DNA from: Streptomyces sp. CMB-StM0423
GTDB taxonomy: Bacteria > Actinomycetota > Actinomycetes > Streptomycetales > Streptomycetaceae
Assembly (NCBI RefSeq): GCF_002847285.1
Contig: NZ_CP025407.1
Coordinates: 930,001 to 994,000, forward strand
Direction: 5' to 3'
Length of the DNA: 64,000 bases
In this document: one piece after another, positions 1 through 64,000 of the stretch
Numbering within the stretch: position 1 is the first letter of the stretch
Layout of the letters: each line of letters starts with the position of its first letter
Position numbers and translations under genes: made by a program
Notes under the pieces: model-generated
Database searches by the model: none
The model's input: only the letters and a program-made list of their open reading frames with translations
What the model was told of the DNA's origin: nothing

Positions 1-421
1 GGAGCCCGAGTTCCGGGACGAGCGTCACTTCGGGCTGCTGGTCTACCGGCCCGCCTCCGCGGCCGCGGTCTTCCGCGGCACTCCGCCGCTGGAAGACCTC
101 GACGTGGACGACACCCTCGTCGTACGGGACATCCTCTTCTCCGACCTGTGGCGGATCTCCAGTTGGAACGACCTCGGTCCCGTGCATCTGCGCCGGGCCG
201 CGCCGCCGGAGCGGGCGGAACTGGAGGGCAGGCTCGGGGAGATCCGGGCGGGACACGAGATCTACCTGCTGGAGGCCGGGTCGGTGGAGACATACGTCAT
301 CGCGGGCGGTGTCACCTGGGCCGACTACGAGCTGGAGTCGCCCCTCCGGGACAGCCCGCTGCTCGAACGGGCCGCGGACCGGCGGCCCCCGGTCGACGGA
401 GTCATCCGGTACGGCCGCTGA
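1..421 (+). CDS. C-terminal part of an unrecognised protein (5' end outside window)
   Basis: An open frame enters from the left edge (first full codon at base 2) and ends at a TGA at 419-421, giving about 139 residues. The methionine at base 104 lies inside the frame and is unlikely to be the start, because coding continues upstream with no stop. The visible part is acidic and soluble, with no membrane segment. It is rich in Leu/Arg/Glu and contains stretches such as SDLWRISSWNDLG and GSVETYVIAGG. I do not recognise a family. It converges with the MMPL transporter gene, whose end is 10 bases away. Confidence 0.6.
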   Translation, partial: EPEFRDERHFGLLVYRPASAAAVFRGTPPLEDLDVDDTLVVRDILFSDLWRISSWNDLGPVHLRRAAPPERAELEGRLGEIRAGHEIYLLEAGSVETYVIAGGVTWADYELESPLRDSPLLERAADRRPPVDGVIRYGR

Positions 422-430
422 CGACCCGGC

Positions 431-2560
431 CTACCGCCTCGGGGGCCGGGACGGCCACCAGGTCTTCTCGCCGAGGAGGGTGACCGCGGCCGGGATCAGC
501 AGGGAGCGGACGAGGAAGGTGTCGATCAGGACGCCGATCGCCACCGCTATGCCGACCTCGGCGACCGTCACGTCCGGGATCTGGCCCAGGGCGGCGAACG
601 TGCCGGCCAGGACCAGGCCCGCCGCGGTGATGACGCCGCCGGTGGCCGTGAGGCCGCGGTGGACGGCCTCGCGGGTGGGGGCGTGGCGGCGTTCCTCGCG
701 GACGCGCTCCATCAGGAAGATCGTGTAGTCGACGCCCAGGGCGACCAGGAACACGAAGATGTAGACGAACAGGTCCGCGGCCACGCCGCCGAAGCCCATC
801 ACGTGGTCAAAGACCAGCGTCGCCAGCCCCAGGGAGGCGGCGAACGACAGGACGTTCGCGGCCATCAGCACCAGCGGGGCGACCAGGGAACGCAGCAGCA
901 GGGTGAGGATGGCGGCGACGGCAAGGAGCACGAGCGGGACGATGCGCCGGGTGTCGTCGAGCGCCGCGCTGCGGTAGTCGAGCTGGACGGCGGGGGTGCC
1001 GCCGACGAGGGCGCCGTCGGTGACGCGGGCGAGGTCGGCGCGGAGTCGGCGGATGGTGTCGCGGGCGGCGTCGCCGTACGGGTCGACGTCCAGCTCCACG
1101 CGCACGGTGGGCCGCCCGGCGACCGGATCACCGCGTTCTGCGGCGGCGACCCCGGGCAGGGCGGCGGCGGTGCGTTCGGCGGCGCGGAGGGTGCGCGGCG
1201 CGGCGTCGGCGGGCAGGACGACGGTCAGGGGTGCGGAGACCCCGTCGGGGAAGTGGCCGGTGAGCACCCGCTGCCCGGCGGCGGACTCGGCGGACGGCGG
1301 CACCTTGTCCAGCGGGTCGGCGGAGGTGTGCAGCCCGGTCAGCCCGACCGCGCCTGCGGCCAGGGCCAGGGTGGTCAGGACCGCGTAGCGCAGGGGCCGT
1401 CGGACGACACGGCTGCCGAGCGCGCTCCACATGCGGTGGCTGTCCGCGCCGCGCGGCTTCCCGGGGTACGGGCTGCGCGGCCACAGCAGCCAGCGGCCCG
1501 CGCACACCAGCAGCGCCGGCAGCAGCGTGAGCATGGCGAGCAGCGCGACCGCGATGCCGGACGCGGCCACCGGGCCGAGGCCGCGCAGCCCGGCGAGGTC
1601 GGCGACCAGCAGGCACAGCAGTCCCGCGACGACGGTGCCGGCGCTGGCGACGATGGCGGGGGTGGTGCGGCGCAGCGCCTCGGCCATGGCCTCGTGCCGG
1701 TCGGGGTGGCGGGCGAGTTCCTCGCGGTAGCGGGCCAGGAGGAGCAGCGCGTAGTCGGTGGCGGCCCCGAAGACCAGGACGATGAGGATGGCGGACGACA
1801 GGTCGGTGACCGACAGGCCGGCCCTGGCGAGCCCGTACGCCGCCCCGCGGGCGGTCAGCACGGCGGCCAGCGCGGCGAGCAGCGGCACGAGCCACAGCAC
1901 CGGGCTGCGGTAGGTGAGCAGCAGCAGGACCGCCACGATCACCATGGAGGTGAGCATCAGCGCCGCGTCCACGTCGCCCCCGCTGTTGTCGACGCCGAGG
2001 GCGGCCTCGCCGGCGACCTGGACGCGCAGGCCGGAGCCGCCGACGCCGTCGAGCGCGGTCCGCAGCGCCGCCACGCCGTTCTCCAGCCGCTCGTCGTCGG
2101 CGTGTCCGGGCTGGATGCGTACGGGGACGAGCGCGGCCCGGCCGTCGTCGGAGACCACCGGCGCGCCGGGCTGCCCGACGCCCGGGGCGTCGACGGCGGC
2201 CAGCGCCGTGCGGCCGGCGGTGACGGCCGCACGGTCGGCGTCGGTGAGCGGTCCCTGCTCGCGGCTGAAGACGACGAGGGCGGTCTCGGCCCGCGGGTGG
2301 CCGGCATCGGGTTCGGTCAACTCGGCGACGACGCTGGACTCGTAGCCGCCGGGCAGGTACGCGGCGGCGTCGTCGCGCTGGACGTCGCCGAGCCCGGCGG
2401 CCAGGACGGTGCCGGCGGCGGCCAGCGCCAGCCACACGAGCACCACCAGCCACTTCGTCCGCCGCAGTGTCCGGCCCAGGCGGGTGGGACCTGGAGGCGG
2501 CCCGGGGTGCGGACCCGGGGGCGGGGCGGGGTCGTTCGGGATCTTCGCGTTCGCTGCCAT
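431..2560 (-). CDS. MMPL/RND-family membrane transporter
   Basis: The 709-residue protein has the usual MMPL size and layout: an N-terminal membrane anchor after a Pro-rich leader, a large extracytoplasmic loop, five to six helices, and then the same pattern again. The duplicated RND motifs are visible as GAATDYALLLLARYREEL in the first half and LGVDYTIFLMERVREE in the second, both with the Asp-Tyr pair used for proton coupling. Such proteins export lipids, siderophores or drugs across the membrane; the substrate here is unknown. The ATG at 2558-2560 (MAANAK) is preferred; another ATG lies 12 codons upstream and neither has a clear ribosome site. The gene is divergent from a two-component system 153 bases away, a common arrangement in which the regulator controls the pump. 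Confidence 0.9.
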   Translation of the reverse strand: MAANAKIPNDPAPPPGPHPGPPPGPTRLGRTLRRTKWLVVLVWLALAAAGTVLAAGLGDVQRDDAAAYLPGGYESSVVAELTEPDAGHPRAETALVVFSREQGPLTDADRAAVTAGRTALAAVDAPGVGQPGAPVVSDDGRAALVPVRIQPGHADDERLENGVAALRTALDGVGGSGLRVQVAGEAALGVDNSGGDVDAALMLTSMVIVAVLLLLTYRSPVLWLVPLLAALAAVLTARGAAYGLARAGLSVTDLSSAILIVLVFGAATDYALLLLARYREELARHPDRHEAMAEALRRTTPAIVASAGTVVAGLLCLLVADLAGLRGLGPVAASGIAVALLAMLTLLPALLVCAGRWLLWPRSPYPGKPRGADSHRMWSALGSRVVRRPLRYAVLTTLALAAGAVGLTGLHTSADPLDKVPPSAESAAGQRVLTGHFPDGVSAPLTVVLPADAAPRTLRAAERTAAALPGVAAAERGDPVAGRPTVRVELDVDPYGDAARDTIRRLRADLARVTDGALVGGTPAVQLDYRSAALDDTRRIVPLVLLAVAAILTLLLRSLVAPLVLMAANVLSFAASLGLATLVFDHVMGFGGVAADLFVYIFVFLVALGVDYTIFLMERVREERRHAPTREAVHRGLTATGGVITAAGLVLAGTFAALGQIPDVTVAEVGIAVAIGVLIDTFLVRSLLIPAAVTLLGEKTWWPSRPPRR

Positions 2561-2713
2561 GAGGCCATTGAGCGCGAGGCGGGCCCGCGCGGGCATCGCC
2601 GCCGCGAGCGCATCGCCCGGCGCCCGTCTCACTCTCAGGGACCAGTCGCCGCCGCCGCGGATCGCTCCCGCGGACGGCGCCGGACGGCGTTCCGTCCCCG
2701 TACGCTCGGCACG

Positions 2714-3985
2714 ATGACCGCGACGCCCGGCACCCCCGCCCTGCTCACCGCCGCCCGCCCGGGGTCGGTGGCGGCGCTGGAGATCGCCGTGGTGGCGGCG
2801 GCGCTGGCGCCGGCGTTCCTCGACCAGGCCACCACCGACAGCTCCGCCGCAGGCTGGCTCGCCCTCGCCGGCTACGGCCTCGCCGCCGCCCTGGGCCTCG
2901 CCGTACGCAGGCGCCACCCGCTGGCAGCGCTGGCCGCCGTGCTGGTCGCGCTGGTCGTCACCGAGCTGGCCTGCGCGTGGGCCGAGGTGGGCCTGACGCC
3001 GCTGGCCGTCCTGCCGCTGGCGTTCGCGCTGTATGCGGCCGGGGCCCACGCGCCGCCCCGGCACTCCGCGCTCGCCCTGTCCTGCGGCGCGGCACTCGTC
3101 GCCGTCGCCGTGGTGGTCAACCACGCCACGGCGGCCGACGACTGGCGCGGCGGCTCCGACGTGCTGGCCGTGCTCGCGCCGCTGCCCGCCGCCTGGGCGC
3201 TGGGGCTGGCCGCGCGCGGCCGGCGCGAGGAACTGGCCGCCGCCGAGCGGCGCGCGGCGGACGCCCAGCGCGCGCAGGCGCTGCGCGCGGAGCGGGCGGC
3301 GGCGGCCGAGCGGGTGCGGATCGCCCGCGACATGCACGACGTCGCGGCCCACTCCCTCACGCTGCTGGTGCTGCACGCCGAGACGCTGCGGGCGCGCTCC
3401 GGCGAACTGCCGGACTGGGCGCGCGAGGGCATCGACGCCGTCGCGAGCGCGGGCCGGCAGGCGACCACGGAGATGCGCGACATGCTGGGCGTCCTGCGCG
3501 ACCAGACCGGCGAGGCCGCCCCGCGCAGCCCGGCGCCCCAACTCGCCGACGTGCCGCGCCTGGTCGCGGCCGCCGAGCGGGCGGGTGGCCGGGTGCGCCT
3601 GGAGATGGGCGAGCCGGCCGCCGCGCTGCCGCGCCCCGTGCAGCTCGCGGCGTACCGGCTGGTCCAGGAGTCGCTGGCCAACGCCCGCCGCCACGCGCCG
3701 GGGGCGGAGGTCGAGATCCGGGTCGGCGCCGACGCGCGCGGCACCCGGGTCCGGGTCGACTGCGGCCCGCCGCCGCCCGGCCACGTCCCCTCCCCCGGCA
3801 GCGGCGTGGGGCTCACCGGGCTGCGCGAGCGCATCGCGGCGCTCGGCGGCGACCTCACCGCGGGCCCGGCGCCGGACGGCCGCTTCGCCGTCACGGCCAC
3901 GATCCCGGCGGATTCTTCGGTGGCATCCTCGCCGGTCTCCCCGTCGACGTCCCCGAAGGGAGGGCCCGTCGGTGCCGAACGCTGA
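2714..3985 (+). CDS. NarL-type sensor histidine kinase
   Basis: The 423-residue protein has about five N-terminal membrane helices (residues 20-170), a short coiled-coil linker and then a HisKA_3 dimerisation/phosphoacceptor helix with His208 in the motif RIARDMHDVAAHSL. It ends in an HATPase_c domain (about 310-405) with the N-box QESLANARRHA and a G-rich GSGVGLTGLRER segment. The short membrane sensor has no large external domain, so the stimulus is probably in or near the membrane. It overlaps the response regulator gene by 14 bases and stands back-to-back with the MMPL pump. Control of that pump is a reasonable inference. Confidence 0.92.
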   Translation: MTATPGTPALLTAARPGSVAALEIAVVAAALAPAFLDQATTDSSAAGWLALAGYGLAAALGLAVRRRHPLAALAAVLVALVVTELACAWAEVGLTPLAVLPLAFALYAAGAHAPPRHSALALSCGAALVAVAVVVNHATAADDWRGGSDVLAVLAPLPAAWALGLAARGRREELAAAERRAADAQRAQALRAERAAAAERVRIARDMHDVAAHSLTLLVLHAETLRARSGELPDWAREGIDAVASAGRQATTEMRDMLGVLRDQTGEAAPRSPAPQLADVPRLVAAAERAGGRVRLEMGEPAAALPRPVQLAAYRLVQESLANARRHAPGAEVEIRVGADARGTRVRVDCGPPPPGHVPSPGSGVGLTGLRERIAALGGDLTAGPAPDGRFAVTATIPADSSVASSPVSPSTSPKGGPVGAER

Positions 3986-4643
3986 CCCCGGGGCCGCCGC
4001 CGTCCGCGTCGTCATCGCCGACGACGAGCGCGTCGTACGCGACGGGCTGCGCCTGATGCTCGAAACCCGCCCCGGCTTCACCGTCGTCGGCACCGCGGGC
4101 GACGGCGACCACGCCCTGCGGCTGGCCCGCGATCTCGCGCCCGACGTCCTCATGCTCGACGTGCGCATGCCGGGCCACGACGGGCTGTGGGTGCTGGCCC
4201 GGCTGGCGGAGGGCGGGCTTCTGGACCGTACGAGGGTGCTGATGCTCACGACCTTCGACATGGACGAGTACGTGGACGAGGCCCTCACCGGCGGCGCCGG
4301 CGGCTTCCTGCTCAAGAGCGCGTCGTACGAACAGATCACCGCCGCCGTCGAGGCCACGGCCGCCGGCGACGGCGCGCTGAGCCCCAGCGTCGCCCGCCGC
4401 CTCATCCGCAGCTACGCCGCCGGCCGCCGCACCCGGCGTACGGGACTGGACCGCGTCGCCGGTCTCACCCCGCGGGAGCGCGACGTACTCACCCTGATCG
4501 GCGAGGGGTTGAGCAACGCGGAGATCGCGGCCCGCCTGGTCGTCTCGGAGCACACGGTGAAGAGCCACGTCAGCCGCCTCCTCGCCAAGACCGGCTGCCG
4601 CGACCGCGCCCAGGCGGCCCTCCTCGCCCGCCGCGTCGACTGA
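3972..4643 (+). CDS. NarL/FixJ-type response regulator
   Basis: The 223-residue protein has an N-terminal receiver domain with the acidic pair in IADDER, the phosphorylation site Asp63 in MLDVRMPG, the switch Thr in MLTTFD and the Lys of LLKSAS. A LuxR-type helix-turn-helix covers about residues 155-220 (LTPRERDVLTLIGEGLSNAE). The GTG at 3972-3974 is chosen because a GGGAGG stands just upstream and the receiver fold starts 10 residues later. The overlap with the kinase gene means the two proteins are co-translated as a cognate pair. Confidence 0.93.
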   Translation: MPNADPGAAAVRVVIADDERVVRDGLRLMLETRPGFTVVGTAGDGDHALRLARDLAPDVLMLDVRMPGHDGLWVLARLAEGGLLDRTRVLMLTTFDMDEYVDEALTGGAGGFLLKSASYEQITAAVEATAAGDGALSPSVARRLIRSYAAGRRTRRTGLDRVAGLTPRERDVLTLIGEGLSNAEIAARLVVSEHTVKSHVSRLLAKTGCRDRAQAALLARRVD

Positions 4644-4653
4644 CGCGGACCGG

Positions 4654-4669
4654 GCGGGCGTTCGCCCGC
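4654..4669. terminator. Short GC hairpin between convergent genes
   Basis: GCGGGC at 4654-4659 pairs with GCCCGC at 4664-4669 around a GTTC loop. It lies in the 31-base gap between the response regulator and the convergent lipoprotein gene, so it may end transcription from both sides. No T-run follows, as is usual in these genomes. Confidence 0.4.
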
Positions 4670-4674
4670 GCCGT

Positions 4675-5058
4675 TCAGTCCGCGCGGCGGAAGCGGTACA
4701 CCGCGTCGCCGGGGGCGCCGGTCGGGGTTGCCCGGAGGGTGTCGCCGTCGACCCGGACGTCCAGGCTCACCGGCACGTTGACAGTGATACACGAGTCGGA
4801 GCCGGCGAAGGCGATCCGGAAGCGGTCGTCGCCGGTGGCCTCCACGGTGGCCCCGCCGCACAGGCTCGAAGGCGGCGTACCGAGCGTGGCCTTGCCGCCG
4901 TCGACGCTGATCGTCGCGTTGTCCGCGAAGTGCGCGAAGCCCGCGGGCTGCGCGCCGTCGGCCGCCCACTCACCGGTGACCGGGTCGAGTTCATCGGACC
5001 CGGAGCATCCGGCCAGCAGAGCGATCGGAACGGCACAGCACGCAAGCAGTCGGCGCAT
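4675..5058 (-). CDS. Small secreted lipoprotein, unknown function
   Basis: The 127-residue protein begins with a lipoprotein signal peptide: Arg-Arg, a hydrophobic stretch and the lipobox LLAGC with Cys at about residue 18. The mature part is about 110 residues and mostly predicted beta strand, with three further cysteines. Phrases such as TGEWAADG, ATISVDGGKATLG and GSDSCITVNV suggest a small META/HslJ-like or lipocalin-like domain, but I cannot assign a family. It is expected to be anchored to the outer face of the membrane. It is convergent with the response regulator gene and lies 39 bases downstream of the thioesterase gene on the same strand. Confidence 0.75.
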   Translation of the reverse strand: MRRLLACCAVPIALLAGCSGSDELDPVTGEWAADGAQPAGFAHFADNATISVDGGKATLGTPPSSLCGGATVEATGDDRFRIAFAGSDSCITVNVPVSLDVRVDGDTLRATPTGAPGDAVYRFRRAD

Positions 5059-5097
5059 CGGAAACCCCCCACAAGGTCACGGCCACTCTACGCGGAG

Positions 5098-5553
5098 TCA
5101 TCGCTCCCGCGGCACGCGGATCAGCGTCTGCTGGCCGTTGGCGACGAGCTTGCGTACGCCGTCGGCACGGTGCCCGAAGACCTCAAGACCGCACACCGTC
5201 AGGGTGCGCCCGGACTTCAGCACCGTGCCCACCGCCTCCAGGTGTTCGCCCACCGCGGGCGCCAGGAGGTTGATCTTGTACTCGACGGTGAGGACGTCTG
5301 CGTCCTCGGGGAAGAGCGTGTACCCGGCGTACCCGCCCGCGCTGTCCGCGATCGCGCTCGTGGCGCCCGCGTGGAAGTAGCCGTGCTGCTGGGTGACTTC
5401 GGGCCTGGCCGGCAGCACGATGTGCACGCGGCCCGGCGCGACCAGGGAGATCCGGGCGCCGAGATGGCGCATCAGGCCCTGCCGGTCGAAGCTCTCCCGC
5501 ACCCGCTCCCGCACCTTCGGGCTCGCTTCCCCTGACTGCGACTCGTCCTCCAC
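5098..5553 (-). CDS. PaaI-like hotdog-fold thioesterase
   Basis: The 151-residue, single-domain protein fits the PaaI/YbgC-like acyl-CoA thioesterase family (usually 130-160 residues). The diagnostic segment HGYFHAGATSAIADSAGGYA (about residues 57-76) holds the conserved HGG/A loop and the catalytic acidic residue on the following helix. It is followed by the strand TVEYKINLLAP typical of the fold. It would hydrolyse an acyl- or aryl-CoA in the cytoplasm; the acyl group cannot be told from sequence. It is divergent from the Tat-exported protein gene. Nothing nearby points to a specific pathway. Confidence 0.85.
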   Translation of the reverse strand: MEDESQSGEASPKVRERVRESFDRQGLMRHLGARISLVAPGRVHIVLPARPEVTQQHGYFHAGATSAIADSAGGYAGYTLFPEDADVLTVEYKINLLAPAVGEHLEAVGTVLKSGRTLTVCGLEVFGHRADGVRKLVANGQQTLIRVPRER

Positions 5554-5637
5554 GGATCTCCTCCCGAAGCGGCGCGGCGCGGCCGCCGGCGCTGCGCCGA
5601 CGGCCCCGAGTGGTGCGCAGCGTATCGACGCCGCCCC

Positions 5638-5665
5638 TTGTCAGATGCCATTCCCACGTGAGAAT
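5638..5665 (+). promoter_or_regulatory. Probable promoter with a palindromic operator for the Tat-exported protein gene
   Basis: A -35 like TTGTCA at 5638-5643 is followed after 16 bases by a -10 like GAGAAT at 5660-5665. The segment 5650-5665, ATTCCCACGTGAGAAT, is an imperfect 16-bp palindrome with a CACGTG core (one mismatched pair) that covers the -10. That position would suit a repressor. The start codon lies 40 bases downstream. Confidence 0.4.
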
Positions 5666-5704
5666 CCACAGAGACACTTTCCTCACAGACCGCAGGAGCG
5701 CCGT

Positions 5705-7117
5705 ATGACCTCTTCGCACCGTCTGTCCCGCCGCCACCTCATCGGCGCCTCCGCCGCCGTCGGCGCCGCCTCGGCCCTCGGGCTGCCGGCCGCAGCCCGG
5801 GCCGCCGGAACGGCCGCAGCCCCCGGCGGGGTGGTGCCCATCGACTGGGCCCGGCTCGGCTCGTACGGCGCCAACGACGCCGCCGGACGTCGGGTCAAGG
5901 CGATCCTGGCGGGCAGCGCGCGCTATCTCATCGGCCCCTGGTACGCCGGGACTTACCGCTCGTACCTCCCCGACGGCTACATCGACCTCCGCGGCACCGA
6001 CGAGCGTGCCATCCGCCTGCCCGCCATGGCCGCCGTCGCCGCCACCACCGCCCTGGTCACCGGCGTCTACGACCCGCGCACCCTCTCCGCCGCCAACGCC
6101 ACCATCCGCACCCGCAACCTCATCCGCACCATCGCGGCCCGCCACCTGGCCAACAACACCAATCCCGCCACCCGCTGGGGCAACACCTGGCAGAGCGCCC
6201 TGTGGGCGTACTACACCGCCCTCGCCGGCTGGCTCTTCTGGGACGAGCTGGACGACCGGGAGCGCGGCCACCTCGCCGCGATGACGGCCTGGGAGGCGGA
6301 CCGGCTCACCACCGGCAACGACGTCTACCTCATCGGTACCTCCGGCGAACAGCTCTACGAGAAGCGCCGCGACGGCACCGCCGTCACCCCCGGCGACAGC
6401 AAGGCGGAGGAGGACAACTGGAGCGCCGCCGTCCTCTCGCTGGCCGAGGCCATGATGCCCGGTCACCCGCGCGCCCCCGTCTGGGCCCGGCGCAACGTCG
6501 AACTCCTGCTGGCGGCCGCCGCCTGCCCCGCGGACCTCACCGGCGGTGAGACGATCAACGGCATCGAGCTGTCCACCTGGCTGCGGGGCACGAACATCGC
6601 CGACGACGGCACCCTGGACAACCACCACATCCTGCACCCGCTCTACATGGTCGCGTTCGACCAGAGCCTCTACGAGGGCTTCGTCTACGGCCTCGCGGGC
6701 CGCGCCGCACCGCGCGCCGCCCTGCACAACATCACCCGCGTCTACTCCGCCCTCGTCGACCTGCCCTTCCAGGCCCCCGACGGCACCATGAAGACCATCT
6801 ACCAGCCGCGCAGCGGCGAGATCTACTACCCCGAGGGCAACGACTGGGGCACCCACTTCCCCTTCTACTTCGGCAACTTCGACCTGCTGGTCTCCCTCAC
6901 CGCCCAGGACACCGGCATCGACCCGGCCGCCGCCTCCTGGGAGCGCCACCACAACGAGGAGCAGCTCGCCATGATGGCCCGGTTCGACGACGGCCGCACG
7001 TACGGGGCGTCCGGCGAGAACACGTACTACGGCCGCGAACACCGCATCGGCGCGATGGCGGGCCAGGCGTTCCTGACCCTCCACCTCGCCAGAAAGGACA
7101 AGCTCCGCTTCACGTAG
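5705..7117 (+). CDS. Tat-exported protein, possible alpha/alpha-toroid carbohydrate-active enzyme
   Basis: The 470-residue protein starts with a twin-arginine signal (SRRHLIGAS, then a hydrophobic Ala-rich stretch ending near AARA at residue 35), so it is exported folded. The ATG at 5705 follows an AGGAG and is the only start that places the signal at the N-terminus. The mature part is rich in aromatic and polar motifs: RWGNTWQSALWAYY, EEDNWSAAV, LDNHHILHPLYM and GNDWGTHFPFYF. Repeated helical pairs and His/Asn/Trp/Tyr-rich loops recall (alpha/alpha)6 toroid enzymes such as polysaccharide lyases or heparinase-like proteins, but I cannot place it in a family. The downstream alpha-L-fucosidase supports a role in glycan breakdown. 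A strong hairpin follows the stop. Confidence 0.75.
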   Translation: MTSSHRLSRRHLIGASAAVGAASALGLPAAARAAGTAAAPGGVVPIDWARLGSYGANDAAGRRVKAILAGSARYLIGPWYAGTYRSYLPDGYIDLRGTDERAIRLPAMAAVAATTALVTGVYDPRTLSAANATIRTRNLIRTIAARHLANNTNPATRWGNTWQSALWAYYTALAGWLFWDELDDRERGHLAAMTAWEADRLTTGNDVYLIGTSGEQLYEKRRDGTAVTPGDSKAEEDNWSAAVLSLAEAMMPGHPRAPVWARRNVELLLAAAACPADLTGGETINGIELSTWLRGTNIADDGTLDNHHILHPLYMVAFDQSLYEGFVYGLAGRAAPRAALHNITRVYSALVDLPFQAPDGTMKTIYQPRSGEIYYPEGNDWGTHFPFYFGNFDLLVSLTAQDTGIDPAAASWERHHNEEQLAMMARFDDGRTYGASGENTYYGREHRIGAMAGQAFLTLHLARKDKLRFT

Positions 7118-7125
7118 CTCGGGCG

Positions 7126-7153
7126 CTGCGGGGGTCTGAACGGGCCCCCGCAG
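7126..7153 (+). terminator. Hairpin terminator after the Tat-exported protein gene
   Basis: CTGCGGGGG at 7126-7134 pairs perfectly with CCCCCGCAG at 7145-7153 (9 bp, 10-base loop). It starts 9 bases after the stop codon and so separates this gene from the fucosidase gene. Confidence 0.65.
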
Positions 7154-7220
7154 GCCCATACATCGGAGCTATCACCCACACCTCGCCGCTACACAGCGAA
7201 ACTTACCGATGCGCTGCCCA

Positions 7221-7265
7221 TTGACATCCGATGTATCCGTTCCTACCTTCCGGGTCATCCGATGA
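7221..7265 (+). promoter_or_regulatory. Promoter with two palindromic operators upstream of the alpha-L-fucosidase
   Basis: A perfect -35 TTGACA at 7221-7226, a 17-base spacer and the -10 TACCTT at 7244-7249 predict a start of transcription near 7256. Two 11-bp odd palindromes lie on it: ACATCCGATGT at 7224-7234, overlapping the -35, and TCATCCGATGA at 7255-7265, overlapping the start point. Their centres are 31 bases apart, about three helical turns. A further half-site in inverse orientation (TACATCGGA, 7159-7167) lies upstream. This is the pattern of a sugar-responsive repressor; no candidate repressor gene is adjacent. Confidence 0.7.
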
Positions 7266-7277
7266 ATTGGAGCTGCG

Positions 7278-9134
7278 ATGCACACCCCTCGCCCCCGCAC
7301 CACGCGGAGAGTCGCCGCACTGCCCCTGCTCGTCGCCGCCGCACTCGCCGCCGCAGCGCTGCCCGCCGGCGCGGCAGCCACACCCGCCGCAGCCGCACCC
7401 GCCGCAGCGCCGCCCGCCAGCGGGTCCGGGACCGATCACGCCGTGGACGACCCCTTCACGTCCGAGCGGACGAGCTGGTTCCGGCAGGACCGGTTCGGGA
7501 TGTTCATCCACTTCGGCGCGTACTCCAACCTGGAGGGCGAGTACACCCGCCCCGACGGCACCGTCTGCCGCGACGCCGAGTGGATCAAGCGGCAGTGCAA
7601 CATCCCGGACGAGGAGTACGAGAAGCAGGCCGCGACCTTCAACCCCGCCGACTTCGACGCCGAGGCCGTGGTCGGGGCGGCCAAGGACGCCGGCATGCGG
7701 TACATCGTCATCACGTCGAAGCACCACGACGGCTACGCGATGTGGCCGACGAAGGTCAACTCGTGGAACCTGCGCGACCACTCGGCGTTCGACAAGCGCC
7801 GCGACATCATGGCCGAGCTGAAGAAGGCCGCGAAGAAGGCCGGCATCAAGCTCGGCTTCTACTACTCGATCTGGGACTGGCACGACCCGGACTTCGCCGA
7901 TCCGGCGACCTTCCCGCAGTACGAGAAGCGCATGTACGCCCAGCTCAAGGAGCTGGTCGACAATTACGACCCGGCGCTGCTGTGGTTCGACGGCGAGTGG
8001 GCGACGGACCGGCCGCACAACCCCTGGACCGCGCAGGACGGCGAGCGGCTGGAGACGTACCTGCGCGGGCTCGACCCCGACCTCGTCGTCAACAACCGGG
8101 TCGGCAAGCGCCGGGTGACCGACGGCGACTACGGCACCCCCGAGCAGGAGATCCCCGGCGCACCGGTCGACGGGCAGCTCTGGGAGTCCTGCATGACCCT
8201 CAACGGCCACTGGGGGTACGCGCGTTACGACGAGAACTGGAAGTCCAGCGCCTCGCTCGTACGCAACCTGCTCTCCACCGCCTCCCGCAGCGGCAACTAC
8301 CTCCTCAACGTCGGCCCCGACGCCCGCGGCCGCGTCCCGGAGCCCTCGGTGCAGCGGCTCGGCGAGATGGGCGACTGGCTGCGTACCGCGGGCCAGGGCA
8401 ACGCGGTCTACGGCGCCGGGTTCGGCGGGCTGGTCGAGCAGCCCGACTGGGGCTTCGTCAGCCGCAAGGGCGACAAGCTCTACGCGGCCGTCACCACGTG
8501 GCCCGCCGCCGGCGGCTCCCTGCACCTCAAGGCCCGTACGGACATCGAGGTGACCGGGGCCCGCGTGCTCGGCTCCGACCAGCAGGTCACCGTCACCGAG
8601 GCCGGCGACGGCTACGACCTCACCCCCGCCGGCAGCGCCACCAACGACGCCGCCACCGTCATCGAACTGACCGCCGACCCCGGCCCGACGGCCGCACCGG
8701 GCGGCGGCACCGGCCTGAAGCAGGAGGTCTACGACAACCCCGCGCTGACCGGCACGCCGAAGGTCACCCGCACGGACGCGGACATCAACCACTCCTGGAA
8801 GTACACCGGTTCACCGGCGAAGAACATCCCGGCCGACGGCTTCAGCGTCCGCTGGACCGGCAGCGTCGAACCGCGCCGCTCCGAGACGTACACCCTGACC
8901 ACGGTCTCGGACGACAACGTGCGCGTCTGGCTGGACGGCAAGCTGGTCATCGACAACTGGACGCCGCACAACACCAGCGTCGACAAGGCCCAGGTCGACC
9001 TTGAGGCGGGCACCCGCCACTCCCTCAAGGTCGAGTACGCGGAGCAGACGGGCGACGCCCACATGAAGCTCCTCTGGTCCAGCCCGGGCCAGGACCAGCA
9101 GATCATCCCCCAACAACAGCTCTACCCGAACTGA
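7278..9134 (+). CDS. Secreted GH29 alpha-L-fucosidase with C-terminal PA14 domain
   Basis: The 618-residue protein has a Sec signal peptide (Arg-rich start, Ala/Leu core, cleavage near residues 33-45). A GH29 catalytic barrel follows at about 55-380: WFRQDRFGMFIHFGAYS is the family hallmark, SKHHDGYAMW lines the active site, and Asp238 in LLWFDGEW is the expected nucleophile. The general acid is less conserved in this family and is not assigned. A short beta domain follows, then a PA14 domain (about 478-618; RRSETYTLTTVSDDNVRVWLDG split over the sheet) that usually binds carbohydrate. It removes terminal L-fucose from plant, fungal or animal glycans outside the cell. The start follows a GGAG. 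The strong promoter and paired operators upstream indicate control by its sugar product. Confidence 0.93.
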   Translation: MHTPRPRTTRRVAALPLLVAAALAAAALPAGAAATPAAAAPAAAPPASGSGTDHAVDDPFTSERTSWFRQDRFGMFIHFGAYSNLEGEYTRPDGTVCRDAEWIKRQCNIPDEEYEKQAATFNPADFDAEAVVGAAKDAGMRYIVITSKHHDGYAMWPTKVNSWNLRDHSAFDKRRDIMAELKKAAKKAGIKLGFYYSIWDWHDPDFADPATFPQYEKRMYAQLKELVDNYDPALLWFDGEWATDRPHNPWTAQDGERLETYLRGLDPDLVVNNRVGKRRVTDGDYGTPEQEIPGAPVDGQLWESCMTLNGHWGYARYDENWKSSASLVRNLLSTASRSGNYLLNVGPDARGRVPEPSVQRLGEMGDWLRTAGQGNAVYGAGFGGLVEQPDWGFVSRKGDKLYAAVTTWPAAGGSLHLKARTDIEVTGARVLGSDQQVTVTEAGDGYDLTPAGSATNDAATVIELTADPGPTAAPGGGTGLKQEVYDNPALTGTPKVTRTDADINHSWKYTGSPAKNIPADGFSVRWTGSVEPRRSETYTLTTVSDDNVRVWLDGKLVIDNWTPHNTSVDKAQVDLEAGTRHSLKVEYAEQTGDAHMKLLWSSPGQDQQIIPQQQLYPN

Positions 9135-9150
9135 CCACCACCACCCCCGG

Positions 9151-9183
9151 GGACGCCCCGCCGGGACCACCGGCGGGGCGTCC
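9151..9183 (+). terminator. Strong hairpin terminator after the fucosidase
   Basis: GGACGCCCCGCCGG at 9151-9164 pairs with the complementary arm at 9170-9183, giving a 14-bp stem with a GACCA loop, 17 bases after the stop codon. Confidence 0.8.
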
Positions 9184-9249
9184 TGCGTCCTTGCCGTCCA
9201 CGGGTTCGGCAAGCTCCGCCCGGCCTCGCCCCGGCGCGCGGCACCGGGT

Positions 9250-9411
9250 CAGGCAACCGGCCCGGGAACTTCACGGCTTCGCCGATGACGTGGCGGATGC
9301 GTTGCGGCAGATCAAGGGCATGGCCGGTGAGGATGCGCTTCTCCGCCGGGCGGGGAAGACCGGCTCACCTACCTGCTGCGAGACGGCGTCCCGTAAGATG
9401 GTCGGAGGGGT
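9250..9411 (+). other. Possible remnant of a small frameshifted gene
   Basis: The stretch encodes FADDVADALRQIKGMAGEDA in one frame and then, after a frame change near 9355, LTYLLRDGVP followed by a stop at 9409-9411. Together they would form a short plausible helical protein, but neither frame alone is a convincing gene. The rest of the 280-base gap between the fucosidase and the next gene holds only the terminator. Confidence 0.2.
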
Positions 9412-9414
9412 GAC

Positions 9415-9663
9415 ATGCAGATCGAACTCGGCGATGACGAGGCGCTGGTTCTCTCCGACTGGCTCGACCGGATGATGCACCGCCGGGACTTCAAGGCCGT
9501 CGTCGACGACCGCGCGGTCTGGTCGGCGCTGCTCACGGTCAGCGGTTCCCTGGAGACCCGGCTGCCGCAGATCTTCAGCCCCTCGTACCAGGAAGACCTC
9601 GACGCCGCCCGCGCCCGGCTCGTCGCGGGGCTGGGCGACTTCGGGGCGGACGACGGGGCCTGA
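9415..9663 (+). CDS. Small conserved-type protein of unknown function
   Basis: The 82-residue soluble protein has a good GGAGG seven bases before its ATG. It is acidic and helical, with the segments LSDWLDRMMHRRDF, RAVWSALLTVSG and DLDAARARLVAGLGDF. No signal peptide, metal site or nucleic-acid-binding motif is visible. I do not recognise the family. It is convergent with the aldolase gene, with only 13 bases between the stops. Confidence 0.65.
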   Translation: MQIELGDDEALVLSDWLDRMMHRRDFKAVVDDRAVWSALLTVSGSLETRLPQIFSPSYQEDLDAARARLVAGLGDFGADDGA

Positions 9664-9676
9664 GCGCGCCCCGGCC

Positions 9677-10699
9677 CTACGCCCCGGCCAGGTCGAGGGC
9701 GATGTCGGTGATCATGTCCTCCTGGCCCCCGACCATCCCCCTGCGGCCTACCTCCACCAGGATCGTGCGGGTGTCCAGGCCGTAGCGGGCCGCCGCCGAC
9801 TCCGCATGGCGGAGGAAGCTGGAGTAGACGCCCGCGTAGCCCAGGGTCAGGGTTTCGCGGTCGACGCGGACCTCGCGGTCCTGGAGCGGGCGGACCACGT
9901 CGTCGGCGGCGTCCATCAGGGGGAACAGGTCGCAGCCGTGCTGCCAGCCCATCAGGTCCGCGACCGCGACGAACGCCTCCAGCGGGCAGTTGCCCGCGCC
10001 CGCCCCCTGGCCGGCCAGGGAGGCGTCGACGCGGACGGCGCCGCTCTCGACGGCGACGACGGTGTTGGCCACGCCGAGGGCCAGGTTGTGGTGGGCGTGG
10101 ATGCCGAGTTCCGTGGCGGGGTCGAGGGCGTCGCGGTACGCGCGGAAGCGGGCGCGGACGCCGTCCATCGTCAGCCGGCCACCGGAGTCGGTGACGTAGA
10201 CGCAGTGGGCGCCGTAGGACTCCATCAGCTTCGCCTGGCGGGCGAGTTCCCCCGGTTCCGCCATGTGGGACATCATCAGGAAGCCGGCCACGTCCATGCC
10301 CAGGTCGCGGGCCGCCGAGATGTGCTGGGCGGAGATGTCCGCCTCGGTGCAGTGGGTGGCGACGCGCACCGAGCGGATGCCGAGGCGGTGGGCGAGCCTC
10401 AGGTCGGCCAGGGTGCCGATGCCGGGCAGCAGCAGGGTGGTGGGGACGGCGGTGCGGGCGGCGTCGGTGACGGCCTCGATCCACTCCCAGTCGGTGTGGG
10501 CCCCGATGCCGTACGTGATGCTGGAGCCGGACAGGCCGTCGCCGTGGGCGATCTCGATCGCGCCGACACCCGCGGCGTCCAGCGCGGCGGCGATGGTACG
10601 GGCCTGCTCGGCGGTGTAGCGGTGCCGCAGGGCGTGCATGCCGTCCCGCAGGGTCACGTCCTGGACGTACAGCGGGGCGGCGGCGGGGGTGTCGGTCAC
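9677..10699 (-). CDS. 4-hydroxy-2-oxovalerate aldolase
   Basis: The 340-residue class II aldolase of the BphI/DmpG/MhpE family cleaves 4-hydroxy-2-oxovalerate to pyruvate and acetaldehyde. The HMG-CoA lyase-like barrel starts with [11 protein letters not shown], where Arg18 and Asp19 are the pyruvate- and metal-binding residues; His201 and His203 in [11 protein letters not shown] complete the metal site. The C-terminal helical region that forms a channel to the dehydrogenase partner is present. The GTG at 10699 overlaps the acetaldehyde dehydrogenase stop by 4 bases (GTGA), so the two partners are co-translated, as expected for a complex that channels acetaldehyde. It is the last gene of the catabolic operon. 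Confidence 0.95.
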
Positions 10700-11676
10700 G
10701 GGGTGCTCACCTTCGCGGTTCGGTCGGTGGCCATCCGCTCCGCGGTGCGCAGCGCGGCGGAGGTCATGATGTCGAGGTTCCCGGCGTACGACGGCAGGTA
10801 GTGGGCGGCGCCCTCGACCTCCAGGAAGACCGAGACCCGCACGGCGCCGCCGGGCTCCGGCGCGAGGGCGCCGAGCGGGTCGTCGGCGGCGACGCGGTCG
10901 AACTGGACGCGCTGCTTGAGCCGGTAGCCCGGCACGTACGCCTGCACGGAGGCGACCATCCCGGCCACCGAGTCCGCGACCGCGTCCTCGTCGCACGGTC
11001 CTACGAGGCAGTACACGGTGTCGCGCATGATCAGCGGCGGGTCCGCCGGGTTCAGCACGATGATCGCCTTGCCCCTGGCCGCGCCCCCGACCTGCGCCAG
11101 CGCGGCGGCGGTGGTCTCGGTGAACTCGTCGATGTTGGCGCGGGTGCCGGGACCCGCGGAGCGGGAGGCGATGGAGGCGACGATCTCGGCGTAGTGCACC
11201 GGGGTGACCCGGCTGACGGCTGCGACGACCGGGACGGTGGCCTGGCCGCCGCAGGTGACCATGTTGACGTTGGGGGCGTCCAGATGGGCGTCGAGGTTCA
11301 CCGGTGGTACGACGTACGGGCCGAGGGCGGCCGGCGTCAGGTCGATGACCCGGCGGCCGGCGGCCCGCAGCACCTCGTCGTGCCTGCGGTGGGCGCCCGC
11401 AGAGGTGGCGTCGAAGACGATCGCCACGTCCGCGAACTCGTCCAGCTCCAGCAGCCCGTCCACCCCGTCGTGCGTGGTGGCCACGCCGAGGCGGCGGGCG
11501 CGGGCCAGGCCGTCGGAGGCGGGGTCGATGCCCGCCATGGCGGCCATCTCCAGGCTGCCGGAGAGCCGGAGCACCTTGATCATGAGGTCCGTGCCGATGT
11601 TGCCGGAGCCGATGACGGCGACCCTCGTCCGGCCGGAGGTACCGCCGGACGTACCGCCGGATGTCCCGTCGCTCAT
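10696..11676 (-). CDS. Acetaldehyde dehydrogenase (acylating)
   Basis: The 326-residue enzyme oxidises acetaldehyde to acetyl-CoA with NAD+ and CoA (DmpF/BphJ/MhpF family). The Rossmann motif is VIGSGNIGT (residues 22-29) and the catalytic Cys142 lies in [12 protein letters not shown]. The N-terminus carries a small three-fold GTSG repeat (residues 4-15) ahead of the fold, an unimportant extension by sequence. The ATG overlaps the hydratase stop in an ATGA and the gene overlaps the aldolase start, giving tight coupling on both sides. With the aldolase it forms the terminal step that feeds central metabolism. Confidence 0.95.
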
Positions 11677-12503
11677 CGCGCCTCTCCCTTCCCGAAGGTG
11701 ACCCGGACCGAACCCAGTCCGGTGATACGGGCCTCGAACTCGTCGCCCGGCGCCGCCGGCACCATCGGCCCGAGCGCACCGGTCAGCACGACGTCGCCCG
11801 CGCGCAGCGGATCGCCGGCGGCGGCGAGCGTGGAGGCCAGCCAGACGGCGGCGTTGAGCGGGCCGCCGAGACAGTCGGTGCCGCGGCCCGCGGAGGTCTG
11901 CTCGCCGTCGCGGCTGAGCACCATCTCCACCGCCCGCAGGTCGACGCCGGACAGCGGGACCGGCGTGCCGCCGAGTACGAACAGCCCGCTGGAGGCGTTG
12001 TCGGCGACGGTGTCGGCGTACGTGATGTCCCAGTCGGCGATCCGGCTGTCGACGATCTCCAGCGCGGGCAGCGCGAATTCCACGGCCCGCAGCACGTCGG
12101 CGACGGTGCTCTGCTCGTACGGCAGCCCGGCGCCCAGGACGAGCGCGACCTCCGCCTCCACCTTGGGCTGGAGCAGCCTGCCGACGGGTACGGTGCCGCC
12201 GTCCGGGACCGCCATGTCGGACAGCAGCGCGCCGAAGTCGGGCCGGTCGACCCCCAGTTGCCGCTGCACGGCGGGCGACGTCAGGCCGATCTTGCGGCCG
12301 ACGACGCGGCGCCCGCCGCCGAGCAGCCGCTCGGTGTTCAGCCGCTGCACCGCGTACGCCGCGGCCGTATCGGCGGCGCCGATCAGGCCGCGTACGGGCG
12401 GACAGGGGACGCCGGTTCGGGCGGCGGCGGCGAGCGCGCCGGCGGCCGCGGCCACCGCGTCGGACGGCGGGGCGCCGCCTGTGGCCCGGGAGGGAGCAGG
12501 CAT
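11673..12503 (-). CDS. 2-oxopent-4-enoate (2-hydroxypenta-2,4-dienoate) hydratase
   Basis: The 276-residue protein of the fumarylacetoacetase-like hydratase/decarboxylase family carries [39 protein letters not shown] and [12 protein letters not shown], the metal- and substrate-binding signatures. It is closer to the DmpE/MhpD hydratase type than the second family member at 22902-23684, which looks like the decarboxylase. It would add water to 2-hydroxypenta-2,4-dienoate, giving 4-hydroxy-2-oxovalerate for the aldolase. The ATG at 12503 follows GGGAG. Its stop overlaps the dehydrogenase start. Confidence 0.9.
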
Positions 12504-12562
12504 GCGGGCACTCCTGACGTGAGAGAGGGACGGTGCGAGCAGGGGGGCAGGGAGGGTGTGTC

Positions 12563-13999
12563 TCAGGCGGGCGCCACGGCCATCACCACGGCCTTCGGCT
12601 CGGTGAAGAACTCCCTGCTGAAGTTCCCCCCTTCGCGCCCGACCCCCGAGTCCCCGACCCCGCCGAACGGCGCGCGCAGGTCGCGGATGAAGAAGCAGTT
12701 GGCCCAGACCGTGCCCGCCTTCAGCGCCGCCGCCACGCGGTGCGCCCGGGACAGGTTCTCGGTGAAGACCATCGCGTTCAGCCCGTACGGGCTGTCGTTG
12801 GCGGCGGCCACGGCCTCCGCCTCGGTGTCGAAGGGGGTGACGACGACGACCGGGCCGAAGACCTCCTCGCGGTGGATCCGCGCCTCCGGCGGCGCGCCGG
12901 TGACGACGGTCGGGCGGACGGTCCAGCCGTCGCCGCGGCCGCCGGTGACGATGGTGCCGCCGTCGGCGGGCACGCCGTCGAGGTAGGAGGTGACCTTGGC
13001 GTGGTGTTCCGCCGAGGCGAGCGGGCCGAGCTGGGTGGCCGGGTCCTTGGGATCGCCGGTCACCAGCCCCTCGGCGGCGGCGGTGAAGCGGGCCAGGAAC
13101 TCGTCGTAGACCTCGCGCTGGACGTACAGCCGGCTGCCGGCGAGGCAGACCTGCCCTGCGTTGCTGAAGATCGCCTTGATCGACCAGGAGACGGCGGAGT
13201 CCAGGTCGGCGTCGGCGAAGACCACGTTGGCACCCTTGCCGCCGAGTTCGAGGCTGACGGGGGTGAGGTTGGCCGCGGCGGCGCGGGCGATGGCGCGGCC
13301 GGTGCCGGACTCGCCGGTGAAGGTGATGCGGTCCACGCGCGGGTCGGTGGTCAGCGCCTCGCCCGCGGCCGCGGGCCCGTAGCCGTGCACGACGTTGAGG
13401 ACGCCGGGCGGCATGCCCGCCTGGAGCGCGAGCCCGGCGAGCAGCGTCGCGGAGGCCGGGGTGTCCTCGGCGGGCTTGAGCACGACGGTGTTGCCCCAGG
13501 CCAGCGCGGGCGCGACCTTCCAGGTCTCCAGCATCAGCGGGAAGTTCCACGGCGCGATCGCCGCCACCACCCCGGCGGGCTCGAACCGGCTGTAGGCGTG
13601 GTGCCCGCTGTCCATGGGCAGCGCGTCGCCGGCCGAGAGCCGGGCGTGGTCGGCGAAGAAGCGGAAGTTCAGGGCCGAGCGGGGGACGTCCTTGGCGGTG
13701 CTGTCCGCGATCGGCTTGCCCATGTCGGTGGTGTCGGCGAGGGCGAGTTCGCCGCGGTGCTCGTCGATCAGGTCGGCGAGCCGGTGCAGGATCGCGCCGC
13801 GCTCGGCGAAGCCCATCCGGGGCCACGGCCCGTCGTCGAACGCACGCCGGGCGGCGGCGACGGCGAGCCCTGCCTCCTCCGCACCGCCGAGGGACACCTC
13901 CGCCCACGGCTCGCGGGTCCACGGGTCGACGGTGGCGAAGGTCTCGCCGGAGGCCGACCGGGTCTCCCGGCCGTCAACGATGTGCGGAATGAGGTCCAT
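12563..13999 (-). CDS. 2-hydroxymuconate-6-semialdehyde dehydrogenase (aldehyde dehydrogenase family)
   Basis: The 478-residue NAD-dependent aldehyde dehydrogenase shows the cofactor segment APWNFPL, the catalytic base Glu251 in LELGGKGA and the nucleophile Cys285 in [11 protein letters not shown]. Length and motifs fit the DmpC/XylG/PraB group that oxidises 2-hydroxymuconic semialdehyde to 2-hydroxymuconate. In this operon it directly follows the tautomerase gene, which supports that substrate over a general aldehyde. The start overlaps the tautomerase gene by 26 bases. Confidence 0.9.
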
Positions 14000-14213
14000 G
14001 GTCCTCGCCTTTCTGCTGCTGCTTCTCCTGCTGCTCCTGGATGGTCACGTCGCCCGCGGCCCAGTGCGAGGCGGGCACCTCGCGGACGATCACGCGGACG
14101 GCCTCGGGCGGCGCGTCCGCGGTCCTGGCCACGGCCCGGGTCACCTCGCCGATCAGCGCGCGCAGTTGGCTCGGCGAGCGGCCCTCAACGAGCGTCACTT
14201 CGACCAGCGGCAC
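13974..14213 (-). CDS. 4-oxalocrotonate tautomerase with a Gln-rich tail
   Basis: The 79-residue protein starts MPLVEVTLVEGRS, so processing exposes the catalytic Pro1. The family arginines follow (Arg12 and the Arg of VIVREVP), and a Trp in PASHWAAGDV lies in the expected active-site place. It converts 2-hydroxymuconate to 2-oxo-3-hexenedioate. The family usually ends near residue 62; here about 18 extra residues rich in Gln, Glu and His follow, encoded in the overlap with the dehydrogenase gene. It also overlaps the upstream hydrolase gene by 29 bases. Confidence 0.9.
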   Translation of the reverse strand: MPLVEVTLVEGRSPSQLRALIGEVTRAVARTADAPPEAVRVIVREVPASHWAAGDVTIQEQQEKQQQKGEDHGPHSAHR

Positions 14214-14922
14214 CGGTCCTGCTCCTCTCGTGCGTCCCCTCGTGCGACCTCCCGTGGGTCCCCCCGCCCGTCTCCTCGTACGTCTCCGGGTACGCCGCCT
14301 CCCCGGCCGCCCCGCCGGCCCCGCCGGCGAGCAGCGCGGCGGCCTCCCCGCCCCCGACGACCTCGGCGAAGACGGTGCCCATCAGCCGCAGGCTGGCGGC
14401 GTGCAGCTCCTCGACGTACCCGGCGACGGCGTCACGGGCGACGACCACCCGCAGGTCCCGGAAGAAGGCATCGCGCACGGTCGACTCCACGCAGAAGTCG
14501 GTGCGTACGCCCGCCATGACGAGGGTGTCGACACCGAGCCCTGCGAGCAGGCCGTCGAGCGAGGTGCGGTGGAAGGCGCTGAACCGCGGCTTGACCACCT
14601 CGTGGTCCCCGGGCCGCCGGTCGAGTCCCGCGACCGGCTCCGCGCCCCAGGTACCGCGCCGCAGGCCCCGCTCGCGCAGGAACGGGCTGCGCTCGGCGAG
14701 CAGCCCGACGGCGGCGTCGTCGGGCCACTCCATCCGCACCCACACCACCGGCCGGCCGCCGCTGCGGGCCGCCGCCACCAGGGCGTTGATCCGCGCCACG
14801 AGGCCGTCGAGGTCCGCGACCCGCAGCCCGGCCGCGGCGAAGACGCCGTCGGGGTGGCAGTAGTCGTTCTGGACGTCTATCACCACGAGCGCCGTCGTGG
14901 CAGGCGAGGTCGGTGTGCTCAT
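14185..14922 (-). CDS. Cysteine hydrolase of the isochorismatase/nicotinamidase superfamily
   Basis: The 245-residue protein has the complete triad Asp16 (VVIDVQND), Lys111 (VVKPRFSAF) and Cys144 (VRTDFCVEST) and the cis-peptide VAGVRT-type segment before it. True isochorismatases lack the Cys, so an amidase or ureidohydrolase reaction (as in N-carbamoylsarcosine amidase, nicotinamidase or maleamate amidase) is more likely. The last 40 residues are low-complexity (Gly, Thr, His, Arg) and lie beyond the fold. It sits between the GntR regulator and the tautomerase with overlaps on both sides. It is not part of a standard meta-cleavage pathway and therefore hints that the growth substrate carries an amide or ureido group. 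Confidence 0.85.
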   Translation of the reverse strand: MSTPTSPATTALVVIDVQNDYCHPDGVFAAAGLRVADLDGLVARINALVAAARSGGRPVVWVRMEWPDDAAVGLLAERSPFLRERGLRRGTWGAEPVAGLDRRPGDHEVVKPRFSAFHRTSLDGLLAGLGVDTLVMAGVRTDFCVESTVRDAFFRDLRVVVARDAVAGYVEELHAASLRLMGTVFAEVVGGGEAAALLAGGAGGAAGEAAYPETYEETGGGTHGRSHEGTHERSRTGAAGRSDAR

Positions 14923-15632
14923 CCGGGCTCCCCGGGGGTGACGGTGAGGCCGGCGTGGGCCTCCATGGCGGCGTCGAGCCGCTGCCTGCTGCCGGAGGCG
15001 ATGGCCTCGACCAGCTCGCGGTGGACGGCGGGGCCTTCGGGGTTGATCCGGCTCGGCTCGTCGGCGGTGACGCCGCGCAGCCTGCTGGCGACGAACTCCA
15101 GCAGCGAGACGTAGGTGTGGCGCAGGATCTGGTTGGGCGTGATCTCGGCGATCCTGCGGTGCAGCGCCCAGTTGGCCGCGAGGTAGTCCGCGGCGGACAG
15201 CCCCTCGACGGCCATCTCGTCGGCGAGCCTGCGCAGTTCCGCCAGGTCGGCGTCGGTGCGGTGGCGCATCGCCTCCTGCGCGACGAGCGGCTCCAGGTTG
15301 TCCCGTACCACCAGGCAGTCGGAGACCGACACCGAATCGCCGCTCAGCTCCAGCATCTTGCGGCCCAGCCGGACCAGCGCGGGCGGCGAGGCGACGAAGA
15401 TGCCGCCCTTGACGCCGGGGCGTACGGAGACGGTGCCGCGGGAGACCAGCAGCCGGACGGCCTCGCTGAACGTGGCCGCGGCCACGTCGTATTCACGCCG
15501 CAGGCTCTCCTTGGTGCCCAGCTTGTGACCGCTGGGCAGGGACTGCTCGGCGATCCGCCCCTCGATCCGCTTGGCGACCGCCTCGGCGCGGGATGACCGG
15601 CGCAGCTCGTCCGTCCCTGCTTCGCTGCTCAA
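14919..15632 (-). CDS. GntR-family regulator with FCD domain
   Basis: The 237-residue protein has a winged helix at about 14-75 (AEAVAKRIEGRI, then LGTKESLRREYDVAAATFSEAVRLL) and an all-helical FCD effector domain at about 95-225. The domain carries the acidic and His residues that usually bind a metal plus an organic acid (VVRDNLEPL, NWALHRRI, AVHRELVEAI). No ATG exists near the N-terminus. A TTG at 15630-15632 is chosen because it overlaps the upstream stop as TTGA. FCD regulators commonly repress the operon they belong to and respond to a pathway acid. The palindrome at 23777-23802 is the best candidate target. Confidence 0.88.
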   Translation of the reverse strand: MSSEAGTDELRRSSRAEAVAKRIEGRIAEQSLPSGHKLGTKESLRREYDVAAATFSEAVRLLVSRGTVSVRPGVKGGIFVASPPALVRLGRKMLELSGDSVSVSDCLVVRDNLEPLVAQEAMRHRTDADLAELRRLADEMAVEGLSAADYLAANWALHRRIAEITPNQILRHTYVSLLEFVASRLRGVTADEPSRINPEGPAVHRELVEAIASGSRQRLDAAMEAHAGLTVTPGEPG

Positions 15633-16747
15633 TGTCCTCGGCCCTTCGACTGGATGGAATGGGATGGCGAGGGTAGCGAGCGCCCGCCGGCGGCCGACGC
15701 GGGCCCGGTGCCGAGGCCGAGGCCCGGCAGCAGCGCGGCGGCGTTGCCGCCGAGGATCGCGGCCTCGTCGGCGGCGTCGAGGCCGATGCGGCGCACGGTC
15801 TCCAGCGGCCGGTCGTCCATGAGGTCGAACGGGGTGTCGGTGCCGAGCAGGACGTTGCGGGCGGTGACGTCCTCGACGAGCCGGGCGATGGTCCGCACGT
15901 CGAAGACCGCCGTGTCGTACAGCAGCCGGCGCAGGAACTCCGTCGGCTCGCTGCCGACCACGCGCGCCACCGGCTTGCGGTGCCAGCCCAGGTCGAGCCG
16001 CGCGCCGACGGCGTGCGCGCAGCCGCCGCCGTGGGCGAGGCAGAGGGTCAGCTCGTGCCGTTCGAGTACGCCGCCGAAGATCAGCCGGGAGACGGCGAGG
16101 GCGGTCTCCAGCGGATAGCCGAGGAGCTGGACGAGGTGGTAGTCGGCGAGCCGGTCGCGCTCGGAGACCCGGCTGGGGTGCAGCAGGGTGAAGCAGCGGC
16201 GCGCCGCCAGCACCGACCAGAGGTCCTCGTTGACCGGGTCGTCCAGCTCGCGGCCGGCACCGAAGGTGCCCATCGTGGCGCCCACCAGGCCGAGTTCGTC
16301 CAGCGCCCGGGTCAGCTCCGCGGCGGCCCCGGGGTGGCCGACGGGTACGGTCGCCAGCCCGTGCAGCCGGCCGCCGGAGCCCGCGGCGAACTCCGCCAGC
16401 GCGTCGTTCGAGCGCCGGGCCAGCTCCAGCGCCAGCGCGTCGTCCGCCGCCTGCGAGGCGAAGAGGAACGGCGGCGCGGCCACCACGTGGTGGTCGACGC
16501 CGGACGCGTCGAGCAGCGCGATCCTGCGGTCCATGGCGTACTGCTCGGGCGGCAGCGGCACCGGCGCCCCCGCGGGCAGCCCGCACAGCGCCGGGTCCAG
16601 GGTCAGCACGTGGTCCGCGGCCCCGGACAGGTCCGCGCGGCCCTCCCGCTCCAGCGCGCGCAGCAGCGGCAGAGGCATGGCGTGCGTATGGATGTCGACC
16701 ACGGGCGCGGGGGGTGCGGTCCCCGTGCCGGTCGGCGTGTCAGTCAC
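15629..16747 (-). CDS. ACMSD-like amidohydrolase, probable carboxy-hydroxymuconate semialdehyde decarboxylase
   Basis: The 372-residue metal-dependent enzyme belongs to the amidohydrolase_2/ACMSD family. His20 and His22 (VDIHTHAMP) are the first metal pair, CLAHGGG supplies a further His and LLGTDTPFD the catalytic Asp. The family includes non-oxidative decarboxylases of ring-cleavage products. Beside an extradiol dioxygenase and upstream of a semialdehyde dehydrogenase, its likely job is to decarboxylate the carboxylated ring-opened semialdehyde to 2-hydroxymuconate semialdehyde, as the corresponding enzyme does in protocatechuate 2,3-cleavage. The C-terminal 25 residues are low complexity. 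It overlaps both neighbours by 4 and 8 bases. Confidence 0.85.
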   Translation of the reverse strand: MTDTPTGTGTAPPAPVVDIHTHAMPLPLLRALEREGRADLSGAADHVLTLDPALCGLPAGAPVPLPPEQYAMDRRIALLDASGVDHHVVAAPPFLFASQAADDALALELARRSNDALAEFAAGSGGRLHGLATVPVGHPGAAAELTRALDELGLVGATMGTFGAGRELDDPVNEDLWSVLAARRCFTLLHPSRVSERDRLADYHLVQLLGYPLETALAVSRLIFGGVLERHELTLCLAHGGGCAHAVGARLDLGWHRKPVARVVGSEPTEFLRRLLYDTAVFDVRTIARLVEDVTARNVLLGTDTPFDLMDDRPLETVRRIGLDAADEAAILGGNAAALLPGLGLGTGPASAAGGRSLPSPSHSIQSKGRGH

Positions 16748-17069
16748 CGCGCGCCGCCATGTAGGTCTCGTACTGGTCCCCCAGCAGCGAGCGGATCAGC
16801 GCCGTCGCCGCCTCCGAGGTGCCGGCCTTCTCGCCCGTGCCGTAGATCAGCCGGGCGAGCTGCGACAGCAGATAGGGGTGCAGCCCCAGGTGGTAGAGGC
16901 GGCGGAAGTCGCGCGCGGCGATCGCGGTGCGCTCCTCCCCGGTGAGGGGGTACGCGGCCAGGACCTCCGCCTCGGACGTCTCGAAGCGGGCGCGCAGCTC
17001 GCGGTCCCACTTCAGCTCCTGCACCAGGTCGTTCGTCCGCAGCCGCGGATCGAAATGGTCGAGTGCCAT
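16740..17069 (-). CDS. LigA-like small subunit of a class III extradiol dioxygenase
   Basis: The 109-residue all-helical protein matches the protocatechuate 4,5-dioxygenase alpha-subunit type (LigA), which caps the active site of the beta subunit and contributes substrate contacts. Typical stretches are ELKWDRELRARFE, YPLTGEERTAIAARDFRRLYHLGLHPYLLSQLARL and the C-terminal LLGDQYETYMAAR. It lies 46 bases after the catalytic-subunit gene, so the order is beta then alpha, the reverse of the classical ligAB order. It overlaps the decarboxylase gene by 8 bases. Confidence 0.85.
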   Translation of the reverse strand: MALDHFDPRLRTNDLVQELKWDRELRARFETSEAEVLAAYPLTGEERTAIAARDFRRLYHLGLHPYLLSQLARLIYGTGEKAGTSEAATALIRSLLGDQYETYMAARGD

Positions 17070-17115
17070 CAGGTGTCCTTCTGTAGTGAACGGGCGTCGT
17101 GACGGGTGCCGGCGG

Positions 17116-17961
17116 TCAGTCCAGGTGCCACTGCACGGCGCCGACGCCGCAGCGCCACTGCTCGACCGCGACGTACCCCAGCGAGGTGCACGGGCGCGGG
17201 CCGACGGCGCCCATGACGACCACCCACGACAGCAGCTCCGCGGTGCCGCCCGAGCCGGCCTGCTCCATGCGGTCGAACGTCGCCTCGGTCAGGATCCGCT
17301 CGTGGTCGCCCTCCTGGAGCAGGTCGAGCCACCAGCGGTCGAACTTCTCGTCGATGTCCAGGTAGCGGGGCCCGCCGGGCTCGTGGCTGAGGCCGCCGGA
17401 GCCGAGCAGGCCGACGCGCAGCCCGTCGGGCAGGGCGCGGATCGCCTCGCCCAGCGCCTCGCCGAAGGCGTAGCAGGCGCGCTCGTCGGGGACCGGGGGG
17501 ACGGTGCAGTTCTGCAGGACGGGCACGACCCGGACGCCCGTCTCGACGAGCCGGGCCATGGCGGTGGGCACCGAGAGGTTGTCGTCGAAGCGCAGGTCGC
17601 CCGGCTCGGCGCGGACGCCGGGGCCGCTGTCCCTGACGGCCTCGAAGAGGCTCGCCGCGACGCCGGGGTCGCCGGGCAGCGCGTAGTCCTCGACGCGCAG
17701 CCAGGGCTTGAACCACTCGTCGGGGCCGCGGTGTTCCGCCGCGAGGCCGAAGGTGAAGTCGGCGTAGTCGCTCACCCGGGCGTTGGCGACGTGGTCGTTG
17801 CCGACGACGAGCAGCACGTCCGCGCCCGAGGCGACGACGGCGTCGTGCACGGCGCCGTACGCCTCGGAGACCACCCGGCGCTCGGGCTCGGGCGCCTTGT
17901 CGAACCAGCCGGTCAGGCCGGGCGTGTGGCTCGCGGCCAGGGCCAGGCATATCTCTGCCAT
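17116..17961 (-). CDS. LigB-type catalytic subunit of a class III extradiol ring-cleavage dioxygenase
   Basis: The 281-residue protein keeps the iron ligands and acid/base of the family. His12 is in AASHTPG, His57 in VGNDHVAN, Glu242 in GTAELLSW, and the catalytic His193 is in SGGLSHEPGG, nearly the same numbering as in LigB. It opens a catechol-type ring next to the hydroxyls using Fe(II) and O2. With the decarboxylase and the 4-oxalocrotonate branch downstream, a carboxylated catechol such as protocatechuate (2,3-cleavage) or 2,3-dihydroxybenzoate is plausible. A related aminophenol or hydroxylated N-heterocycle is also possible. No ring hydroxylase is seen in the window. Confidence 0.9.
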   Translation of the reverse strand: MAEICLALAASHTPGLTGWFDKAPEPERRVVSEAYGAVHDAVVASGADVLLVVGNDHVANARVSDYADFTFGLAAEHRGPDEWFKPWLRVEDYALPGDPGVAASLFEAVRDSGPGVRAEPGDLRFDDNLSVPTAMARLVETGVRVVPVLQNCTVPPVPDERACYAFGEALGEAIRALPDGLRVGLLGSGGLSHEPGGPRYLDIDEKFDRWWLDLLQEGDHERILTEATFDRMEQAGSGGTAELLSWVVVMGAVGPRPCTSLGYVAVEQWRCGVGAVQWHLD

Positions 17962-18046
17962 TGCTCCTCTGCTCCTGTCGTGTGTCGCTGAACTGTCATG
18001 CTGTGCGCGTGCGGTACGCGCCCGGGGCCGCCGGCCGGGCGGCGGG

Positions 18047-18991
18047 TCAGCCGGTGGCGAGCCGCTCCTCGATGGCGTCGGCGGCCAGTTCGGCGGCGGT
18101 GGCGTGCAGCCGCCGGCCCTCGTCTGCGGTGGCCGCGGCGGGGTCGCCGAAGTAGCCGCGCGGGGTGACGCGCCGGGCGTCGTCGTATCCGCGCCGCCAC
18201 ACGGCGAGTTCGGACAGCCCGTGCCCGGTGGCGGGCAGGGTGGCGCGTACCTCGTCGCGGACCAGGCCGGGGTGGGTGTGCAGCATCACCGACGTCTCCC
18301 ACCGCCCGGCGTGCACGTCGATCCCTCCCGCCCCCGCGCCGCCCGCGGCGGATCCCGGCGAGGAGACGGCCACCCGGCCGCCCCGCGCCTCGCCGGCAGG
18401 CGCGGCGGAGGCGTGCACGGTCAGCGCCGGGTCGTCCGGGTCGAGGCCCAGCCGCTGCGCCAGCTCCGGCTCCATGACGAAGCTGATGTCGGCGCCGGTA
18501 CGCTCCCGGCCCGCCCGCACCCCGGCGTGCACGGTGCGGTTGTGTAGCGCGTCGCCGTGGCCGGAGAAGCAGAAGACGTGCCGGAAGCCGTCGCCCGCCA
18601 TGCCGGCGAACAGGTCGGCCATGACCTGCTCCATCAGCTCGGGGCGGATCCCGTACGAGGCCGGGAAGCTGCCGGAGACGACGTTGATGCCCCAGTAGTA
18701 CGGCGGCACGATGAGCGCCTCGATGCCGCGTGCCGCCAGCAGCCGCCGCACCTCGCGCAGCCGGGCGCCGGGCAGGTAGACGTCGGTGCCGGCGGGCAGG
18801 TGCGGGCCGTGCTGCTCGATGACGCCGAAGGCCCAGAGCAGCACCGCCCCGCCACGGGCGGCGCGCTCGACCTCGTACCAGGTCAGCTCGGCGATCGTGT
18901 CCGCGAACACGTCCGTGGCCGGGTCCGTCCCGGCAGCCCCGCCGGACACGGCAGCCCCGGCGGCCGTGCCCTCCACTCCGCCGCCCGTCAC
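18047..18991 (-). CDS. Creatininase-family metal-dependent amidohydrolase
   Basis: The 314-residue protein shows the metal-binding pattern of the family: Glu59, His61 and Asp70 in VIEQHGPHLPAGTD, His145 in FSGHGDAL, and Glu232 in DVHAGRWETSV. Members open lactam or amide rings (creatinine, some pyrimidine- or dihydropyrimidine-like compounds). An Ala/Gly-rich insert (about 195-222) is unusual. The GTG start overlaps the ABC ATPase stop as GTGA, so it is co-translated with the importer. Position suggests that it acts early on the imported compound. Confidence 0.85.
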   Translation of the reverse strand: MTGGGVEGTAAGAAVSGGAAGTDPATDVFADTIAELTWYEVERAARGGAVLLWAFGVIEQHGPHLPAGTDVYLPGARLREVRRLLAARGIEALIVPPYYWGINVVSGSFPASYGIRPELMEQVMADLFAGMAGDGFRHVFCFSGHGDALHNRTVHAGVRAGRERTGADISFVMEPELAQRLGLDPDDPALTVHASAAPAGEARGGRVAVSSPGSAAGGAGAGGIDVHAGRWETSVMLHTHPGLVRDEVRATLPATGHGLSELAVWRRGYDDARRVTPRGYFGDPAAATADEGRRLHATAAELAADAIEERLATG

Positions 18992-19839
18992 GGCCGGTCC
19001 CCCGCACCGGCCGCGGGGGCGGCGGAGTGGAAGGTCTTGGCGCGCTGCACCTGGCCGTAGACCGCCGCGCGCAGCTCGGCGAAGCGGGGCAGCGCGCGGG
19101 TCGTCAACTGCTCGCGCTCGGCAGGCAGGTCGACGGCGATGTCCTCCATGACCACGGTCGGCGAGGCGGACAGCACGAGCACCCGTTCGCCCAGGTAGAC
19201 CGCCTCGTCGATGTCGTGGGTCACGAACAGCACCGTCATGCCCAGCTTCCGCCACAGCGAGCGGGTCAGGTCCTCCAGCTCCGCCCGGGTCTGCGCGTCC
19301 ACGGCGGCGAACGGCTCGTCCATGAGCAGCACCTTCGGCTCGTACGCGATGGCGCGCGCGATGGCCACGCGCTGCTGCATGCCGCCGGAGAGCTGCCAGG
19401 GGTACGCGGCCGGGGCGTCGGCGAGCCCGACGGACTCCAGCGCCTGCGCCACGAGCACCGCCCGCTCCGCCTTGGCGATCTTCTTCTGTTTCAGCGGCAG
19501 TTCGACGTTCGCGCCGACCGTCATCCACGGGAACAGGCTGCGCCCGTACTCCTGGAAAACCACCGCCATGCCGGGCGGCGGGCCCTGCACCCGCGCGCCG
19601 CCGAGCCGCACCTCGCCCGACGTGGGCGCGAGCAGCCCCGCGACGCACTTCAGCAGCGTCGTCTTGCCGGCGCCCGACGGGCCGACGATGCAGGTCAGAT
19701 CGCCCGCGCCGACGGTGAACGTCAGGTCGCGGACGGCCTCGACGGTCCGCCCAGAGCCCTGGTAGACCTTCCGCACCCCGCGGACGGCCAGCGCACCCGC
19801 GCTGTCCTCGGTGGCCGGAGCCACCCTCGTGCCGGTCAT
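18988..19839 (-). CDS. ABC importer ATPase (SsuB/TauB type)
   Basis: The 283-residue nucleotide-binding protein has Walker A VGPSGAGKTTLL (about 52-63), a Q-loop in FQEYGRSLF, the signature LSGGMQQR (150-157), Walker B VLLMDEPFAAVD and the switch His in VTHDIDEAV. These details match the nitrate/taurine/aliphatic sulfonate/thiamine-precursor importer subfamily. ATGA and GTGA overlaps link it to the permease before and the creatininase after. Confidence 0.93.
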   Translation of the reverse strand: MTGTRVAPATEDSAGALAVRGVRKVYQGSGRTVEAVRDLTFTVGAGDLTCIVGPSGAGKTTLLKCVAGLLAPTSGEVRLGGARVQGPPPGMAVVFQEYGRSLFPWMTVGANVELPLKQKKIAKAERAVLVAQALESVGLADAPAAYPWQLSGGMQQRVAIARAIAYEPKVLLMDEPFAAVDAQTRAELEDLTRSLWRKLGMTVLFVTHDIDEAVYLGERVLVLSASPTVVMEDIAVDLPAEREQLTTRALPRFAELRAAVYGQVQRAKTFHSAAPAAGAGDRP

Positions 19840-20729
19840 TTCTCACCTCGCTGCGACTGCCTCAGGCCGCGGTACCAGCCGAGGACTCGGGACTCGAACA
19901 GGGCGAACAGCAGCGACAGGGCGAAGCCGAGGAGACCGAGGAGCAGGATGCCGCTCCACATCTCCGGGATGGCGAACGACCGCTGGAACTGCACGACGGT
20001 GAAGCCCAGGCCGCTGGAGCTGGCGAACATCTCGCTGATCACCATGAGGATGATCGAGATCGAGAGCGCCTGCCGCAGCCCGGCGACGATCTGCGGTGCC
20101 GCGCCCGGCAGCACCAGGCGGCGCAGCCGGGCGGTGCCGGTCAGGCCGTAGCAGCGCGCGGTGTCGGAGAGCACCTCGTCGATCGCGCGGACCCCTTCGA
20201 CGGTGTTGAGCAGCACCGGCCACAGGGCACCGGAGATGATCACCACGATCTTCATGGTGTCGCCGATCCCGGCGACCAGCATGAGGACGGGGATGAGCAC
20301 CGGCGGCGGCACGGCGCGGAAGAACTCCAGGACCGGTTCCAGCAGTGCCCGGATCCGCGGCCGGGTGCCGAGGAGCACGCCCAGGGCGATGCCGATGACG
20401 GCGGCGCCCAGATAGCCGGCGGCCAGCCGGCCGAGGCTGGGCAGCACGTCGTCGACGATCCGGTCGGAGAACCAGGTCTCGGCGAACGCGGCCAGGATCT
20501 CGTCCAGCGTCGGGTAGTAGAAGTTGGTGCTGCGCGCGGCGAGCACCCACCACAGCGCCAGCAGCGCGGCGGGCAGCCCGAGGAGGTACGCCAGGTGGAC
20601 CGCGCCGCGCTTCAGCAGCCGCAGCCCCCGGCCCCCGCGGCTCTCCGCTTCCGCTGCTGCCTTCACGGGTTTCACGGATTTCACGGGCTGTTCGCTCTTC
20701 GCGGTCTTCGTACCGGGGACGCCGCTCAC
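19836..20729 (-). CDS. ABC importer permease (SsuC type), second of two
   Basis: The 297-residue protein has a Lys/Val-rich N-terminal tail, then about six membrane helices. The EAA loop appears in the form VRAIDEVLSDTARCYGLTGTARLRRLVLPGAAPQIVAGLR, read over the two short helices that dock on the ATPase. The GTG at 20729 overlaps the preceding permease stop. It and the gene at 20726-21625 are distinct proteins, so the importer may be a heterodimer, whereas SsuC-type importers usually use two copies of one permease. Confidence 0.9.
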   Translation of the reverse strand: MSGVPGTKTAKSEQPVKSVKPVKAAAEAESRGGRGLRLLKRGAVHLAYLLGLPAALLALWWVLAARSTNFYYPTLDEILAAFAETWFSDRIVDDVLPSLGRLAAGYLGAAVIGIALGVLLGTRPRIRALLEPVLEFFRAVPPPVLIPVLMLVAGIGDTMKIVVIISGALWPVLLNTVEGVRAIDEVLSDTARCYGLTGTARLRRLVLPGAAPQIVAGLRQALSISIILMVISEMFASSSGLGFTVVQFQRSFAIPEMWSGILLLGLLGFALSLLFALFESRVLGWYRGLRQSQRGEK

Positions 20730-21625
20730 GCGCCGGCCTCCGTCCGTACCGAGGTGTGCCAGGACAGCACGCGCCGCTCCAGCAGCCGGGCCAGCACGTT
20801 CACGCAGACCCCGAGCGCGCCGGCCACCAGCACCAGCGCGTACATCCGCGGGATCGCGTTGCTGGACTGGGCGCGGGCGATCTCGCTGCCGAGCCCGGGG
20901 CTGCCGATGATGAGCTGGGAGCTGACGGCCAGGATCAGCGCCACGGAGGCGGCCAGCCGCAGCCCTGTCATCAGGTACGGCAGCGTGGTCGGCCACACCA
21001 CGTAACGCAGCCGCGCCCAGGGCGAGAAGCCGTAGCCGACGGCGGTGTCGCGGGCGACCGGGTCGACGTCGCGGACGCCGCTGAGCACCTGGAGGAGCAC
21101 GGGCCAGAAGGCCGCGTAGACCACCAGCAGCAGCGTCGAGCCGAGGCCGGTGCCCAGCACGAGCACCGCCAGGGGTATCAGCGCCACCGAGGGGATCGGC
21201 CGCAGGAACTCGATGGTGGACGCGGTGGCCTTGCGCAGCACCTCGACGCCGCCGATCACCAGCCCCAGCACCGTGCCCGCGACCAGGGCGATGGCCAGGC
21301 CGTACGCCCAGCCCTCGACGGTGTCGAGCAGGGCGGTCCAGAAGACCGGCGTGCCCAGCTCGTCGCCGAGCGCGCGGACCATCTCGCTGAACGGCGGCAG
21401 GTACTTCGCGGGCACCGCGCCCGCACGCGGCAGCAGTTCCAGCACGCCGGCGAACAGGACGATGCCGAGGACGCCGAGCGCGGCGTCGGGCACGGCCTTC
21501 AGCCGGGCCGCGGGCGAGGGTGCGGCGGGGACGGGGACGACCGCGGTGGGCGGGTCCGGGGGCCGGTCCGCCGCCGGCGACAGCGCGGGCGGCTGCCCGG
21601 TGTCGGCGCTCTGGTGAACTCTCAC
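20726..21625 (-). CDS. ABC importer permease (SsuC type), first of two
   Basis: The 299-residue protein starts at a GTG with GGAGA six bases upstream. After a Pro/Ala-rich cytoplasmic tail come about six membrane helices, with the EAA-like loop VRDVDPVARDTAVGYG and WARLRYVVWPTTLPYLMTG contacting the ATPase. The substrate path residues cannot be read. A 104-base GC-rich gap separates it from the binding-protein gene. Confidence 0.9.
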   Translation of the reverse strand: MRVHQSADTGQPPALSPAADRPPDPPTAVVPVPAAPSPAARLKAVPDAALGVLGIVLFAGVLELLPRAGAVPAKYLPPFSEMVRALGDELGTPVFWTALLDTVEGWAYGLAIALVAGTVLGLVIGGVEVLRKATASTIEFLRPIPSVALIPLAVLVLGTGLGSTLLLVVYAAFWPVLLQVLSGVRDVDPVARDTAVGYGFSPWARLRYVVWPTTLPYLMTGLRLAASVALILAVSSQLIIGSPGLGSEIARAQSSNAIPRMYALVLVAGALGVCVNVLARLLERRVLSWHTSVRTEAGA

Positions 21626-21729
21626 GTCTTCTCCGGCATCTCTGGGGCTGGTGGGTCGGTGCTCCTCGGGGCAGAGCAGGGGCCGGCGGCGGCCCGGCCG
21701 GCGGCTCGCGGCCGGCGGGGGCGCGGCGC

Positions 21730-22710
21730 TCAGTCGGCGAGCAGGTCGTCCAGCGGGTCGAGGTTGTCGATCAGACCGGCGTCGGCGGTCAGTTGGGCCA
21801 GCCCGGCGATCTCGTCGCGGTCGGACTCGGGGTTCCAGCCGGGGAGCGTCAGGTCGTCGGTGAGGCCCTCGTCGAGGTCGAGGTAGGTGTTGAGTACGGC
21901 GCGCGCCTCGTCCGGGTGCTCCTCGGCGTAGCGCAGGGACTTCTGCAGCGCCTTCGTGAACCGCTCGACGACCTCGGGGTTCTCGCCCGCGTACGACTCG
22001 GAGGCGAACCAGCCCGCGAACGGGAGCTGCTTGCCCATGCCGGCGTAGCTGACGGGCAGCGCGTGCCCGCCGTCCTTCTCCACGATGCTGATGAACGGCT
22101 CGCTCAGCATGGCGGCGTCGACGTTGCCCTTGTCGAGCGCGGCGGGCATGTCGGGGATGGGCACCTCGACGAGCTTGGCGGCGTCCCGGTCCAGTCCTGC
22201 GTCCTCCAGGCTGGCGCGTACGGCGACCTCGTTGATGCCGAGGAGGGTGTTGACGGCGATGGTCTTGCCCTCCAGGCCGGCGACGTCCTCGATGCCGTCG
22301 TCCTTGGTCATGAGCTGGCCGGAGCCGTCGTCCAGCACGTCGTCGGAGGCGCGCGCCCCGACCGAGAGCATCGTGACCGGCACCCCCTCGCTCTTGGCGA
22401 TGAGGAGGCTGACGATGTTGGAGTAGCCGAACTGGTAGTCGCCGCTGACGACCGCGGGGGTGATCGCGGCGCCGCCCTGGGAGTTCTGCAGCTTCGGGTT
22501 GAGGTCCTGCTCCTTGAAGAAGCCCTTCTCGATGCCGAGCTTGACGGGTGCGATGTCGATGATGGGGATGACCCCGAGGGTGATGTCCGTGGGTCCCGAG
22601 CCGGTGTCCTCTCCCCCGCCGTCCGAGCCGCAGGCGGTCGCGGCGGTGAGGAGGAGAGCGGCTCCGGCCGCTATGGAGAGGGCTCTGTGACGACGGCACA
22701 ATGACGGCAT
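21730..22710 (-). CDS. Substrate-binding lipoprotein of the NMT1/THI5-SsuA type
   Basis: The 326-residue protein has a lipoprotein signal ending in the lipobox TAATAC (Cys about residue 27) followed by a Gly/Asp-rich linker. The periplasmic-binding fold begins ITLGVIPIIDIAPVKLGIEKGFF and continues with GDYQFGYSNIVSLL, typical of NMT1/THI5-like and sulfonate-binding proteins that recognise small aromatic, heterocyclic or sulfonated molecules. With two permeases and an ATPase immediately downstream it makes a complete importer inside the catabolic operon, so its ligand is most likely the compound degraded by the pathway. Confidence 0.9.
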   Translation of the reverse strand: MPSLCRRHRALSIAAGAALLLTAATACGSDGGGEDTGSGPTDITLGVIPIIDIAPVKLGIEKGFFKEQDLNPKLQNSQGGAAITPAVVSGDYQFGYSNIVSLLIAKSEGVPVTMLSVGARASDDVLDDGSGQLMTKDDGIEDVAGLEGKTIAVNTLLGINEVAVRASLEDAGLDRDAAKLVEVPIPDMPAALDKGNVDAAMLSEPFISIVEKDGGHALPVSYAGMGKQLPFAGWFASESYAGENPEVVERFTKALQKSLRYAEEHPDEARAVLNTYLDLDEGLTDDLTLPGWNPESDRDEIAGLAQLTADAGLIDNLDPLDDLLAD

Positions 22711-22901
22711 ACCGGACTCCCTGCTGCGTGAACGATCGATGGGGTGGCCGTCGGCTGCCGCGCTGCGGGCACGGCGGGGACGGCGGGCGAGGGGGAATGA
22801 CGTAGGCGTGCGGACGGGCCGGGCGCCGCGTACGGCGGCGGGGGCGGGGCCCGTAAGGGAAGAACGGGGTCGGGGCGGGGCGCGGTGGGTGGTGCGGCGC
22901 C

Positions 22902-23684
22902 TCAGCCGCCGACGGCGGTGACGGTGCCGAGCGTCGCGAACTCGGCGGAGATCGTCCGCCCGGGTTCGACGAACACGGCGTCGGTGAGCCCGCCGGTGAG
23001 CACGGTCCACCCTGCTTCGAGGGCGATACCGCGCCGGGACAGGGCGTTGGCGGCGAGGGCGAGCGCCCGGGCCGGATGGCCCTGGACGGCCGCGCCGGTG
23101 GCGGTGTCGACGACCTCGCCGTCGACGGTGAGCCGGCAGGTCTCGGCGGCGAGGTCGAGTCCCGCCGGGTCCACGGGGTCCGCGGAGACGGCGAACCGGC
23201 AGGACGAGGCGTTGTCGGCGACGACGTCGGGGAGGGCGAAGCTGAAGTCGCGGTAGCGGCTGTCGATGACCTCGAACCCGGCGCGTACCTCCGCGACGGC
23301 GGCGAGCGCGCTCGCCTCCGTCACCCCGGGCCCCGCGAGCCGCCGGCCCAGGGTGAAGACGATCTCGGGCTCGACGCGCGGGTGGATGGTCTCCGCCAGC
23401 GGTACGGGCGCGCCCGCCGGCAGCACCATCGCGTCCGTGAGCCAGCCGGTCAGCGGGGCGTCGATGCCCATCCGCCGCTGCTTCGCGGCGGATGTCAGCC
23501 CCAGCTTGACGCCGATGACCCGCTCCCCCGCGGCGACCTTGCGGGCCAGCAGCTCGTCCTGCGCCCGGTAGGCGGTGCCCAGGTCGAGGCCGGGCCACTC
23601 GTCGGTGATCCGCCCGCCGTCGCGACGCTCCCGCTCGCGGCGGAGCAGTTCGTCGACGGTGCGCTCGACCGTCCATACGCTCAT
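22902..23684 (-). CDS. 4-oxalocrotonate (2-oxo-3-hexenedioate) decarboxylase, first gene of the operon
   Basis: The 260-residue protein is a second member of the hydratase/decarboxylase family. The segments GVKLGLTSAAKQRRMGI, IHPRVEPEIVFTLG, EVIDSRYRDFSFAL and VVADNASSCRF match the DmpH/XylI/PraD decarboxylase type better than the hydratase type. It would remove CO2 from 2-oxo-3-hexenedioate to give 2-hydroxypenta-2,4-dienoate. The ATG at 23684 is chosen because GGGAGG lies upstream; longer versions lack a ribosome site and run into the promoter. A 191-base GC-rich spacer with no recognised feature separates it from the binding-protein gene. Confidence 0.88.
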   Translation of the reverse strand: MSVWTVERTVDELLRRERERRDGGRITDEWPGLDLGTAYRAQDELLARKVAAGERVIGVKLGLTSAAKQRRMGIDAPLTGWLTDAMVLPAGAPVPLAETIHPRVEPEIVFTLGRRLAGPGVTEASALAAVAEVRAGFEVIDSRYRDFSFALPDVVADNASSCRFAVSADPVDPAGLDLAAETCRLTVDGEVVDTATGAAVQGHPARALALAANALSRRGIALEAGWTVLTGGLTDAVFVEPGRTISAEFATLGTVTAVGG

Positions 23685-23758
23685 GGGCCCCGCCTCCCTC
23701 CCGGACTCGCGGCCGTGGGAACGGCCGCATCGATCAACTCGGTGCGCGTTGGTCCCTG

Positions 23759-23802
23759 AGTATGGGACAAGAAAACATTGCAATCAATAGATTGATAGCA
23801 AT
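23759..23802 (-). promoter_or_regulatory. Promoter and AT-rich palindromic operator of the catabolic operon
   Basis: Read on the minus strand, a -35 TTGATT (23782-23787) is followed by a 17-base spacer and a -10 CATACT (23759-23764), with transcription starting near 23751 and a leader of about 67 bases. Overlying the -35 is an inverted repeat at 23777-23802: ATTGCAATCAAT, AG, ATTGATAGCAAT, with 11 of 12 arm positions complementary. Such an AT-rich island stands out strongly here. The GntR/FCD protein of the operon is the obvious candidate ligand. Confidence 0.7.
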
Positions 23803-23815
23803 GAGTTCTGGGACC

Positions 23816-23849
23816 CGCCGCCGCCGGCGCCCGGGCACCGGCGGCGGCG
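23816..23849 (-). terminator. Hairpin terminator of the CcdA-like gene
   Basis: CGCCGCCGCCGG at 23816-23827 pairs with CCGGCGGCGGCG at 23838-23849 (12 bp, 10-base loop). It lies 5-38 bases beyond the stop of the CcdA-like gene and shields the catabolic promoter from read-through. Confidence 0.7.
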
Positions 23850-23853
23850 TCGT

Positions 23854-24768
23854 TCAGCTCCGGACCCCCGTGCCACCCGCGTTGCCGGCCCGCGTCTCTC
23901 CCTCCGCCGCGGGCAACTCCCCTTGCACGTCAGGGGGGTTCCGCGCCGCGCGGCTCCGGCGCCGGCCGGCCGCGGCGGCGGCGGCGAGGGCGACCGCCGC
24001 CGCGACGGCGACGAGCACCACGTCGGGTACGGCGGAACCGACGTCCCGGGTCCACTGCTCCAGCGCGAACTCGTCCTCCACCCCGACCGCGCCCGGCAGC
24101 GCACCGGTGCCGTCGAACGCCAGGAACACCGCGCCCAGGACGACGAACAGGGCGCCGGAGAGCATCTGCGTCGAGTGCAGCTCCAGCTTCCCGACGCGGA
24201 CCGGGCGCCCGCGCAGCCAGCGCCGGCGGCCCAGGTCGAACCGGTGCCACAGGACGGCGAGCACGAACAGCGGCGCCGCCATGCCCAGGGCGTAGCAGGC
24301 GAGGAGCACCCCGCCGTACACGGTGTCGCCGCCGAGCGCCGACACCGTCAGCACCGACCCCAGGATCGGCCCGGCACAGAACCCGGCGAAGCCGTACACC
24401 GCGCCCAGCACGTACACGCTCACCGCCGACTCCGGCCTGATCCGCCCCGCGGCCTGCTGCATCCGCCGCGAGCCGAAGCCGAAGCCGAAGAACTGGGCCA
24501 CGCCCAGCGCGACGACCGTCCAGCCGCCGACGGCGATCAGCAGCTCGCGGTGGCCGTAGAAGAGCCTGCTGGCGAACGAGCCGGCCACGCCGAGCGGCAC
24601 CAGGGTGGTGCACAGTCCGGCGTAGAAGATCGCGGTACGGGCCAGGAGGCGGCCGGCGCCGCTGATCGAATAGGCGAAGAAGGAGGGCAGCAGCAGCGCG
24701 CTGCACGGGCTGAGGAGGGCGAGCAGGCCGCCGAGGAAGGCGGTGAGATAGCCGATGTCCGCGCTCAC
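23854..24768 (-). CDS. CcdA/DsbD-like membrane thiol-disulfide transporter
   Basis: The 304-residue membrane protein has six to seven helices. The two cysteines that carry reducing power through the membrane in CcdA/DsbD are present: Cys22 in LLSPCSALLLP and Cys131 in FAGFCAGPILG, both in proline-containing contexts. The hydrophilic C-terminal tail of about 40 residues is not part of the family core. It overlaps the thioredoxin-like gene by 4 bases (ATGA), so it probably keeps that protein, or another extracytoplasmic thiol protein, reduced. Confidence 0.88.
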   Translation of the reverse strand: MSADIGYLTAFLGGLLALLSPCSALLLPSFFAYSISGAGRLLARTAIFYAGLCTTLVPLGVAGSFASRLFYGHRELLIAVGGWTVVALGVAQFFGFGFGSRRMQQAAGRIRPESAVSVYVLGAVYGFAGFCAGPILGSVLTVSALGGDTVYGGVLLACYALGMAAPLFVLAVLWHRFDLGRRRWLRGRPVRVGKLELHSTQMLSGALFVVLGAVFLAFDGTGALPGAVGVEDEFALEQWTRDVGSAVPDVVLVAVAAAVALAAAAAAGRRRSRAARNPPDVQGELPAAEGETRAGNAGGTGVRS

Positions 24769-25529
24769 TCCGCCTCCCCCGCCGCCTTGCGGGCCTCGTC
24801 GATGGCTTCTTCGAAGACCTCGGTGGGCTGGGCGCCCAGCACGGGCGTGGTGTTGACGAGGAAGGCGGGGGTGCTGGTCACGCCGAGGTTCTGGCCCTCG
24901 GCGGCGTCACCGTTCACGGCCTCCTCGGCGGCCGTGCCTGCCATGTCCCGCTCGAAGCGCGCCAGGTCCCTCACCCCGGCCTCCTTCGCCATGGCGATCA
25001 GCTCGTCGCCGGCGAACTCGCCGCTGTTCTTCTTCCGCTCCTCGCCGTAGGCCACGTCGTGGAACTCCCAGAACCGTCCCTGCTGCCCGGCCGCCCAGCC
25101 GGCCCGGGCGGCGGCCTGCGACTCGTCGCCGAAGATCGGGAAGTGGCGCCACTCGATCCGCAGCACGCCCGCGGCCACGTACTTCTCGACCAGCTCGGGC
25201 TTGGTGTCGCGGGCGAACTTGCCGCAGAACGGGCACTGGAAGTCGGAGTACTCGATGAGGACCACCGGCGCGTCCTTCTTCCCCAGGGCCATCGGGTCGC
25301 CGGCGGCACGCCGCTGGAGGGCGAGCAGCGCCTGGTCCTGCGCGGACGGCGCGTCCTTCCCGGCGCTGCCCCCGCGATCGGCGTCCGCCGTACGGCCGCC
25401 GCCGGAGCCGGAGTCGGAGCCGGATCCGGCGAAGAGGGAGAGGGTGCCGAGGCCCAGGGCGGCGGCGAGGATCAGGGCGACGACGAGGGTGGACGCCTTG
25501 CGGGTGCGCTTGCTGGTGTCGGTGTTCAT
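24765..25529 (-). CDS. DsbA-like membrane-anchored thioredoxin-fold protein
   Basis: The 254-residue protein has one N-terminal membrane anchor (residues 13-35), a Ser/Gly-rich linker and a DsbA/DsbG-type domain (thioredoxin_4). The active site is Cys99-Pro-Phe-Cys102 in FQCPFCGKF and the cis-Pro loop is VTSTPAFLV. It would form, break or isomerise disulfides outside the membrane. It is encoded 15 bases after the CPVC membrane protein and overlaps the CcdA-like gene, so the three probably form one redox unit. Confidence 0.92.
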   Translation of the reverse strand: MNTDTSKRTRKASTLVVALILAAALGLGTLSLFAGSGSDSGSGGGRTADADRGGSAGKDAPSAQDQALLALQRRAAGDPMALGKKDAPVVLIEYSDFQCPFCGKFARDTKPELVEKYVAAGVLRIEWRHFPIFGDESQAAARAGWAAGQQGRFWEFHDVAYGEERKKNSGEFAGDELIAMAKEAGVRDLARFERDMAGTAAEEAVNGDAAEGQNLGVTSTPAFLVNTTPVLGAQPTEVFEEAIDEARKAAGEAE

Positions 25530-25544
25530 GGGGTGGCTCCCGGG

Positions 25545-26117
25545 TCAGCGCGTGGGGTCGGAGGGGGTGGCGGTGGTCTCGGCGGCGGCTGTGCTCGGCG
25601 CGGTGGCGGTGGGTTCCGCGGGGCGTGCGGTCGGCGCGGTGGCGGTGGCGCACGCCGCCTCGCCGGCCAGCCGCTGCACCGCGGCGACCGCGAGGAGCAG
25701 CACGGAGCCCACGCCGATCAGCGGCTGCAGCGGGGCCCAGTAGGACAGCGCGCCGGACGTGCCCAGGGCGACGAGGACGAGCTTGTTGCAGACCGGGCAG
25801 CCGACGGCCAGGAACGACAGCACGCCGCCGGCCGCCGCCGGCCGGGAGCCGCGTTCGGGCCCGGGCGGCGCCTCCGGCCGGCGGACGTACGTGGCCAGCA
25901 CCACCCCGGCGAGCAGGGCGGTGGCGGCCAGCACCGGGTAGCTCCACCACTCAGGTGCGATCTCGCGGCCGAAGACGGGGTTGGGGACGAGGGCGGTCGG
26001 CAGCCCGATCGCCAGGGTGGTGGCCGTCGCCGCGACGGCGGCGGTGAGCGTGCGGGCGGCGCCCCACAGGGCGAGCGCGCGCAGCGCGAGGCGCACGCGG
26101 TTACGGAAGAAGGGCAT
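25545..26117 (-). CDS. Membrane protein with a CPVC motif, unknown function
   Basis: The 190-residue protein has about four membrane helices (roughly 15-40, 60-78, 97-120, 128-152) and an Ala/Thr-rich C-terminal tail. The motif VGCPVCNK (Cys107, Cys110) lies at the start of the third helix and could carry a redox disulfide or bind metal. I do not recognise a named family. The ATG at 26117 is preferred over a start 33 codons upstream because the hydrophobic segment follows directly. Its place next to DsbA- and CcdA-like genes suggests a thiol-redox partner. Confidence 0.75.
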   Translation of the reverse strand: MPFFRNRVRLALRALALWGAARTLTAAVAATATTLAIGLPTALVPNPVFGREIAPEWWSYPVLAATALLAGVVLATYVRRPEAPPGPERGSRPAAAGGVLSFLAVGCPVCNKLVLVALGTSGALSYWAPLQPLIGVGSVLLLAVAAVQRLAGEAACATATAPTARPAEPTATAPSTAAAETTATPSDPTR

Positions 26118-26270
26118 GAGGTGTCCTGCGGTCGAGTCGGGGATACGCGGAAGATCCGCGTGCGCGCGGGCCCGTCGTCCTTCGAGCGGAGAGGGCCGGC
26201 GGCGCGCAGGCGGCAAGGCGGCGGCGGCTCGCGGTACGGGATCCTTCCCGCACCGAGCCGGCGGCGCCTC

Positions 26271-26657
26271 CTACAGCCGCAGCACCGTGAGTCGCGCTAT
26301 GTCCGGCCCCGGCGGTGTACGGCCCTGGGCCGCCGCCGTACCGGGGTCCGCGGCCGCACCGGCCGCCCGCGGGGTCCGTACCGCGTACGAGACGACTCCC
26401 TGATCGCCGCCGGCCCGGACGCTCGGCACCGACTGCTGCACGGCCTTGCCGGACTTCCGGCACCCGGGAGCGTCCCGCTCCTCGCCCGCGGAGACCTGCT
26501 CGGAAGCGGCGTCCCGCGGCGCGCTCACACTCCCGCGGGAGTCCGCCGCGGACGCACCGGCGGCGGACTGCGCCACCGGGGCGCAGGCCAGGGAGATCAG
26601 CGCCGCCAGCACCACCACGAGCGCACGGACGGCCGCGCGCGGGAGGGTGGCGGTCAT
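26271..26657 (-). CDS. Small secreted protein with two cysteines, unknown function
   Basis: The 128-residue protein has an N-terminal signal sequence (Leu/Val/Ala core at 11-25, with cleavage either at ISLAC, lipobox-like, or near AQSAAGA). The mature part is low in complexity: Ala, Ser, Gly, Pro and charged residues, and one further Cys in APGCRKS. The ATG at 26657 follows GAGGA; an ATG 11 codons upstream has no ribosome site. It leads the redox gene group on the same strand, 153 bases upstream of the CPVC protein. No function is assigned. Confidence 0.6.
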   Translation of the reverse strand: MTATLPRAAVRALVVVLAALISLACAPVAQSAAGASAADSRGSVSAPRDAASEQVSAGEERDAPGCRKSGKAVQQSVPSVRAGGDQGVVSYAVRTPRAAGAAADPGTAAAQGRTPPGPDIARLTVLRL

Positions 26658-26752
26658 GCTGGTCGTCCTCAGGGTCGGGGGCGCACTCATTAGAACACGC
26701 CCGCCCGGACCCGCGGCCTGCCGACGGCGGGAAAGAGCCCGGTCAGGGCGCC

Positions 26753-27379
26753 CTATGAGGTGCCTGCCGCCGCCCGCCCACCGAGCGTGGCCCGTACCTC
26801 CATGAGCGCGAAGCCCAGCAGGTTCAGCCCACGCCACGCACCGGGATCCTGCGCCCGGTCGTCGGTGGCGGCCAGGCCGATGCCCCAGACGCGGTCGACC
26901 GGGCTCGCCTCCACCAGGATCCGGCCGCCGGTGCCGAGGAGGTACACGCCGAGGTCGGGGTGCCGGCCGAACTTGGCCAGGTTGCCGCGCACCACCGCCG
27001 CGAACCGGTGCTCCTCCCACACCGCCTCGTCGAACCCCCGCACCTTCCGCCCCTCGGCCTTCGCCGCCCCGGGGTGGCGGGTCGCGAGTATCCGCGCCAC
27101 CGCCGCCTCGTCGCCGAACAGCCGCGCCTTGGCCGCCATCATCCAGTGCTCGGCGGTCGCGTACGCGACGCCGTCCACCTCGAACTCCACCGGCCACCAC
27201 TGACTGAAGCAGGCCGCGTCCACCACGCCCTGGCGCTGGGGACGGTGCCCCCAGAAGTACAGGTACTTCAGCCTGCGCCCCTCCTCCGCCGCGGCACGCA
27301 ACTCCCCGACGGACCCCGGCAGTTCACCCACGGCCCACTCCCTCCCCTGTCCCCGGCCCCCCGCGTCGGCCTCCGACAC
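26753..27379 (-). CDS. NADAR-family (YbiA-like) protein
   Basis: The 208-residue protein matches the NADAR domain over about residues 36-200. Characteristic segments are YLYFWGHRP, FSQWWPVEFEVDG, TAEHWMMAAKARLFGD and the C-terminal NLLGFALMEVR. Members act as N-glycosidases on riboflavin-pathway intermediates or remove ADP-ribose adducts in NAD-linked processes; which applies here cannot be read. It stands alone, between the redox group and the large amidohydrolase gene. Confidence 0.88.
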   Translation of the reverse strand: MSEADAGGRGQGREWAVGELPGSVGELRAAAEEGRRLKYLYFWGHRPQRQGVVDAACFSQWWPVEFEVDGVAYATAEHWMMAAKARLFGDEAAVARILATRHPGAAKAEGRKVRGFDEAVWEEHRFAAVVRGNLAKFGRHPDLGVYLLGTGGRILVEASPVDRVWGIGLAATDDRAQDPGAWRGLNLLGFALMEVRATLGGRAAAGTS

Positions 27380-27385
27380 CAGGAT

Positions 27386-27419
27386 GGGCCCGGCCCTCCC
27401 CGCGGAGAGAGCCGGGCCC
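27386..27419 (-). terminator. Hairpin terminator after the large amidohydrolase gene
   Basis: GGGCCCGGC at 27386-27394 pairs with GCCGGGCCC at 27411-27419 (9 bp, 16-base loop). It lies just beyond the stop of the amidohydrolase gene and just before the NADAR start. Confidence 0.6.
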
Positions 27420-27433
27420 GGATCGGGCGCGGT

Positions 27434-30400
27434 CTACAGGCCCGTGTCGCAGCAGCCGTCTCGGCGCATGAGGCGGCCGACGTCCAGCCAGTCCACGTCC
27501 GCATCCGCGCGCGGGGTCGCCCGCGGTTCGAAGGAGCGCACCAGGTCCTCCTGTGCGAACGGCCTGCCGCCGCGCAGGACCGACTCGGTGCGCACCAGCG
27601 TGGCGAAGTCCGTGAACGGGTCGCCGTCGATCACCGTCACGTCGGCGTACTTGCCCGGCTCCAGCGTGCCGAGGTCCTTCGCCGCGCCGAAGGCGCGGGC
27701 CGGGAGCACCGTGGCGGTGCGGAGCGCCTCGGCCGGGGAGAGGCCGGCGCGGTGCAGGGCGCGCAGGGCGAGGTGGAGGTGGAGGCCCACGGGGACGAGC
27801 GGCTGGTCGGTGCCGAGGGCGACGGTGCCGTCCGCGGCCAGGATCCGGCGGTAGACGTCCGTCTCGGTGGCCAGGGTCCGCAACTCCCCCTCGCTGGGCG
27901 GCTGCCCGGCGCGCTGGACGACGGCCGCGGTGTCCCACGGCGGCATCAGGACCGTCACCCGCGGGTCCGCGGCCAGCGCCGGGTCGGCGCCGAGCAGCGG
28001 GAGCGCGGTGAAGGGGGTGGCGATGAGGTGGAAGTCGCCGGTGGCGGTGTAGATGTCGACGAGATCGGCGTGCGCGCGTCCCGAGGCCGTCGTCGCGTGG
28101 CCGAACTCCAGCCGCTGCGTGGCCTGCAGATGCGTCGTCAGGTCCTGGCCGAGCTGGATGCCCGGCGAACACAGGTGGCTGCCGCTGCGCACCCCCAGCC
28201 GCTCGTGCGCGAACGCCGCCGCCTCCGCCATCACCCAACCGGGCGCGCGCACATACGTCTTGACGAAGTCCCAGTCCAGCCCCTCCGCCCGCGCCAGCGA
28301 ACGCCGCAGCCCGGCCCGGGTGCCGTGGGCGCGGCCCATGCTGTACGCGACGCGCGCGCCGTCGAGCAGTTCGCCGGTGGCCAGCAGCCGGGGGCCCGCC
28401 AGCTCGCCGGCGTCGGCGGCCTCGCGGATACGGGCCTGTTCGTAGGCGAAGCCGCCCAGCGACACGGCGGTGGTGATGCCGTACGCGAGTTGCAGCGCGG
28501 TCTGCCTGCCGCCGTAGGTGGACTGCCAGGGGTGGATGTGGGCGTCCCAGAGCCCGGGGATGACGGTCCGCGCGGAGGCGTCGACGCGGCGCTCCGCGGG
28601 GCGGCCGGCGCGGTGGGGTTCGACGGCCGTGACGCGGCCGCGGCGGATGACGATGTCGGCGTCGTCGCGTACGGCGTCGGAGGTGCCGTCCCAGAGCCGC
28701 CCGGCGTGCACGACGGTGTCGGGGGCGACGGGGCGGCGGTAGTCGAGCGGGATACGGACCGTGCGGGCGGCGCCGGAGGCGACGTCGGCGATGCGGACGC
28801 GCCCCGCCGACAGGTACGCCACCTGCCGGCCGTCGCCGGAGAAGGACGGGTGGTCGGCGGCCTCGTCGGTCAGTTGCCGCGGAGCGCCGTCCGGGGTGCC
28901 GTCGGGCCGTACGGGCAGCAGCCACAGCGCGGACTCCGCGACCACCGCCAGCCACCGGCCGTCCGGCGACCAGACGGGTCCCGAGTCGTAGCGGTCGGAG
29001 ATCGAGGTGTGCGGGGCGACGGGGTGGAGGCGGGCGGCGCCGGTGGCGGCGTCGACGAGGCGGATGAGGTTGTAGCCCTCGCGGAAGCGCTGGTTGAGCC
29101 GGTTGCGGTCGCAGAGCGCGAGGTAGCGCCCGTCCGGCGACCAGCTCGGCCGGCCCGGCAGCCCGCCCGCGCCCAGCGGCGCGGCGAGCACCTTCTCGGT
29201 ACCGGAGTCGAGGTCGGTGACGACGAGGTTGCCGGTCATGTCGACGGAGGCGAGCCGCGTCCCGTCCGGGGAGAGGGCGGGGAAGACCCGGCCGCCCTCG
29301 GCGAGTACGGTCTCCTCGCCGGAGCCTAGGTCGCGGCGGCGGACGGCGAAGAGTCCATCGCGGTCGTCGGCGTAGACCAGGCCGCGGCCGTCGGAGGTCC
29401 AGCCGGGGGCGAGCACGTAGCGGGTCTTCTCCGCCTGGAGGACCTTGCGCGGCTTGCCGCCGCCGGTGACGTCCGCGGTCCAGAGCGCGCCGAGGGCACA
29501 GAACGCCAGGCTGCTGGCGTCGGGCGACAGCGCGGGCAGGTGGACGGCGCGTACCCGGCGGACGCCGCCGTCGGCGAAGTCGTACGCCTTGGTGCGGTAC
29601 CGCGGGCGGTCGACGGGCAGCGCGGCGGCGAAGGGGATCGTCTCCGGCCTGGCGGGGGCCTCGGGGTTCACGATGCGGAACTGGCCGCCTGCGGTGAGCA
29701 GCAGCGCGTCGCCGGAGATCCAGCGGGGCGGTACGGGCGACACGTCCGCGTCCCCGAGGTCGACGGGCGTGCCGTCGACGACGAGCGTGCACGACGCCGA
29801 AGGCGCCGCGGTCGTACGGAGATACGCGAGCCGGCCGCCGGGACCGACCGCCGGCGTCATCACCTGCGCCTCGGTGGTCTCCGTGTGCTCGGTACGCACC
29901 TCGCCCGGGCCGTCCGCGGCCACGGAGGCGACGGTGCGGGCCGCGAGCGTGCCGCCGGCGCCAACCGCGGCGCGGACGAAGAACACCCGCGCGCCGTCCG
30001 GCGACCAGGCCGGGTCGAAGTCCTCCCAGGCGCCGCCCTGGTGGGGACCCTGCTGGTCGGGAAGCCCGGTGACCTGGGCGAGTTCGCCGCTGGCGACCGT
30101 GAGGATCCAGATGCGGTACGGGCTGCCGGCCACCGGGTCGCCGCCGCGCTCCGAGCAGAACGCGATGCGGCTGCCGTCGGGCGACCAGGCGGGCGCGCGG
30201 TCGTCGTGGGGCCCGTCGGTGAGCTGGGTGAGCCCGGAGCCGTCGGGCCGCAGGGTCCACAGGTGGAAGCCGCCGCCGCGGTAGGCGCACACGACCAGGC
30301 GGCTGCCGTCGGGCGCGAACTGCGGGCGGTTGGGCTCCAGTCCCGCGGTGGTCAGGGCGGTCGCCTTGCCACCCTTTCGAGGGATCGACCACAGGACGTT

Positions 30401-30604
30401 CTGTACTTCGGCGACCAGGCGGTCGCCGGCCGGGGCGAGGGTGGCGGAGCCGTTGGTGGCGGCGGTGAAGGAGAGGGTGCCGGCGGCGGCGCGCGGTGCG
30501 GCGGCGGCCGGGGTGTCGAGGACGGCGCCGGCGGTGACCGCGGTGGCGGCGGCCGTGGCCTGGAGGAAGCGGCGGCGGGAGAGGTCGAAGAGCTCGGCGT
30601 CCAA
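27434..30604 (-). CDS. Tat-exported TolB-like beta-propeller fused to an amidohydrolase
   Basis: The 1056-residue protein starts with a Tat signal (LSRRRFLQATAAAT). A TTG at 30602-30604 is the likely start: GGAGG lies upstream and no ATG or GTG fits. The first two thirds (about 45-640) carry many repeats of the PD40/TolB type with the pattern PxWSPDGxxLAF, which form one or two propellers. The last third (about 640-1045) is an amidohydrolase_1 barrel: DAHIHPW gives the metal His pair (near residue 685), FGHATTA and LGTDQPL the later ligands, and ALRTATVLPARAFG a typical C-terminal segment. It would hydrolyse a cyclic amide or peptide-like substrate outside the cell. Confidence 0.88.
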   Translation of the reverse strand: MDAELFDLSRRRFLQATAAATAVTAGAVLDTPAAAAPRAAAGTLSFTAATNGSATLAPAGDRLVAEVQNVLWSIPRKGGKATALTTAGLEPNRPQFAPDGSRLVVCAYRGGGFHLWTLRPDGSGLTQLTDGPHDDRAPAWSPDGSRIAFCSERGGDPVAGSPYRIWILTVASGELAQVTGLPDQQGPHQGGAWEDFDPAWSPDGARVFFVRAAVGAGGTLAARTVASVAADGPGEVRTEHTETTEAQVMTPAVGPGGRLAYLRTTAAPSASCTLVVDGTPVDLGDADVSPVPPRWISGDALLLTAGGQFRIVNPEAPARPETIPFAAALPVDRPRYRTKAYDFADGGVRRVRAVHLPALSPDASSLAFCALGALWTADVTGGGKPRKVLQAEKTRYVLAPGWTSDGRGLVYADDRDGLFAVRRRDLGSGEETVLAEGGRVFPALSPDGTRLASVDMTGNLVVTDLDSGTEKVLAAPLGAGGLPGRPSWSPDGRYLALCDRNRLNQRFREGYNLIRLVDAATGAARLHPVAPHTSISDRYDSGPVWSPDGRWLAVVAESALWLLPVRPDGTPDGAPRQLTDEAADHPSFSGDGRQVAYLSAGRVRIADVASGAARTVRIPLDYRRPVAPDTVVHAGRLWDGTSDAVRDDADIVIRRGRVTAVEPHRAGRPAERRVDASARTVIPGLWDAHIHPWQSTYGGRQTALQLAYGITTAVSLGGFAYEQARIREAADAGELAGPRLLATGELLDGARVAYSMGRAHGTRAGLRRSLARAEGLDWDFVKTYVRAPGWVMAEAAAFAHERLGVRSGSHLCSPGIQLGQDLTTHLQATQRLEFGHATTASGRAHADLVDIYTATGDFHLIATPFTALPLLGADPALAADPRVTVLMPPWDTAAVVQRAGQPPSEGELRTLATETDVYRRILAADGTVALGTDQPLVPVGLHLHLALRALHRAGLSPAEALRTATVLPARAFGAAKDLGTLEPGKYADVTVIDGDPFTDFATLVRTESVLRGGRPFAQEDLVRSFEPRATPRADADVDWLDVGRLMRRDGCCDTGL

Positions 30605-30823
30605 GGGTCCTCCCGGGACTCGTACGGTACAGGAGCAGTACGGGACGATACGGAGGAGTTCAGGGCAATACAGACCGATCGAGCGGGCGATCCTGCGGAA
30701 CGCCCGTCTGTCAGTTGTACGCCGCGGAACGCAGGTGTTGTAGACCGCCCACCGGTGCCCGTGGGGCGGATGATGCCCCGGCGCCGGGCCGTCCCCGGCT
30801 GCCGGCGGAGACCGGACAGCGAC
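30605..30823. other. Intergenic region between divergent genes
   Basis: Together with the CsoR-type promoter this forms a 308-base gap. It holds the leader of the amidohydrolase gene, with repeated GTACGG words near 30620-30645. No gene, hairpin or convincing promoter was found in it. Confidence 0.5.
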
Positions 30824-30852
30824 TTGCCAATACCCCCTAGGGGTATTAGGGT
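30824..30852 (+). promoter_or_regulatory. CsoR-type copper operator and promoter of the copper chaperone
   Basis: The -35 TTGCCA (30824-30829) and -10 TAGGGT (30847-30852), 17 bases apart, flank an inverted repeat AATACCCC-CTA-GGGGTATT at 30829-30847. ATACCCC/GGGGTAT arms with a short centre are the known pattern of actinobacterial CsoR copper repressor sites. Binding would block the promoter until copper releases the repressor. Confidence 0.8.
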
Positions 30853-30912
30853 CGTGCGAGTGAGTGCGGCACACGCCCCTCGCGTTCCACCTGTCATTCC
30901 GGAGGAAGAACC

Positions 30913-31200
30913 ATGAGCGAAGGCAACTCCTGCTGCTCCACCGACGGCAGTTGCGGCGGCGGCGCCACCACCGAGGCCGCCGCCCCGCAGACCGGCACCG
31001 TCTTCACCGTCAGCGGCATGACGTGCGCGCACTGCGAGGCGTCCGTCACCAAGGAGATCTCCGCCCTCCCCGGCGTGACCTCCGTCAAGGCCGACGCCGC
31101 CACCGGGACGGTCTCCGTCCAGGCGGGCGCGGCGCTCGACGACGCGCAGGTGCGCGGCGCGGTCGAGGAGGCGGGCTACGAGCTGGTGGGCCAGGCCTGA
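30913..31200 (+). CDS. copZ: CopZ-like copper chaperone with Cys-rich N-terminus
   Basis: The 95-residue protein has one heavy-metal-associated domain (about 28-95) with the copper site Met-Thr-Cys38-Ala-His-Cys41. The ferredoxin-like fold continues with LPGVTSVKADAATGTVSV and ends EEAGYELVGQ. The extra N-terminus holds three more cysteines (CCSTDGSC), which may add copper capacity. It would bind Cu(I) in the cytoplasm and hand it to a P-type ATPase. No copA or csoR gene is adjacent, so its partners are elsewhere. The start follows GGAGGAA. Confidence 0.92.
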   Translation: MSEGNSCCSTDGSCGGGATTEAAAPQTGTVFTVSGMTCAHCEASVTKEISALPGVTSVKADAATGTVSVQAGAALDDAQVRGAVEEAGYELVGQA

Positions 31201-31210
31201 TCCGCACCCC

Positions 31211-31250
31211 GGGCCGGGCTGTGATCCCACCGCCCGGCCCGCGGCCTTTT
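31211..31250 (+). terminator. Hairpin terminator after the copper chaperone
   Basis: GGGCCGGGC at 31211-31219 pairs with GCCCGGCCC at 31232-31240 (9 bp, 12-base loop), followed by TTTT at 31247-31250. Confidence 0.7.
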
Positions 31251-31302
31251 CCCCAACCCCTGGGCGCGAGCCCCCGCTTGACGCGGCCTCCCGCTCGCGA
31301 AA

Positions 31303-31319
31303 CGCTAACTTCCTTAACG
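31303..31319. promoter_or_regulatory. Operator, copy 1 (BlaI-type, upstream of blaI-like gene)
   Basis: CGCTAACTTCCTTAACG is an imperfect palindrome. Read on the other strand it is CGTTAAGGAAGTTAGCG, which matches the site at 32769-32785 at 14 of 17 positions. It lies about 100 bases before the BlaI-like start, downstream of a TTGACG (31278-31283) that could be a -35, so autoregulation is likely. Confidence 0.6.
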
Positions 31320-31420
31320 ACCACCGTCGCCCCGGCCCGCTTCCCGGCCGGAGCCGCGACTACGATGAGGCCGCGCCGATGCCGCGGCCCACCGCCGGGC
31401 CGGGCCCGAAGGGAGCGAGC

Positions 31421-31789
31421 GTGCGACGTCTGGGTGAGCTGGAGGCGGAGATCATGGAACGCCTCTGGGGCTGGGGGCGGCCCGCGACGGCGCGCGACGT
31501 CCTCGCGGACCTGAACAAGACGCGGCCCCTCGCCTACAGCACGGTCAAGACCGTCGCCGACATCCTCCACCGCAAGGGGGTCCTCCGGCGCGCGAAGGAC
31601 GGCAGGGCCTGGTTGTACGAGCCGACCCTGACCCGCCAGGAGTACACCGCCGCGCTGATGCAGGACGCGCTCGGCAGCAACCCCGACCCGGCCGGCGCCC
31701 TGATGAGCTTCGTGGCGCAGATGTCCACGGCGGACGTCGACGCGCTGCGCTCCGCCCTGCGGTCGGCGAAGCGGCGGACCGGCCCGTGA
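31421..31789 (+). CDS. BlaI/MecI-family repressor
   Basis: The 122-residue protein starts RRLGELEAEIMERLW and has the BlaI winged helix (about 5-75; TARDVLADLNKTRPLAYSTVKT over the recognition helix) plus a C-terminal dimerisation part of three helices. The GTG at 31421 is chosen over an ATG 14 codons upstream because GGGAG stands before it and family members start at this point. It overlaps the M56 peptidase gene by 4 bases (GTGA). The peptidase would inactivate the repressor when its signal appears. Two matching operators, upstream of itself and of the VanW-family gene, indicate its targets. Confidence 0.92.
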   Translation: MRRLGELEAEIMERLWGWGRPATARDVLADLNKTRPLAYSTVKTVADILHRKGVLRRAKDGRAWLYEPTLTRQEYTAALMQDALGSNPDPAGALMSFVAQMSTADVDALRSALRSAKRRTGP

Positions 31790-32700
31790 CCACCGTCCTC
31801 GCGCTGGCCGCGTACGCCGCCCTCGCCGGGGCGGTGGCACCGTATGCGCTGGCCGGGGCGCGGTGGGCGTACCGGGCGCCGAAGGCCGCGGTGGTCGTCT
31901 GGCAGGGGCTGATGGCGGCGTTCGTCGTCACCGCCGCGTCGGCGGTCTACCAACTGGCCCTCGCCGAGCAGCACATGCACGGCGGCCTCACCGGGCTGCT
32001 CGGCGTCTGCGGCCTGTCCCGGGCCGCCACCGGCGGCGCCGCGCCGACCGCGGCGGACGCCCTGCCCCTGCTGCCGCCGCTCGTCGTCGTCCTCGTACCG
32101 ACCGGCTGGCTGCTGCACTGCCTCCGGCAGACGGCGCGTGCGCGGCGCCGCTCCCTCGACATGCTCGCGCCCGTCGGCCGCCCGGCCCCCGAGTACGGGG
32201 TGACGGTGGTGGACCACCCCGCGGCGGCCGTCTACTGCCTGCCCGGCAGGTCCCGGCGCATCGTGGTGACGCAGGGGGCGCTCGACGCGCTGACCGACGC
32301 GCAGTTGCGGGCCGTGCTGGCGCACGAGCGCGCGCACCTCGACGGCCGTCACCACCTGCTGCACGCCACCACCCGGGCGTTCCAGCGCGCCTTCCCCGGC
32401 CTGCCGCTGGCCCGGCTCGGCCGCGAACAGACCGCGCTGCTGCTGGAGATGATCGCGGACGACCGCGCGATGTCCTCGCACCCGCGCGACGTGCTGGCGA
32501 CCGCGATGTACGAGGTCGCGGCGGGCCAGGCCCCGGAGGCGGCGTTCGGCGCCGGCGGCCCGGGGGCGCTGATCCGGCTGCGCCGGATGCTGGCGCCGCA
32601 GCACAAGCCGCGCCGCGTCACCGGCTGGAGCCTGGTCGCCGCCTCCCTCGCCGCGCCGTTACCGCCGCTGCTGCTGGCCTGCGGCCCGGCGCTGGGCTGA
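31786..32700 (+). CDS. M56-family (BlaR1/MecR1-like) membrane metallopeptidase
   Basis: The 304-residue protein has helices near 4-22, 35-58, 95-115 and 265-300, and a cytoplasmic zinc peptidase with His180-Glu181-Arg-Ala-His184 and a downstream helix LEMIADDRA carrying the further acidic ligand region. Unlike BlaR1 (about 585 residues) it has no extracellular penicillin-binding sensor, as is usual for the short actinobacterial M56 proteins, so the signal is unknown. It is co-translated with the BlaI-like repressor, which is its presumed substrate. Confidence 0.9.
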   Translation: MTTVLALAAYAALAGAVAPYALAGARWAYRAPKAAVVVWQGLMAAFVVTAASAVYQLALAEQHMHGGLTGLLGVCGLSRAATGGAAPTAADALPLLPPLVVVLVPTGWLLHCLRQTARARRRSLDMLAPVGRPAPEYGVTVVDHPAAAVYCLPGRSRRIVVTQGALDALTDAQLRAVLAHERAHLDGRHHLLHATTRAFQRAFPGLPLARLGREQTALLLEMIADDRAMSSHPRDVLATAMYEVAAGQAPEAAFGAGGPGALIRLRRMLAPQHKPRRVTGWSLVAASLAAPLPPLLLACGPALG

Positions 32701-32767
32701 GCGCGGACAGCGGCAGCCGGGCCCCGTCCACCACCGCCACCCCGCCCGGCCGGGCTGTCGGAGACGT

Positions 32768-32786
32768 CCGCTAAGGTACTTAGCGG
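32768..32786. promoter_or_regulatory. Operator, copy 2 (perfect palindrome upstream of VanW-family gene)
   Basis: CCGCTAAG-GTA-CTTAGCGG is a perfect inverted repeat with 8-base arms. It shares its sequence with the site upstream of the BlaI-like gene and lies 45 bases before the VanW-family start codon. Confidence 0.7.
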
Positions 32787-32830
32787 AAAACAGCCGACGG
32801 CCAGAGGTCGAGCCACGCAGAGGAGAGTTC

Positions 32831-34576
32831 GTGCTCCGTTCCCCGGGTCGCGAGGCGCCCGACAGCCCGCCCGCCGGCCGTTTCCGCCCCCCTCTGGTGG
32901 CGGGCGTCGCGGCCGCAGCCGTCGCGGTCGTCTTCGGCTTCCTCTACGTCCTCGGCCTGCTGGTGGACGGTGACGACATACCCTCCGGGACCCGCGTGCT
33001 CGACCTCGACATAGGGGGCATGAGCCGTACGGAGGCCCAGGAGAAGCTGGAGCGGAACCGGGCGGAGTTCGTACCGGACCGCCTGCCCGTGCGCATGGGC
33101 GACGAGGCAGGCGAGCTCGACTCCCGGGCGGCGGGCGTCACGCTGGACGCCGAGGCGACCGTGGACGACGCCGCGCAGTCCGGCTCCGGCCCGCTGACCG
33201 TCATAGGCCGGCTCTTCTCCGGGGGCGGCGGCGATGTCGCGCCGGTGATCCGCGTGGACGGGGAGAAGGGCCGCGCGGCGCTCGCCGGCCTCGCCGAGTC
33301 GTACGACCGCAAGGTGCGCGACGGGTCCGTCGCCTTCCACGACGGCGAGCCCGCGGCGGTGCAGCCGCGCGCCGGCAGGTCGCTCGACGTGGACGGGGCG
33401 CTGGCGGAGCTGGAGGACGCCGCCCCGGACCGGGAGGACGACCCGCTGGTGCTCCCGGTGCGCGAGACCGAGCCCGCGGTCGGCGCGGCGGAAGTCGACC
33501 GCGCCATGGCCCGGTTCGCCGCTCCGGCCATGTCCGGGCCCGTCACGCTCACCGTCCCGGGCGGCGGGGAGATCGAGATCGCCCCGGAGGTGCTGGGCGA
33601 GCACCTCGCGATGGAGCCGGACGAGTCGGACCGGCTGACGCCCCGGCTCGACGGCCGCGGGCTCTTCCGCGCGCCCGAGGTCGCGGCCCAGGTCGAGCAG
33701 GTCGGCGGCGAGGCCGAGAACGCCCGGCTGCGCTGGGACGGCGAGCAGGTCGTGGTCGCCTCCGAGGCCACCGAGGGCCGCGAGATCACCCAAAAGGCGC
33801 TGGCGAAGGCCGTGCTGGAGCTGCTGCCCGAGGAGGGTGGGGACGCCCGTACGGGGCCCGTGGGCGCCCGGGTCGACCAGCCGCAGCTCACCGGCGAGAA
33901 CGCCGGCCGGCTGGGCATCAAGGAGCAGATGTCCAGCTTCACCGTCGAGTTCCCCCCGGCCCCGTACCGCACGCAGAACGTCGGCCAGGCCGCCAAGCTG
34001 ATCGACGGCTCGGTCGTGCTCCCGGACGGGACCTGGAGCTTCAACGACACCGTGGGCGAGCGGACGGAGGCCAACGGGTTCGTCGAGGGGATCATGATCC
34101 TGGACGGCAAGTACACGCGGGCCACCGGCGGCGGGGTCTCGGCGGTCGCGACCACCGTCTTCAACGCCGCCTTCTTCGCGGGCGTCGACTTCGAGGAGTA
34201 CGGGGCCCACTCGTTCTACATCGAGCGCTACCCGGAGGGGCGGGAGGCGACCGTCGCCTGGGGCAGCCTCGACCTCAAGTTCCGGAACGACTCGGGCAAC
34301 GCGATCTACGTCGAGGCGAGCGCCACGGAGGACTCCGTGACGATCTCCTTCCTCGGCACCAGGAAGTACGACGAGATCGAGTCGGTCAAGGGGCCGCGGA
34401 CCAACGTGGTGGAGGCGGGCACCCGCACGGGCGACGCGGAAGCCTGCGAGCCGCAGACCCCGCTGGAGGGCTTCGACGTCGAGGTGGAGCGGATATTCAG
34501 GTCCGGCGGCCGGGAGGTCGACCGGGAGACGTTCACGACGACGTACACCCCGCGCGACAGCGTCACCTGCGAGTGA
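32831..34576 (+). CDS. VanW-family peptidoglycan-binding-type membrane protein
   Basis: The 581-residue protein has one membrane anchor (about 22-45) and a large extracytoplasmic part. The middle region carries two repeats of the YoaR/peptidoglycan-binding_4 type (DIGGMSRTEAQEKL near 57-70 and a second around 250-350). The VanW domain follows at about 375-500, with TWSFNDTVGERTEANGF, ATGGGVSAVATTVFNAAFFAG and HSFYIERYPEGREATV. The GTG start follows GAGGAG. VanW occurs with vancomycin-resistance genes, but its activity is not settled. Control by the BlaI-like repressor suggests a cell-wall stress role. Confidence 0.9.
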   Translation: MLRSPGREAPDSPPAGRFRPPLVAGVAAAAVAVVFGFLYVLGLLVDGDDIPSGTRVLDLDIGGMSRTEAQEKLERNRAEFVPDRLPVRMGDEAGELDSRAAGVTLDAEATVDDAAQSGSGPLTVIGRLFSGGGGDVAPVIRVDGEKGRAALAGLAESYDRKVRDGSVAFHDGEPAAVQPRAGRSLDVDGALAELEDAAPDREDDPLVLPVRETEPAVGAAEVDRAMARFAAPAMSGPVTLTVPGGGEIEIAPEVLGEHLAMEPDESDRLTPRLDGRGLFRAPEVAAQVEQVGGEAENARLRWDGEQVVVASEATEGREITQKALAKAVLELLPEEGGDARTGPVGARVDQPQLTGENAGRLGIKEQMSSFTVEFPPAPYRTQNVGQAAKLIDGSVVLPDGTWSFNDTVGERTEANGFVEGIMILDGKYTRATGGGVSAVATTVFNAAFFAGVDFEEYGAHSFYIERYPEGREATVAWGSLDLKFRNDSGNAIYVEASATEDSVTISFLGTRKYDEIESVKGPRTNVVEAGTRTGDAEACEPQTPLEGFDVEVERIFRSGGREVDRETFTTTYTPRDSVTCE

Positions 34577-34603
34577 GCGCGCGGCCGGTCGGCGGGTGGC
34601 CGG

Positions 34604-36034
34604 TCAGCGGGTGAGCGGTCCGCCGAGGAGGTCCAGGACCGGGCCTGCGGCCACGCCGAGGGCGACGGAGACTGCGGCCGTGGCGTACGCGGTCAGGGCG
34701 GCAGGCCGGACGAGCGGCTGCGGCCCCGGTCCTGCGGCGCCGGCGAACGCCGGGCGGATCCAGCGCAGGTAGTAGAAGAGGGACGCCACGGTGTTGACCG
34801 CGGCGAGGACGGCGAGCCAGAGGTAACCGCCGTCGACGGCCGCGGTGAAGACCTCCAGCTTGCCGAGGAAGACCGCGGTGGGCGGGGTGCCCAGGAGCCC
34901 GAGCAGGCACACGGCGAGGCTGAGGGCGAGGCCGGGGTGGGCGCGCAGCAGACCGCGGTAGTCGGCCAGGGTGCGGGCGTGCGGCAGGGCGCAGACGACG
35001 GCGAAGGCGCCGAGGTTCGTCACCGCGTAGCCGGCGAGGTAGAACAGCAGCGCCCGCTGGGCCTCGTCGGCGCGGGTGGCCACGGCGACGGGCAGGAGCA
35101 GGTAGCCGACCTGGCTGACGGTGGAGTAGGCGAGCAGCCGTTTGACGTCGGTCTGGAAGAAGGCGGCGAGGTTGCCGAGCGTCATGGACGCGGCGGCGAG
35201 CACCGCGAGCAGTTCGTCCCAGGGCACCCCGGTGCCGGCGAGCGGCACGGCGGCCAGCCGGTAGAGCGCGGCGAGCGCGCCGACCTTGGGCAGGGTGGTG
35301 AGCAGCGCGGCGGCCGGCGGGCTGCTGCCCTCGACGGCGTCGGGCACCCAGAAGTGTCCTGGCACGGCGCCGGTCTTGAAGAGCAGCCCGGCCAGCAGCC
35401 CGACGGTGCCGGCGATCACGAGGACGACCGGGGCGCCGGGCAGTGCGTCGCCGAGCGCGGGGTACGCGCTGGCGCGCCCGGCCGCGTACAGCACGGTGAT
35501 GCCCGCGAGCATGACGACGCCGAGCAGGGCGCCGGTGACGAAGTACTTCAGCGCCGCCTCGGTGCCGGGGGCGTCCTTGCGGAAGCCGGCCAGGGTGTAC
35601 GAGGGCACGCTCGCCAGCAGGTACGCGGCGGCGAGCAGCAGCAGGTCCTGGGCGCCCGCGAGCATCAGGGCGCCGAGGGCGGCAAGTTGGACGAGCACGT
35701 GGAACTCGCTCTCGCGCGCGTCCCCGCCGAAGGGGGCGAAGCCGAGCAGCAGCACGATCACGGTGCCGGCGAGGATGACGACGCGGCTCGCCGACGTCAC
35801 GGTGTCGACGGCGAAGGCACCGTTGAAGGCGGCCATGGGCCCGCCGCCCGCCGCCACGGCAGCCGCGGCGATCCCCGCCGTACACGCCGCCAGGCCCAGT
35901 GCGCCGACCAGCCACTGCCGGTGCCGCGGCAGCCAGGCGCCGAGCAGCAGGCCGAGCACGGCGGAGCCGGCGAGGAGCACCTCGGGCAGCAGGTCGAGCG
36001 GGTTCTCATGCATGCCGTTCGCCGTCCCGCTCAC
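34604..36034 (-). CDS. nuoN: NuoN-like proton-pumping subunit of complex I
   Basis: The 476-residue membrane protein has about 14 helices of the antiporter-like type. The lysine of the pump centre is present in LLFKTGAVPGHFWVPDAVEG, and the second-half Lys is in FQTDVKRLLAYSTVSQVGY. The TM5 glutamate found in most NuoN proteins appears replaced: the segment reads AYLLASVPSYTL where ELxSLP is usual. The GTG at 36034 overlaps the NuoM stop as GTGA; an ATG at 36013 (MHENPLD) is an alternative start. It is the last gene of the nuo group and is convergent with the VanW-family gene. Confidence 0.9.
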   Translation of the reverse strand: MSGTANGMHENPLDLLPEVLLAGSAVLGLLLGAWLPRHRQWLVGALGLAACTAGIAAAAVAAGGGPMAAFNGAFAVDTVTSASRVVILAGTVIVLLLGFAPFGGDARESEFHVLVQLAALGALMLAGAQDLLLLAAAYLLASVPSYTLAGFRKDAPGTEAALKYFVTGALLGVVMLAGITVLYAAGRASAYPALGDALPGAPVVLVIAGTVGLLAGLLFKTGAVPGHFWVPDAVEGSSPPAAALLTTLPKVGALAALYRLAAVPLAGTGVPWDELLAVLAAASMTLGNLAAFFQTDVKRLLAYSTVSQVGYLLLPVAVATRADEAQRALLFYLAGYAVTNLGAFAVVCALPHARTLADYRGLLRAHPGLALSLAVCLLGLLGTPPTAVFLGKLEVFTAAVDGGYLWLAVLAAVNTVASLFYYLRWIRPAFAGAAGPGPQPLVRPAALTAYATAAVSVALGVAAGPVLDLLGGPLTR

Positions 36035-37548
36035 CGGGCGACGAGCTCCAGGACGCCGCGCGAGAACGGCTCGATGACGTCGAGGACGAAGCGCGGGAAG
36101 ACGCCGAGCAGGACGGCGAGCGCCAGCAGCGGGACGATCGCCGCCGCCTCGTGGGCGCGCAGGTCGGGGAACGGCCGCGGGGTGCCGGGCGAGTCGGGCA
36201 GCCGCAGCGGGCCGAGGAAGATCCGCTGCAGCGCCCGCACCAGCAGCGCGGCGGTCAGCAGGATGCCGAGCACGGCAAGCGCGGTCGCCACCGGGCGCGG
36301 CCCGAGGCTGCCGGCGAGGATCTGGAACTCGGCGATGAAGCCGGAGAACCCGGGCAGCCCGAGGGAGGCGAAGACGGCGACTCCGGTGAGCGCGGCGAAG
36401 ACCGGGGCGCGGGAGGCGACGCCGGAGTAGGCGCCCATGGCGTACGTGCGGCCGCGCTCGTGGAGGACGCCGGCGAGCAGGAACAGCGCGCCGGTCAGCA
36501 GCCCGTGGCTGACCATCTGGTACGTCGCCCCCGTCACGGCGAGCCGGCGGGCGGCCGCGGTGTCCTCGCCCAGCGCGGCGGCCGCGCCGAGGGCCAGGAG
36601 GATGTAACCCATGTGGTTGACCGAGGTGTACGCGATCATGCGCTTGAAGTCCGTCTGCGCCAGGGCCACCAGCGCCCCGTAGAGCACCGAGACGACGCCG
36701 ACGACCACGAAGACGGCCGCGTACGTGCGCCACGACCCCGGCAGCAGCGGCATCGCGATGCGCAGGAACCCGTAGGTGCCCATCTTCAGCAGCACCCCGG
36801 CCAGGATCGCCGAACCGGCCGCGGGGGCCTCGGTGTGGGCCGGCGGCAGCCAGGTGTGGAACGGCACCGTCGGCGTCTTGACGGCCAGCCCGAGGCCGAT
36901 CGCCAGCAGCACCAGGGCGCCGTAGCCGGACCGCCCGGCCAGCGGGTTCTCCTCGGCCAGGGTGACGATGTCGAACGTGTGCGGGGTGGCGGCGAGAGAG
37001 AGGCCGATGAAGCCGAGGAGCAGCGCGAGCGAGCCGAGGAAGGTGTAGAGGAAGAACTTCTGCGCGGCGCGCGCGGCACCCGGGTGGCCCCAGCCGGCGA
37101 TGACGAAGTACATGGCGACGATCGACAGGTCGAAGAAGACGAAGAAGAGGATGAGGTCGAGCGAGGCGAAGAGGCCGAGGCAGGTGGTCTCCAGGAAGAG
37201 GAAGAGGGCGGCGAACTCCCGTACCCGGCGGGTCTCGCGCAGCGCGTACAGCGCGCAGGCCGGGAAGAGGAGGGCGGTCAGGGCCAGCAGCGGGAGCGAC
37301 AGGCCGTCGACGCCGGTGTGGTAGCCGATGCCTGCGCTGGGGATCCAGCGGGCGTTCGTCTCGTACTGGATGCCGCCGCCGTGGTCGTAGCCGAGCCACA
37401 GCGCGACGGTCAGCGCGAGGACGGCGGCGGACACGGCGGCCCAGGCGAGGAGGAAGACCCGGCGGCCGGCGGCGCGCGGCACGCACAGCAACGCGCCGGC
37501 CGCGGCGGCGGGGAGGAAGACGATGGCCGTGAGCACGGGGGCAGTCAC
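36031..37548 (-). CDS. nuoM: NuoM-like proton-pumping subunit of complex I
   Basis: The 505-residue membrane protein has about 14 helices. Lys in GLAVKTPTVPFHTWLPPAHTEAP and the second-half segment TDFKRMIAYTSVNHMGYI mark the proton path. The TM5 acidic residue is Asp (FFVFFDLSIVAMYF) where NuoM normally has Glu. GTGA overlaps join it to NuoL and NuoN. It would move protons in the membrane arm. Confidence 0.92.
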   Translation of the reverse strand: MTAPVLTAIVFLPAAAAGALLCVPRAAGRRVFLLAWAAVSAAVLALTVALWLGYDHGGGIQYETNARWIPSAGIGYHTGVDGLSLPLLALTALLFPACALYALRETRRVREFAALFLFLETTCLGLFASLDLILFFVFFDLSIVAMYFVIAGWGHPGAARAAQKFFLYTFLGSLALLLGFIGLSLAATPHTFDIVTLAEENPLAGRSGYGALVLLAIGLGLAVKTPTVPFHTWLPPAHTEAPAAGSAILAGVLLKMGTYGFLRIAMPLLPGSWRTYAAVFVVVGVVSVLYGALVALAQTDFKRMIAYTSVNHMGYILLALGAAAALGEDTAAARRLAVTGATYQMVSHGLLTGALFLLAGVLHERGRTYAMGAYSGVASRAPVFAALTGVAVFASLGLPGFSGFIAEFQILAGSLGPRPVATALAVLGILLTAALLVRALQRIFLGPLRLPDSPGTPRPFPDLRAHEAAAIVPLLALAVLLGVFPRFVLDVIEPFSRGVLELVAR

Positions 37549-39455
37549 CTCACGAGGACGAAGACGGCGGCGAGGACGGTGAAGGCCGCGACGGCCTGGG
37601 CGAGATAGGTGTGCACCTGGCCGGTCTGCGGGCGGCGGGCGAGCCGGCCCAGCGCGCGGCTCAGGGCGCCGATGCCCTCGACGGCGCCGTCGACGGCCGC
37701 CTCCGCACCGCGGTTGACGCCGCCGGCGAGCCGGAGGGTGCCGCGGGCGAGGCCGTCGACGCCGCGGTCGAGCACCCGGTCGTCGAAGGCGGCCAGTGTG
37801 GCGGCGAGGCGGTGCACGGGGCGTACGAGAACGGCGCGGACCGCGGCCTCCAGGCCGAGCCAGGCGGACGCGGCTGCCGTGAGCCGGGCGGGCAGGGGGC
37901 TGCGGCGGTCGCCCCATGCCCAGGCGGCGGCGGACGCGGCGAGGGCGAGGGCGGCGGGGAGGACGAACTCCCAGGCGTACGGGGCGGCTTCGCCGCCCGC
38001 GCCGATCCGGTCGGCGAGGGCGGCGCGCGGCCCGGGCAGGGCGAGGACCGCCAGGGCCGCGACGGCGAGGGCGAGCGCGGCGCACGCCACTGTCCCGGGC
38101 GCGGGGAGGGTACGGGGGCCGCGGTCCGGTGGCCCGGCTCCGCTTCGTCCGGCCGCAGCCGCGGGCGGTGCCGGGGCCGGGAGTTGTGCGGGTTCGGGCG
38201 GGCGCCATACGTACCAGAGGGCCTTGACGGCGTAGACCGCCGAGACGACGGCCGCCGCCAGGCCCGCCGCGTACAGCGCAGGGCTGTGCTCCAGCGCCCC
38301 GGCCAGCAGCACGTCCTTCGCCGCCCACAGCGACAGCGGCGGCACCCCGGCGAGGCTCAGGGCGGCCACGGTGAACGCCGCTCCCGCGACCCGGTTCCGC
38401 CGGGCGGCGCCGCGCAGCGCGGGCAGCGTACCGGCGCCGAAGGCCGTCAGCCAGAAGCCGGCCACGAGGAACGCCAGGCTCTTCGCCGCGGCGTGCGCCA
38501 TGAGTTGCAGGGTGCCGCCGGTGGTCCCGCTCGCACCCGCGGCGAGCACCATGAAGCCGATCTGGGCGCAACTGGACGCGGCGAGGAGCTGCTTGAGGTC
38601 GCGCTGCGCCACCGCGACCAGGCCGAGGGCGAGCGCGGTGGCCGCGCCGGTCCAGGCCACCGTGTCGTCACCCCAGCCGGAGGCGGCGAGCAGCGGCTGC
38701 AACCGCAGCAGCAGGTACGCGCCGGCGACGACCATCGTCGCGGAGTGCAGCAGCGCCGAGACGGGGCTCGGGCCCTGCATGGCGCGTGACAGCCAGAAGC
38801 TGAACGGGAGTTGGGCGGACTTGCCCAGCGCCGCGGCGACGACGCCCGCGGTCAGCAGGTGCAGCCAGGGGGCGGGCACCTCGTGCAGCCGGTCGAGCGT
38901 GAGACCGGACGCCTGGCCGGTGGCGAGGGCCGCGCCGGCGGCGAGGTAGAGCCCCAGGTCGGCGGCCCGGGTGGTCAGGAAGGCGACACCGGCCGCCTCG
39001 GTCCGTACCGGATCGTGCCACCGGAAGCCGATCAGGGCCCAGGAGGTGGCGCCCATGAACTCCCAGCCCATCAGCAGCGCCGGCAGGGTCGTGGCGGTGA
39101 CGGTGATCAGCATGGCGCCGCCGAACAGCAGCATGAGGCCGAAGAAGCGGGCGCGCGGCTGCCCGGCGCCGGCGTCGCCGGCGCTGTGGACGAGCACGGC
39201 CAGGGTGACGGCGGCGACGGTCACCGCCATCAGCCCGGACAGCCCGTGCGCGCCGAGCCCGAACGGCAGCCCCGCCAGCAGCGGCGCCCGCACCGCCGCC
39301 GGGGCCGCGGCGGCGTAGCCGGCCAGGGCGAGGGCGGCGGCGGAGGCTCCGACGGCGACGGCGGGCGCGTACCGGTCGGCCCTGCGCCCGATCGCGGCGA
39401 GCAGCGTCCCGGCGGCGAGCGGCACGGCGACCAGCGCCCACAGCGCCGCGCTCAC
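37545..39455 (-). CDS. nuoL: NuoL-like proton-pumping subunit of complex I
   Basis: The 636-residue protein has about 16 helices. Key residues are seen in LLMGWEFMGATSWALIGF (TM5 Glu), ALGKSAQLPFSFWLSRAMQGPSPVSALLHSATMV (pump Lys and conserved His) and RDLKQLLAASSCAQIGFM (second half). After the core come a Pro/Ala-rich linker (about 420-445) and a C-terminal part that includes the amphipathic helix region (RGAEAAVDGAVEGIGALSRALG) and a last membrane helix, as in genuine NuoL. This separates it from Mrp antiporter subunits. It overlaps NuoK and NuoM by 4 bases each. Confidence 0.92.
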   Translation of the reverse strand: MSAALWALVAVPLAAGTLLAAIGRRADRYAPAVAVGASAAALALAGYAAAAPAAVRAPLLAGLPFGLGAHGLSGLMAVTVAAVTLAVLVHSAGDAGAGQPRARFFGLMLLFGGAMLITVTATTLPALLMGWEFMGATSWALIGFRWHDPVRTEAAGVAFLTTRAADLGLYLAAGAALATGQASGLTLDRLHEVPAPWLHLLTAGVVAAALGKSAQLPFSFWLSRAMQGPSPVSALLHSATMVVAGAYLLLRLQPLLAASGWGDDTVAWTGAATALALGLVAVAQRDLKQLLAASSCAQIGFMVLAAGASGTTGGTLQLMAHAAAKSLAFLVAGFWLTAFGAGTLPALRGAARRNRVAGAAFTVAALSLAGVPPLSLWAAKDVLLAGALEHSPALYAAGLAAAVVSAVYAVKALWYVWRPPEPAQLPAPAPPAAAAGRSGAGPPDRGPRTLPAPGTVACAALALAVAALAVLALPGPRAALADRIGAGGEAAPYAWEFVLPAALALAASAAAWAWGDRRSPLPARLTAAASAWLGLEAAVRAVLVRPVHRLAATLAAFDDRVLDRGVDGLARGTLRLAGGVNRGAEAAVDGAVEGIGALSRALGRLARRPQTGQVHTYLAQAVAAFTVLAAVFVLVR

Positions 39456-39757
39456 CCCTTCAACTCCGCGGCGTCGTCGGTCATGTCGACCTCGCGGGTC
39501 CTGAACAGGGCCGTGACCACGGCGAAGCCGACGGCCATCTCCACCGCCATCACGGTGACGGCCAGCACGACGAGCACCTGCCCGTCGGTGGCGGCGGGCG
39601 CGACGAAGTGCCAGACCGCGGCGGCGGCGAGGATGACGCCGCCGAGCATCAGCTCCAGGCCCATCATCAGCATCACGACGGACTGCTGCGAGAGCGCGCC
39701 GAACAGCCCGACGCAGAACAGCGCGGCGGCCACGAGCAGGAGCGGCTCCAGCGTCAC
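39452..39757 (-). CDS. nuoK: NuoK-like membrane subunit of complex I
   Basis: The 101-residue protein has three helices with the two buried glutamates of the family, Glu35 in MMGLELMLGG and Glu73 in MAVEMAVGFAV. The GTG start overlaps the NuoJ stop (GTGA). Confidence 0.93.
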   Translation of the reverse strand: MTLEPLLLVAAALFCVGLFGALSQQSVVMLMMGLELMLGGVILAAAAVWHFVAPAATDGQVLVVLAVTVMAVEMAVGFAVVTALFRTREVDMTDDAAELKG

Positions 39758-40317
39758 CGGCGCGCCCCCGGGCGTACGGGATCGGCGGGGCGGCGGGCGC
39801 ACAGGTCGTCGCCGAAGCGGTCGTAGCGGCCGCGGCCGGTGGCGAGCACGACGGTGGCGACGATGGTGGTGAAGAGGGCGAGGCCCAGCGTCATCATCGT
39901 CAGCATGTGCGGGCCCATCAGCGACTCGCCCAGGGCCATCGTCGGGTCGGCGTCGGGCTTCCCGCGCCGCCCCGGCCAGGGGGCCAGCACGATGCCGGCG
40001 GCCAGCAGGACGAAGACGGCGGCGCTGACCGCGGCCGCGCCCCGCTTGTTGTGCACCATCGACATGGGCAGCAGCCCGGCCGGGTTCATCATGAACATCA
40101 CCATGAACACGGCCATGAGGGCCATCTCGATCGTCATCATGAGGATGACGACGACGCCCAGGTAGTCGAGGCCGAGCCGGATGACCAGGCCGCCGACGCA
40201 GAGGAGGGAGAGCAGCAGCGCGTACGTCGCGCGGGCCATGGAGTCGTAGCGGAAGACCATGGCCCCGCTCGCCACTGCGGGCACGGCGAGCACCCAGAAC
40301 ACCACGTCATCGGGCAT
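39754..40317 (-). CDS. nuoJ: NuoJ-like membrane subunit of complex I
   Basis: The 187-residue protein has five helices. The family segment is LDYLGVVVILMMTIEMALMAVFMVMFM, read over helix three, where the usual pi-bulge motif lies. Met is notably abundant (more than 15 of 187). The 48-base gap to NuoH is the only real spacer in the group; no nuoI lies in it. Confidence 0.9.
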   Translation of the reverse strand: MPDDVVFWVLAVPAVASGAMVFRYDSMARATYALLLSLLCVGGLVIRLGLDYLGVVVILMMTIEMALMAVFMVMFMMNPAGLLPMSMVHNKRGAAAVSAAVFVLLAAGIVLAPWPGRRGKPDADPTMALGESLMGPHMLTMMTLGLALFTTIVATVVLATGRGRYDRFGDDLCARRPADPVRPGARR

Positions 40318-40365
40318 CTTTCCGGTCTCCCTCCGTCATGGATCGCGCGTTCACCGGTCGCGCCT

Positions 40366-41301
40366 TCACCGTTCGAGCACGACGATGGCGACGGCCAGAG
40401 CCTGGAGCAGGGTCAGCGGCACGAGCACCGTCCACGCGAACTCCACATAGCGCTCCATCCGCAGCGTCGGCAGCAGCCGCCGGCCGGCCACCAGCAGGCC
40501 GAGCACCGCGGCCGTCTTCAGCAGCGTCCACGCCCACGCCGGCAGCCACGGCCCGTGCCCGCCGCCGAGGAACAGCGGCACGCTGAACCCGGCGGTGACC
40601 ACCAGCAGCAGCCAGCGCCCGGCCAGCAGCACGAGCCGGTCCACGCCCGCGTACTCGGCGGCCGCACCGCCCGCGGCGTCCCGGCCGAGGGGGTGGTCGA
40701 ACGGGCCCCAGAAGGCCATCGCCAGCGCGCTCAGGAGGAACACGGCGAACGCCACCGGCATCCACACCGCGAACCACAGCCCGCGCTGCCCCGCCACCAC
40801 CTCGCCGACCCGCAGCGACTCCGCGCCGAGCGCCGCGGTGGTGAGGGCGAGCATGTGCGGCAGCTCGTACGCCAGGCCCTGGGCGAGGAAGCGGTAGCCG
40901 CCGACCAGTGACAGCGCCGAGTTCGGCCCCCAGCCGGCCAGCCACACCGCGGCCCAGGCCAGCGCCTCCATCGCGTTGAACCACACCACGCCCACGACCG
41001 GATCCGTGACGGCCCGGAACCCCCACGGGAGCACGGCGCCGGCGAGCACGGCGGCAACGGGGACGAGCGCGATCCCGATGCGGCCGAGCCACGGGTCGCC
41101 CGCGGTCGTACGCCGCGGCTGCTGGCCCAGCAGCCGCAGCCCCGCGCGCAGCGGCGCCGGCGCGGCGCGCAGGGGGCGGCCCGGGCGGCCGCCTTCGGCC
41201 GCGGCGGCCAGCACGGCGTCGAAGCCGGCGACGAGGACCGCCGCGGCGGCGAGGGCGAACGGCAGCAGCACGACGGCCCACACGGGCGCGGTGTCAGCCA
41301 T
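40366..41301 (-). CDS. nuoH: NuoH-like membrane subunit of complex I
   Basis: The 311-residue protein has about eight helices. The quinone-chamber loops are recognisable: GWGPNSALSLVGGYRFLAQGLAYELPHML with its conserved Glu, and WGPFDHPLGRDAAGGAAAEYAG followed by LLAGRWLLL. In canonical complex I, NuoH contacts NuoB, NuoD and NuoI; only an unusual NuoB/NuoD-like protein is encoded here, overlapping its start by 8 bases. Confidence 0.9.
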   Translation of the reverse strand: MADTAPVWAVVLLPFALAAAAVLVAGFDAVLAAAAEGGRPGRPLRAAPAPLRAGLRLLGQQPRRTTAGDPWLGRIGIALVPVAAVLAGAVLPWGFRAVTDPVVGVVWFNAMEALAWAAVWLAGWGPNSALSLVGGYRFLAQGLAYELPHMLALTTAALGAESLRVGEVVAGQRGLWFAVWMPVAFAVFLLSALAMAFWGPFDHPLGRDAAGGAAAEYAGVDRLVLLAGRWLLLVVTAGFSVPLFLGGGHGPWLPAWAWTLLKTAAVLGLLVAGRRLLPTLRMERYVEFAWTVLVPLTLLQALAVAIVVLER

Positions 41302-42511
41302 GCGCGGCCACCGCCAGTTCGTCGAGATCGGGGTCGAGGCTGGCCACGATCACGCGGGCGGACGTGAACTCGGCGCCGCGCAGCAGGCCGGGCAGGGCGT
41401 CCAGGAGCGCCTGCGACGGCGGCCGCGGGCCGTCGAGGCGGCCGCGCGGGCCCTGCTTGTCATGCTGGCCATGCGGGGCGAGGGGCCGGTCGTCGTCGAC
41501 GCCGGCGGCGCAGAGCGCGGCCTCGTCGAGCCAGGTGAGCAGCCGGTCGTACGCGTCGCCGTCCGCGGCCAGCGCGGGACCGGTCACCCCGAACCGCCGC
41601 GCCCGCGCGCCGGGCAACGCGCCGAGCCCGGCCGTCAGCTCCCGCAGCAAGCGCGACCGCCGCACGCGCCGCCCGAGCCGCCCCAGTTCCGCACCCCACT
41701 CCTGGCCCGGCGCCCCGTCGAGCACGGCGTCGCGCAACCGGCGGGCGCGGGCGGCGGGATCGGGCCACCCGGAGACGGCGAGCAGCCGCGCGATGCTGTC
41801 CAGGTGCGCGGCGCAGCACCGCCGGTGGGCGGCGCCGCGCCCGACCTCCTCGCCGCGGGCGGCCCGCAGCCACGGCTCGTCCCAGTACGGCAGTTCCTCC
41901 GCGGCGGGCGCGGTGATACGTACCTCGGCGTGCTGCACGACGTCCCCTTGCAGGGCGACGTCGAGCACGAGTCCGGCGGGCCAGTCGGCGAGCCCGGGCC
42001 CGAGCGGCAGATGCAGCCGGTCGAGACGGAGCCCGTCGCGGTCGTCGGCACGTTCGGCCATGGGCAACCCGGCGACGGGCCCGGCGTGAGGGAGATGCGC
42101 GGCGTGTGCATCGTGCGCGCCGTGGCCGCCAGGCCCCGCACGGAGCCGCCCGCGTGCCTCGCCCTCCCCCGGGCCCACGTGGCCCGCCACACCCGCACCT
42201 GCGGGTGCGGTCAGCGTCCGCAGCAGTCCGTCGAGCGCCGTCTCGACGCCCTCCGCTTCGGTCACCGCGGACCGGGACTTGGGATACGGGAGCTGCCGCC
42301 AGAGCGCGTCCGTCCACTCCCCCGCCCCGGCGCCGCCCGACCCGACGACCAGCAGCCCGCTCGCCGCAGCCGGGCTCGCGGCCACCGGCCAGCCACGTCG
42401 CCGTAGCCCCGCCTCCACCGCCAGCCGCGTCTTCGTACCTCCGGGGTGGACGGCCAGCAGGACGGCGGGATGCCGGGTGCCGATGCGGCGCAGCGCTTCC
42501 CTCAGGCCCAC
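41294..42511 (-). CDS. Degenerate NuoB-NuoD-like fusion protein of the nuo locus
   Basis: The 405-residue soluble protein starts at a GTG (42511) that overlaps NuoA by 10 bases. Residues about 15-100 resemble a NuoB fold: LLVVGSGGAGAGEWTDALWRQLPYPK follows the pattern of LLVxGxVTxxMxxxLRRxYxQMPEPK, but no cysteine remains for cluster N2. A Gly/His-rich linker follows. From about 165 the segment LHLPLGPGLADWPAGLVLDVALQGDVVQHAEVRI, read in two parts, matches the N-terminal sheet of NuoD. The next helical region (AHRRCCAAHLDSIARLLAVSGW) aligns loosely with the NuoD core. The quinone-site His of NuoD is not evident. It may be a structural plug or adaptor; this assignment is by eye. Confidence 0.55.
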   Translation of the reverse strand: MGLREALRRIGTRHPAVLLAVHPGGTKTRLAVEAGLRRRGWPVAASPAAASGLLVVGSGGAGAGEWTDALWRQLPYPKSRSAVTEAEGVETALDGLLRTLTAPAGAGVAGHVGPGEGEARGRLRAGPGGHGAHDAHAAHLPHAGPVAGLPMAERADDRDGLRLDRLHLPLGPGLADWPAGLVLDVALQGDVVQHAEVRITAPAAEELPYWDEPWLRAARGEEVGRGAAHRRCCAAHLDSIARLLAVSGWPDPAARARRLRDAVLDGAPGQEWGAELGRLGRRVRRSRLLRELTAGLGALPGARARRFGVTGPALAADGDAYDRLLTWLDEAALCAAGVDDDRPLAPHGQHDKQGPRGRLDGPRPPSQALLDALPGLLRGAEFTSARVIVASLDPDLDELAVAAHG

Positions 42512-42873
42512 CGCAGCGCGCCTTCGCGCCGGGCGTAGACGACGGCCGCGAAGAGGATGCTCAGAAAGAGGAACATCTCGACCACCGCCGGCGTGCCCAC
42601 CTCGCTGACGACGCGCACCCACGGGTACATGAAGAGCATCTCCATGTCGAATGCCAGGAAGATCATCGTCACGGGATACCAGCGCACGTGGAACCGGGAC
42701 GACGCGTGCTCCGCGGGCGGCAGTCCACCGCTGAACGGCCCCGATTCCAGCGCCCCCAGCCCGCCCCGCAGCCACGCGCCCAGCCCGTGCAGCGCCGCGA
42801 CCCCGCCGACCACCACGCCGAGCAGCACCGCCACCGGCTCCCATACCGCCACGCCGAGCATCATGCCCGACAC
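42502..42873 (-). CDS. nuoA: NuoA-like membrane subunit of complex I
   Basis: The 123-residue protein has three helices and the family segment FHVRWYPVTMIFLAFDMEMLFMYPW, including the Asp-Met-Glu of the second helix. The loop that in complex I contains a reactive Cys reads GPFSGGLPPAEHASSRF and has none. The start is uncertain: GTG at 42873 or ATG at 42864 or 42861. It is the first gene of the nuo group. The 92 bases upstream show no clear promoter. Confidence 0.9.
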   Translation of the reverse strand: MSGMMLGVAVWEPVAVLLGVVVGGVAALHGLGAWLRGGLGALESGPFSGGLPPAEHASSRFHVRWYPVTMIFLAFDMEMLFMYPWVRVVSEVGTPAVVEMFLFLSILFAAVVYARREGALRWA

Positions 42874-42965
42874 ACACCGTCACGGCGGGACGCCACGGCC
42901 GACAACGGAGGGTGATGCGCCGTCATCTCAACGGATAGGCACAACGGTCCCGCCGAGGCGGGCGT

Positions 42966-44870
42966 TCAGGTCCGGTGCGGGCCCATCGTAATGTAGGCGT
43001 AGCCGAACCCCTCGCCCTCGCGGGGCTCGCGGGTCCAGGACCGGGTGGTGAGGACGGGGAGTCTGCCCTGGGTGAGCGCGAAGCGCGGGAGCGAGAGCCC
43101 GAGTTCGGTGTGGAGTGCCGCCAGGACCCGCACTTCCTGCTCCTGCTCGGTGTCCTCCGGGCGGAACAGCCGGGCGGGGTCCAGGGCGTCGGGTATCGCG
43201 CCGGAGCGCTCGGCCTTCGTGCCTCGTACGGTGAACGCCCAAAGCTCCTCGCCCTGTTCGGCCACGGACAGGTGGAACGCGGTCGGGTGGTCGGCCGGGG
43301 ACCGGCTCGTCGGTTCGCGCCAGACCACCGCCGCGCGGCCGGCCGCGGAGGCGGCCGCGGCCGGCGAGCGGAACAGGCCGGTCAGATGGCGGTGGGAGTT
43401 GACGTCGACGGCGAACGCCCAGCCTTCCGCGGTGCGGCCGACGGCGACCACGGGCCGGTCCTCCCAGAGTTCCACGCCCTCCCGCTCGTGGGGACCAGGT
43501 GCCCCCCAGGACGCCGTGCGCGGATCCGTGGGCGCACTCAGCCCGGCACCCTCTTCGCCGATCAGGGCGGGCAGCCCGGCGGGGTCCGCCCCCTCGATCC
43601 AGACAGCGCGGTATCCGTCCCACGGCTGCCGGGTCGCCGCCCGCTCCGCCAGCCAGGCGAGGCCCGGCGGGTCGAGGTCGGGCACCGGCTCGGGGGCGGG
43701 TCCGCTCTCCCCGGCCCGCGGGGTCGCCAGGATCTCCCGCCCGCGCTCGGGGGTGACCAGCGGGCCCAGCACCGGGTCGGCGAGCAGGCCGAGCGGGGTG
43801 ATCAGCGAGGGCCCGGGCGCCTCCCACGACGGCAGCGCGCCGCGCAGGATCCGCCACGCGTCGTCGGTGAGGCCCCAGCGGGCCGCCTCCCGGGCCTCGG
43901 CGACGGCCCGGCCCCAGGGGCCGGGGGGCGCGTAGACGTAGGTCCCGTTCCGCATCGCGTTCAGTACCGCCTCGGCGGTCTCCCGGTCGACGCCGCGGGC
44001 GACCATCATCCGGAGCCACTGGTCGTCCCCGTCCGGCCGTCCGTCCCTTCCCTGCGTCGCGGCCTCCACGGGCAGCAACTCCGGCTGGTAGCGGGGGTCG
44101 GCCACCAGGTCGCCGTAGGCCCGCGGACTCCCCGGCGCCCCCAGGTACTGGAGCTGGTTCAGCAGGACGGCGCTCCCGGGCCGGCCGTAGGACGCCGTCT
44201 CTTCGAGCAGGGACACCGCCTCCTCGTACCGCCCGCGCAGTGCCAGCCGGCGGGCGTCCGCCACGCGGGCGTCCTGGGCACGGGTCGTCGCGTTCACGAA
44301 GTCGGCGCGCTCGGCCCGGTCGCGGTGGAAGCCGCGGTACATGGCCTCCATGTATGCGCGGAACGACGGGTAGCGGTCGGGCTGTTCGCCGCTCCAGCCG
44401 TGGTAGAGGTAGAGCGCCCACTCGCCGTCCCGGCCGGCGTCACCGGGATCGAGCAGCGCGTGCGACATGTCGGAGTCCGTCTCCAGACGCACCGCCCGCC
44501 GCCACATCCCGGACAGCAGCACGTCCTCCGCGCGCGGATCGTCGCCGAGGTGCTCCTCGTACACGGAACTCTGGTCGTACGGATCCCGGAACCAGTCGAT
44601 GTCCGCGGCGCCCCCGAGCTGATAGACCCCGGCCGTCTGATCGACGTGCCACCCGTCGCTGACGGCCAGGAACTCCCGGTACGAGTCCGGCAGCCGCAGC
44701 CCCAGCCGCGCCTCGGCCGCGACGATCACCGCCTCCGCCGCCCCGGCCCGCCCCAGCACGAAGCGGGCCTCCTCACCGCCCTCGTCGTCCTCCTCCTCGT
44801 CCGCACGCGGAACCCACTCGTCCTGCCAACGCCCAAGGAACCCGTGCCAGTCGAACCCGTCGCCGCTCAT
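42966..44870 (-). CDS. SMI1/KNR4-family protein, large
   Basis: The 634-residue soluble protein carries a SMI1/KNR4 (SUKH) domain at about 45-175: AEARLGLRLPDSYREFLAVSDGW is the hallmark, with YHGWSGEQPDRYPSFRAYMEAM near its end. The remaining 450 residues are Arg/Ala/Glu-rich, with helical repeat-like stretches and a second beta-rich part near 470-600, and I cannot assign them. SUKH proteins often serve as immunity proteins against secreted toxins, but long versions also occur as stand-alone proteins. An ESX-like gene pair lies 2.4 kb away on the same strand. The ATG at 44870 is chosen; an in-frame ATG exists at 44933. Confidence 0.8.
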   Translation of the reverse strand: MSGDGFDWHGFLGRWQDEWVPRADEEEDDEGGEEARFVLGRAGAAEAVIVAAEARLGLRLPDSYREFLAVSDGWHVDQTAGVYQLGGAADIDWFRDPYDQSSVYEEHLGDDPRAEDVLLSGMWRRAVRLETDSDMSHALLDPGDAGRDGEWALYLYHGWSGEQPDRYPSFRAYMEAMYRGFHRDRAERADFVNATTRAQDARVADARRLALRGRYEEAVSLLEETASYGRPGSAVLLNQLQYLGAPGSPRAYGDLVADPRYQPELLPVEAATQGRDGRPDGDDQWLRMMVARGVDRETAEAVLNAMRNGTYVYAPPGPWGRAVAEAREAARWGLTDDAWRILRGALPSWEAPGPSLITPLGLLADPVLGPLVTPERGREILATPRAGESGPAPEPVPDLDPPGLAWLAERAATRQPWDGYRAVWIEGADPAGLPALIGEEGAGLSAPTDPRTASWGAPGPHEREGVELWEDRPVVAVGRTAEGWAFAVDVNSHRHLTGLFRSPAAAASAAGRAAVVWREPTSRSPADHPTAFHLSVAEQGEELWAFTVRGTKAERSGAIPDALDPARLFRPEDTEQEQEVRVLAALHTELGLSLPRFALTQGRLPVLTTRSWTREPREGEGFGYAYITMGPHRT

Positions 44871-44933
44871 GCCCGGGATACTGCCACGCGGCACTGACAG
44901 CCCGGCCGCCGGCGGCGTCCCGCTCCGTCGCAC

Positions 44934-45773
44934 TCAGTTCGCGTCGATGTGCAGGGGCGCGGGCTCGATCGCCCAGTCGAGCGCGAAGTCGGCGACCTCT
45001 TCCCAGCCGTCCTCACCGCAGGTGTAGTGGCTGCGGCCGGGGAACATCCGGTACGCCACGATGGCCCCGCCGTGCTTCTCGTTCTTCCGGTAGTTCGCGT
45101 GCTGCACGGCCGGCGGCAGGATGCGGTCGTTGCCGCCGGCGATGAACAGCAGGGGCGCCCGGTCGCGGTCGGCGAAGTCGTAGGCCGTCGCGGCGTGCGG
45201 CGTGACGTTGGCGAAGCCGCCCTGGAAGAGGATCCGGCCGGAGACGGGGACCGCGTAGCGGTCGTAGACGGCCTTCGACTCCTCCTCGCTCAGGTTGTTC
45301 GTGAACGCGTGGTGGAACTGCTTCTCGGTGATCGGCACCGCACGGTTCTTGTTGGCCGGGTTGTGCAGGACCGGGAAGGTGGCCCTGATCTCGCTGACCG
45401 GCAGGGCCCTGATCCCCTTGACGGGCGCACCGTCGATGGACACGCCGACCGCGCCGTACCCGGCGCCGAGGAGAAGCTGCACGAAGGTGCCGCCGAACGA
45501 GTGGCCGATCAGGGCCGGCTTCGTGTCCAGTGCCGCCACGACCCCGGCCAGGTGGTCGAAGACCTCGCGCACGCCGAGCCCCGCCAGCGGCGAGGGGTCA
45601 CGGCGCAGCGCCTCGACGCCGGCCTCGCCCTGCTCGATCCCCGGGTAGCCGGGCGTGATCACCTTCATGCCGCGCTGCTCGTAGCGGGTGACCCAGTGCT
45701 CCCACGACAGGGGCGTCATCCAGAGGCCGTGGATGAGTACGACCGTGTCCGGTGGTGATGCGGTCTGGTCCAT
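44934..45773 (-). CDS. Alpha/beta-hydrolase
   Basis: The 279-residue protein has the oxyanion segment VVLIHGLWMTPLSWEHW, the nucleophile Ser92 in LIGHSFGG, an acid in IAGGNDRILPP and the catalytic His in FPGRSHYTC. No signal peptide is visible, so it acts in the cytoplasm. The lid region (about 130-185) is rich in charged residues. Lipase, esterase or haloperoxidase-like activities are possible; the substrate is not evident from its neighbours. Confidence 0.9.
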   Translation of the reverse strand: MDQTASPPDTVVLIHGLWMTPLSWEHWVTRYEQRGMKVITPGYPGIEQGEAGVEALRRDPSPLAGLGVREVFDHLAGVVAALDTKPALIGHSFGGTFVQLLLGAGYGAVGVSIDGAPVKGIRALPVSEIRATFPVLHNPANKNRAVPITEKQFHHAFTNNLSEEESKAVYDRYAVPVSGRILFQGGFANVTPHAATAYDFADRDRAPLLFIAGGNDRILPPAVQHANYRKNEKHGGAIVAYRMFPGRSHYTCGEDGWEEVADFALDWAIEPAPLHIDAN

Positions 45774-45903
45774 CGTCCCGTCCGATCTCTCCGGCGGCGC
45801 CGTGCGCGCAGGCTCTCGCGCAGGAGACTTCAGACTATTCGGACATCACGGGAAGCGGAGTCAGCGATGCGCCGCGACCCGCCGGCCCTCGCTCCGGCCG
45901 CGG

Positions 45904-47196
45904 TCACTTCCGGGGCAGGAGCGCGCCGGTCAGGTGGTCGTAGGCCACGTGGCAGTGCAGACGCACCCCGGACAGCAGGGCGTCGTCGTCGACGTAGAAC
46001 CGCGGGTTGTGGTTGGAGACCAGCCCCCGCCCGCCCGGTACGGGCTCCAGCCCGCCGTCGTCGGCCAGCCGGCCGTCCTGCGCGCCGAGCATCAGGTACA
46101 CGCCCCCGAATCTGTTGACGAACTCGGAGACGTCGTCGTACCCGAGGGTCGGCGGGGTCTCGAAGACCGCATCCTCGCCGACCACACGCGCGACGGTCGG
46201 CAGGACCGCGTCGATCCACTCCCCGCGGTTGTGCACGGCCGGCACGTCCTGCAGATACTCCACGGAGGCCGTGCAGCCGTACGCGGCCGCCGTCTGTTCC
46301 GCGAGCGTGGTGAGCCGCCTCCGGACATCACCCATGCCGGCCCCGGCCACGCATCTGATCGTCCCCCACAGCGTGATCTCGCCGGGCACGATGTTGAACC
46401 TGCCGACGTCCTCGATGTGCCCGATGGTGACCGTGATCGGGTCGAAGGCCGAGACCTGCCGGTACATCTGGCCGATGCCCACCTGGACGGCGCCGGCCGC
46501 GGGCACCGGGTCGACGCCCTCCCACGGGGTGGAACCGTGCACCTGCCGCCCGGTGAGCACGATCCTGACCATGCAGGAGGCGGCGAACTGGTTGCCGACC
46601 CGGTAGCCGACGTGCTTGTCGGGCAGCGGGCCCAGGTGCATGCCGAAGGCCATCGTCGGCACCGGGTCGTCGCACGCACCCTGGGCGAGCATCTCCTTCG
46701 CGCCGGACTTCTCGCCCGCCGGCGCGCCCTCCTCGGCCGGCTGGAAGACGAAGAGCACGGTGCCGGGCAGCCGGTCGCGCAGCCCGGCCAGGACGGTGGC
46801 GGCGCCGAGGAGCATCGCGGTGTGCCCGTCGTGGCCGCAGGCGTGCGCGACGGGGAACGGCCCGCCGGGGTAGTCCTCGTCCACGACGGTGGCGGCGAAG
46901 CTCTCGCCGCTCTCCTCCCGTACGGGCAGCGCGTCGATGTCGGCGCGCAGCGCGACCACCCGGCCGTCACCGGGCGCGCCGCCCCTCAGGACGCCGACGA
47001 CGCCATGTCCGGAGACACCGGTGCGGACCGCGTCGAGGTCCAGCGAGGCGAGGTGGTCCGCGATCAGTCCGGCGGTCCCGGCCTCGCGGTTGGGCAGCTC
47101 CGGGTTCCGGTGGAGGTGGTGCCGCCACCGGACGACCTGCGGTTCGATCGCGGCGCACCGCCGGTCGACCTCGGCGTGGATGGGATCGCTGCTCAT
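45904..47196 (-). CDS. M20-family amidohydrolase (hippurate/N-acyl-amino acid hydrolase type)
   Basis: The 430-residue enzyme of the M20D family has RWRHHLHRNPELPNREAGTA near the start. It also has the metal-site motif ACGHDGHTAML (about 118-128), the catalytic acid pair in FQPAEEGAPAGEKSG and GMHLGPLP. The dimerisation domain (about 205-320) lies between the two halves of the catalytic domain, and the last His ligand is in VSNHNPRFYVDDDALL. It hydrolyses N-acyl or N-aroyl amino acids, giving the free acid and amino acid. The ATG follows GAGGGAG. Confidence 0.9.
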   Translation of the reverse strand: MSSDPIHAEVDRRCAAIEPQVVRWRHHLHRNPELPNREAGTAGLIADHLASLDLDAVRTGVSGHGVVGVLRGGAPGDGRVVALRADIDALPVREESGESFAATVVDEDYPGGPFPVAHACGHDGHTAMLLGAATVLAGLRDRLPGTVLFVFQPAEEGAPAGEKSGAKEMLAQGACDDPVPTMAFGMHLGPLPDKHVGYRVGNQFAASCMVRIVLTGRQVHGSTPWEGVDPVPAAGAVQVGIGQMYRQVSAFDPITVTIGHIEDVGRFNIVPGEITLWGTIRCVAGAGMGDVRRRLTTLAEQTAAAYGCTASVEYLQDVPAVHNRGEWIDAVLPTVARVVGEDAVFETPPTLGYDDVSEFVNRFGGVYLMLGAQDGRLADDGGLEPVPGGRGLVSNHNPRFYVDDDALLSGVRLHCHVAYDHLTGALLPRK

Positions 47197-47300
47197 GTCC
47201 CGGCTCCCTCGGCGGGCGGTCCTGCCCGCACCCCACGCTAGGGACGCGGGCGCCGCACCACCGCCCCCGGAGGCGCGATCGGGTGACCGGCCGGGACGGG

Positions 47301-48464
47301 TCAGAGGTCGCCGGGGCGGGGCTCGGCGGGGGCGCCGGCGGAGTCCATCAGGATCGCGTGCGTGTTGTAGAGTCCCGGCGCCGCCTTCGCCGGGACCTGG
47401 CAGCAGACCTGGACGATGCCGCTCGGCAGCACCGTGAACGTCGGCGGCTCCGCGTTCTCCGGCAGGTCGCGTACGAACCGGTCGACGCGGATCCGCTGCC
47501 CCTCCGTCAGGTCCGACTGCTGCAGACTGCCGACCGCCCCCTGCACATGCCGGATCAGCAGGGCCGCGTCGTCGGGGTTCATCGCGGTCAGCCGGATCCA
47601 GGAGGAGTCGGCGAAGGTGAGGCGTACGTCGGACTCCAGTTCGCTGTACGGCATCCGCCGCAGCTCCGCGACGGCGTCGCGCGGCACCTCCCACAGGACG
47701 TCCGCGCGGCCGATCGAGCCCACGGTGGTGCCGAGGAACACCAGGCGCCGTTCGGTGAGCGCCACGTGCGTGCGGTACGTGTCCGGCCGGCGCGACGGGT
47801 CGAGCTGCCAGGGTGCGCCGCGCGCCAGGGTGCCCGGGTCGGCCCACAGGACGGGGAAGTCGTCGACCTCGTTCTCCGGCTCGTCCGGGCGGCCCCGCAC
47901 GGACGGGCTGCCGAAGGGGGAGCCGCCGCCGCCGAGCGCGTTCGCGACGACGTTCAGGACGGCCGGGATTCCGACGCCCAGCACCCGGCCCGTACGCCGC
48001 GCCGCCCGCTCGGCCGCCGGGCGTACGGTGAACTCCGGACCCTCCGGCCAGCCCGCCTGCTCCTGCAGCTCGCGCTGGATGTCGCGGCGCCCGGTGTCCC
48101 GGAACCAGCGTGCGCGCGCGACACGCGGCGCCACGCCGGCGGCGAAGTGCACCCCCGTCCGGTACTGCAGGGTCTCGTCCCCGTCGGGATACCAGTCCAT
48201 GCCGTCAGCCTCCCTCCGAAGGAAGGAGTCCCGGGCCTCCCGCAGCTTGGGCGTGACGTCGTCCGACACGTAGCCGGAGAAGGCGACGGCGGCCTTCCCC
48301 TTCCACGCACCGCACGATATTCGCTCCAGATCGGCAACGGTGTCGCGCAGTTCACCGGCGACGCCCCCGATCCGCTTGGCGAGACTCCTGGTGCGGTGCA
48401 CGTCGCCGGGGGTCGGGTCGAAGCCGAGGGTGGGGAAGCTGCGCGCGGGGTCGGGTGGTGCCAC
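47301..48464 (-). CDS. ESX/type VII-associated protein with N-terminal helical domain
   Basis: The 387-residue protein starts with about 100 residues of WXG100/LXG-like helical hairpin (GVAGELRDTVADLERI, WKGKAAVAFSGYVSDDVTPKLREARDSF). A hydrophobic glycine-rich segment follows near 165-190 (LGVGIPAVLNVVANALGGGG). The C-terminal half (about 205-330) is a beta-rich, GRAM/PH-like domain (THVALTERRLVFLGTTVG, AELRRMPYSELESDVRLTFAD). This looks like a partner or substrate of a type VII secretion system. Two bases separate it from the small helical protein gene upstream. Confidence 0.7.
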   Translation of the reverse strand: MAPPDPARSFPTLGFDPTPGDVHRTRSLAKRIGGVAGELRDTVADLERISCGAWKGKAAVAFSGYVSDDVTPKLREARDSFLRREADGMDWYPDGDETLQYRTGVHFAAGVAPRVARARWFRDTGRRDIQRELQEQAGWPEGPEFTVRPAAERAARRTGRVLGVGIPAVLNVVANALGGGGSPFGSPSVRGRPDEPENEVDDFPVLWADPGTLARGAPWQLDPSRRPDTYRTHVALTERRLVFLGTTVGSIGRADVLWEVPRDAVAELRRMPYSELESDVRLTFADSSWIRLTAMNPDDAALLIRHVQGAVGSLQQSDLTEGQRIRVDRFVRDLPENAEPPTFTVLPSGIVQVCCQVPAKAAPGLYNTHAILMDSAGAPAEPRPGDL

Positions 48465-48466
48465 GG

Positions 48467-48763
48467 TCAGCCGGCCTTCGCTTCGGTCAGGGTCTCCATG
48501 AGGTCCTTGTCGAGCTCGTCGAACTTCGTGGCGATCTCGTCGATCATGTCCACGGTGGCGGCGGTGGTCTCACCGATCTGCGTGATGCCGTACTTCCACT
48601 CGTCGGCGAAGTCGTGCACCTCGTCGACCAGCTTCCCGTCCCCCACGGCGTCCCCATCGGCGCCGCCGATCACCTTCCGGACGTTCTCCATGCGGCGGGT
48701 GATCGTGCTGAATGTCTTTCTGAGGTCCTCCATGACGGTGCCCCGGATAACCAAATCGCCCAA
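48467..48763 (-). CDS. WXG100-like small helical protein
   Basis: The 98-residue all-helical protein has the size and hairpin pattern of WXG100 proteins: DLRKTFSTITRRMENVRKVI, a turn with Gly/Asp, then EVHDFADEWKYGITQIG containing Trp-x-Tyr-Gly in place of Trp-x-Gly. It probably forms a dimer with the protein encoded next. A TTG at 48763 is chosen because GAGGGG stands upstream; an ATG at 48733 is an alternative that would shorten it by 10 residues. Confidence 0.65.
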   Translation of the reverse strand: MGDLVIRGTVMEDLRKTFSTITRRMENVRKVIGGADGDAVGDGKLVDEVHDFADEWKYGITQIGETTAATVDMIDEIATKFDELDKDLMETLTEAKAG

Positions 48764-48848
48764 CGCGAACGCCCCTCGCTCCCACAGGAGTTGATCGAAA
48801 AAGCTCAGCCTAGGACCCGACCCGGCCGTCGGCGGCCGAAGCCGCCAT

Positions 48849-49510
48849 TCACAGGGAACTCTCAGAAACCCGGTACGCCTGCGCGGCGGCGGCGCCCGCC
48901 TTGATCATGCGCGCGAGCTCGGCCCGCCCCTGATCGACCACATCCAGCGCAGCGGCGGTGTCCGTATCCGAAGGCAGCGGTGTGTCGCTGAGAAGGCCGG
49001 TGAAGTCGAACGGTTCGAGCAGCCGGCGCTGGAGGGGGCGCAGGTCTTCCGTCCGGGAGGAGGAGACGCCGTCCGCCCACGGACACCACTGGTAACGGGT
49101 ACGGTCCGGCAGACCGCTCGGCCCGGAGGAATTCCGCCGCCACGCCGGCGAAGAACACCCGGTAGAGATCGCACAAGACGTCCCAGGCGCAGCCGCCCCC
49201 CGCGGGATCCCCGTGCACGGCCGCGCCCGTGTCGGGCCGCGCCAGCACGCCCAGCGCGGCCGCGGCCGACATGTGGCGTCGTGCAGACCGAAGGCCGACT
49301 TGTCGGCCCGCATGGTCCGGTGGAGCGCATGCAGGTGGTCTCGGGCGATCTCCTCAAGCCGCCCGTCCGCGCCCTGCTGACAGGGCCGCCATCGGCGCAA
49401 TCGACTCGCCGCGGCCGTCCACCGCTGACCGTACGGACCTTCCCACCGCGTCGATGTACCCACCGGGCCCCCTCGATCCGGTACGCCGTCCTCCCCGCCA
49501 CTTCCGCCAT
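48849..49510 (-). pseudogene. Frameshifted gene upstream of the ESX-like pair
   Basis: Coding-like sequence jumps between all three minus-strand frames. It begins MAEVAGRTAYRIEGARWV from an ATG at 49510, then RLEEIARDHLHALHRTMRAD (another frame, about 49380-49290). It continues with VLCDLYRVFFAGVAAEFLRA (third frame, about 49270-49080) and ends in LDVVDQGRAELARMIKAGAA down to a stop at 48849. Joined, they give a protein of about 220 residues, helical and of ESX-associated character, but I do not know the family. At least three frame changes are needed, so it is decayed unless the sequence contains errors. Confidence 0.55.
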
Positions 49511-49745
49511 GGCAGCAGAACGTGAGACGCGCGGGTAGGGCACGACCCGGACACCGCAGCAGGAGAGAGCCGCGGGCTTGCCCCGGGCTCCTGTCACCGG
49601 CCGTGATGGATGTGGTCATCAGCATGATCAGACGTGCCCCGGGACGACACGGGTCGCGCGCACATCACCGCACCGCGGCTTGCCGGTTGGCAAGAATGGC
49701 CGCATCGGAGGCGCCGGACGGCGGTGCCCACCGGCCGGCGGGGGG

Positions 49746-50603
49746 TCAGCCGGTTACGGCGCGGACGTTGGGGACGGCTCGGGCCAGGACGAGGACGCCG
49801 GCGAGGACGATGGCGACGCCGATGCAGGCGGGGAGCAGCCACCAGCCCAGGCGGATGCTCTCGCCGAAGAGGAAGATGCCGAGGGCGAGGCTCACCGTGG
49901 CGTCGCCGATGGTGAGGGCCGGCTGGGAGGCGGCGAGGGAGCCGGCTTGGAGGGCGTTCTCCAGGAGGAGCACGGCGCCGATGCCGCACACGACGAAGCC
50001 GTAGGTCTGCCAGGTCGTCAGGAAGGCGAGCAGGCCGTCGTGGATCAGGGTGAAGGTGGCGGTCTTGAGCAGGGCGGCGGTCAGGGCGTTGCCCACGGCG
50101 GCCGCGGCGCCGAGGACGACGGCGCGCAGCAGGCCGGAGGGGCTGCGGACGCTGACGGCCGCCGCGGCGGCCATCGCGCCCAGGCAGGCGATCAGCGCCG
50201 GGATCCAGCGGGTCATCGGTGCCAGGTCGCGGGCCCCGGTCGGGGCGGCGGCGCCGAGCGCCAGCGCGAGTCCCGCGACCACGGCGGCCACGGCCCACCA
50301 GCCTTTCTCCGGCAGCCGGCGGTGCAGCAGGAAGGTACCGAACAGCAGGGCGAAGGGCAGCTCCAGGATGAAGACCGGCTGCACCAGGGACAGCGGCCCG
50401 TTGGCCAGGGCCACCGCCTGGCTGACGGCCGCCACGGTGACCCCGGCGATGCCGATGAGCCATGCCGGCTTGCGCGCGAGTGCGAGGAGCAGCCGCAGAC
50501 CGCCGCCCTGGGGCACGGCGGCGGCGGCTTTGCGCTGGAACGCGGTGCCGGCGGCGTTGCTGGCGGCACCGAGGACCGCGAAGGCTACGGCGAGAACGAG
50601 CAT
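49746..50603 (-). CDS. DMT-superfamily (EamA/NIPA-like) membrane transporter
   Basis: The 285-residue protein has nine to ten helices in two similar halves. Segments such as AASNAAGTAFQRKAA, ANGPLSLVQPVFILELPFALLFG and ASQPALTIGDATVSLALGIFLFGE follow the DMT pattern, in which the last helix of each repeat faces the pore. The NIPA-type magnesium transporters have a similar start, but the substrate cannot be assigned. The 256 bases upstream contain a long inverted repeat. The 235 bases downstream hold nothing recognised. Confidence 0.85.
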   Translation of the reverse strand: MLVLAVAFAVLGAASNAAGTAFQRKAAAAVPQGGGLRLLLALARKPAWLIGIAGVTVAAVSQAVALANGPLSLVQPVFILELPFALLFGTFLLHRRLPEKGWWAVAAVVAGLALALGAAAPTGARDLAPMTRWIPALIACLGAMAAAAAVSVRSPSGLLRAVVLGAAAAVGNALTAALLKTATFTLIHDGLLAFLTTWQTYGFVVCGIGAVLLLENALQAGSLAASQPALTIGDATVSLALGIFLFGESIRLGWWLLPACIGVAIVLAGVLVLARAVPNVRAVTG

Positions 50604-50756
50604 GTCGGGTTATCCGCGCGGTAGGTGCCGGCTACCCTGCCGATCAGGGAGCATCTGCGTCACTACGTCCGGACCGTACCCCCCGCCACCCCCCACGGCC
50701 CTCCGGCTCGCCCTGGCTCGCCCATCGGTACACCGCTTCACTTCCCGTGCGGAGCG

Positions 50757-50807
50757 CCAGGTGTATTGATCACGAGCGTTGTTGACGGTCGCGATCAATA
50801 CGCCTGG
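50757..50807. repeat. 15-bp inverted repeat in the intergenic region
   Basis: CCAGGTGTATTGATC at 50757-50771 and GATCAATACGCCTGG at 50793-50807 are complementary at 14 of 15 positions (the other is a G-T wobble), with 21 bases between. It lies downstream of the gene at 50860-51240 and upstream of the DMT transporter, and could be a terminator for the first or an operator for the second. Confidence 0.6.
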
Positions 50808-50859
50808 GGGGCCGGTCAGGCGGCAGCCGGCACAGAGACCGCTTCCGCAAAGGGCGGCA

Positions 50860-51240
50860 TCAAACGGAACCGGCCCGTGTCAAGGTCTCATGAGTCTCTC
50901 TCGCGACCCGCATCAGTTCGTGCCAGACCGGCAGATCCAGTAGCTCGCGGGTGGTCTCAGCCGGGGTGTCCAGAACGTCATCGAGAGCCTTCCCGAGCGA
51001 GCGGCAAAGGGAGACCTCGTCTTCGTTCCTGAGCATCCCACCGATCTTCTGCTCCGGAACGTCCAGAACGCCGGTATCGTCGAAGAAGTCGAGGAAATGA
51101 TCAAAGTGGTAGCTGTGTGCTTCCGGTTCCGACGCTCGCTCGACCCACCATGAAAACTGCCAGGCAGCATCGCCCAGGTCCCGCAGGTACTCCAGGAAAA
51201 TCGCCCGTAGCTCCGGGTATTCAAGCGGCGGGTTCTCCAT
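50860..51240 (-). CDS. Small acidic protein, resembles SCO4402-type proteins
   Basis: The 126-residue protein is acidic, soluble and aromatic-rich. Its pattern, YPELRAIFLEYLRDL near the start, FDHFLDFFDDTGVLD in the middle and a C-terminal LGKALDDVLD plus PVWHELMRVAR, resembles the SCO4402-like family of Streptomyces as I remember it. The function of that family is unknown. It overlaps the NAD(P)-binding protein gene by 20 bases and may be co-expressed with it and the TetR gene. Confidence 0.65.
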   Translation of the reverse strand: MENPPLEYPELRAIFLEYLRDLGDAAWQFSWWVERASEPEAHSYHFDHFLDFFDDTGVLDVPEQKIGGMLRNEDEVSLCRSLGKALDDVLDTPAETTRELLDLPVWHELMRVARETHETLTRAGSV

Positions 51241-51898
51241 GGTGCCCTTTTCTCCTCGGTGCGGGGCCTACGCCCACCACCTGGCGCCTCGTCGCCTCCT
51301 GTGGGAGCAGGTCCAGCATCGCGTGGGCCAGGTCGGCGCGGGGCAGGGCGCCCGTGGTGGGGACGTTGGTGCCGATGCGGTGGTGGTAGTGGCCTGTGGC
51401 GGGGGTGTTGGTCAGGCGGCCCGGGCGCAGGGCCGTCCAGTCCAGGGGGCTGCGGGCCAACTCCTCCTCCATCGCCGCCGAGTCCGCGTACACGTCCCTG
51501 AACACGGCCCGTACCAGCGGGAAGACGATCCGCCTGCCCAGCACCCCGTCGTCCGGTGCCGGCGGGCCGACCGGGGCCGCGCTGACGACGACCGTACGGG
51601 TCAGGCCGACCGCCTCCGCCGCGCGGACCAGCGCGTGGGCGGCCGGGGCGAGGATGCGCGGGGCGCGGCGGGTGGTGGGGCCCAGGCAGGACAGCACCGC
51701 GTCGCGGTCCCGGCACACTTCGGCCAGGGGTTCCGGGTCGGTGACGTCCGCGACGGTGGCGACGTCCAGGTCTTCGCCGGTCACCGGCAGCCGCGCGGGG
51801 TCGCGGACCGCCGCGGTGACCCGGTGGCCGTCGGCCAGGGCGCGGCGCACCACCAGTTGCCCGGTGGCGCCCGTGGCCCCCAGGACCGTGAGCCTCAT
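51221..51898 (-). CDS. NAD(P)-binding Rossmann protein (NmrA/SDR-a type)
   Basis: The 225-residue protein has the dinucleotide motif LGATGATGQLVVRRAL (about 5-20), then AAVRDP after the second strand, VLSCLGP, VVVSAAP and LRPGRLTN, all typical of atypical short-chain NAD(P)H-binding (NmrA-like) proteins. It may be a quinone or carbonyl reductase or a redox sensor. Its ATG overlaps the stop of the TetR-family gene (ATGA), so the regulator probably controls it. Confidence 0.9.
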   Translation of the reverse strand: MRLTVLGATGATGQLVVRRALADGHRVTAAVRDPARLPVTGEDLDVATVADVTDPEPLAEVCRDRDAVLSCLGPTTRRAPRILAPAAHALVRAAEAVGLTRTVVVSAAPVGPPAPDDGVLGRRIVFPLVRAVFRDVYADSAAMEEELARSPLDWTALRPGRLTNTPATGHYHHRIGTNVPTTGALPRADLAHAMLDLLPQEATRRQVVGVGPAPRRKGHHGEPAA

Positions 51899-52572
51899 CC
51901 GTCCGCCTCGGCTTCCCCGCGGGTCGGCGGTACCGGCGCGGACGCGGCGGCGGCCGGGTCCTCGTACGGGCGGATCTCCAGCCGCTCGCGCGCCTCCGCC
52001 GTCGCCGTCCCCGGCAGCAGGTACCGCCACAGCGCCGCCACCCGCTCCGGCAGATCCGCGCGGCCCGTCGTCGCCTGCGACAGCACCTGGATGCCGAAGT
52101 ACGCGCCCATCAGCATGTGGGCGCACTCCGCCTCGTCGACCTCCGGCAGCAGTTCGGACGCCGCGCGGGCGGCGGCCATCTGGCTGCGGAGGTGGTCGGT
52201 CCAGAGGTGGTGGAGGGTCGCTCCGTCCCTCTCCAGGCCGCTGCGCTCGAACGTCAGCCGCAGGCCGGCGCTGAGCACGACGTTGGTGCGGAGTTCGTGG
52301 GCGAGGCGCATGGTGACGTCGATGAGCTGCTGCAGCCCGTTTGCTCCGGGCGGGAGCAGCCACTGCTCCGGGCCCTGCTCCGCGAGTACCGCCTTCGCCA
52401 GCGCCTGCTTGGACTCGAAGTGGAAGTAGAGACCGCCCATGGTGGTGCCGGCACGCTGCACGATCCGGCTGAGGCTGGCGCTGTCGTAGCCGTATTCGTC
52501 GAAGACCTCGGCGGCCACCGTGATGATCGCCTGGCGGGTCCGCATCGCCCGCGCCTGCCGCACTCCCGCCAT
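51895..52572 (-). CDS. TetR-family regulator, ScbR-like (gamma-butyrolactone receptor type)
   Basis: The 225-residue protein has the helix-turn-helix at about 8-55: ARAMRTRQAIITVAAEVFDEYGYDSASLSRIVQRAG and GGLYFHFESKQALAKAVL. The wording YGYxxASLxxI and GGLYFHFxSKxxLAxAVL is typical of the ScbR/ArpA receptor group, whose C-terminal domain binds signalling butyrolactones. The C-terminal domain here contains GIQVLSQATTGRADLPERV, also of that type. The ATG at 52572 follows GGAGAGG and is preferred to one 14 codons upstream. No afsA-type synthase is in the window. It is co-transcribed with the NAD(P)-binding protein gene. Confidence 0.85.
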   Translation of the reverse strand: MAGVRQARAMRTRQAIITVAAEVFDEYGYDSASLSRIVQRAGTTMGGLYFHFESKQALAKAVLAEQGPEQWLLPPGANGLQQLIDVTMRLAHELRTNVVLSAGLRLTFERSGLERDGATLHHLWTDHLRSQMAAARAASELLPEVDEAECAHMLMGAYFGIQVLSQATTGRADLPERVAALWRYLLPGTATAEARERLEIRPYEDPAAAASAPVPPTRGEAEADG

Positions 52573-52680
52573 GGACCTCTCCGACTCGAACAGGTGCTCT
52601 CGGAAGCCGCCCATGCTAGTAGCCAGGGGGCGGGGGTGTCCGTCACCGGCCGGTCGGCCGGTGACGGACGCCGGCGGTGG

Positions 52681-53796
52681 TCAGCGGGTGATCTTGAGTA
52701 CCTCGCCGCTGGTCCCGACCGAGTTGTTGGTCACGTAGATCTCGTCGTCCGGGCCGACGGCGACCCCCGAGGACATCGTCAGCCGGTCGCCGGTCCCGAC
52801 CGGGGTCACGTCGCCGGTGTCGGTGTCGACCACGTTGATCGCGCCCGGCTTGGGGCCTTCGGCCGCGTAGCCGCCGGTGATCGTGAGCGCGACGAGGTCG
52901 CCGGACTTGTCCAGGGCGAGGTCGCTGACGGCCGTCAGGCCCTCGGCGAAGACCACCGGGCGGTGGCCGGGTGCGATCTTCCAGATCCGGGCCGCGCCGG
53001 GCTTGAGGGCGCCCATGTCGGAGACGTAGACGGTGCCGTCGCGGGTCTCGACGACACCGCCGGGTACGGCCTCGGAGAGCTGGCCGTTGACGGTGTTGCC
53101 GGGGAAGACGGCCTCGGCGCGGATCGAGCCGAACGCGGAGATGCCCAGCAGGTCGTTGCCCGCCGCGTCGGTCGCCAGGTAGCCGCCCTTGCCGGTCTTG
53201 GCCAGCCGCCAGGCGTTGCTCTGCACCGACGAGGGCTCGTTCGGCGTGGGCGGCTCGCCGAGCACCCAGTCGGGGTCCATCCGCGTCTCGTAGTCGACCA
53301 GGTCGGCCACGGTGTGGCCGGCGGAGTGCCGCAGGGTGCCGAGGTGCTCGGCCCCGGCGCCGAGGCCCGCGCGGAACTCGTTGGTGTTGCCACCGCCGTT
53401 GAGGACGACGTAACCGAAGGCGCTGGGCTCCACGTCGACGGGCCCGGTGGCCGAGATGGGCTGCTGCGGGTTGGCCACGCCGGCGGCGAGGGACGGCAGG
53501 CCGTTGACGACGCGGCCCTGCTTCCGGCCGTCGATGCGGTAGACGGAACCGGTGGCGCCGACGCACGCCTTGCCGGCCTCGCAGCCCGCCTTGCCCTTGC
53601 CGGACTCGGCGACGAGTATCCGCCCGTGGCGGTCCACGTGCAGCCCGCGCGGGTTGTTCAGCTCACCGGCCACGACCTCGATCGCCGGCTCGGTCTCGTC
53701 GGCGACCGCGGGCGCCGGCAGCGTCACCGCGGTGACACCGCCCAGCACGCCGGCGGACAGGACAGCCCTCTTCCACTTCCTGTTCTTGCTCGACAT
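52681..53796 (-). CDS. Secreted ScyD/ScyE-family beta-propeller protein
   Basis: The 371-residue protein has a Sec signal peptide (KNRKWKRAVLSAG, then a hydrophobic run ending PAVADE). The mature part has the ScyD/ScyE pattern: LNNPRGLHVDRHGRILVAESG at the start, repeated VDVEPSAFGYVVLNGGG and SGVAVGPDDEIYVTNNS blades. It belongs to a family of unknown extracellular role found widely in actinobacteria. The start follows a perfect AAGGAG. It is divergent from the O-methyltransferase gene across 252 bases. Confidence 0.88.
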   Translation of the reverse strand: MSSKNRKWKRAVLSAGVLGGVTAVTLPAPAVADETEPAIEVVAGELNNPRGLHVDRHGRILVAESGKGKAGCEAGKACVGATGSVYRIDGRKQGRVVNGLPSLAAGVANPQQPISATGPVDVEPSAFGYVVLNGGGNTNEFRAGLGAGAEHLGTLRHSAGHTVADLVDYETRMDPDWVLGEPPTPNEPSSVQSNAWRLAKTGKGGYLATDAAGNDLLGISAFGSIRAEAVFPGNTVNGQLSEAVPGGVVETRDGTVYVSDMGALKPGAARIWKIAPGHRPVVFAEGLTAVSDLALDKSGDLVALTITGGYAAEGPKPGAINVVDTDTGDVTPVGTGDRLTMSSGVAVGPDDEIYVTNNSVGTSGEVLKITR

Positions 53797-53922
53797 CTCA
53801 CTCCTTCTTGCCGCCGCACGGAGCGGGCTTGATATGGGCAATCCGCGACACCATAAACACTGCCGCGGTATTACGTCGTGCGCTGTTCGACTGCGCAGCG
53901 GGCGCAGTTGGACAACCCCCTC

Positions 53923-53944
53923 GTATTCAAGTGGTATTCGAGTC
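53923..53944 (+). promoter_or_regulatory. Candidate SARP-type direct repeat upstream of the O-methyltransferase
   Basis: GTATTCAAGTG (53923-53933) is followed directly by GTATTCGAGTC (53934-53944). The heptamers TCAAGTG and TCGAGTC thus repeat at 11 bases, the spacing and TCGAG-like sequence used by Streptomyces antibiotic regulatory proteins. The start codon is 105 bases downstream. No SARP gene is seen in the window. Confidence 0.35.
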
Positions 53945-54048
53945 GGACTCCGTTTTCGCGCCGGAATTGGACACGTGGAAGTCCGCGGTGCGCTGGCCTA
54001 CCGTCGGCGAATCCGGGAAAAACGGAACTCGCCTTACGGAGGAATCCG

Positions 54049-55134
54049 ATGCCACCGCTGCCCCCCGCTCGTCTCGTCCGCGTCGTCGAAGGGATTCGCT
54101 CCGCACTGCAGTCACTGACCCGCAAGATGGCGCCGCCGCCGTTCGCGCTGCTGGAGCTGGCGCAGGGCGCCATGGTCTCCCAGGCGATCTACGCGGCCGC
54201 AGAACTGCGGGTCGCGGAGGCGCTGGCGGACGGGCCGCTGCCGGTGGCGCGGCTCGCCGAGAAGACGGAGACCGACGCCGAGTCGCTGCGCCGGCTACTG
54301 CGCCTCCTCGCGACGTACGGGATCTTCACCGAGCGGAAGGACGGCCGGTTCGCGCTCACCCCGATGGCCCGGGCGCTGCTGCCGGACGCGCCGATGTCGA
54401 TGAACGGCATCGCCCTGCTGATGGGACATCCCACGCACTGGGAGGACTGGGCGCACTTCGCCGAGGCGGTGCGCACCGGAGAGCCGAGCCTGCCGAAGCT
54501 CCGCGGCATGGGCGCGTTCGAGTACCTGGAGGAGAACCCCGAGTACGGGGGCGTGTTCATCCGCGGCATGGGCTCGATGTCGGCGACGGAGACGGATCCG
54601 CTGCTCTCCGCGTACGACTTCTCCCGCTTCCGCACCGTCGTCGACTTCTGCGGCGGCCGCGGCGACTTCCTCGCCGGAGTGCTGCGCAAGTCGCCGAAGG
54701 CCCGCGGGGTGCTGTCCGACCCCCGGGTCGGGGAGAACGGCGCGGCGGCCTTCCTGGAGAAGGAGGGCGTCGCCGACCGGTGCACGATCGCGGACGGCGG
54801 GCTCTTCGACCCGGTGCCGGAGGGCGGGGACGCGTACGTCCTGAAGCACATCGTGCACGACTGGCCGGAGCCGCAGGCCGTGGAGATCCTCACCAACGTG
54901 CGCAAGGCGATGAACCCCGGCGGCCGGGTCCTCATCATGGAGATGGTGCTGCCGGACAAGCGCAACGCGCCGCACTCGGGCAAGCTCGTCGACCTGTGGC
55001 TGATGCTGCTCGTCGGCGGCCGGGAGCGGACCGAGGCGCTGTACGGGGAGCTGCTGGCGCAGGCGGGGCTGAAAGTGGAGCGGGTGGTGCAGACGCCCGC
55101 GGCCATCTCCGTCGTGGAGGCGAGCCGGATCTGA
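54049..55134 (+). CDS. SAM-dependent O-methyltransferase (acetylserotonin/DnrK type)
   Basis: The 361-residue protein has an N-terminal dimerisation winged helix (about 25-115; MVSQAIYAAAELRVAEAL, TDAESLRRLLRLLATYG). A class I methyltransferase domain follows with the SAM motif VVDFCGGRGDFL, where most relatives have VDVGGGxG. The catalytic His lies in LKHIVHDWPE and the helix GRVLIMEMVLPD follows. Such enzymes methylate phenolic hydroxyls of polyketides and related metabolites. The ATG at 54049 follows GGAGG. It may belong to the specialised-metabolite genes to the right. Confidence 0.9.
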   Translation: MPPLPPARLVRVVEGIRSALQSLTRKMAPPPFALLELAQGAMVSQAIYAAAELRVAEALADGPLPVARLAEKTETDAESLRRLLRLLATYGIFTERKDGRFALTPMARALLPDAPMSMNGIALLMGHPTHWEDWAHFAEAVRTGEPSLPKLRGMGAFEYLEENPEYGGVFIRGMGSMSATETDPLLSAYDFSRFRTVVDFCGGRGDFLAGVLRKSPKARGVLSDPRVGENGAAAFLEKEGVADRCTIADGGLFDPVPEGGDAYVLKHIVHDWPEPQAVEILTNVRKAMNPGGRVLIMEMVLPDKRNAPHSGKLVDLWLMLLVGGRERTEALYGELLAQAGLKVERVVQTPAAISVVEASRI

Positions 55135-55166
55135 GCCCGCCCGGTGCGCCGGCGGGGTGCCGGTGC

Positions 55167-55625
55167 TCATCCCGGCGGCTGCCCGGCCGGCCGCCGGGTG
55201 GTGGCGACGACCCGGTGCCACAGGTTGCAGAAGCCCGAGGCCAGGACGAGGGTGGCGAGCTGGCTCTCGTCGAAGTGGCGGGCGGCCTCGTGCCAGACGG
55301 CGTCGGGGACGGCGTCCGGCCGGTCGCCGAGCCGGGCGGCGCTCTCCGCCAGGAGCAGCGCCGCCCGTTCGGCGTCGCTGTAGTACGGGGCGTCGCGCCA
55401 GGCGGCGACGGCGGCGATCCGCTCGGGCGGCTCCCCCGCGGCGCGCATCTCGGCGGCGTGCCGGTCGACGTTCCAGCTCGCCCCGTTGATCTGGCTGGTG
55501 CGCAGATAGACGAGGAGCAGGGTGCTCTCGGGGACCCCGGACCGCTTCAGTGCCTCGCCCAGCGCCCGCAGCGCCGGTACGGCACCGGGTACCGCGGCCG
55601 TGGGACTGGCTATTCGCGCCTGCAT
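55167..55625 (-). CDS. AhpD/carboxymuconolactone decarboxylase-family protein lacking the Cys pair
   Basis: The 152-residue protein has the AhpD-like helical fold: LRTSQINGASWNVDRHAAEMRAAGEP is the normal active-site helix, followed by WRDAPYYSDAERAALLLAE and FNLW-type C-terminal helices (ASGFCNLWHRV). Peroxidase members carry Cys-x-x-Cys in this place (INGCxxCxxxH). Here the positions are Ala and Asn, so the alkylhydroperoxidase reaction is not possible, though the His is kept. GAGGAG precedes the ATG at 55625. It is convergent with the O-methyltransferase gene. Confidence 0.85.
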   Translation of the reverse strand: MQARIASPTAAVPGAVPALRALGEALKRSGVPESTLLLVYLRTSQINGASWNVDRHAAEMRAAGEPPERIAAVAAWRDAPYYSDAERAALLLAESAARLGDRPDAVPDAVWHEAARHFDESQLATLVLASGFCNLWHRVVATTRRPAGQPPG

Positions 55626-55793
55626 CTCACTCCTCGCTGTCGCACGTAAGGTCGGGACGGCCGGGGGCCGGGCGCGCCGCGGCGCTGTCACGTCGGCCGG
55701 GTGCCATCCGTCATCTCCATGACGCTCGGCAGCGGAAGAGTGTGACGGCGGACACCGCCCCTGACACCTTCACCCCCAGGACGGAGAGCAACG

Positions 55794-56243
55794 ATGAGGT
55801 TCCGCACGATGATCGAACCCGCCGGCAACTCGACCGGGTTCGAGGTGCCCGGCGAGGTGGTCGACGGTTTCGGGGCGGGCCGGCGGCCGCCGGTGGTCGT
55901 CGAGATCAACGGCCACTCCTGGCGGACGCGGATCGCCCCGATGGGCGGCCGGTACGTCGTCGGGGTCAGCGCGGCCCACCGGAAGGCGAGCGGGGTGGTG
56001 CAGGGCGAGGAGGTCGAGGCGGAGGTGACGCTGGACACCGAGCCGCGGGAGATCGTGGAACCGCCCGAGCTGACCGCCGCGCTGGACGCCGACCCGGGGG
56101 CGAGGGCCGCGTACGACCGGCTGGCGCCGACCCACAAGCGCCGCCATGTCCGCGCGGTGGAGGGCGCGAAGACGGCGGCGACCCGGGAGCGGCGCGTGGC
56201 CAGGGTGCTGGCGGAACTGGGCGGCGAGAAGCCGGGGAGCTGA
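55794..56243 (+). CDS. DUF1905/YdeI-OmpD-associated family protein
   Basis: The 149-residue protein has a DUF1905 beta-barrel-like domain at about 1-85 (FRTMIEPAGNSTGFEVP, PVVVEINGHSWRTRIAPMGGRYVVGVSAAHRKASGVVQGEEV over successive strands). The C-terminal YdeI-type helical tail follows (APTHKRRHVRAVEGAKTAATRERRVARVLAEL). Its function is unknown; it is common in soil actinobacteria. GGAGAGCAACG precedes the ATG. It stands alone, divergent from the AhpD-like gene. Confidence 0.85.
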   Translation: MRFRTMIEPAGNSTGFEVPGEVVDGFGAGRRPPVVVEINGHSWRTRIAPMGGRYVVGVSAAHRKASGVVQGEEVEAEVTLDTEPREIVEPPELTAALDADPGARAAYDRLAPTHKRRHVRAVEGAKTAATRERRVARVLAELGGEKPGS

Positions 56244-56280
56244 CGGGGGCAGCGCGCCGGCCGTGCGGTACGGGCGACGC

Positions 56281-56318
56281 GCGCCGCGTTCCGCCCGGGC
56301 CCGGGCGGAACGCGGCGC
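56281..56318. terminator. 38-bp perfect palindrome between convergent genes
   Basis: GCGCCGCGTTCCGCCCGGG at 56281-56299 is followed by its exact complement to 56318, so the arms are 19 bp with no spacer. It lies between the DUF1905 gene and the convergent neocarzinostatin-like gene and is a strong bidirectional terminator candidate. Confidence 0.8.
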
Positions 56319-56361
56319 CGTCATCCCTGCGGGCTCACCGGCCGGGCGCCGGCGCGTTTCG

Positions 56362-56775
56362 TCAGCCGAAGGAGATGGGCTGGGCGATGGGGCCTATCTC
56401 CTGCTCCCAGGCCACGATCTGGCACTGCTCCACGGCGCAGTCCACCGTGATGGTCTGGCCGGTGCTCCAGTCCGTGGCCTGGAACTGCTTGCGCGCCACG
56501 TACTGGGCCGAGAAGGTGCCGTCCGCGGCGGCGGTGGTGTGGACGGTGTCGTCCGCGCACACGGTGTCGCGGACGCACTCGCTGACGCCGATCGCGCTGC
56601 CGGCGACGTAGCCGGAGCCGCTCACGGACACCGTCTGGCCGTCGGCGAGCCCGGTGCTCGGCGTCACCGTGACGGCCGGGGCGGCGGCCGCGGCCGGGCT
56701 GGCCGCCAGGGCACCTAACGCGGCGGTGGCGCCGAGGACTCCGGCGGTGGCCAGACGGGTACGGCGTGCGGGCAT
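56362..56775 (-). CDS. Neocarzinostatin-family secreted apoprotein
   Basis: The 137-residue protein has a signal peptide of about 30 residues (RRTRLATAG, ending AAAAA) and an immunoglobulin-like domain of the neocarzinostatin/macromomycin family. VTVTPSTGLADGQTVSVSGSGY, read in two halves, and VTVDCAVEQC-like DCAVEQCQIVAWE are family hallmarks, with GxxxAQPISFG at the end. Four cysteines form the two expected disulfides. Classical members bind enediyne chromophores and protect them. No enediyne synthase is in the window, so it may bind another ligand, be an orphan, or belong to a cluster outside the window. Confidence 0.88.
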   Translation of the reverse strand: MPARRTRLATAGVLGATAALGALAASPAAAAAPAVTVTPSTGLADGQTVSVSGSGYVAGSAIGVSECVRDTVCADDTVHTTAAADGTFSAQYVARKQFQATDWSTGQTITVDCAVEQCQIVAWEQEIGPIAQPISFG

Positions 56776-56933
56776 GTGATCTCCCTGCCTCTCAGGTGTC
56801 GACTTCGCGGGGTGGTGCGATTGACGGCTCCAGCGTCGGCCGTGACGGAGGAGCCGCGGTTGATCGCGAGTGGAGGTCCGGTCCTGCCGGGGTGTCACAA
56901 TCCGCGGCTCCCGTACGTATCGGCGGTCCCCCT

Positions 56934-58382
56934 TCACCTCTTCGGCCCGGCGCCGCCGAGGGGCACTTCGCGTACGCACAGCGCGGCGAGCAGCGTCAGC
57001 GCGGCCGCGACGACCGCCGCCCAGAAGGCCGGGCGCACGCCCTCCGCGGCCGCCGCGACGGCGGGCGTGCCGTGCTCGCCGAGGCCGCCGGAGAGCGCGC
57101 CCATGACGGCGACCCCGAGGGAACTGCCCAGCGTGCGGCAGAGGGTGACGGCCGACGAGGCGGCGCCCATCTCCCGTACCTGGACGCTGCTCTGCGCGAC
57201 GGTGACGACGATCTGGGTCAGGAAGCCCATGCCGATGCCGAGCACCGCCATGAACACGCCCGTGGTCAGCCGGGAGGTGCCGGTGCCGAGCCGGGTGAGC
57301 AGGAGGGTGCCGGCCAGCATGAAGGCGCCGCCCGCCACCTGCGCGGACCGATAGCCCCCGGTGCGCGCCGTGTACCTGCCGGAGAGCTGGGAGACGAGCA
57401 GCAGCGTGGCGAGCATCGGCAGCAGCAGGAGCCCTGACCCGGTGGCGGACAGGCCCTGCGCCGCCTGCTGGTAGAGCGGCAGGTAGAGCACGGCGCCGAA
57501 CATCACGAATCCGGTGAGGAAGGCGAGCACCGACATCAGCGCGAAGTTGCGGATACGGAACAGGCGCAGCGGCAGCACCGGTTCCGCGGCCCGGCGCTCG
57601 GCGGCGAGGAAGCCCGCGAGCGCGACGACCGCGCCCCCGGCGAGGCCGAGGATCACCGGGGAGCCCCAGGCGTACTCGCCGCCGCCCCAGGTGGTGGCCA
57701 GCACGAGGGCGGTGACCCCGGCGGCCAGCAGGGCGGCCCCGGCGTAGTCGGCGCGTAAGGGCGCGCCGGCCCGCGGCGGCCGCGCCGGAACCCGTATCAG
57801 CAGGACGGCGAGGCCCATGGCCAGGGCCGCCAGCGGCAGGTTGAGCAGGAACACCCAGCGCCAGCCGAGGTGGTCGGTGACGAGGCCGCCGGCGGGCGGG
57901 CCGCCGATCATCGACACCGCCAGCACGCCGGTGATCATGCCCGCGTAGCGGGCGCGTTCGCGCGGGGGCACCAGCTCGCCGAGCACGGACATGGCGCCCA
58001 CCGCGATGCCGCCCGCCCCCAGGCCCTGGAACGCCCGGAACGCGATGAGCTGGGGCATGTCCTGGGCGGCCGCGCAGAGCGCGGAGCCGGCGGCGAACAC
58101 GCCCAGCGCGGCCAGCAGCACCCCGCGGTGGCCGTGCAGGTCGCCCAGCTTGCCCCACACGGCGGTCGTCGCGGCGGCGGCGAGCGTGTACGCGGTGACC
58201 GTCCACGCCAACTGCCCGGCGCCGCCCAGGTCCCCGACGATCGTCGGCATGGCCGTGCCGATCACCATGGTGTCCAGGGACGACAGCAGCAGCGCGAGCA
58301 ACAGCGGCAGCAGCGTGACGCGGATGCCGGCCCGGAGGCGGGCCCGCGGTTCGGGCGCGGCGCGGTCCGTCGTGGCGGCCAC
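56934..58382 (-). CDS. MFS drug exporter, DHA2 (EmrB/QacA) family
   Basis: The 482-residue protein has about 14 helices. The motif LDTMVIGTAMPTI in the first helix and the loop WGKLGDLHGHRGVLL are standard for 14-helix drug:proton antiporters; the helix-5 motif is GPPAGGLVTDHLGWRWVFLLN, read over two segments. It would export a hydrophobic compound. It starts 3 bases downstream of the multicopper oxidase stop, so the two genes form an operon. Confidence 0.92.
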   Translation of the reverse strand: MAATTDRAAPEPRARLRAGIRVTLLPLLLALLLSSLDTMVIGTAMPTIVGDLGGAGQLAWTVTAYTLAAAATTAVWGKLGDLHGHRGVLLAALGVFAAGSALCAAAQDMPQLIAFRAFQGLGAGGIAVGAMSVLGELVPPRERARYAGMITGVLAVSMIGGPPAGGLVTDHLGWRWVFLLNLPLAALAMGLAVLLIRVPARPPRAGAPLRADYAGAALLAAGVTALVLATTWGGGEYAWGSPVILGLAGGAVVALAGFLAAERRAAEPVLPLRLFRIRNFALMSVLAFLTGFVMFGAVLYLPLYQQAAQGLSATGSGLLLLPMLATLLLVSQLSGRYTARTGGYRSAQVAGGAFMLAGTLLLTRLGTGTSRLTTGVFMAVLGIGMGFLTQIVVTVAQSSVQVREMGAASSAVTLCRTLGSSLGVAVMGALSGGLGEHGTPAVAAAAEGVRPAFWAAVVAAALTLLAALCVREVPLGGAGPKR

Positions 58383-58385
58383 GGC

Positions 58386-59861
58386 CTAGCCGATCCTCAT
58401 CGTCGCCATCATGCCCATGGCGGAGTGGTCGAGCATGTGGCAGTGGTACGGGAAGTCGCCGCGGTAGGTGTCGAAGGACGCCTGGAGCCTGACCGTCTCG
58501 CCGGGGGCGAGGAACACGGTGTCCTTGAGCCCCGACTCGGCCGGCGACGGCGGCCGCCCGCCGCGCTCCAGCACCCGGAACTGCACCAGGTGCAGGTGGA
58601 AGTTGTGCGCGGCGACGCGGTTGGAGTTGGTGACGGTCCACACCTCGTGGGCGCCGTAGGTGACGGCGGCGTCCACCCGCCCCGGGTCGTAGACCTTCCC
58701 GTCGATGTACGCGGCGGGCGGGGTGCTGCCGTCCTCCGTCATGCTGAGGTCGACGGTGCGGCCGGCGGTCGGCTCGGGGCGGTCGGGCAGGGCGCGCAGC
58801 CGGGCGGGCACGGAGCTGGGGTCGGCGGCGGTGCGCACGATGTCGAAGCGCAGCACCTCGCCGGTCTCCTCAGGCGTGCCGGGGCCGACGGCGTTGCGCA
58901 GCACGACGCTGCTGCCGACGGGGTAGCGGGAGAAGTCCACGACGACGTCGGCGCGTTCGCCCGCGGAGAGGAAGACCCTGTCGGTGGGGTACGGCGCGGT
59001 GAGCAGCCCTCCGTCGGAGCCGATCTGCTGGAAGGTGCCGCCGTCGGCGAGCCGCAGGTCGAAGGAGCGCACGTTGGCGCTGTTGAGCAGCCGCAGCCGG
59101 TACTTGCGGGCGGCGACCGGGAAGTACGGGTACGGGACGCCGTTGGCCAGGAGGGTGTTGCGGGCGCGGTCGCCCATCGCGTAGACGAGCGCGCCGGTGT
59201 CGTCGAAGCGGGCGTCGCGCACGGCGATGACGACCTCGTACTGCCCGCCGGGCAGGGGCAGCGCGGACTCGGTGTCGTCGGTCAGCAGGTAGGAGCCGGA
59301 AAGACCGCGGTAGACGTGCTCCGCCTCCATGTGATGCGCGTGGTCGTGGTACCAGAGCGGGGCGTGCGGCTGCTGGTTGGGATAGAAGTACAGCCGCTCG
59401 GCGCCGGGGGCGATGGTGTCCATGGGGTGGCCGTCGTTGACCGGGTGCACGGCGGCGCCGTGCAGGTGGACGGCGGTCGGCATGCCGAGGGTGTTGCGCT
59501 GCCTGATGACGACGGGCCCGCCGCGGCGGGCCCGGATGGTCGGTCCGGGGAAGTGGCCGTTGTAGGTGAGGACGTCGGTGGGCAGGCCCGGCAGGATCTC
59601 CTTCCGCACCTTCTTCATCGTGACGTGGTACACGGACGCGCTGCCGACGGTGTACGTGGGCGCGAGGACGGGCGGGACCGGCATCGGGACGGCGAACTTC
59701 GCGACCGCGGCGCCCGCGGTCGCGGTGCCGCCGGGGGCGGTGTCCGGGGCGTCGGACGCGGCCCGGTGCGCCGCGTTCGCGAGCGGGATCAGCCCCGCGC
59801 CCGTGAGCGCGGTGCTCCCGGCGGCGACGCCGACGGCGAGGGCCCTGCGGCGGGTGACCAT
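58386..59861 (-). CDS. Tat-exported multicopper oxidase
   Basis: The 491-residue protein has a Tat signal (VTRRRALAVGVAAG) and three cupredoxin domains. The copper ligands are seen in AVHLHGAAVH (about 135), LWYHDHAHHM (about 175), AHNFHLHLVQF (about 415) and the last cluster YHCHMLDHSAMGMM (about 470), which contains the type 1 Cys, the His-Cys-His bridge and an axial Met. It oxidises phenols, aminophenols or metal ions with O2. Phenoxazinone- or bilirubin oxidase-like enzymes have this layout. Co-transcription with an exporter suggests a role in making or detoxifying a secreted product. Confidence 0.93.
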   Translation of the reverse strand: MVTRRRALAVGVAAGSTALTGAGLIPLANAAHRAASDAPDTAPGGTATAGAAVAKFAVPMPVPPVLAPTYTVGSASVYHVTMKKVRKEILPGLPTDVLTYNGHFPGPTIRARRGGPVVIRQRNTLGMPTAVHLHGAAVHPVNDGHPMDTIAPGAERLYFYPNQQPHAPLWYHDHAHHMEAEHVYRGLSGSYLLTDDTESALPLPGGQYEVVIAVRDARFDDTGALVYAMGDRARNTLLANGVPYPYFPVAARKYRLRLLNSANVRSFDLRLADGGTFQQIGSDGGLLTAPYPTDRVFLSAGERADVVVDFSRYPVGSSVVLRNAVGPGTPEETGEVLRFDIVRTAADPSSVPARLRALPDRPEPTAGRTVDLSMTEDGSTPPAAYIDGKVYDPGRVDAAVTYGAHEVWTVTNSNRVAAHNFHLHLVQFRVLERGGRPPSPAESGLKDTVFLAPGETVRLQASFDTYRGDFPYHCHMLDHSAMGMMATMRIG

Positions 59862-59974
59862 GGTCTCCTCCAGCTCTGGACGTGCGTTCCCCGGACCGGG
59901 AGCAGCCGCAGTCCAGCAGGGCCGACTCGCGTACGGGTCGCGCGGCGGCCGGTCCCCGGCAGGGCCCCGGCGCC

Positions 59975-60007
59975 GTGTCAGCGGCGTGTCAGCGGGCCGT
60001 CAGATCG
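59975..60007. promoter_or_regulatory. Three 11-bp direct repeats upstream of the StrR-like gene
   Basis: GTGTCAGCGGC (59975-59985), GTGTCAGCGGG (59986-59996) and CCGTCAGATCG (59997-60007) stand head to tail, so the word GTCAG recurs three times at one helical turn. Proteins such as SARPs and AfsR bind this kind of array. It lies 85 bases before the StrR-like start and about 115 bases from the multicopper oxidase start. Confidence 0.4.
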
Positions 60008-60091
60008 CCCTGGGAGCCTTCGAGCCGGACAGCGGTCCCGGTGTCGTGCGCGGGCCGCGCCGCCGGACCCCGACTGCCACTGGAGGAGTCT

Positions 60092-61123
60092 GTGCTCATC
60101 AACCAGATCGTGCGCGCCGAGCGGGCGGGCGGCTCCGACACCCTGCTCGCGCTGCGCGAGGCGGTCCGCGACCTGCCCGTCGAGAAAGTGCCCGTCGCCA
60201 GTCTGGTGGTCACGTTCAGCCCCCGCGCCGCGGGCGTGGACGCCGGCTACGCGCTGGCGCTCTCCGAGGTGGAGGCGGAGCTGCCGCCGATCCTGGTGCA
60301 CCGCGGGCGGATGGCCGTGATCGACGGCCGGCACCGGCTGCGGGCCGCCCGGCTCAACGGCGCCGCGTCCATCGGCGCGCGGTTCTTCGACGGCTCGGAG
60401 GGCGACGCGCGGCTGCTGGCCGTGGCGCTGAACGTGGCCCAGGGGCTGCCCCTGTCGCGGGACGACCGCATCGCCTCCGCGCTGCGCATCCTCACCGCCA
60501 GGCCGCAGTGGTCGGACCGCTCCGTGGCGGCCGTCGCCGGGCTGTCCGCGCGGACGGTCGCCGAGATCCGCGGGCGCGCCCGGGGGCAGGCGCACGACGC
60601 GCCGCGGATCGGGCTCGACGGCAGGCGCAGGCCGTTCCGTTCCGCGCAGGGCCGGGAGCTGGCGGCGAAGCTGCTGGGCGAGGAGCCGGGGGCGTCGCTG
60701 CGGTCGATCGCCCGGCGCGCCGGGATCTCGCCGGCCACCGTCGCCGACGTACGGGACCGGCTGCGCCGCGGCGACGACCCCGTACCGGTGGGGCAGCGGG
60801 AGGAGCCCGCGGCGGAGCGGCCGGCCCGCGAGCCGGCGCCGCCGCCCGTCCCCGCGCTGTCGCCCGGGGAGCTGTTCGTCATCTTCGACTCGCTCTGCCG
60901 CGACCCCTCGCTCCGGATGACGGAGACGGGCCGTACGGTCCTGCGCATGCTCGACGCCTGCCACCTCATCGCGCGGGACCGCGAGAAGATCACCGTGAAC
61001 CTGCCGCCGCACTGCAAGGAGCAGTTGGCCGAGCTGCTGCGGGGTTATGCGGGGCTGTGGCGCGACCTGGCCGGCGAGCTGGGCGCGGGACGCTCACCGG
61101 GGGCGGTCGGCGCCGTACGCTGA
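60092..61123 (+). CDS. StrR/ParB-like transcriptional regulator
   Basis: The 343-residue protein has an N-terminal ParB/sulfiredoxin-like domain (about 28-110: LPVEKVPVASLVV, ELPPILVHRGRMAVIDGRHRLRAARL). Next come a helix-turn-helix region (about 130-170: SRDDRIASALRIL, SVAAVAGLSARTVAEI) and a second HTH (about 205-235: SLRSIARRAGISPATVADVRDRL). ELPPILVH and VIDGxHRLRAA are the wording of the StrR activators of antibiotic clusters, rather than of chromosome-partition ParB. A Pro/Ala linker and a C-terminal helical domain follow. The GTG follows GGAGGAG. It probably activates genes of a specialised-metabolite cluster. Confidence 0.88.
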   Translation: MLINQIVRAERAGGSDTLLALREAVRDLPVEKVPVASLVVTFSPRAAGVDAGYALALSEVEAELPPILVHRGRMAVIDGRHRLRAARLNGAASIGARFFDGSEGDARLLAVALNVAQGLPLSRDDRIASALRILTARPQWSDRSVAAVAGLSARTVAEIRGRARGQAHDAPRIGLDGRRRPFRSAQGRELAAKLLGEEPGASLRSIARRAGISPATVADVRDRLRRGDDPVPVGQREEPAAERPAREPAPPPVPALSPGELFVIFDSLCRDPSLRMTETGRTVLRMLDACHLIARDREKITVNLPPHCKEQLAELLRGYAGLWRDLAGELGAGRSPGAVGAVR

Positions 61124-61140
61124 CCGCCCCCGGGGATACC

Positions 61141-61170
61141 GACGGCACGCGCCGCCCGGCGCGTGCCGTC
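61141..61170. terminator. Hairpin between convergent regulator genes
   Basis: GACGGCACGCGCCG at 61141-61154 is complementary to 61157-61170 (14 bp, 2-base centre). It lies between the StrR-like gene and the convergent response regulator and touches the latter's stop codon. Confidence 0.75.
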
Positions 61171-61996
61171 ACGCGTGGCCCAGCTTGAACCCCACCCCCC
61201 GGACGGTCACGACCCAGCCGCTGCCGCCGAGCTTGCCGCGCAGGCTGCTGACGTGCGTGTCGACGGTGCGCCGCGACCACGAGTCGCCCCAGACCCGCTG
61301 CAGGAGCTGCTTGCGCGGGATCACCGTGTCCGGGTGGGAGGCGAGCAGGCAGAGCAGGTCGAACTCCTTGCGGGTGAGCGCGACTTCCGTACCGCCGACG
61401 GTGACCCGGCGGGAGGCCACGTCGATGTGCAGCCGGCCGTGCCTGAGGTGCCGGCCCGCCGCGGGCTGCGGCGGCCGGGAGCGGCGCAGCACGGCTTCGA
61501 TACGGGCCATCAGCTCGCGCATCCCGTACGGCTTGGTGACGTAGTCGTCCGCGCCGGCCTGGAGGCCGAGCACGCAGTCGAGTTCGGACTCCCGGCCGGT
61601 GACGATGATGATCGGCACATGGCTCACCGCGCGGATCCCCCGGCACACCTCCAGGCCGTCGAGGTCGGGGAGTTCGAGGTCGAGGAGCACCATCTCCGTG
61701 TCCTGGTGCGCCCGCAGCGCGGCGCCGCCCTGCTTCGCCCCGACCGGCTCGTGCCCGTAGCGGCGGAGCTGGGCCATCAGCGACTCGCCCGTGTCGGGGT
61801 CCCCGTCGACCACCAGGATGCGCCGGCCCGCGGGCCCCGCGGCCGGCGCGGCTCCCCCGGCGCCCGCCCCCGCGGCTGCCGTGACTGCGGTGGCTGCCGT
61901 GACCGGGGACCCGTCGTCCGCCGGGACCCCGGGCGCGGTGGTCCCGGTGACCGGCGGGCGTAGGCCGGGCAGCACCTGCGACGTCATCTGAGTCAT
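61169..61996 (-). CDS. Orphan OmpR/PhoB-type response regulator
   Basis: The 275-residue protein has an Ala/Gly/Pro-rich N-terminal extension (1-57), a receiver domain (58-170; LVVDGDP, phosphorylation site Asp106 in VLLDLELPD, Thr in IIVTGRE, Lys in YVTKPYG) and a winged-helix domain (about 180-275; LTRKEFDLLCLLASHPDTVIPR, RTVDTHVSSLRGKLG). No sensor kinase is adjacent. Such orphans in metabolite clusters often act without a dedicated kinase. GGGGGAGG precedes the ATG at 61996. Confidence 0.9.
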   Translation of the reverse strand: MTQMTSQVLPGLRPPVTGTTAPGVPADDGSPVTAATAVTAAAGAGAGGAAPAAGPAGRRILVVDGDPDTGESLMAQLRRYGHEPVGAKQGGAALRAHQDTEMVLLDLELPDLDGLEVCRGIRAVSHVPIIIVTGRESELDCVLGLQAGADDYVTKPYGMRELMARIEAVLRRSRPPQPAAGRHLRHGRLHIDVASRRVTVGGTEVALTRKEFDLLCLLASHPDTVIPRKQLLQRVWGDSWSRRTVDTHVSSLRGKLGGSGWVVTVRGVGFKLGHA

Positions 61997-62064
61997 GCCT
62001 CCCCCGTGTGGTGTGCTCGGCAGGTGGGCGGACGGGCCGCGGGCCGCGGCACCGCACGCGGTGG

Positions 62065-62469
62065 TTACGTGCTGCGCACCCATGCGGAGTCGTGCCGGGT
62101 GAAGCCGATGTGCGGGTAGTAGTCCCGGGCGGCGGGCGCGGACAGCAGGACGAGCTTGGCCGCCGGGGCCTCCGCCATGGTGGCGTCGATGAGCGCGCGG
62201 CCCACGCCCGCACGCTGGTGGGCGCGGACGACGGCGATGTCGGAGAGGTACGTGACGTAGGCGAAGTCCGAGACGCTGCGCGCGAGGCCGATGAGCGCGC
62301 CGCCCTCGTCGCGCGCGACGACCACGAGGTTGGCCTCGCGCACCATCGTGGCCATCCGCTCCCGGTCGTCGACCGGCCGCCGCTCGCCGAGCCCCGAGTC
62401 CCGGTAGACCGCCAGTACTTCGTCGAGGTCCAGCGAGGCGCCGGCGGCGCGTTCAGTCTTCCAGTGCAC
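62065..62469 (-). CDS. GNAT-family N-acetyltransferase
   Basis: The 134-residue protein has the GNAT fold in its compact form: LVVVARDEGGALIGLARSV (strands 2-4), YLSDIAVVRAHQRAGVGRALID with the acetyl-CoA pyrophosphate loop QRAGVG (about 85-100), and AARDYYPHIGF with the Tyr that usually protonates CoA. It acetylates an amine. It overlaps the lyase gene by 17 bases, so the two are co-translated, which suggests that it acts on a product or intermediate of the lyase. In the fosfazinomycin/kinamycin hydrazine routes an acetyltransferase of this class accompanies a lyase of the same family. Confidence 0.88.
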   Translation of the reverse strand: MHWKTERAAGASLDLDEVLAVYRDSGLGERRPVDDRERMATMVREANLVVVARDEGGALIGLARSVSDFAYVTYLSDIAVVRAHQRAGVGRALIDATMAEAPAAKLVLLSAPAARDYYPHIGFTRHDSAWVRST

Positions 62470-63742
62470 CGAGCTTCTCCAATCGGTCGCGGATCACGTC
62501 GTGACGGGTCAGGAAGCGCTCCGGGCGCAGCTCGCCGGCAGTGATGCCCTCGCCCGCGAGGGTGGCGCCGAAGTGCTCCCCGGTGGCCACCGTACGGTCG
62601 GCGGCCCGCTGCACGGCGCGGTACGCGCGCTCGCGCTCCGCGCCGTCGCCGGTCAGCAGCCCGGCGAGGACCGCGGAGCTGTGCACGAGGCCCGCGGTCT
62701 GGTCGATGTGGGCGCGCATCCGCTCGGGGTGGACCCGCAGCGAGGCGACGAGTTCGGCGGCCTTCGTCGCCTGGAAGTGCGCCACGGTCAGGCTGTCGGG
62801 GAGGATCACCCGCTCGACCGACTGGTGGGCGAGGTCCCGCTCGTGCCAGAGCGGGACGTTCTCCAGCGCAGCGGTGGCGTGGCCGCGCAGCAGCCGCGAG
62901 AGGCCGCACAGCCGCTCGCTGGTGGTCGGGTTGCGCTTGTGCGGCATGGCACTGGAGCCCTGGTACGCCGCGGACCTGCCCTCCTCCACCTCCGCGACCT
63001 CCGTGCGCTGGAGCAGCCGCAGCTCCAGGGCGAGTTGCTCCACGCACGCGCCGAGGGCGGCGACGGCCTGGAGCAACTGGGCGTGCCGGTCGCGGGCGAC
63101 GACCTGGCTGGGGCAGTCCTCCACGCCGAGCCCGAGGGCCGCGCAGACGTGCGCCTCCACCGCCGGGTCGATGAGCGCGTACGTACCGACGGAGCCCGAG
63201 ACCGTGCCGACCGCCACCGCGTCGCGCGCCGCCGCCAGCCGGCGCAGCGACCGGTCGACGCCGAACGCGAAGCCGGCCAGCTTGTGCCCGAAGGTGGTGG
63301 GCTCGGCGTGCACGCCGTGGGTGCGGCCGATCATCACCGTGTCCCAGTGCTCCAGCGCCCGGCCGACCAGCGTGCGCCGCAGCTCCCGGGCGGCCCCGCT
63401 GAGCAGGTCGCATGCGGTGGCCAGGGTGTGGCCGAGGGCGGTGTCCACCAGGTCGTAGCTGGTCATGCCGAGGTGCACCCAGCGAGCCGAGGCGTCGGGC
63501 AGGCCCTCGCAGTAGGCGGCGAGGAAGGAGAGCACCTCGTGGTCGCGCTCCTGCTCCAGCTCCGCGACCCGCGCGGCGGCGGGCACCGGCGCTCCGCGCA
63601 TGTCGTCGACCACCCCGGCGGGGACGCGGCCGAGCCGCTCCTGCGCCTCGGAGGCGAGGATCTCGACCCGTACCCAGGTCTCGTACCGTGCCTGATCGGA
63701 GAAGAGCCGCCCCATGTCCGGCAGCGTGTAGCGGGGAATCAT
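62453..63742 (-). CDS. Adenylosuccinate lyase-family enzyme
   Basis: The 429-residue protein of the fumarase/aspartase superfamily has the PurB layout: MIPRYTLPDM at the start, MTSYDLVDTALG, the catalytic His region in GRTHGVHAEPTTFGHKLA and the flexible signature loop GSSAMPHKRNP with its catalytic Ser. The segment WHERDLAHQSVERVILPDS follows. It could be ordinary PurB of purine synthesis. However, it is co-encoded with a GNAT enzyme and a glutamine synthetase-like gene and sits beside specialised-metabolite genes, so a paralogue that releases fumarate and an amine or hydrazine is equally plausible. The ATG at 63742 fits family starts; a GTG lies three codons upstream. Confidence 0.85.
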   Translation of the reverse strand: MIPRYTLPDMGRLFSDQARYETWVRVEILASEAQERLGRVPAGVVDDMRGAPVPAAARVAELEQERDHEVLSFLAAYCEGLPDASARWVHLGMTSYDLVDTALGHTLATACDLLSGAARELRRTLVGRALEHWDTVMIGRTHGVHAEPTTFGHKLAGFAFGVDRSLRRLAAARDAVAVGTVSGSVGTYALIDPAVEAHVCAALGLGVEDCPSQVVARDRHAQLLQAVAALGACVEQLALELRLLQRTEVAEVEEGRSAAYQGSSAMPHKRNPTTSERLCGLSRLLRGHATAALENVPLWHERDLAHQSVERVILPDSLTVAHFQATKAAELVASLRVHPERMRAHIDQTAGLVHSSAVLAGLLTGDGAERERAYRAVQRAADRTVATGEHFGATLAGEGITAGELRPERFLTRHDVIRDRLEKLGALED

Positions 63743-63780
63743 CTGTGCCACCCGTCCCGTCGTCGTTCGTCGTACGCCTC

Positions 63781-63825
63781 GGATTCGGTACGCCCGGATT
63801 CGGTACGCCCGGATTCAGTACGCCT
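63781..63825. repeat. Three tandem 15-bp repeats
   Basis: GGATTCGGTACGCCC occurs at 63781-63795 and 63796-63810, and with two changes at 63811-63825. Part of a fourth copy precedes them. The last copy contains the final codons and stop of the glutamine synthetase-like gene. Confidence 0.85.
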
Positions 63826-64000
63826 CGAAGTACTCGCGCTGCTCCCAGTCGGTGACCTCGCCGGCCGGCGCGCCGGTCGCCGCGCACCAGGTCTCGAAGC
63901 GGTCGAGTTCGCTCTCCTTCAGCCGCGTCAGACAGGCCGTCAGCGGTGCGCCGAGCAACTGCTCGGCCCGGCCCGCGCGGAACGCCTCGAACGACTCGCG
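63815..64000 (-). CDS. C-terminal end of a glutamine synthetase-like protein (cut by window edge)
   Basis: The last 61 residues are visible, ending at a TGA (63815-63817). The segment LTRLKESELDRFETWC and the end VTDWEQREYFEAY match the C-terminus of type I glutamine synthetase-fold enzymes and their gamma-glutamyl-amide relatives, which typically end ExxRxxxxVTxWExxxY. Catalytic residues lie outside the window. The gene precedes the lyase by 72 bases on the same strand, so GS-like, lyase and GNAT are likely one transcript. The function could be to join glutamate to ammonia, an amine or hydrazine. Confidence 0.75.
   Translation of the reverse strand, partial: RESFEAFRAGRAEQLLGAPLTACLTRLKESELDRFETWCAATGAPAGEVTDWEQREYFEAY

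Follow-up and report, generated by a model that had tools for sequence, protein, structure and literature searches.

The three genes at the right end of the window (the whole 64 000-nt stretch that we analysed, positions 930001-994000 of a genome of 8.03 Mb in one contig) very probably belong to a complete kinamycin-type hydrazine cassette that would deliver glutamylhydrazine to an AlpH-type enzyme for coupling to a ring-contracted angucycline, giving a diazobenzofluorene. The pathway is of a known kind, of which the cluster is a further example (Table 1), and its most likely product, as predicted from the genes, is a kinamycin-type diazobenzofluorene. An earlier note on this DNA had read the trio of glutamine synthetase (GS), lyase and GNAT genes as a possible hydrazine module beside an unseen cluster to the right. 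The hydrazine/diazo reading is supported by a six-gene cassette, AlpH, an AlpJ-like oxygenase and a type II PKS. The cluster does continue to the right, but it also reaches left to the AlpH gene, which the note had overlooked.

Table 1. Features of the cluster and of the distant nitrosuccinate lyase gene. Positions are those of the window unless marked g (genome).
Feature	Position	Strand	Basis or remark
AlpH-type O-methyltransferase-like enzyme, predicted glutamylhydrazine-polyketide coupling	54127-55134	+	best PDB match AlpH 8h3t
AhpD-like small protein, between exporter and AlpH	55167-55625	-	likeness to CMD-domain gene at g1002362
Exporter-like membrane protein, predicted export	56934-58382	-	ORF
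Multicopper oxidase, Tat-like leader (read by eye), accessory	58386-59861	-	Cu-oxidase domains (Pfam)
StrR-like putative activator	60092-61123	+	weak HTH hits (Pfam)
OmpR-type response regulator	61169-62083	-	Response_reg + Trans_reg_C (Pfam)
KinN-type N-acetyltransferase (GNAT), 134 aa	62065-62469	-	Pfam Acetyltransf_10, E 4.8e-11
KinM-type lyase (adenylosuccinate lyase family), 432 aa	62453-63751	-	Lyase_1, E 1.8e-44; SSAMPHKRNP stretch
KinL-type GS homologue, 3' part	63815-64000	-	Gln-synt_C after completion
KinK, amidase	g995315-996643	trio's strand	family scan
KinJ, 655 aa	g996739-998706	trio's strand	no Pfam or NCBIfam match
KinI, 2[4Fe-4S]-type ferredoxin, 109 aa	g998703-999032	trio's strand	family scan
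FAD oxygenase	g999287-1000795		beyond KinI
Alpha/beta hydrolase	g1007198-1008055		
Chain-length factor of type II PKS	g1013305-1014543		family scan
KS-alpha of type II PKS	g1014540-1015811		family scan
AlpJ-like oxygenase, gene intact	g1016172-1016867		PDB sequence match
FAD oxygenase, AlpK position	g about 1016900-1018377		adjoins AlpJ-like gene; frame lost
Nitrosuccinate lyase (CreD type)	g5653867-5655243		NF052556, 777.2 bits, cut-off 650

All three ORFs of the trio are present on the minus strand, and the 17-base overlap of the lyase and GNAT genes noted earlier was confirmed (62453-62469). The lyase starts at GTG 63751, with an alternative ATG at 63742. The call of a GS was proven by extending the sequence past the window: the 60 GS residues encoded inside it, scanned alone, had no Pfam match, whereas the completed gene (genome 993815-995269, or 63815-65269 in window numbering; 484 aa) matched Gln-synt_C with E 3.4e-56. 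Four further GS-family genes occur in the genome. The arrangement of the trio is not due to chance, because the lyase and GNAT matches overlap at their aligned ends in 25/25 collinear loci (out of 66 KinJ-type loci from named genomes). The 44 of these 66 loci that hold the six-gene set each contain a GNAT homologue of at least 60% identity. The trio's homologues in the kinamycin pathway are KinL for the GS, KinM for the lyase and KinN for the GNAT.

Genes to the right of the window were called with a codon-position script, which gave 55 ORFs on genome 984001-1044000, about 34 of them covered by Pfam scans. The order of transcription on the trio's strand is ferredoxin, KinJ, amidase, GS, lyase, GNAT and thus kinI-J-K-L-M-N, with names as used in the excerpts of PMC6470958, PMC6133997 and PMC12154649 cited here. 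The amidase and the scaffold synthase sought in this direction were both found, the former as KinK and the latter as the type II PKS. The prospect raised earlier that about 30 kb to the right might be free of N-N bond genes did not materialize: amidase, KinJ, KinI and the aromatic PKS lie ~1.3 to 24 kb past the window end. The ferredoxin gene adjoins kinJ, and its product carries two [4Fe-4S] motifs (CxxCxxCxxxC at 38-48 and 69-79) and an N-terminal extension, as expected for the partner of KinJ.

An excerpt of PMC12154649 describes KinJ as a heme enzyme that works with the ferredoxin KinI to form hydrazinosuccinate from nitrite and aspartate. It names as candidate active-site residues C468, M498, H504, H541, R497, R551, R570, N501 and K356, two of which are also written there as R496 and R550. 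The KinJ encoded here shares 67% identity with SAM23877_7494 from S. ambofaciens ATCC 23877, which produces kinamycin, and 95% with the KinJ of WAC06738, a strain that figures in glycopeptide work. It keeps 9/9 of the tested residues at a constant offset of +7 (next best among offsets -40 to +59: 3/9), and all nine are invariant in a 15-row alignment. A PDB sequence search with KinJ gave chance-level matches only (E 0.92 and up). We infer heme binding and N-N bond formation for this homologue.

In the pathway that we propose from the observed gene content, gene order, family membership and key residues, every activity and the product are predictions. Nitrite would be made from aspartate by a CreE/CreD-type pair ~4.66 Mb away, and KinJ with KinI would form hydrazinosuccinate by joining the nitrite nitrogen to aspartate. 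KinN would acetylate this product, KinM would eliminate acetylhydrazine with release of fumarate, KinL would load acetylhydrazine onto glutamate, and removal of the acetyl group by KinK would leave glutamylhydrazine. The type II PKS and the AlpJ-like oxygenase would provide the benzofluorene, to which AlpH would attach the hydrazine before oxidation to the diazo group. The trio's enzyme classes are those named in the earlier note, but its lyase-first order does not hold: the excerpts of PMC6133997 and PMC10477347 give acetylation of hydrazinosuccinate by KinN as the first step, followed by elimination of acetylhydrazine by KinM, glutamate loading by KinL and deacetylation by KinK.

The enzyme predicted to couple the two halves is not an ordinary O-methyltransferase, since its PDB match to AlpH (8h3t; E 1.3e-141, 474.9 bits) is far ahead of the next one (241.1 bits). 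According to an excerpt of PMC10477347, AlpH joins glutamylhydrazine to the polyketide in a reaction that needs no SAM, and changes at M174, K266, H267, H270 and D271 impair it. The homologue retains 5/5 of these residues (offset 26) as well as the DFCGG motif, and a relative (52-98%) was found in 20/20 of the cassette-bearing genomes supplied. The PKS region also holds an ACP, a ketoreductase, cyclases and two CabE/PgaE-type oxygenases. The AlpJ-like oxygenase scored 292.8 bits with PDB 5f9p ('Anthrone oxidase-like protein') and 234.7 bits with 9kdp ('Anthrone monooxygenase'), both of which we take to be AlpJ-family structures; the combination of a type II PKS with an AlpJ-type ring-contraction oxygenase that marks diazobenzofluorene clusters is thus present. 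The alpha/beta hydrolase of this region had no match at E 1e-5 in a PDB sequence search.

Adjoining the AlpJ-like gene is a FAD oxygenase, presumably AlpK as judged from its position, whose frame is lost about 60 residues before the expected end. An intact 486-aa copy exists in a sister cluster (genome G191). This loss of the C-terminal frame may reflect an error in the sequence or a genuine break in a tailoring step, and in the latter case the pathway could have decayed to shunt products or to nothing. We consider such decay unlikely, as AlpH, the PKS genes and all six genes of the cassette are 94-100% identical to those of the sister from end to end, which suits a pathway in use. The two clusters are not alike throughout: they diverge in the stretch from the PKS to KinI, where the FAD oxygenase is only 61% identical, and the match to the exporter is limited to 77 residues.

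To place the cassette among its relatives, we used 66 loci from a KinJ-alignment scan of named genomes. They reach at most 10 kb to either side of KinJ, so that absences make the counts lower bounds, and two of them are only distantly related (L075 at 26% and L076 with a partial match at 38%). The six-gene set was found in 44/66 and the collinear, same-strand order seen here in 25/66. AlpH was present in at least 36/44 six-gene loci (at least 17/25 of the collinear ones) and AlpJ in at least 24/44, these loci being short. Of 392 same-genus genomes drawn evenly, 24, the present one among them, carried a KinJ relative with E 1e-20 or lower; S. ambofaciens' own KinJ was absent from this draw (best 75%). 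An excerpt of PMC13061610 mentions 469 diazo clusters.

The kinamycin clusters kin (S. murayamaensis) and alp (S. ambofaciens) share with the present one the kinI-J-K-L-M-N cassette, AlpH, the AlpJ-like oxygenase, the type II PKS and PgaE-type FAD oxygenases. The present cluster differs in its distant CreE/CreD pair, an inserted multicopper oxidase and the frame-shifted oxygenase at the AlpK position; alp2F/2G of S. ambofaciens adjoin the alp cluster (excerpt of PMC12181624). Four Salinispora loci (L037, L051, L052, L066), which from genus and content are probably lomaiviticin (lom) clusters, have the same six enzymes and homologues of AlpH and AlpJ, but unlike here their lyase and GNAT genes lie on the strand opposite to KinI-L. 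The fosfazinomycin cluster (fzm), known to us from papers, has the homologues FzmN, O, P, Q and R in common but makes a phosphonate, not a polyketide, and is described in an excerpt of PMC12154649 as having no ferredoxin gene.

The fluostatin cluster (fls) requires closer comparison. It has the diazo cassette (PMC6470958) and AlpH (PMC10477347), its main products carry no diazo group (PMC6470958), and it is described as having no Alp1W homologue (PMC10477347), all according to excerpts of these papers. The cassette studied here could likewise serve a fluostatin-like, mostly nitrogen-free benzofluorene with N-N products as minor components, as in Micromonospora rosaria SCSIO N160; M. rosaria DSM 803 (L035) carries homologues of KinI, KinJ, KinK and KinL. 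We regard this as improbable, more so than decay. Cassette order and the KinM tree group the window with collinear Streptomyces loci, whereas the Salinispora/Actinomadura type has lyase and GNAT reversed (L035 is too short to show the lyase). Moreover, S. melanogenes WPF1 is reported to make kinamycin D (excerpt of PMC12696212) and S. melanogenes JCM 4398 (L062) has a collinear cassette, with no AlpH within the stretch seen. We favour a kinamycin-type product because of this pairing, which joins the product of one strain to the locus of another, and because the Salinispora loci are arranged otherwise.

The earlier note had proposed to look for CreE/CreD-like genes to the right of the window. 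None are nearby; a pair stands alone about 4.66 Mb away, and no biosynthetic cluster was seen by eye among the genes around it. This is the only place in the genome with a member of the nitrosuccinate lyase family at E 1e-100 or better (5.65 Mb). The lyase gene overlaps the end of a gene for a 651-aa CreE-type FAD enzyme, which matches PDB 8cp2 (listed as 'FAD-binding protein'; E 1.1e-155), presumably an aspartate N-hydroxylase with the role of CreE (cf. the abstract of PMC10404684). Homologues of CreE or CreD occurred within the locus in 5/25 collinear loci, which reach no further than 10 kb from KinJ.

We then compared whole genomes. A nitrosuccinate lyase above the cut-off was found in 19/20 cassette genomes, a hand-picked set comprising 13/23 other KinJ-positive same-genus genomes (at least 61%) and 7/66 loci. 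Two of the 20 genomes, the same-genus G282 and G406 (the genome of the S. hyaluromycini locus L016), agree in their coordinates and probably represent one genome, from which we take the genus to be Streptomyces. In 10 of the 19 the lyase was on the contig of KinJ/AlpH within about 45 kb, and in 9 it was elsewhere or on another contig, which in draft genomes does not prove distance; in G191 and G307 the distance was 4.7 Mb and 5.3 Mb, respectively. The background frequency in same-genus genomes without KinJ was 28/117 (121 genomes minus G000, G088, G102 and G114, which have KinJ and were all four over the cut-off). Fisher tables of 19/20 and 20/21 against 28/117 gave p about 1e-9, a value that ignores relatedness. 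An excerpt of PMC12154649 states that CreDE is absent from most KinJ clusters and genomes, whereas in our hand-picked same-genus set the nitrosuccinate lyase is usually present.

Within the window, regulatory and accessory genes lie between AlpH and the trio. The neighbours named in the earlier note are both there: the orphan response regulator proved to be OmpR-type by Pfam, whereas for the putative activator, which we take to resemble StrR, Pfam gave weak HTH hits only. Homologues of the response regulator (at least 45%) occur in 26/66 loci (best 80%), so that the gene is conserved near the cassette, with a presumed regulatory role, and the StrR-like gene has counterparts in L065 (60%) and L017 (59%) that stand in a regulator arrangement like the one here. 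The exporter, presumably of the MFS type, has 60-64% matches beside regulators in L012, L017 and L065. The AhpD-like protein has a 54% match beside AlpH in L014 and a 99% match in G191, and its position suggests that it is a cluster member.

The oddest feature of the cluster is the multicopper oxidase gene, which stands between the cluster's regulator and the exporter. At 45% identity or more it was found in 1/66 loci (L028, 54%), and there elsewhere, upstream of KinI; it had no match in the G191 sister cluster, whose core is 94-100% identical. A new diazobenzofluorene might be finished outside the cell by this Tat-type enzyme, which would act on an exported hydrazone or hydroquinone, oxidizing it to the diazo compound, or would couple two units, with nitrite provided in trans by the stand-alone CreE/CreD pair. 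We give this elaboration little credence, less than the fluostatin-like alternative.

Finally, we examined the lyase itself. In a family tree of 93 rows (L002, L091 and L099 were left out as copies of own-genome rows) it grouped with the cassette lyases, the KinM clade being supported by 95/99. Its sister row was Streptomyces sp. CNH099 (L012; 99/58, not a firm branch), and the shortest tree path led to S. olivochromogenes (L011). Three further sets each stood apart: 13 rows of same-genus PurB, 8 of PurB from other families of the order, and 16 of CreD-like lyases. The tree tool warned that the branches connecting the PurB-order set with the KinM set are long, which leaves their junction unsure. 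The lyase is not the nitrosuccinate lyase CreD, as NF052556 gave only 113.7 bits against a cut-off of 650 and the CreD clade is separate. Among solved structures, ordinary PurB come closest (1f1o, 337.2 bits; CreD, 93.6 bits), and the curated NCBI purB model TIGR00928 accepts the lyase (368.5 bits, cut-off 326.2). An ordinary purine-pathway PurB in an accidental neighbourhood, which both of these matches would favour, is nevertheless scarcely credible given the position inside the KinM clade, the six-gene context in other loci and a second purB at 7734547-7735887 (418.1 bits) that groups with the PurB of the genus (100/100). The earlier concern that the lyase might be the sole PurB and group with housekeeping PurB is settled by this second gene and the tree.

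Taken together, these results turn a guess made from raw sequence into the prediction of a specific natural product, a kinamycin-type diazobenzofluorene. Automatic annotation would name a lyase of the hydrazine pathway adenylosuccinate lyase, because the curated purB model accepts it. The results also suggest that genes for nitrite supply can accompany the cassette even from a distance of megabases.

The lyase at window positions 62453-63751, the KinM homologue of the kinamycin-type hydrazine cassette, scored 368.5 bits against TIGR00928, the NCBI equivalog model for purB, and was accepted at the cut-off of 326.2. Automatic annotation will therefore label this lyase as adenylosuccinate lyase. 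A KinM-like lyase of 65% identity was also seen in genome G012 (locus L098), where it carries one internal stop; this locus is perhaps a decayed cassette.

The positions of further genes in the cluster region are collected in the table below. Homologues of the AhpD-like genes were also found in loci L012, L013, L014, L028, L070 and L072, and 10 of the 66 KinJ-type loci in named genomes hold relatives of the peptidase-type gene, a possible Alp1W homologue. No match to the multicopper oxidase was detected in L017 or L065, though both keep the order of regulator and exporter, and the sister cluster in genome G191 is without this oxidase and most of the exporter. The FAD oxygenase loses its frame ~60 residues short of the expected end and continues into the next gene, which may reflect either a sequence error or a real break; its relative in G191 has an intact frame.

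Genes in the cluster region, at window positions or at positions of the organism's own genome (G000)
Feature	Position	Strand	Remark
AhpD-like gene, first of two	window 55167-55625
Multicopper oxidase and exporter	window 56934-59861		oxidase sits between exporter and StrR-like gene
Peptidase C26/GATase-type gene	G000 1001458-1002237
AhpD-like gene, second of two	G000 1002362-1002775		carboxymuconolactone decarboxylase domain
FAD oxygenase	G000 about 1016900-1018377 (L007, start 14377)	minus	adjoins AlpJ homologue

Elsewhere in the window, judging ORFs by eye, we noted a putative meta-cleavage operon for aromatic degradation (9677-18910, minus strand) and a run of membrane genes (34604-42864) that resembles an incomplete second nuo operon (NADH dehydrogenase).

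The KinJ cassette of Dactylosporangium aurantiacum (L068) gave no ferredoxin match at the cut-off applied; PKS-type genes of lower identity lie near it. Four loci (L029, L030, L033 and L041) combine KinJ with matches to the ferredoxin, the glutamine synthetase (GS), the lyase and the CreE/CreD pair, and neither amidase nor GNAT was matched within the locus stretch read. These loci might represent a shorter cassette, for which a route other than acetylhydrazine is possibly needed. The Nocardia loci L059, L060, L061 and L064 hold KinJ, ferredoxin and a KinM-like lyase; nothing matching GS, amidase or GNAT turned up in the part of each locus that was read, and their lyase might release free hydrazine.
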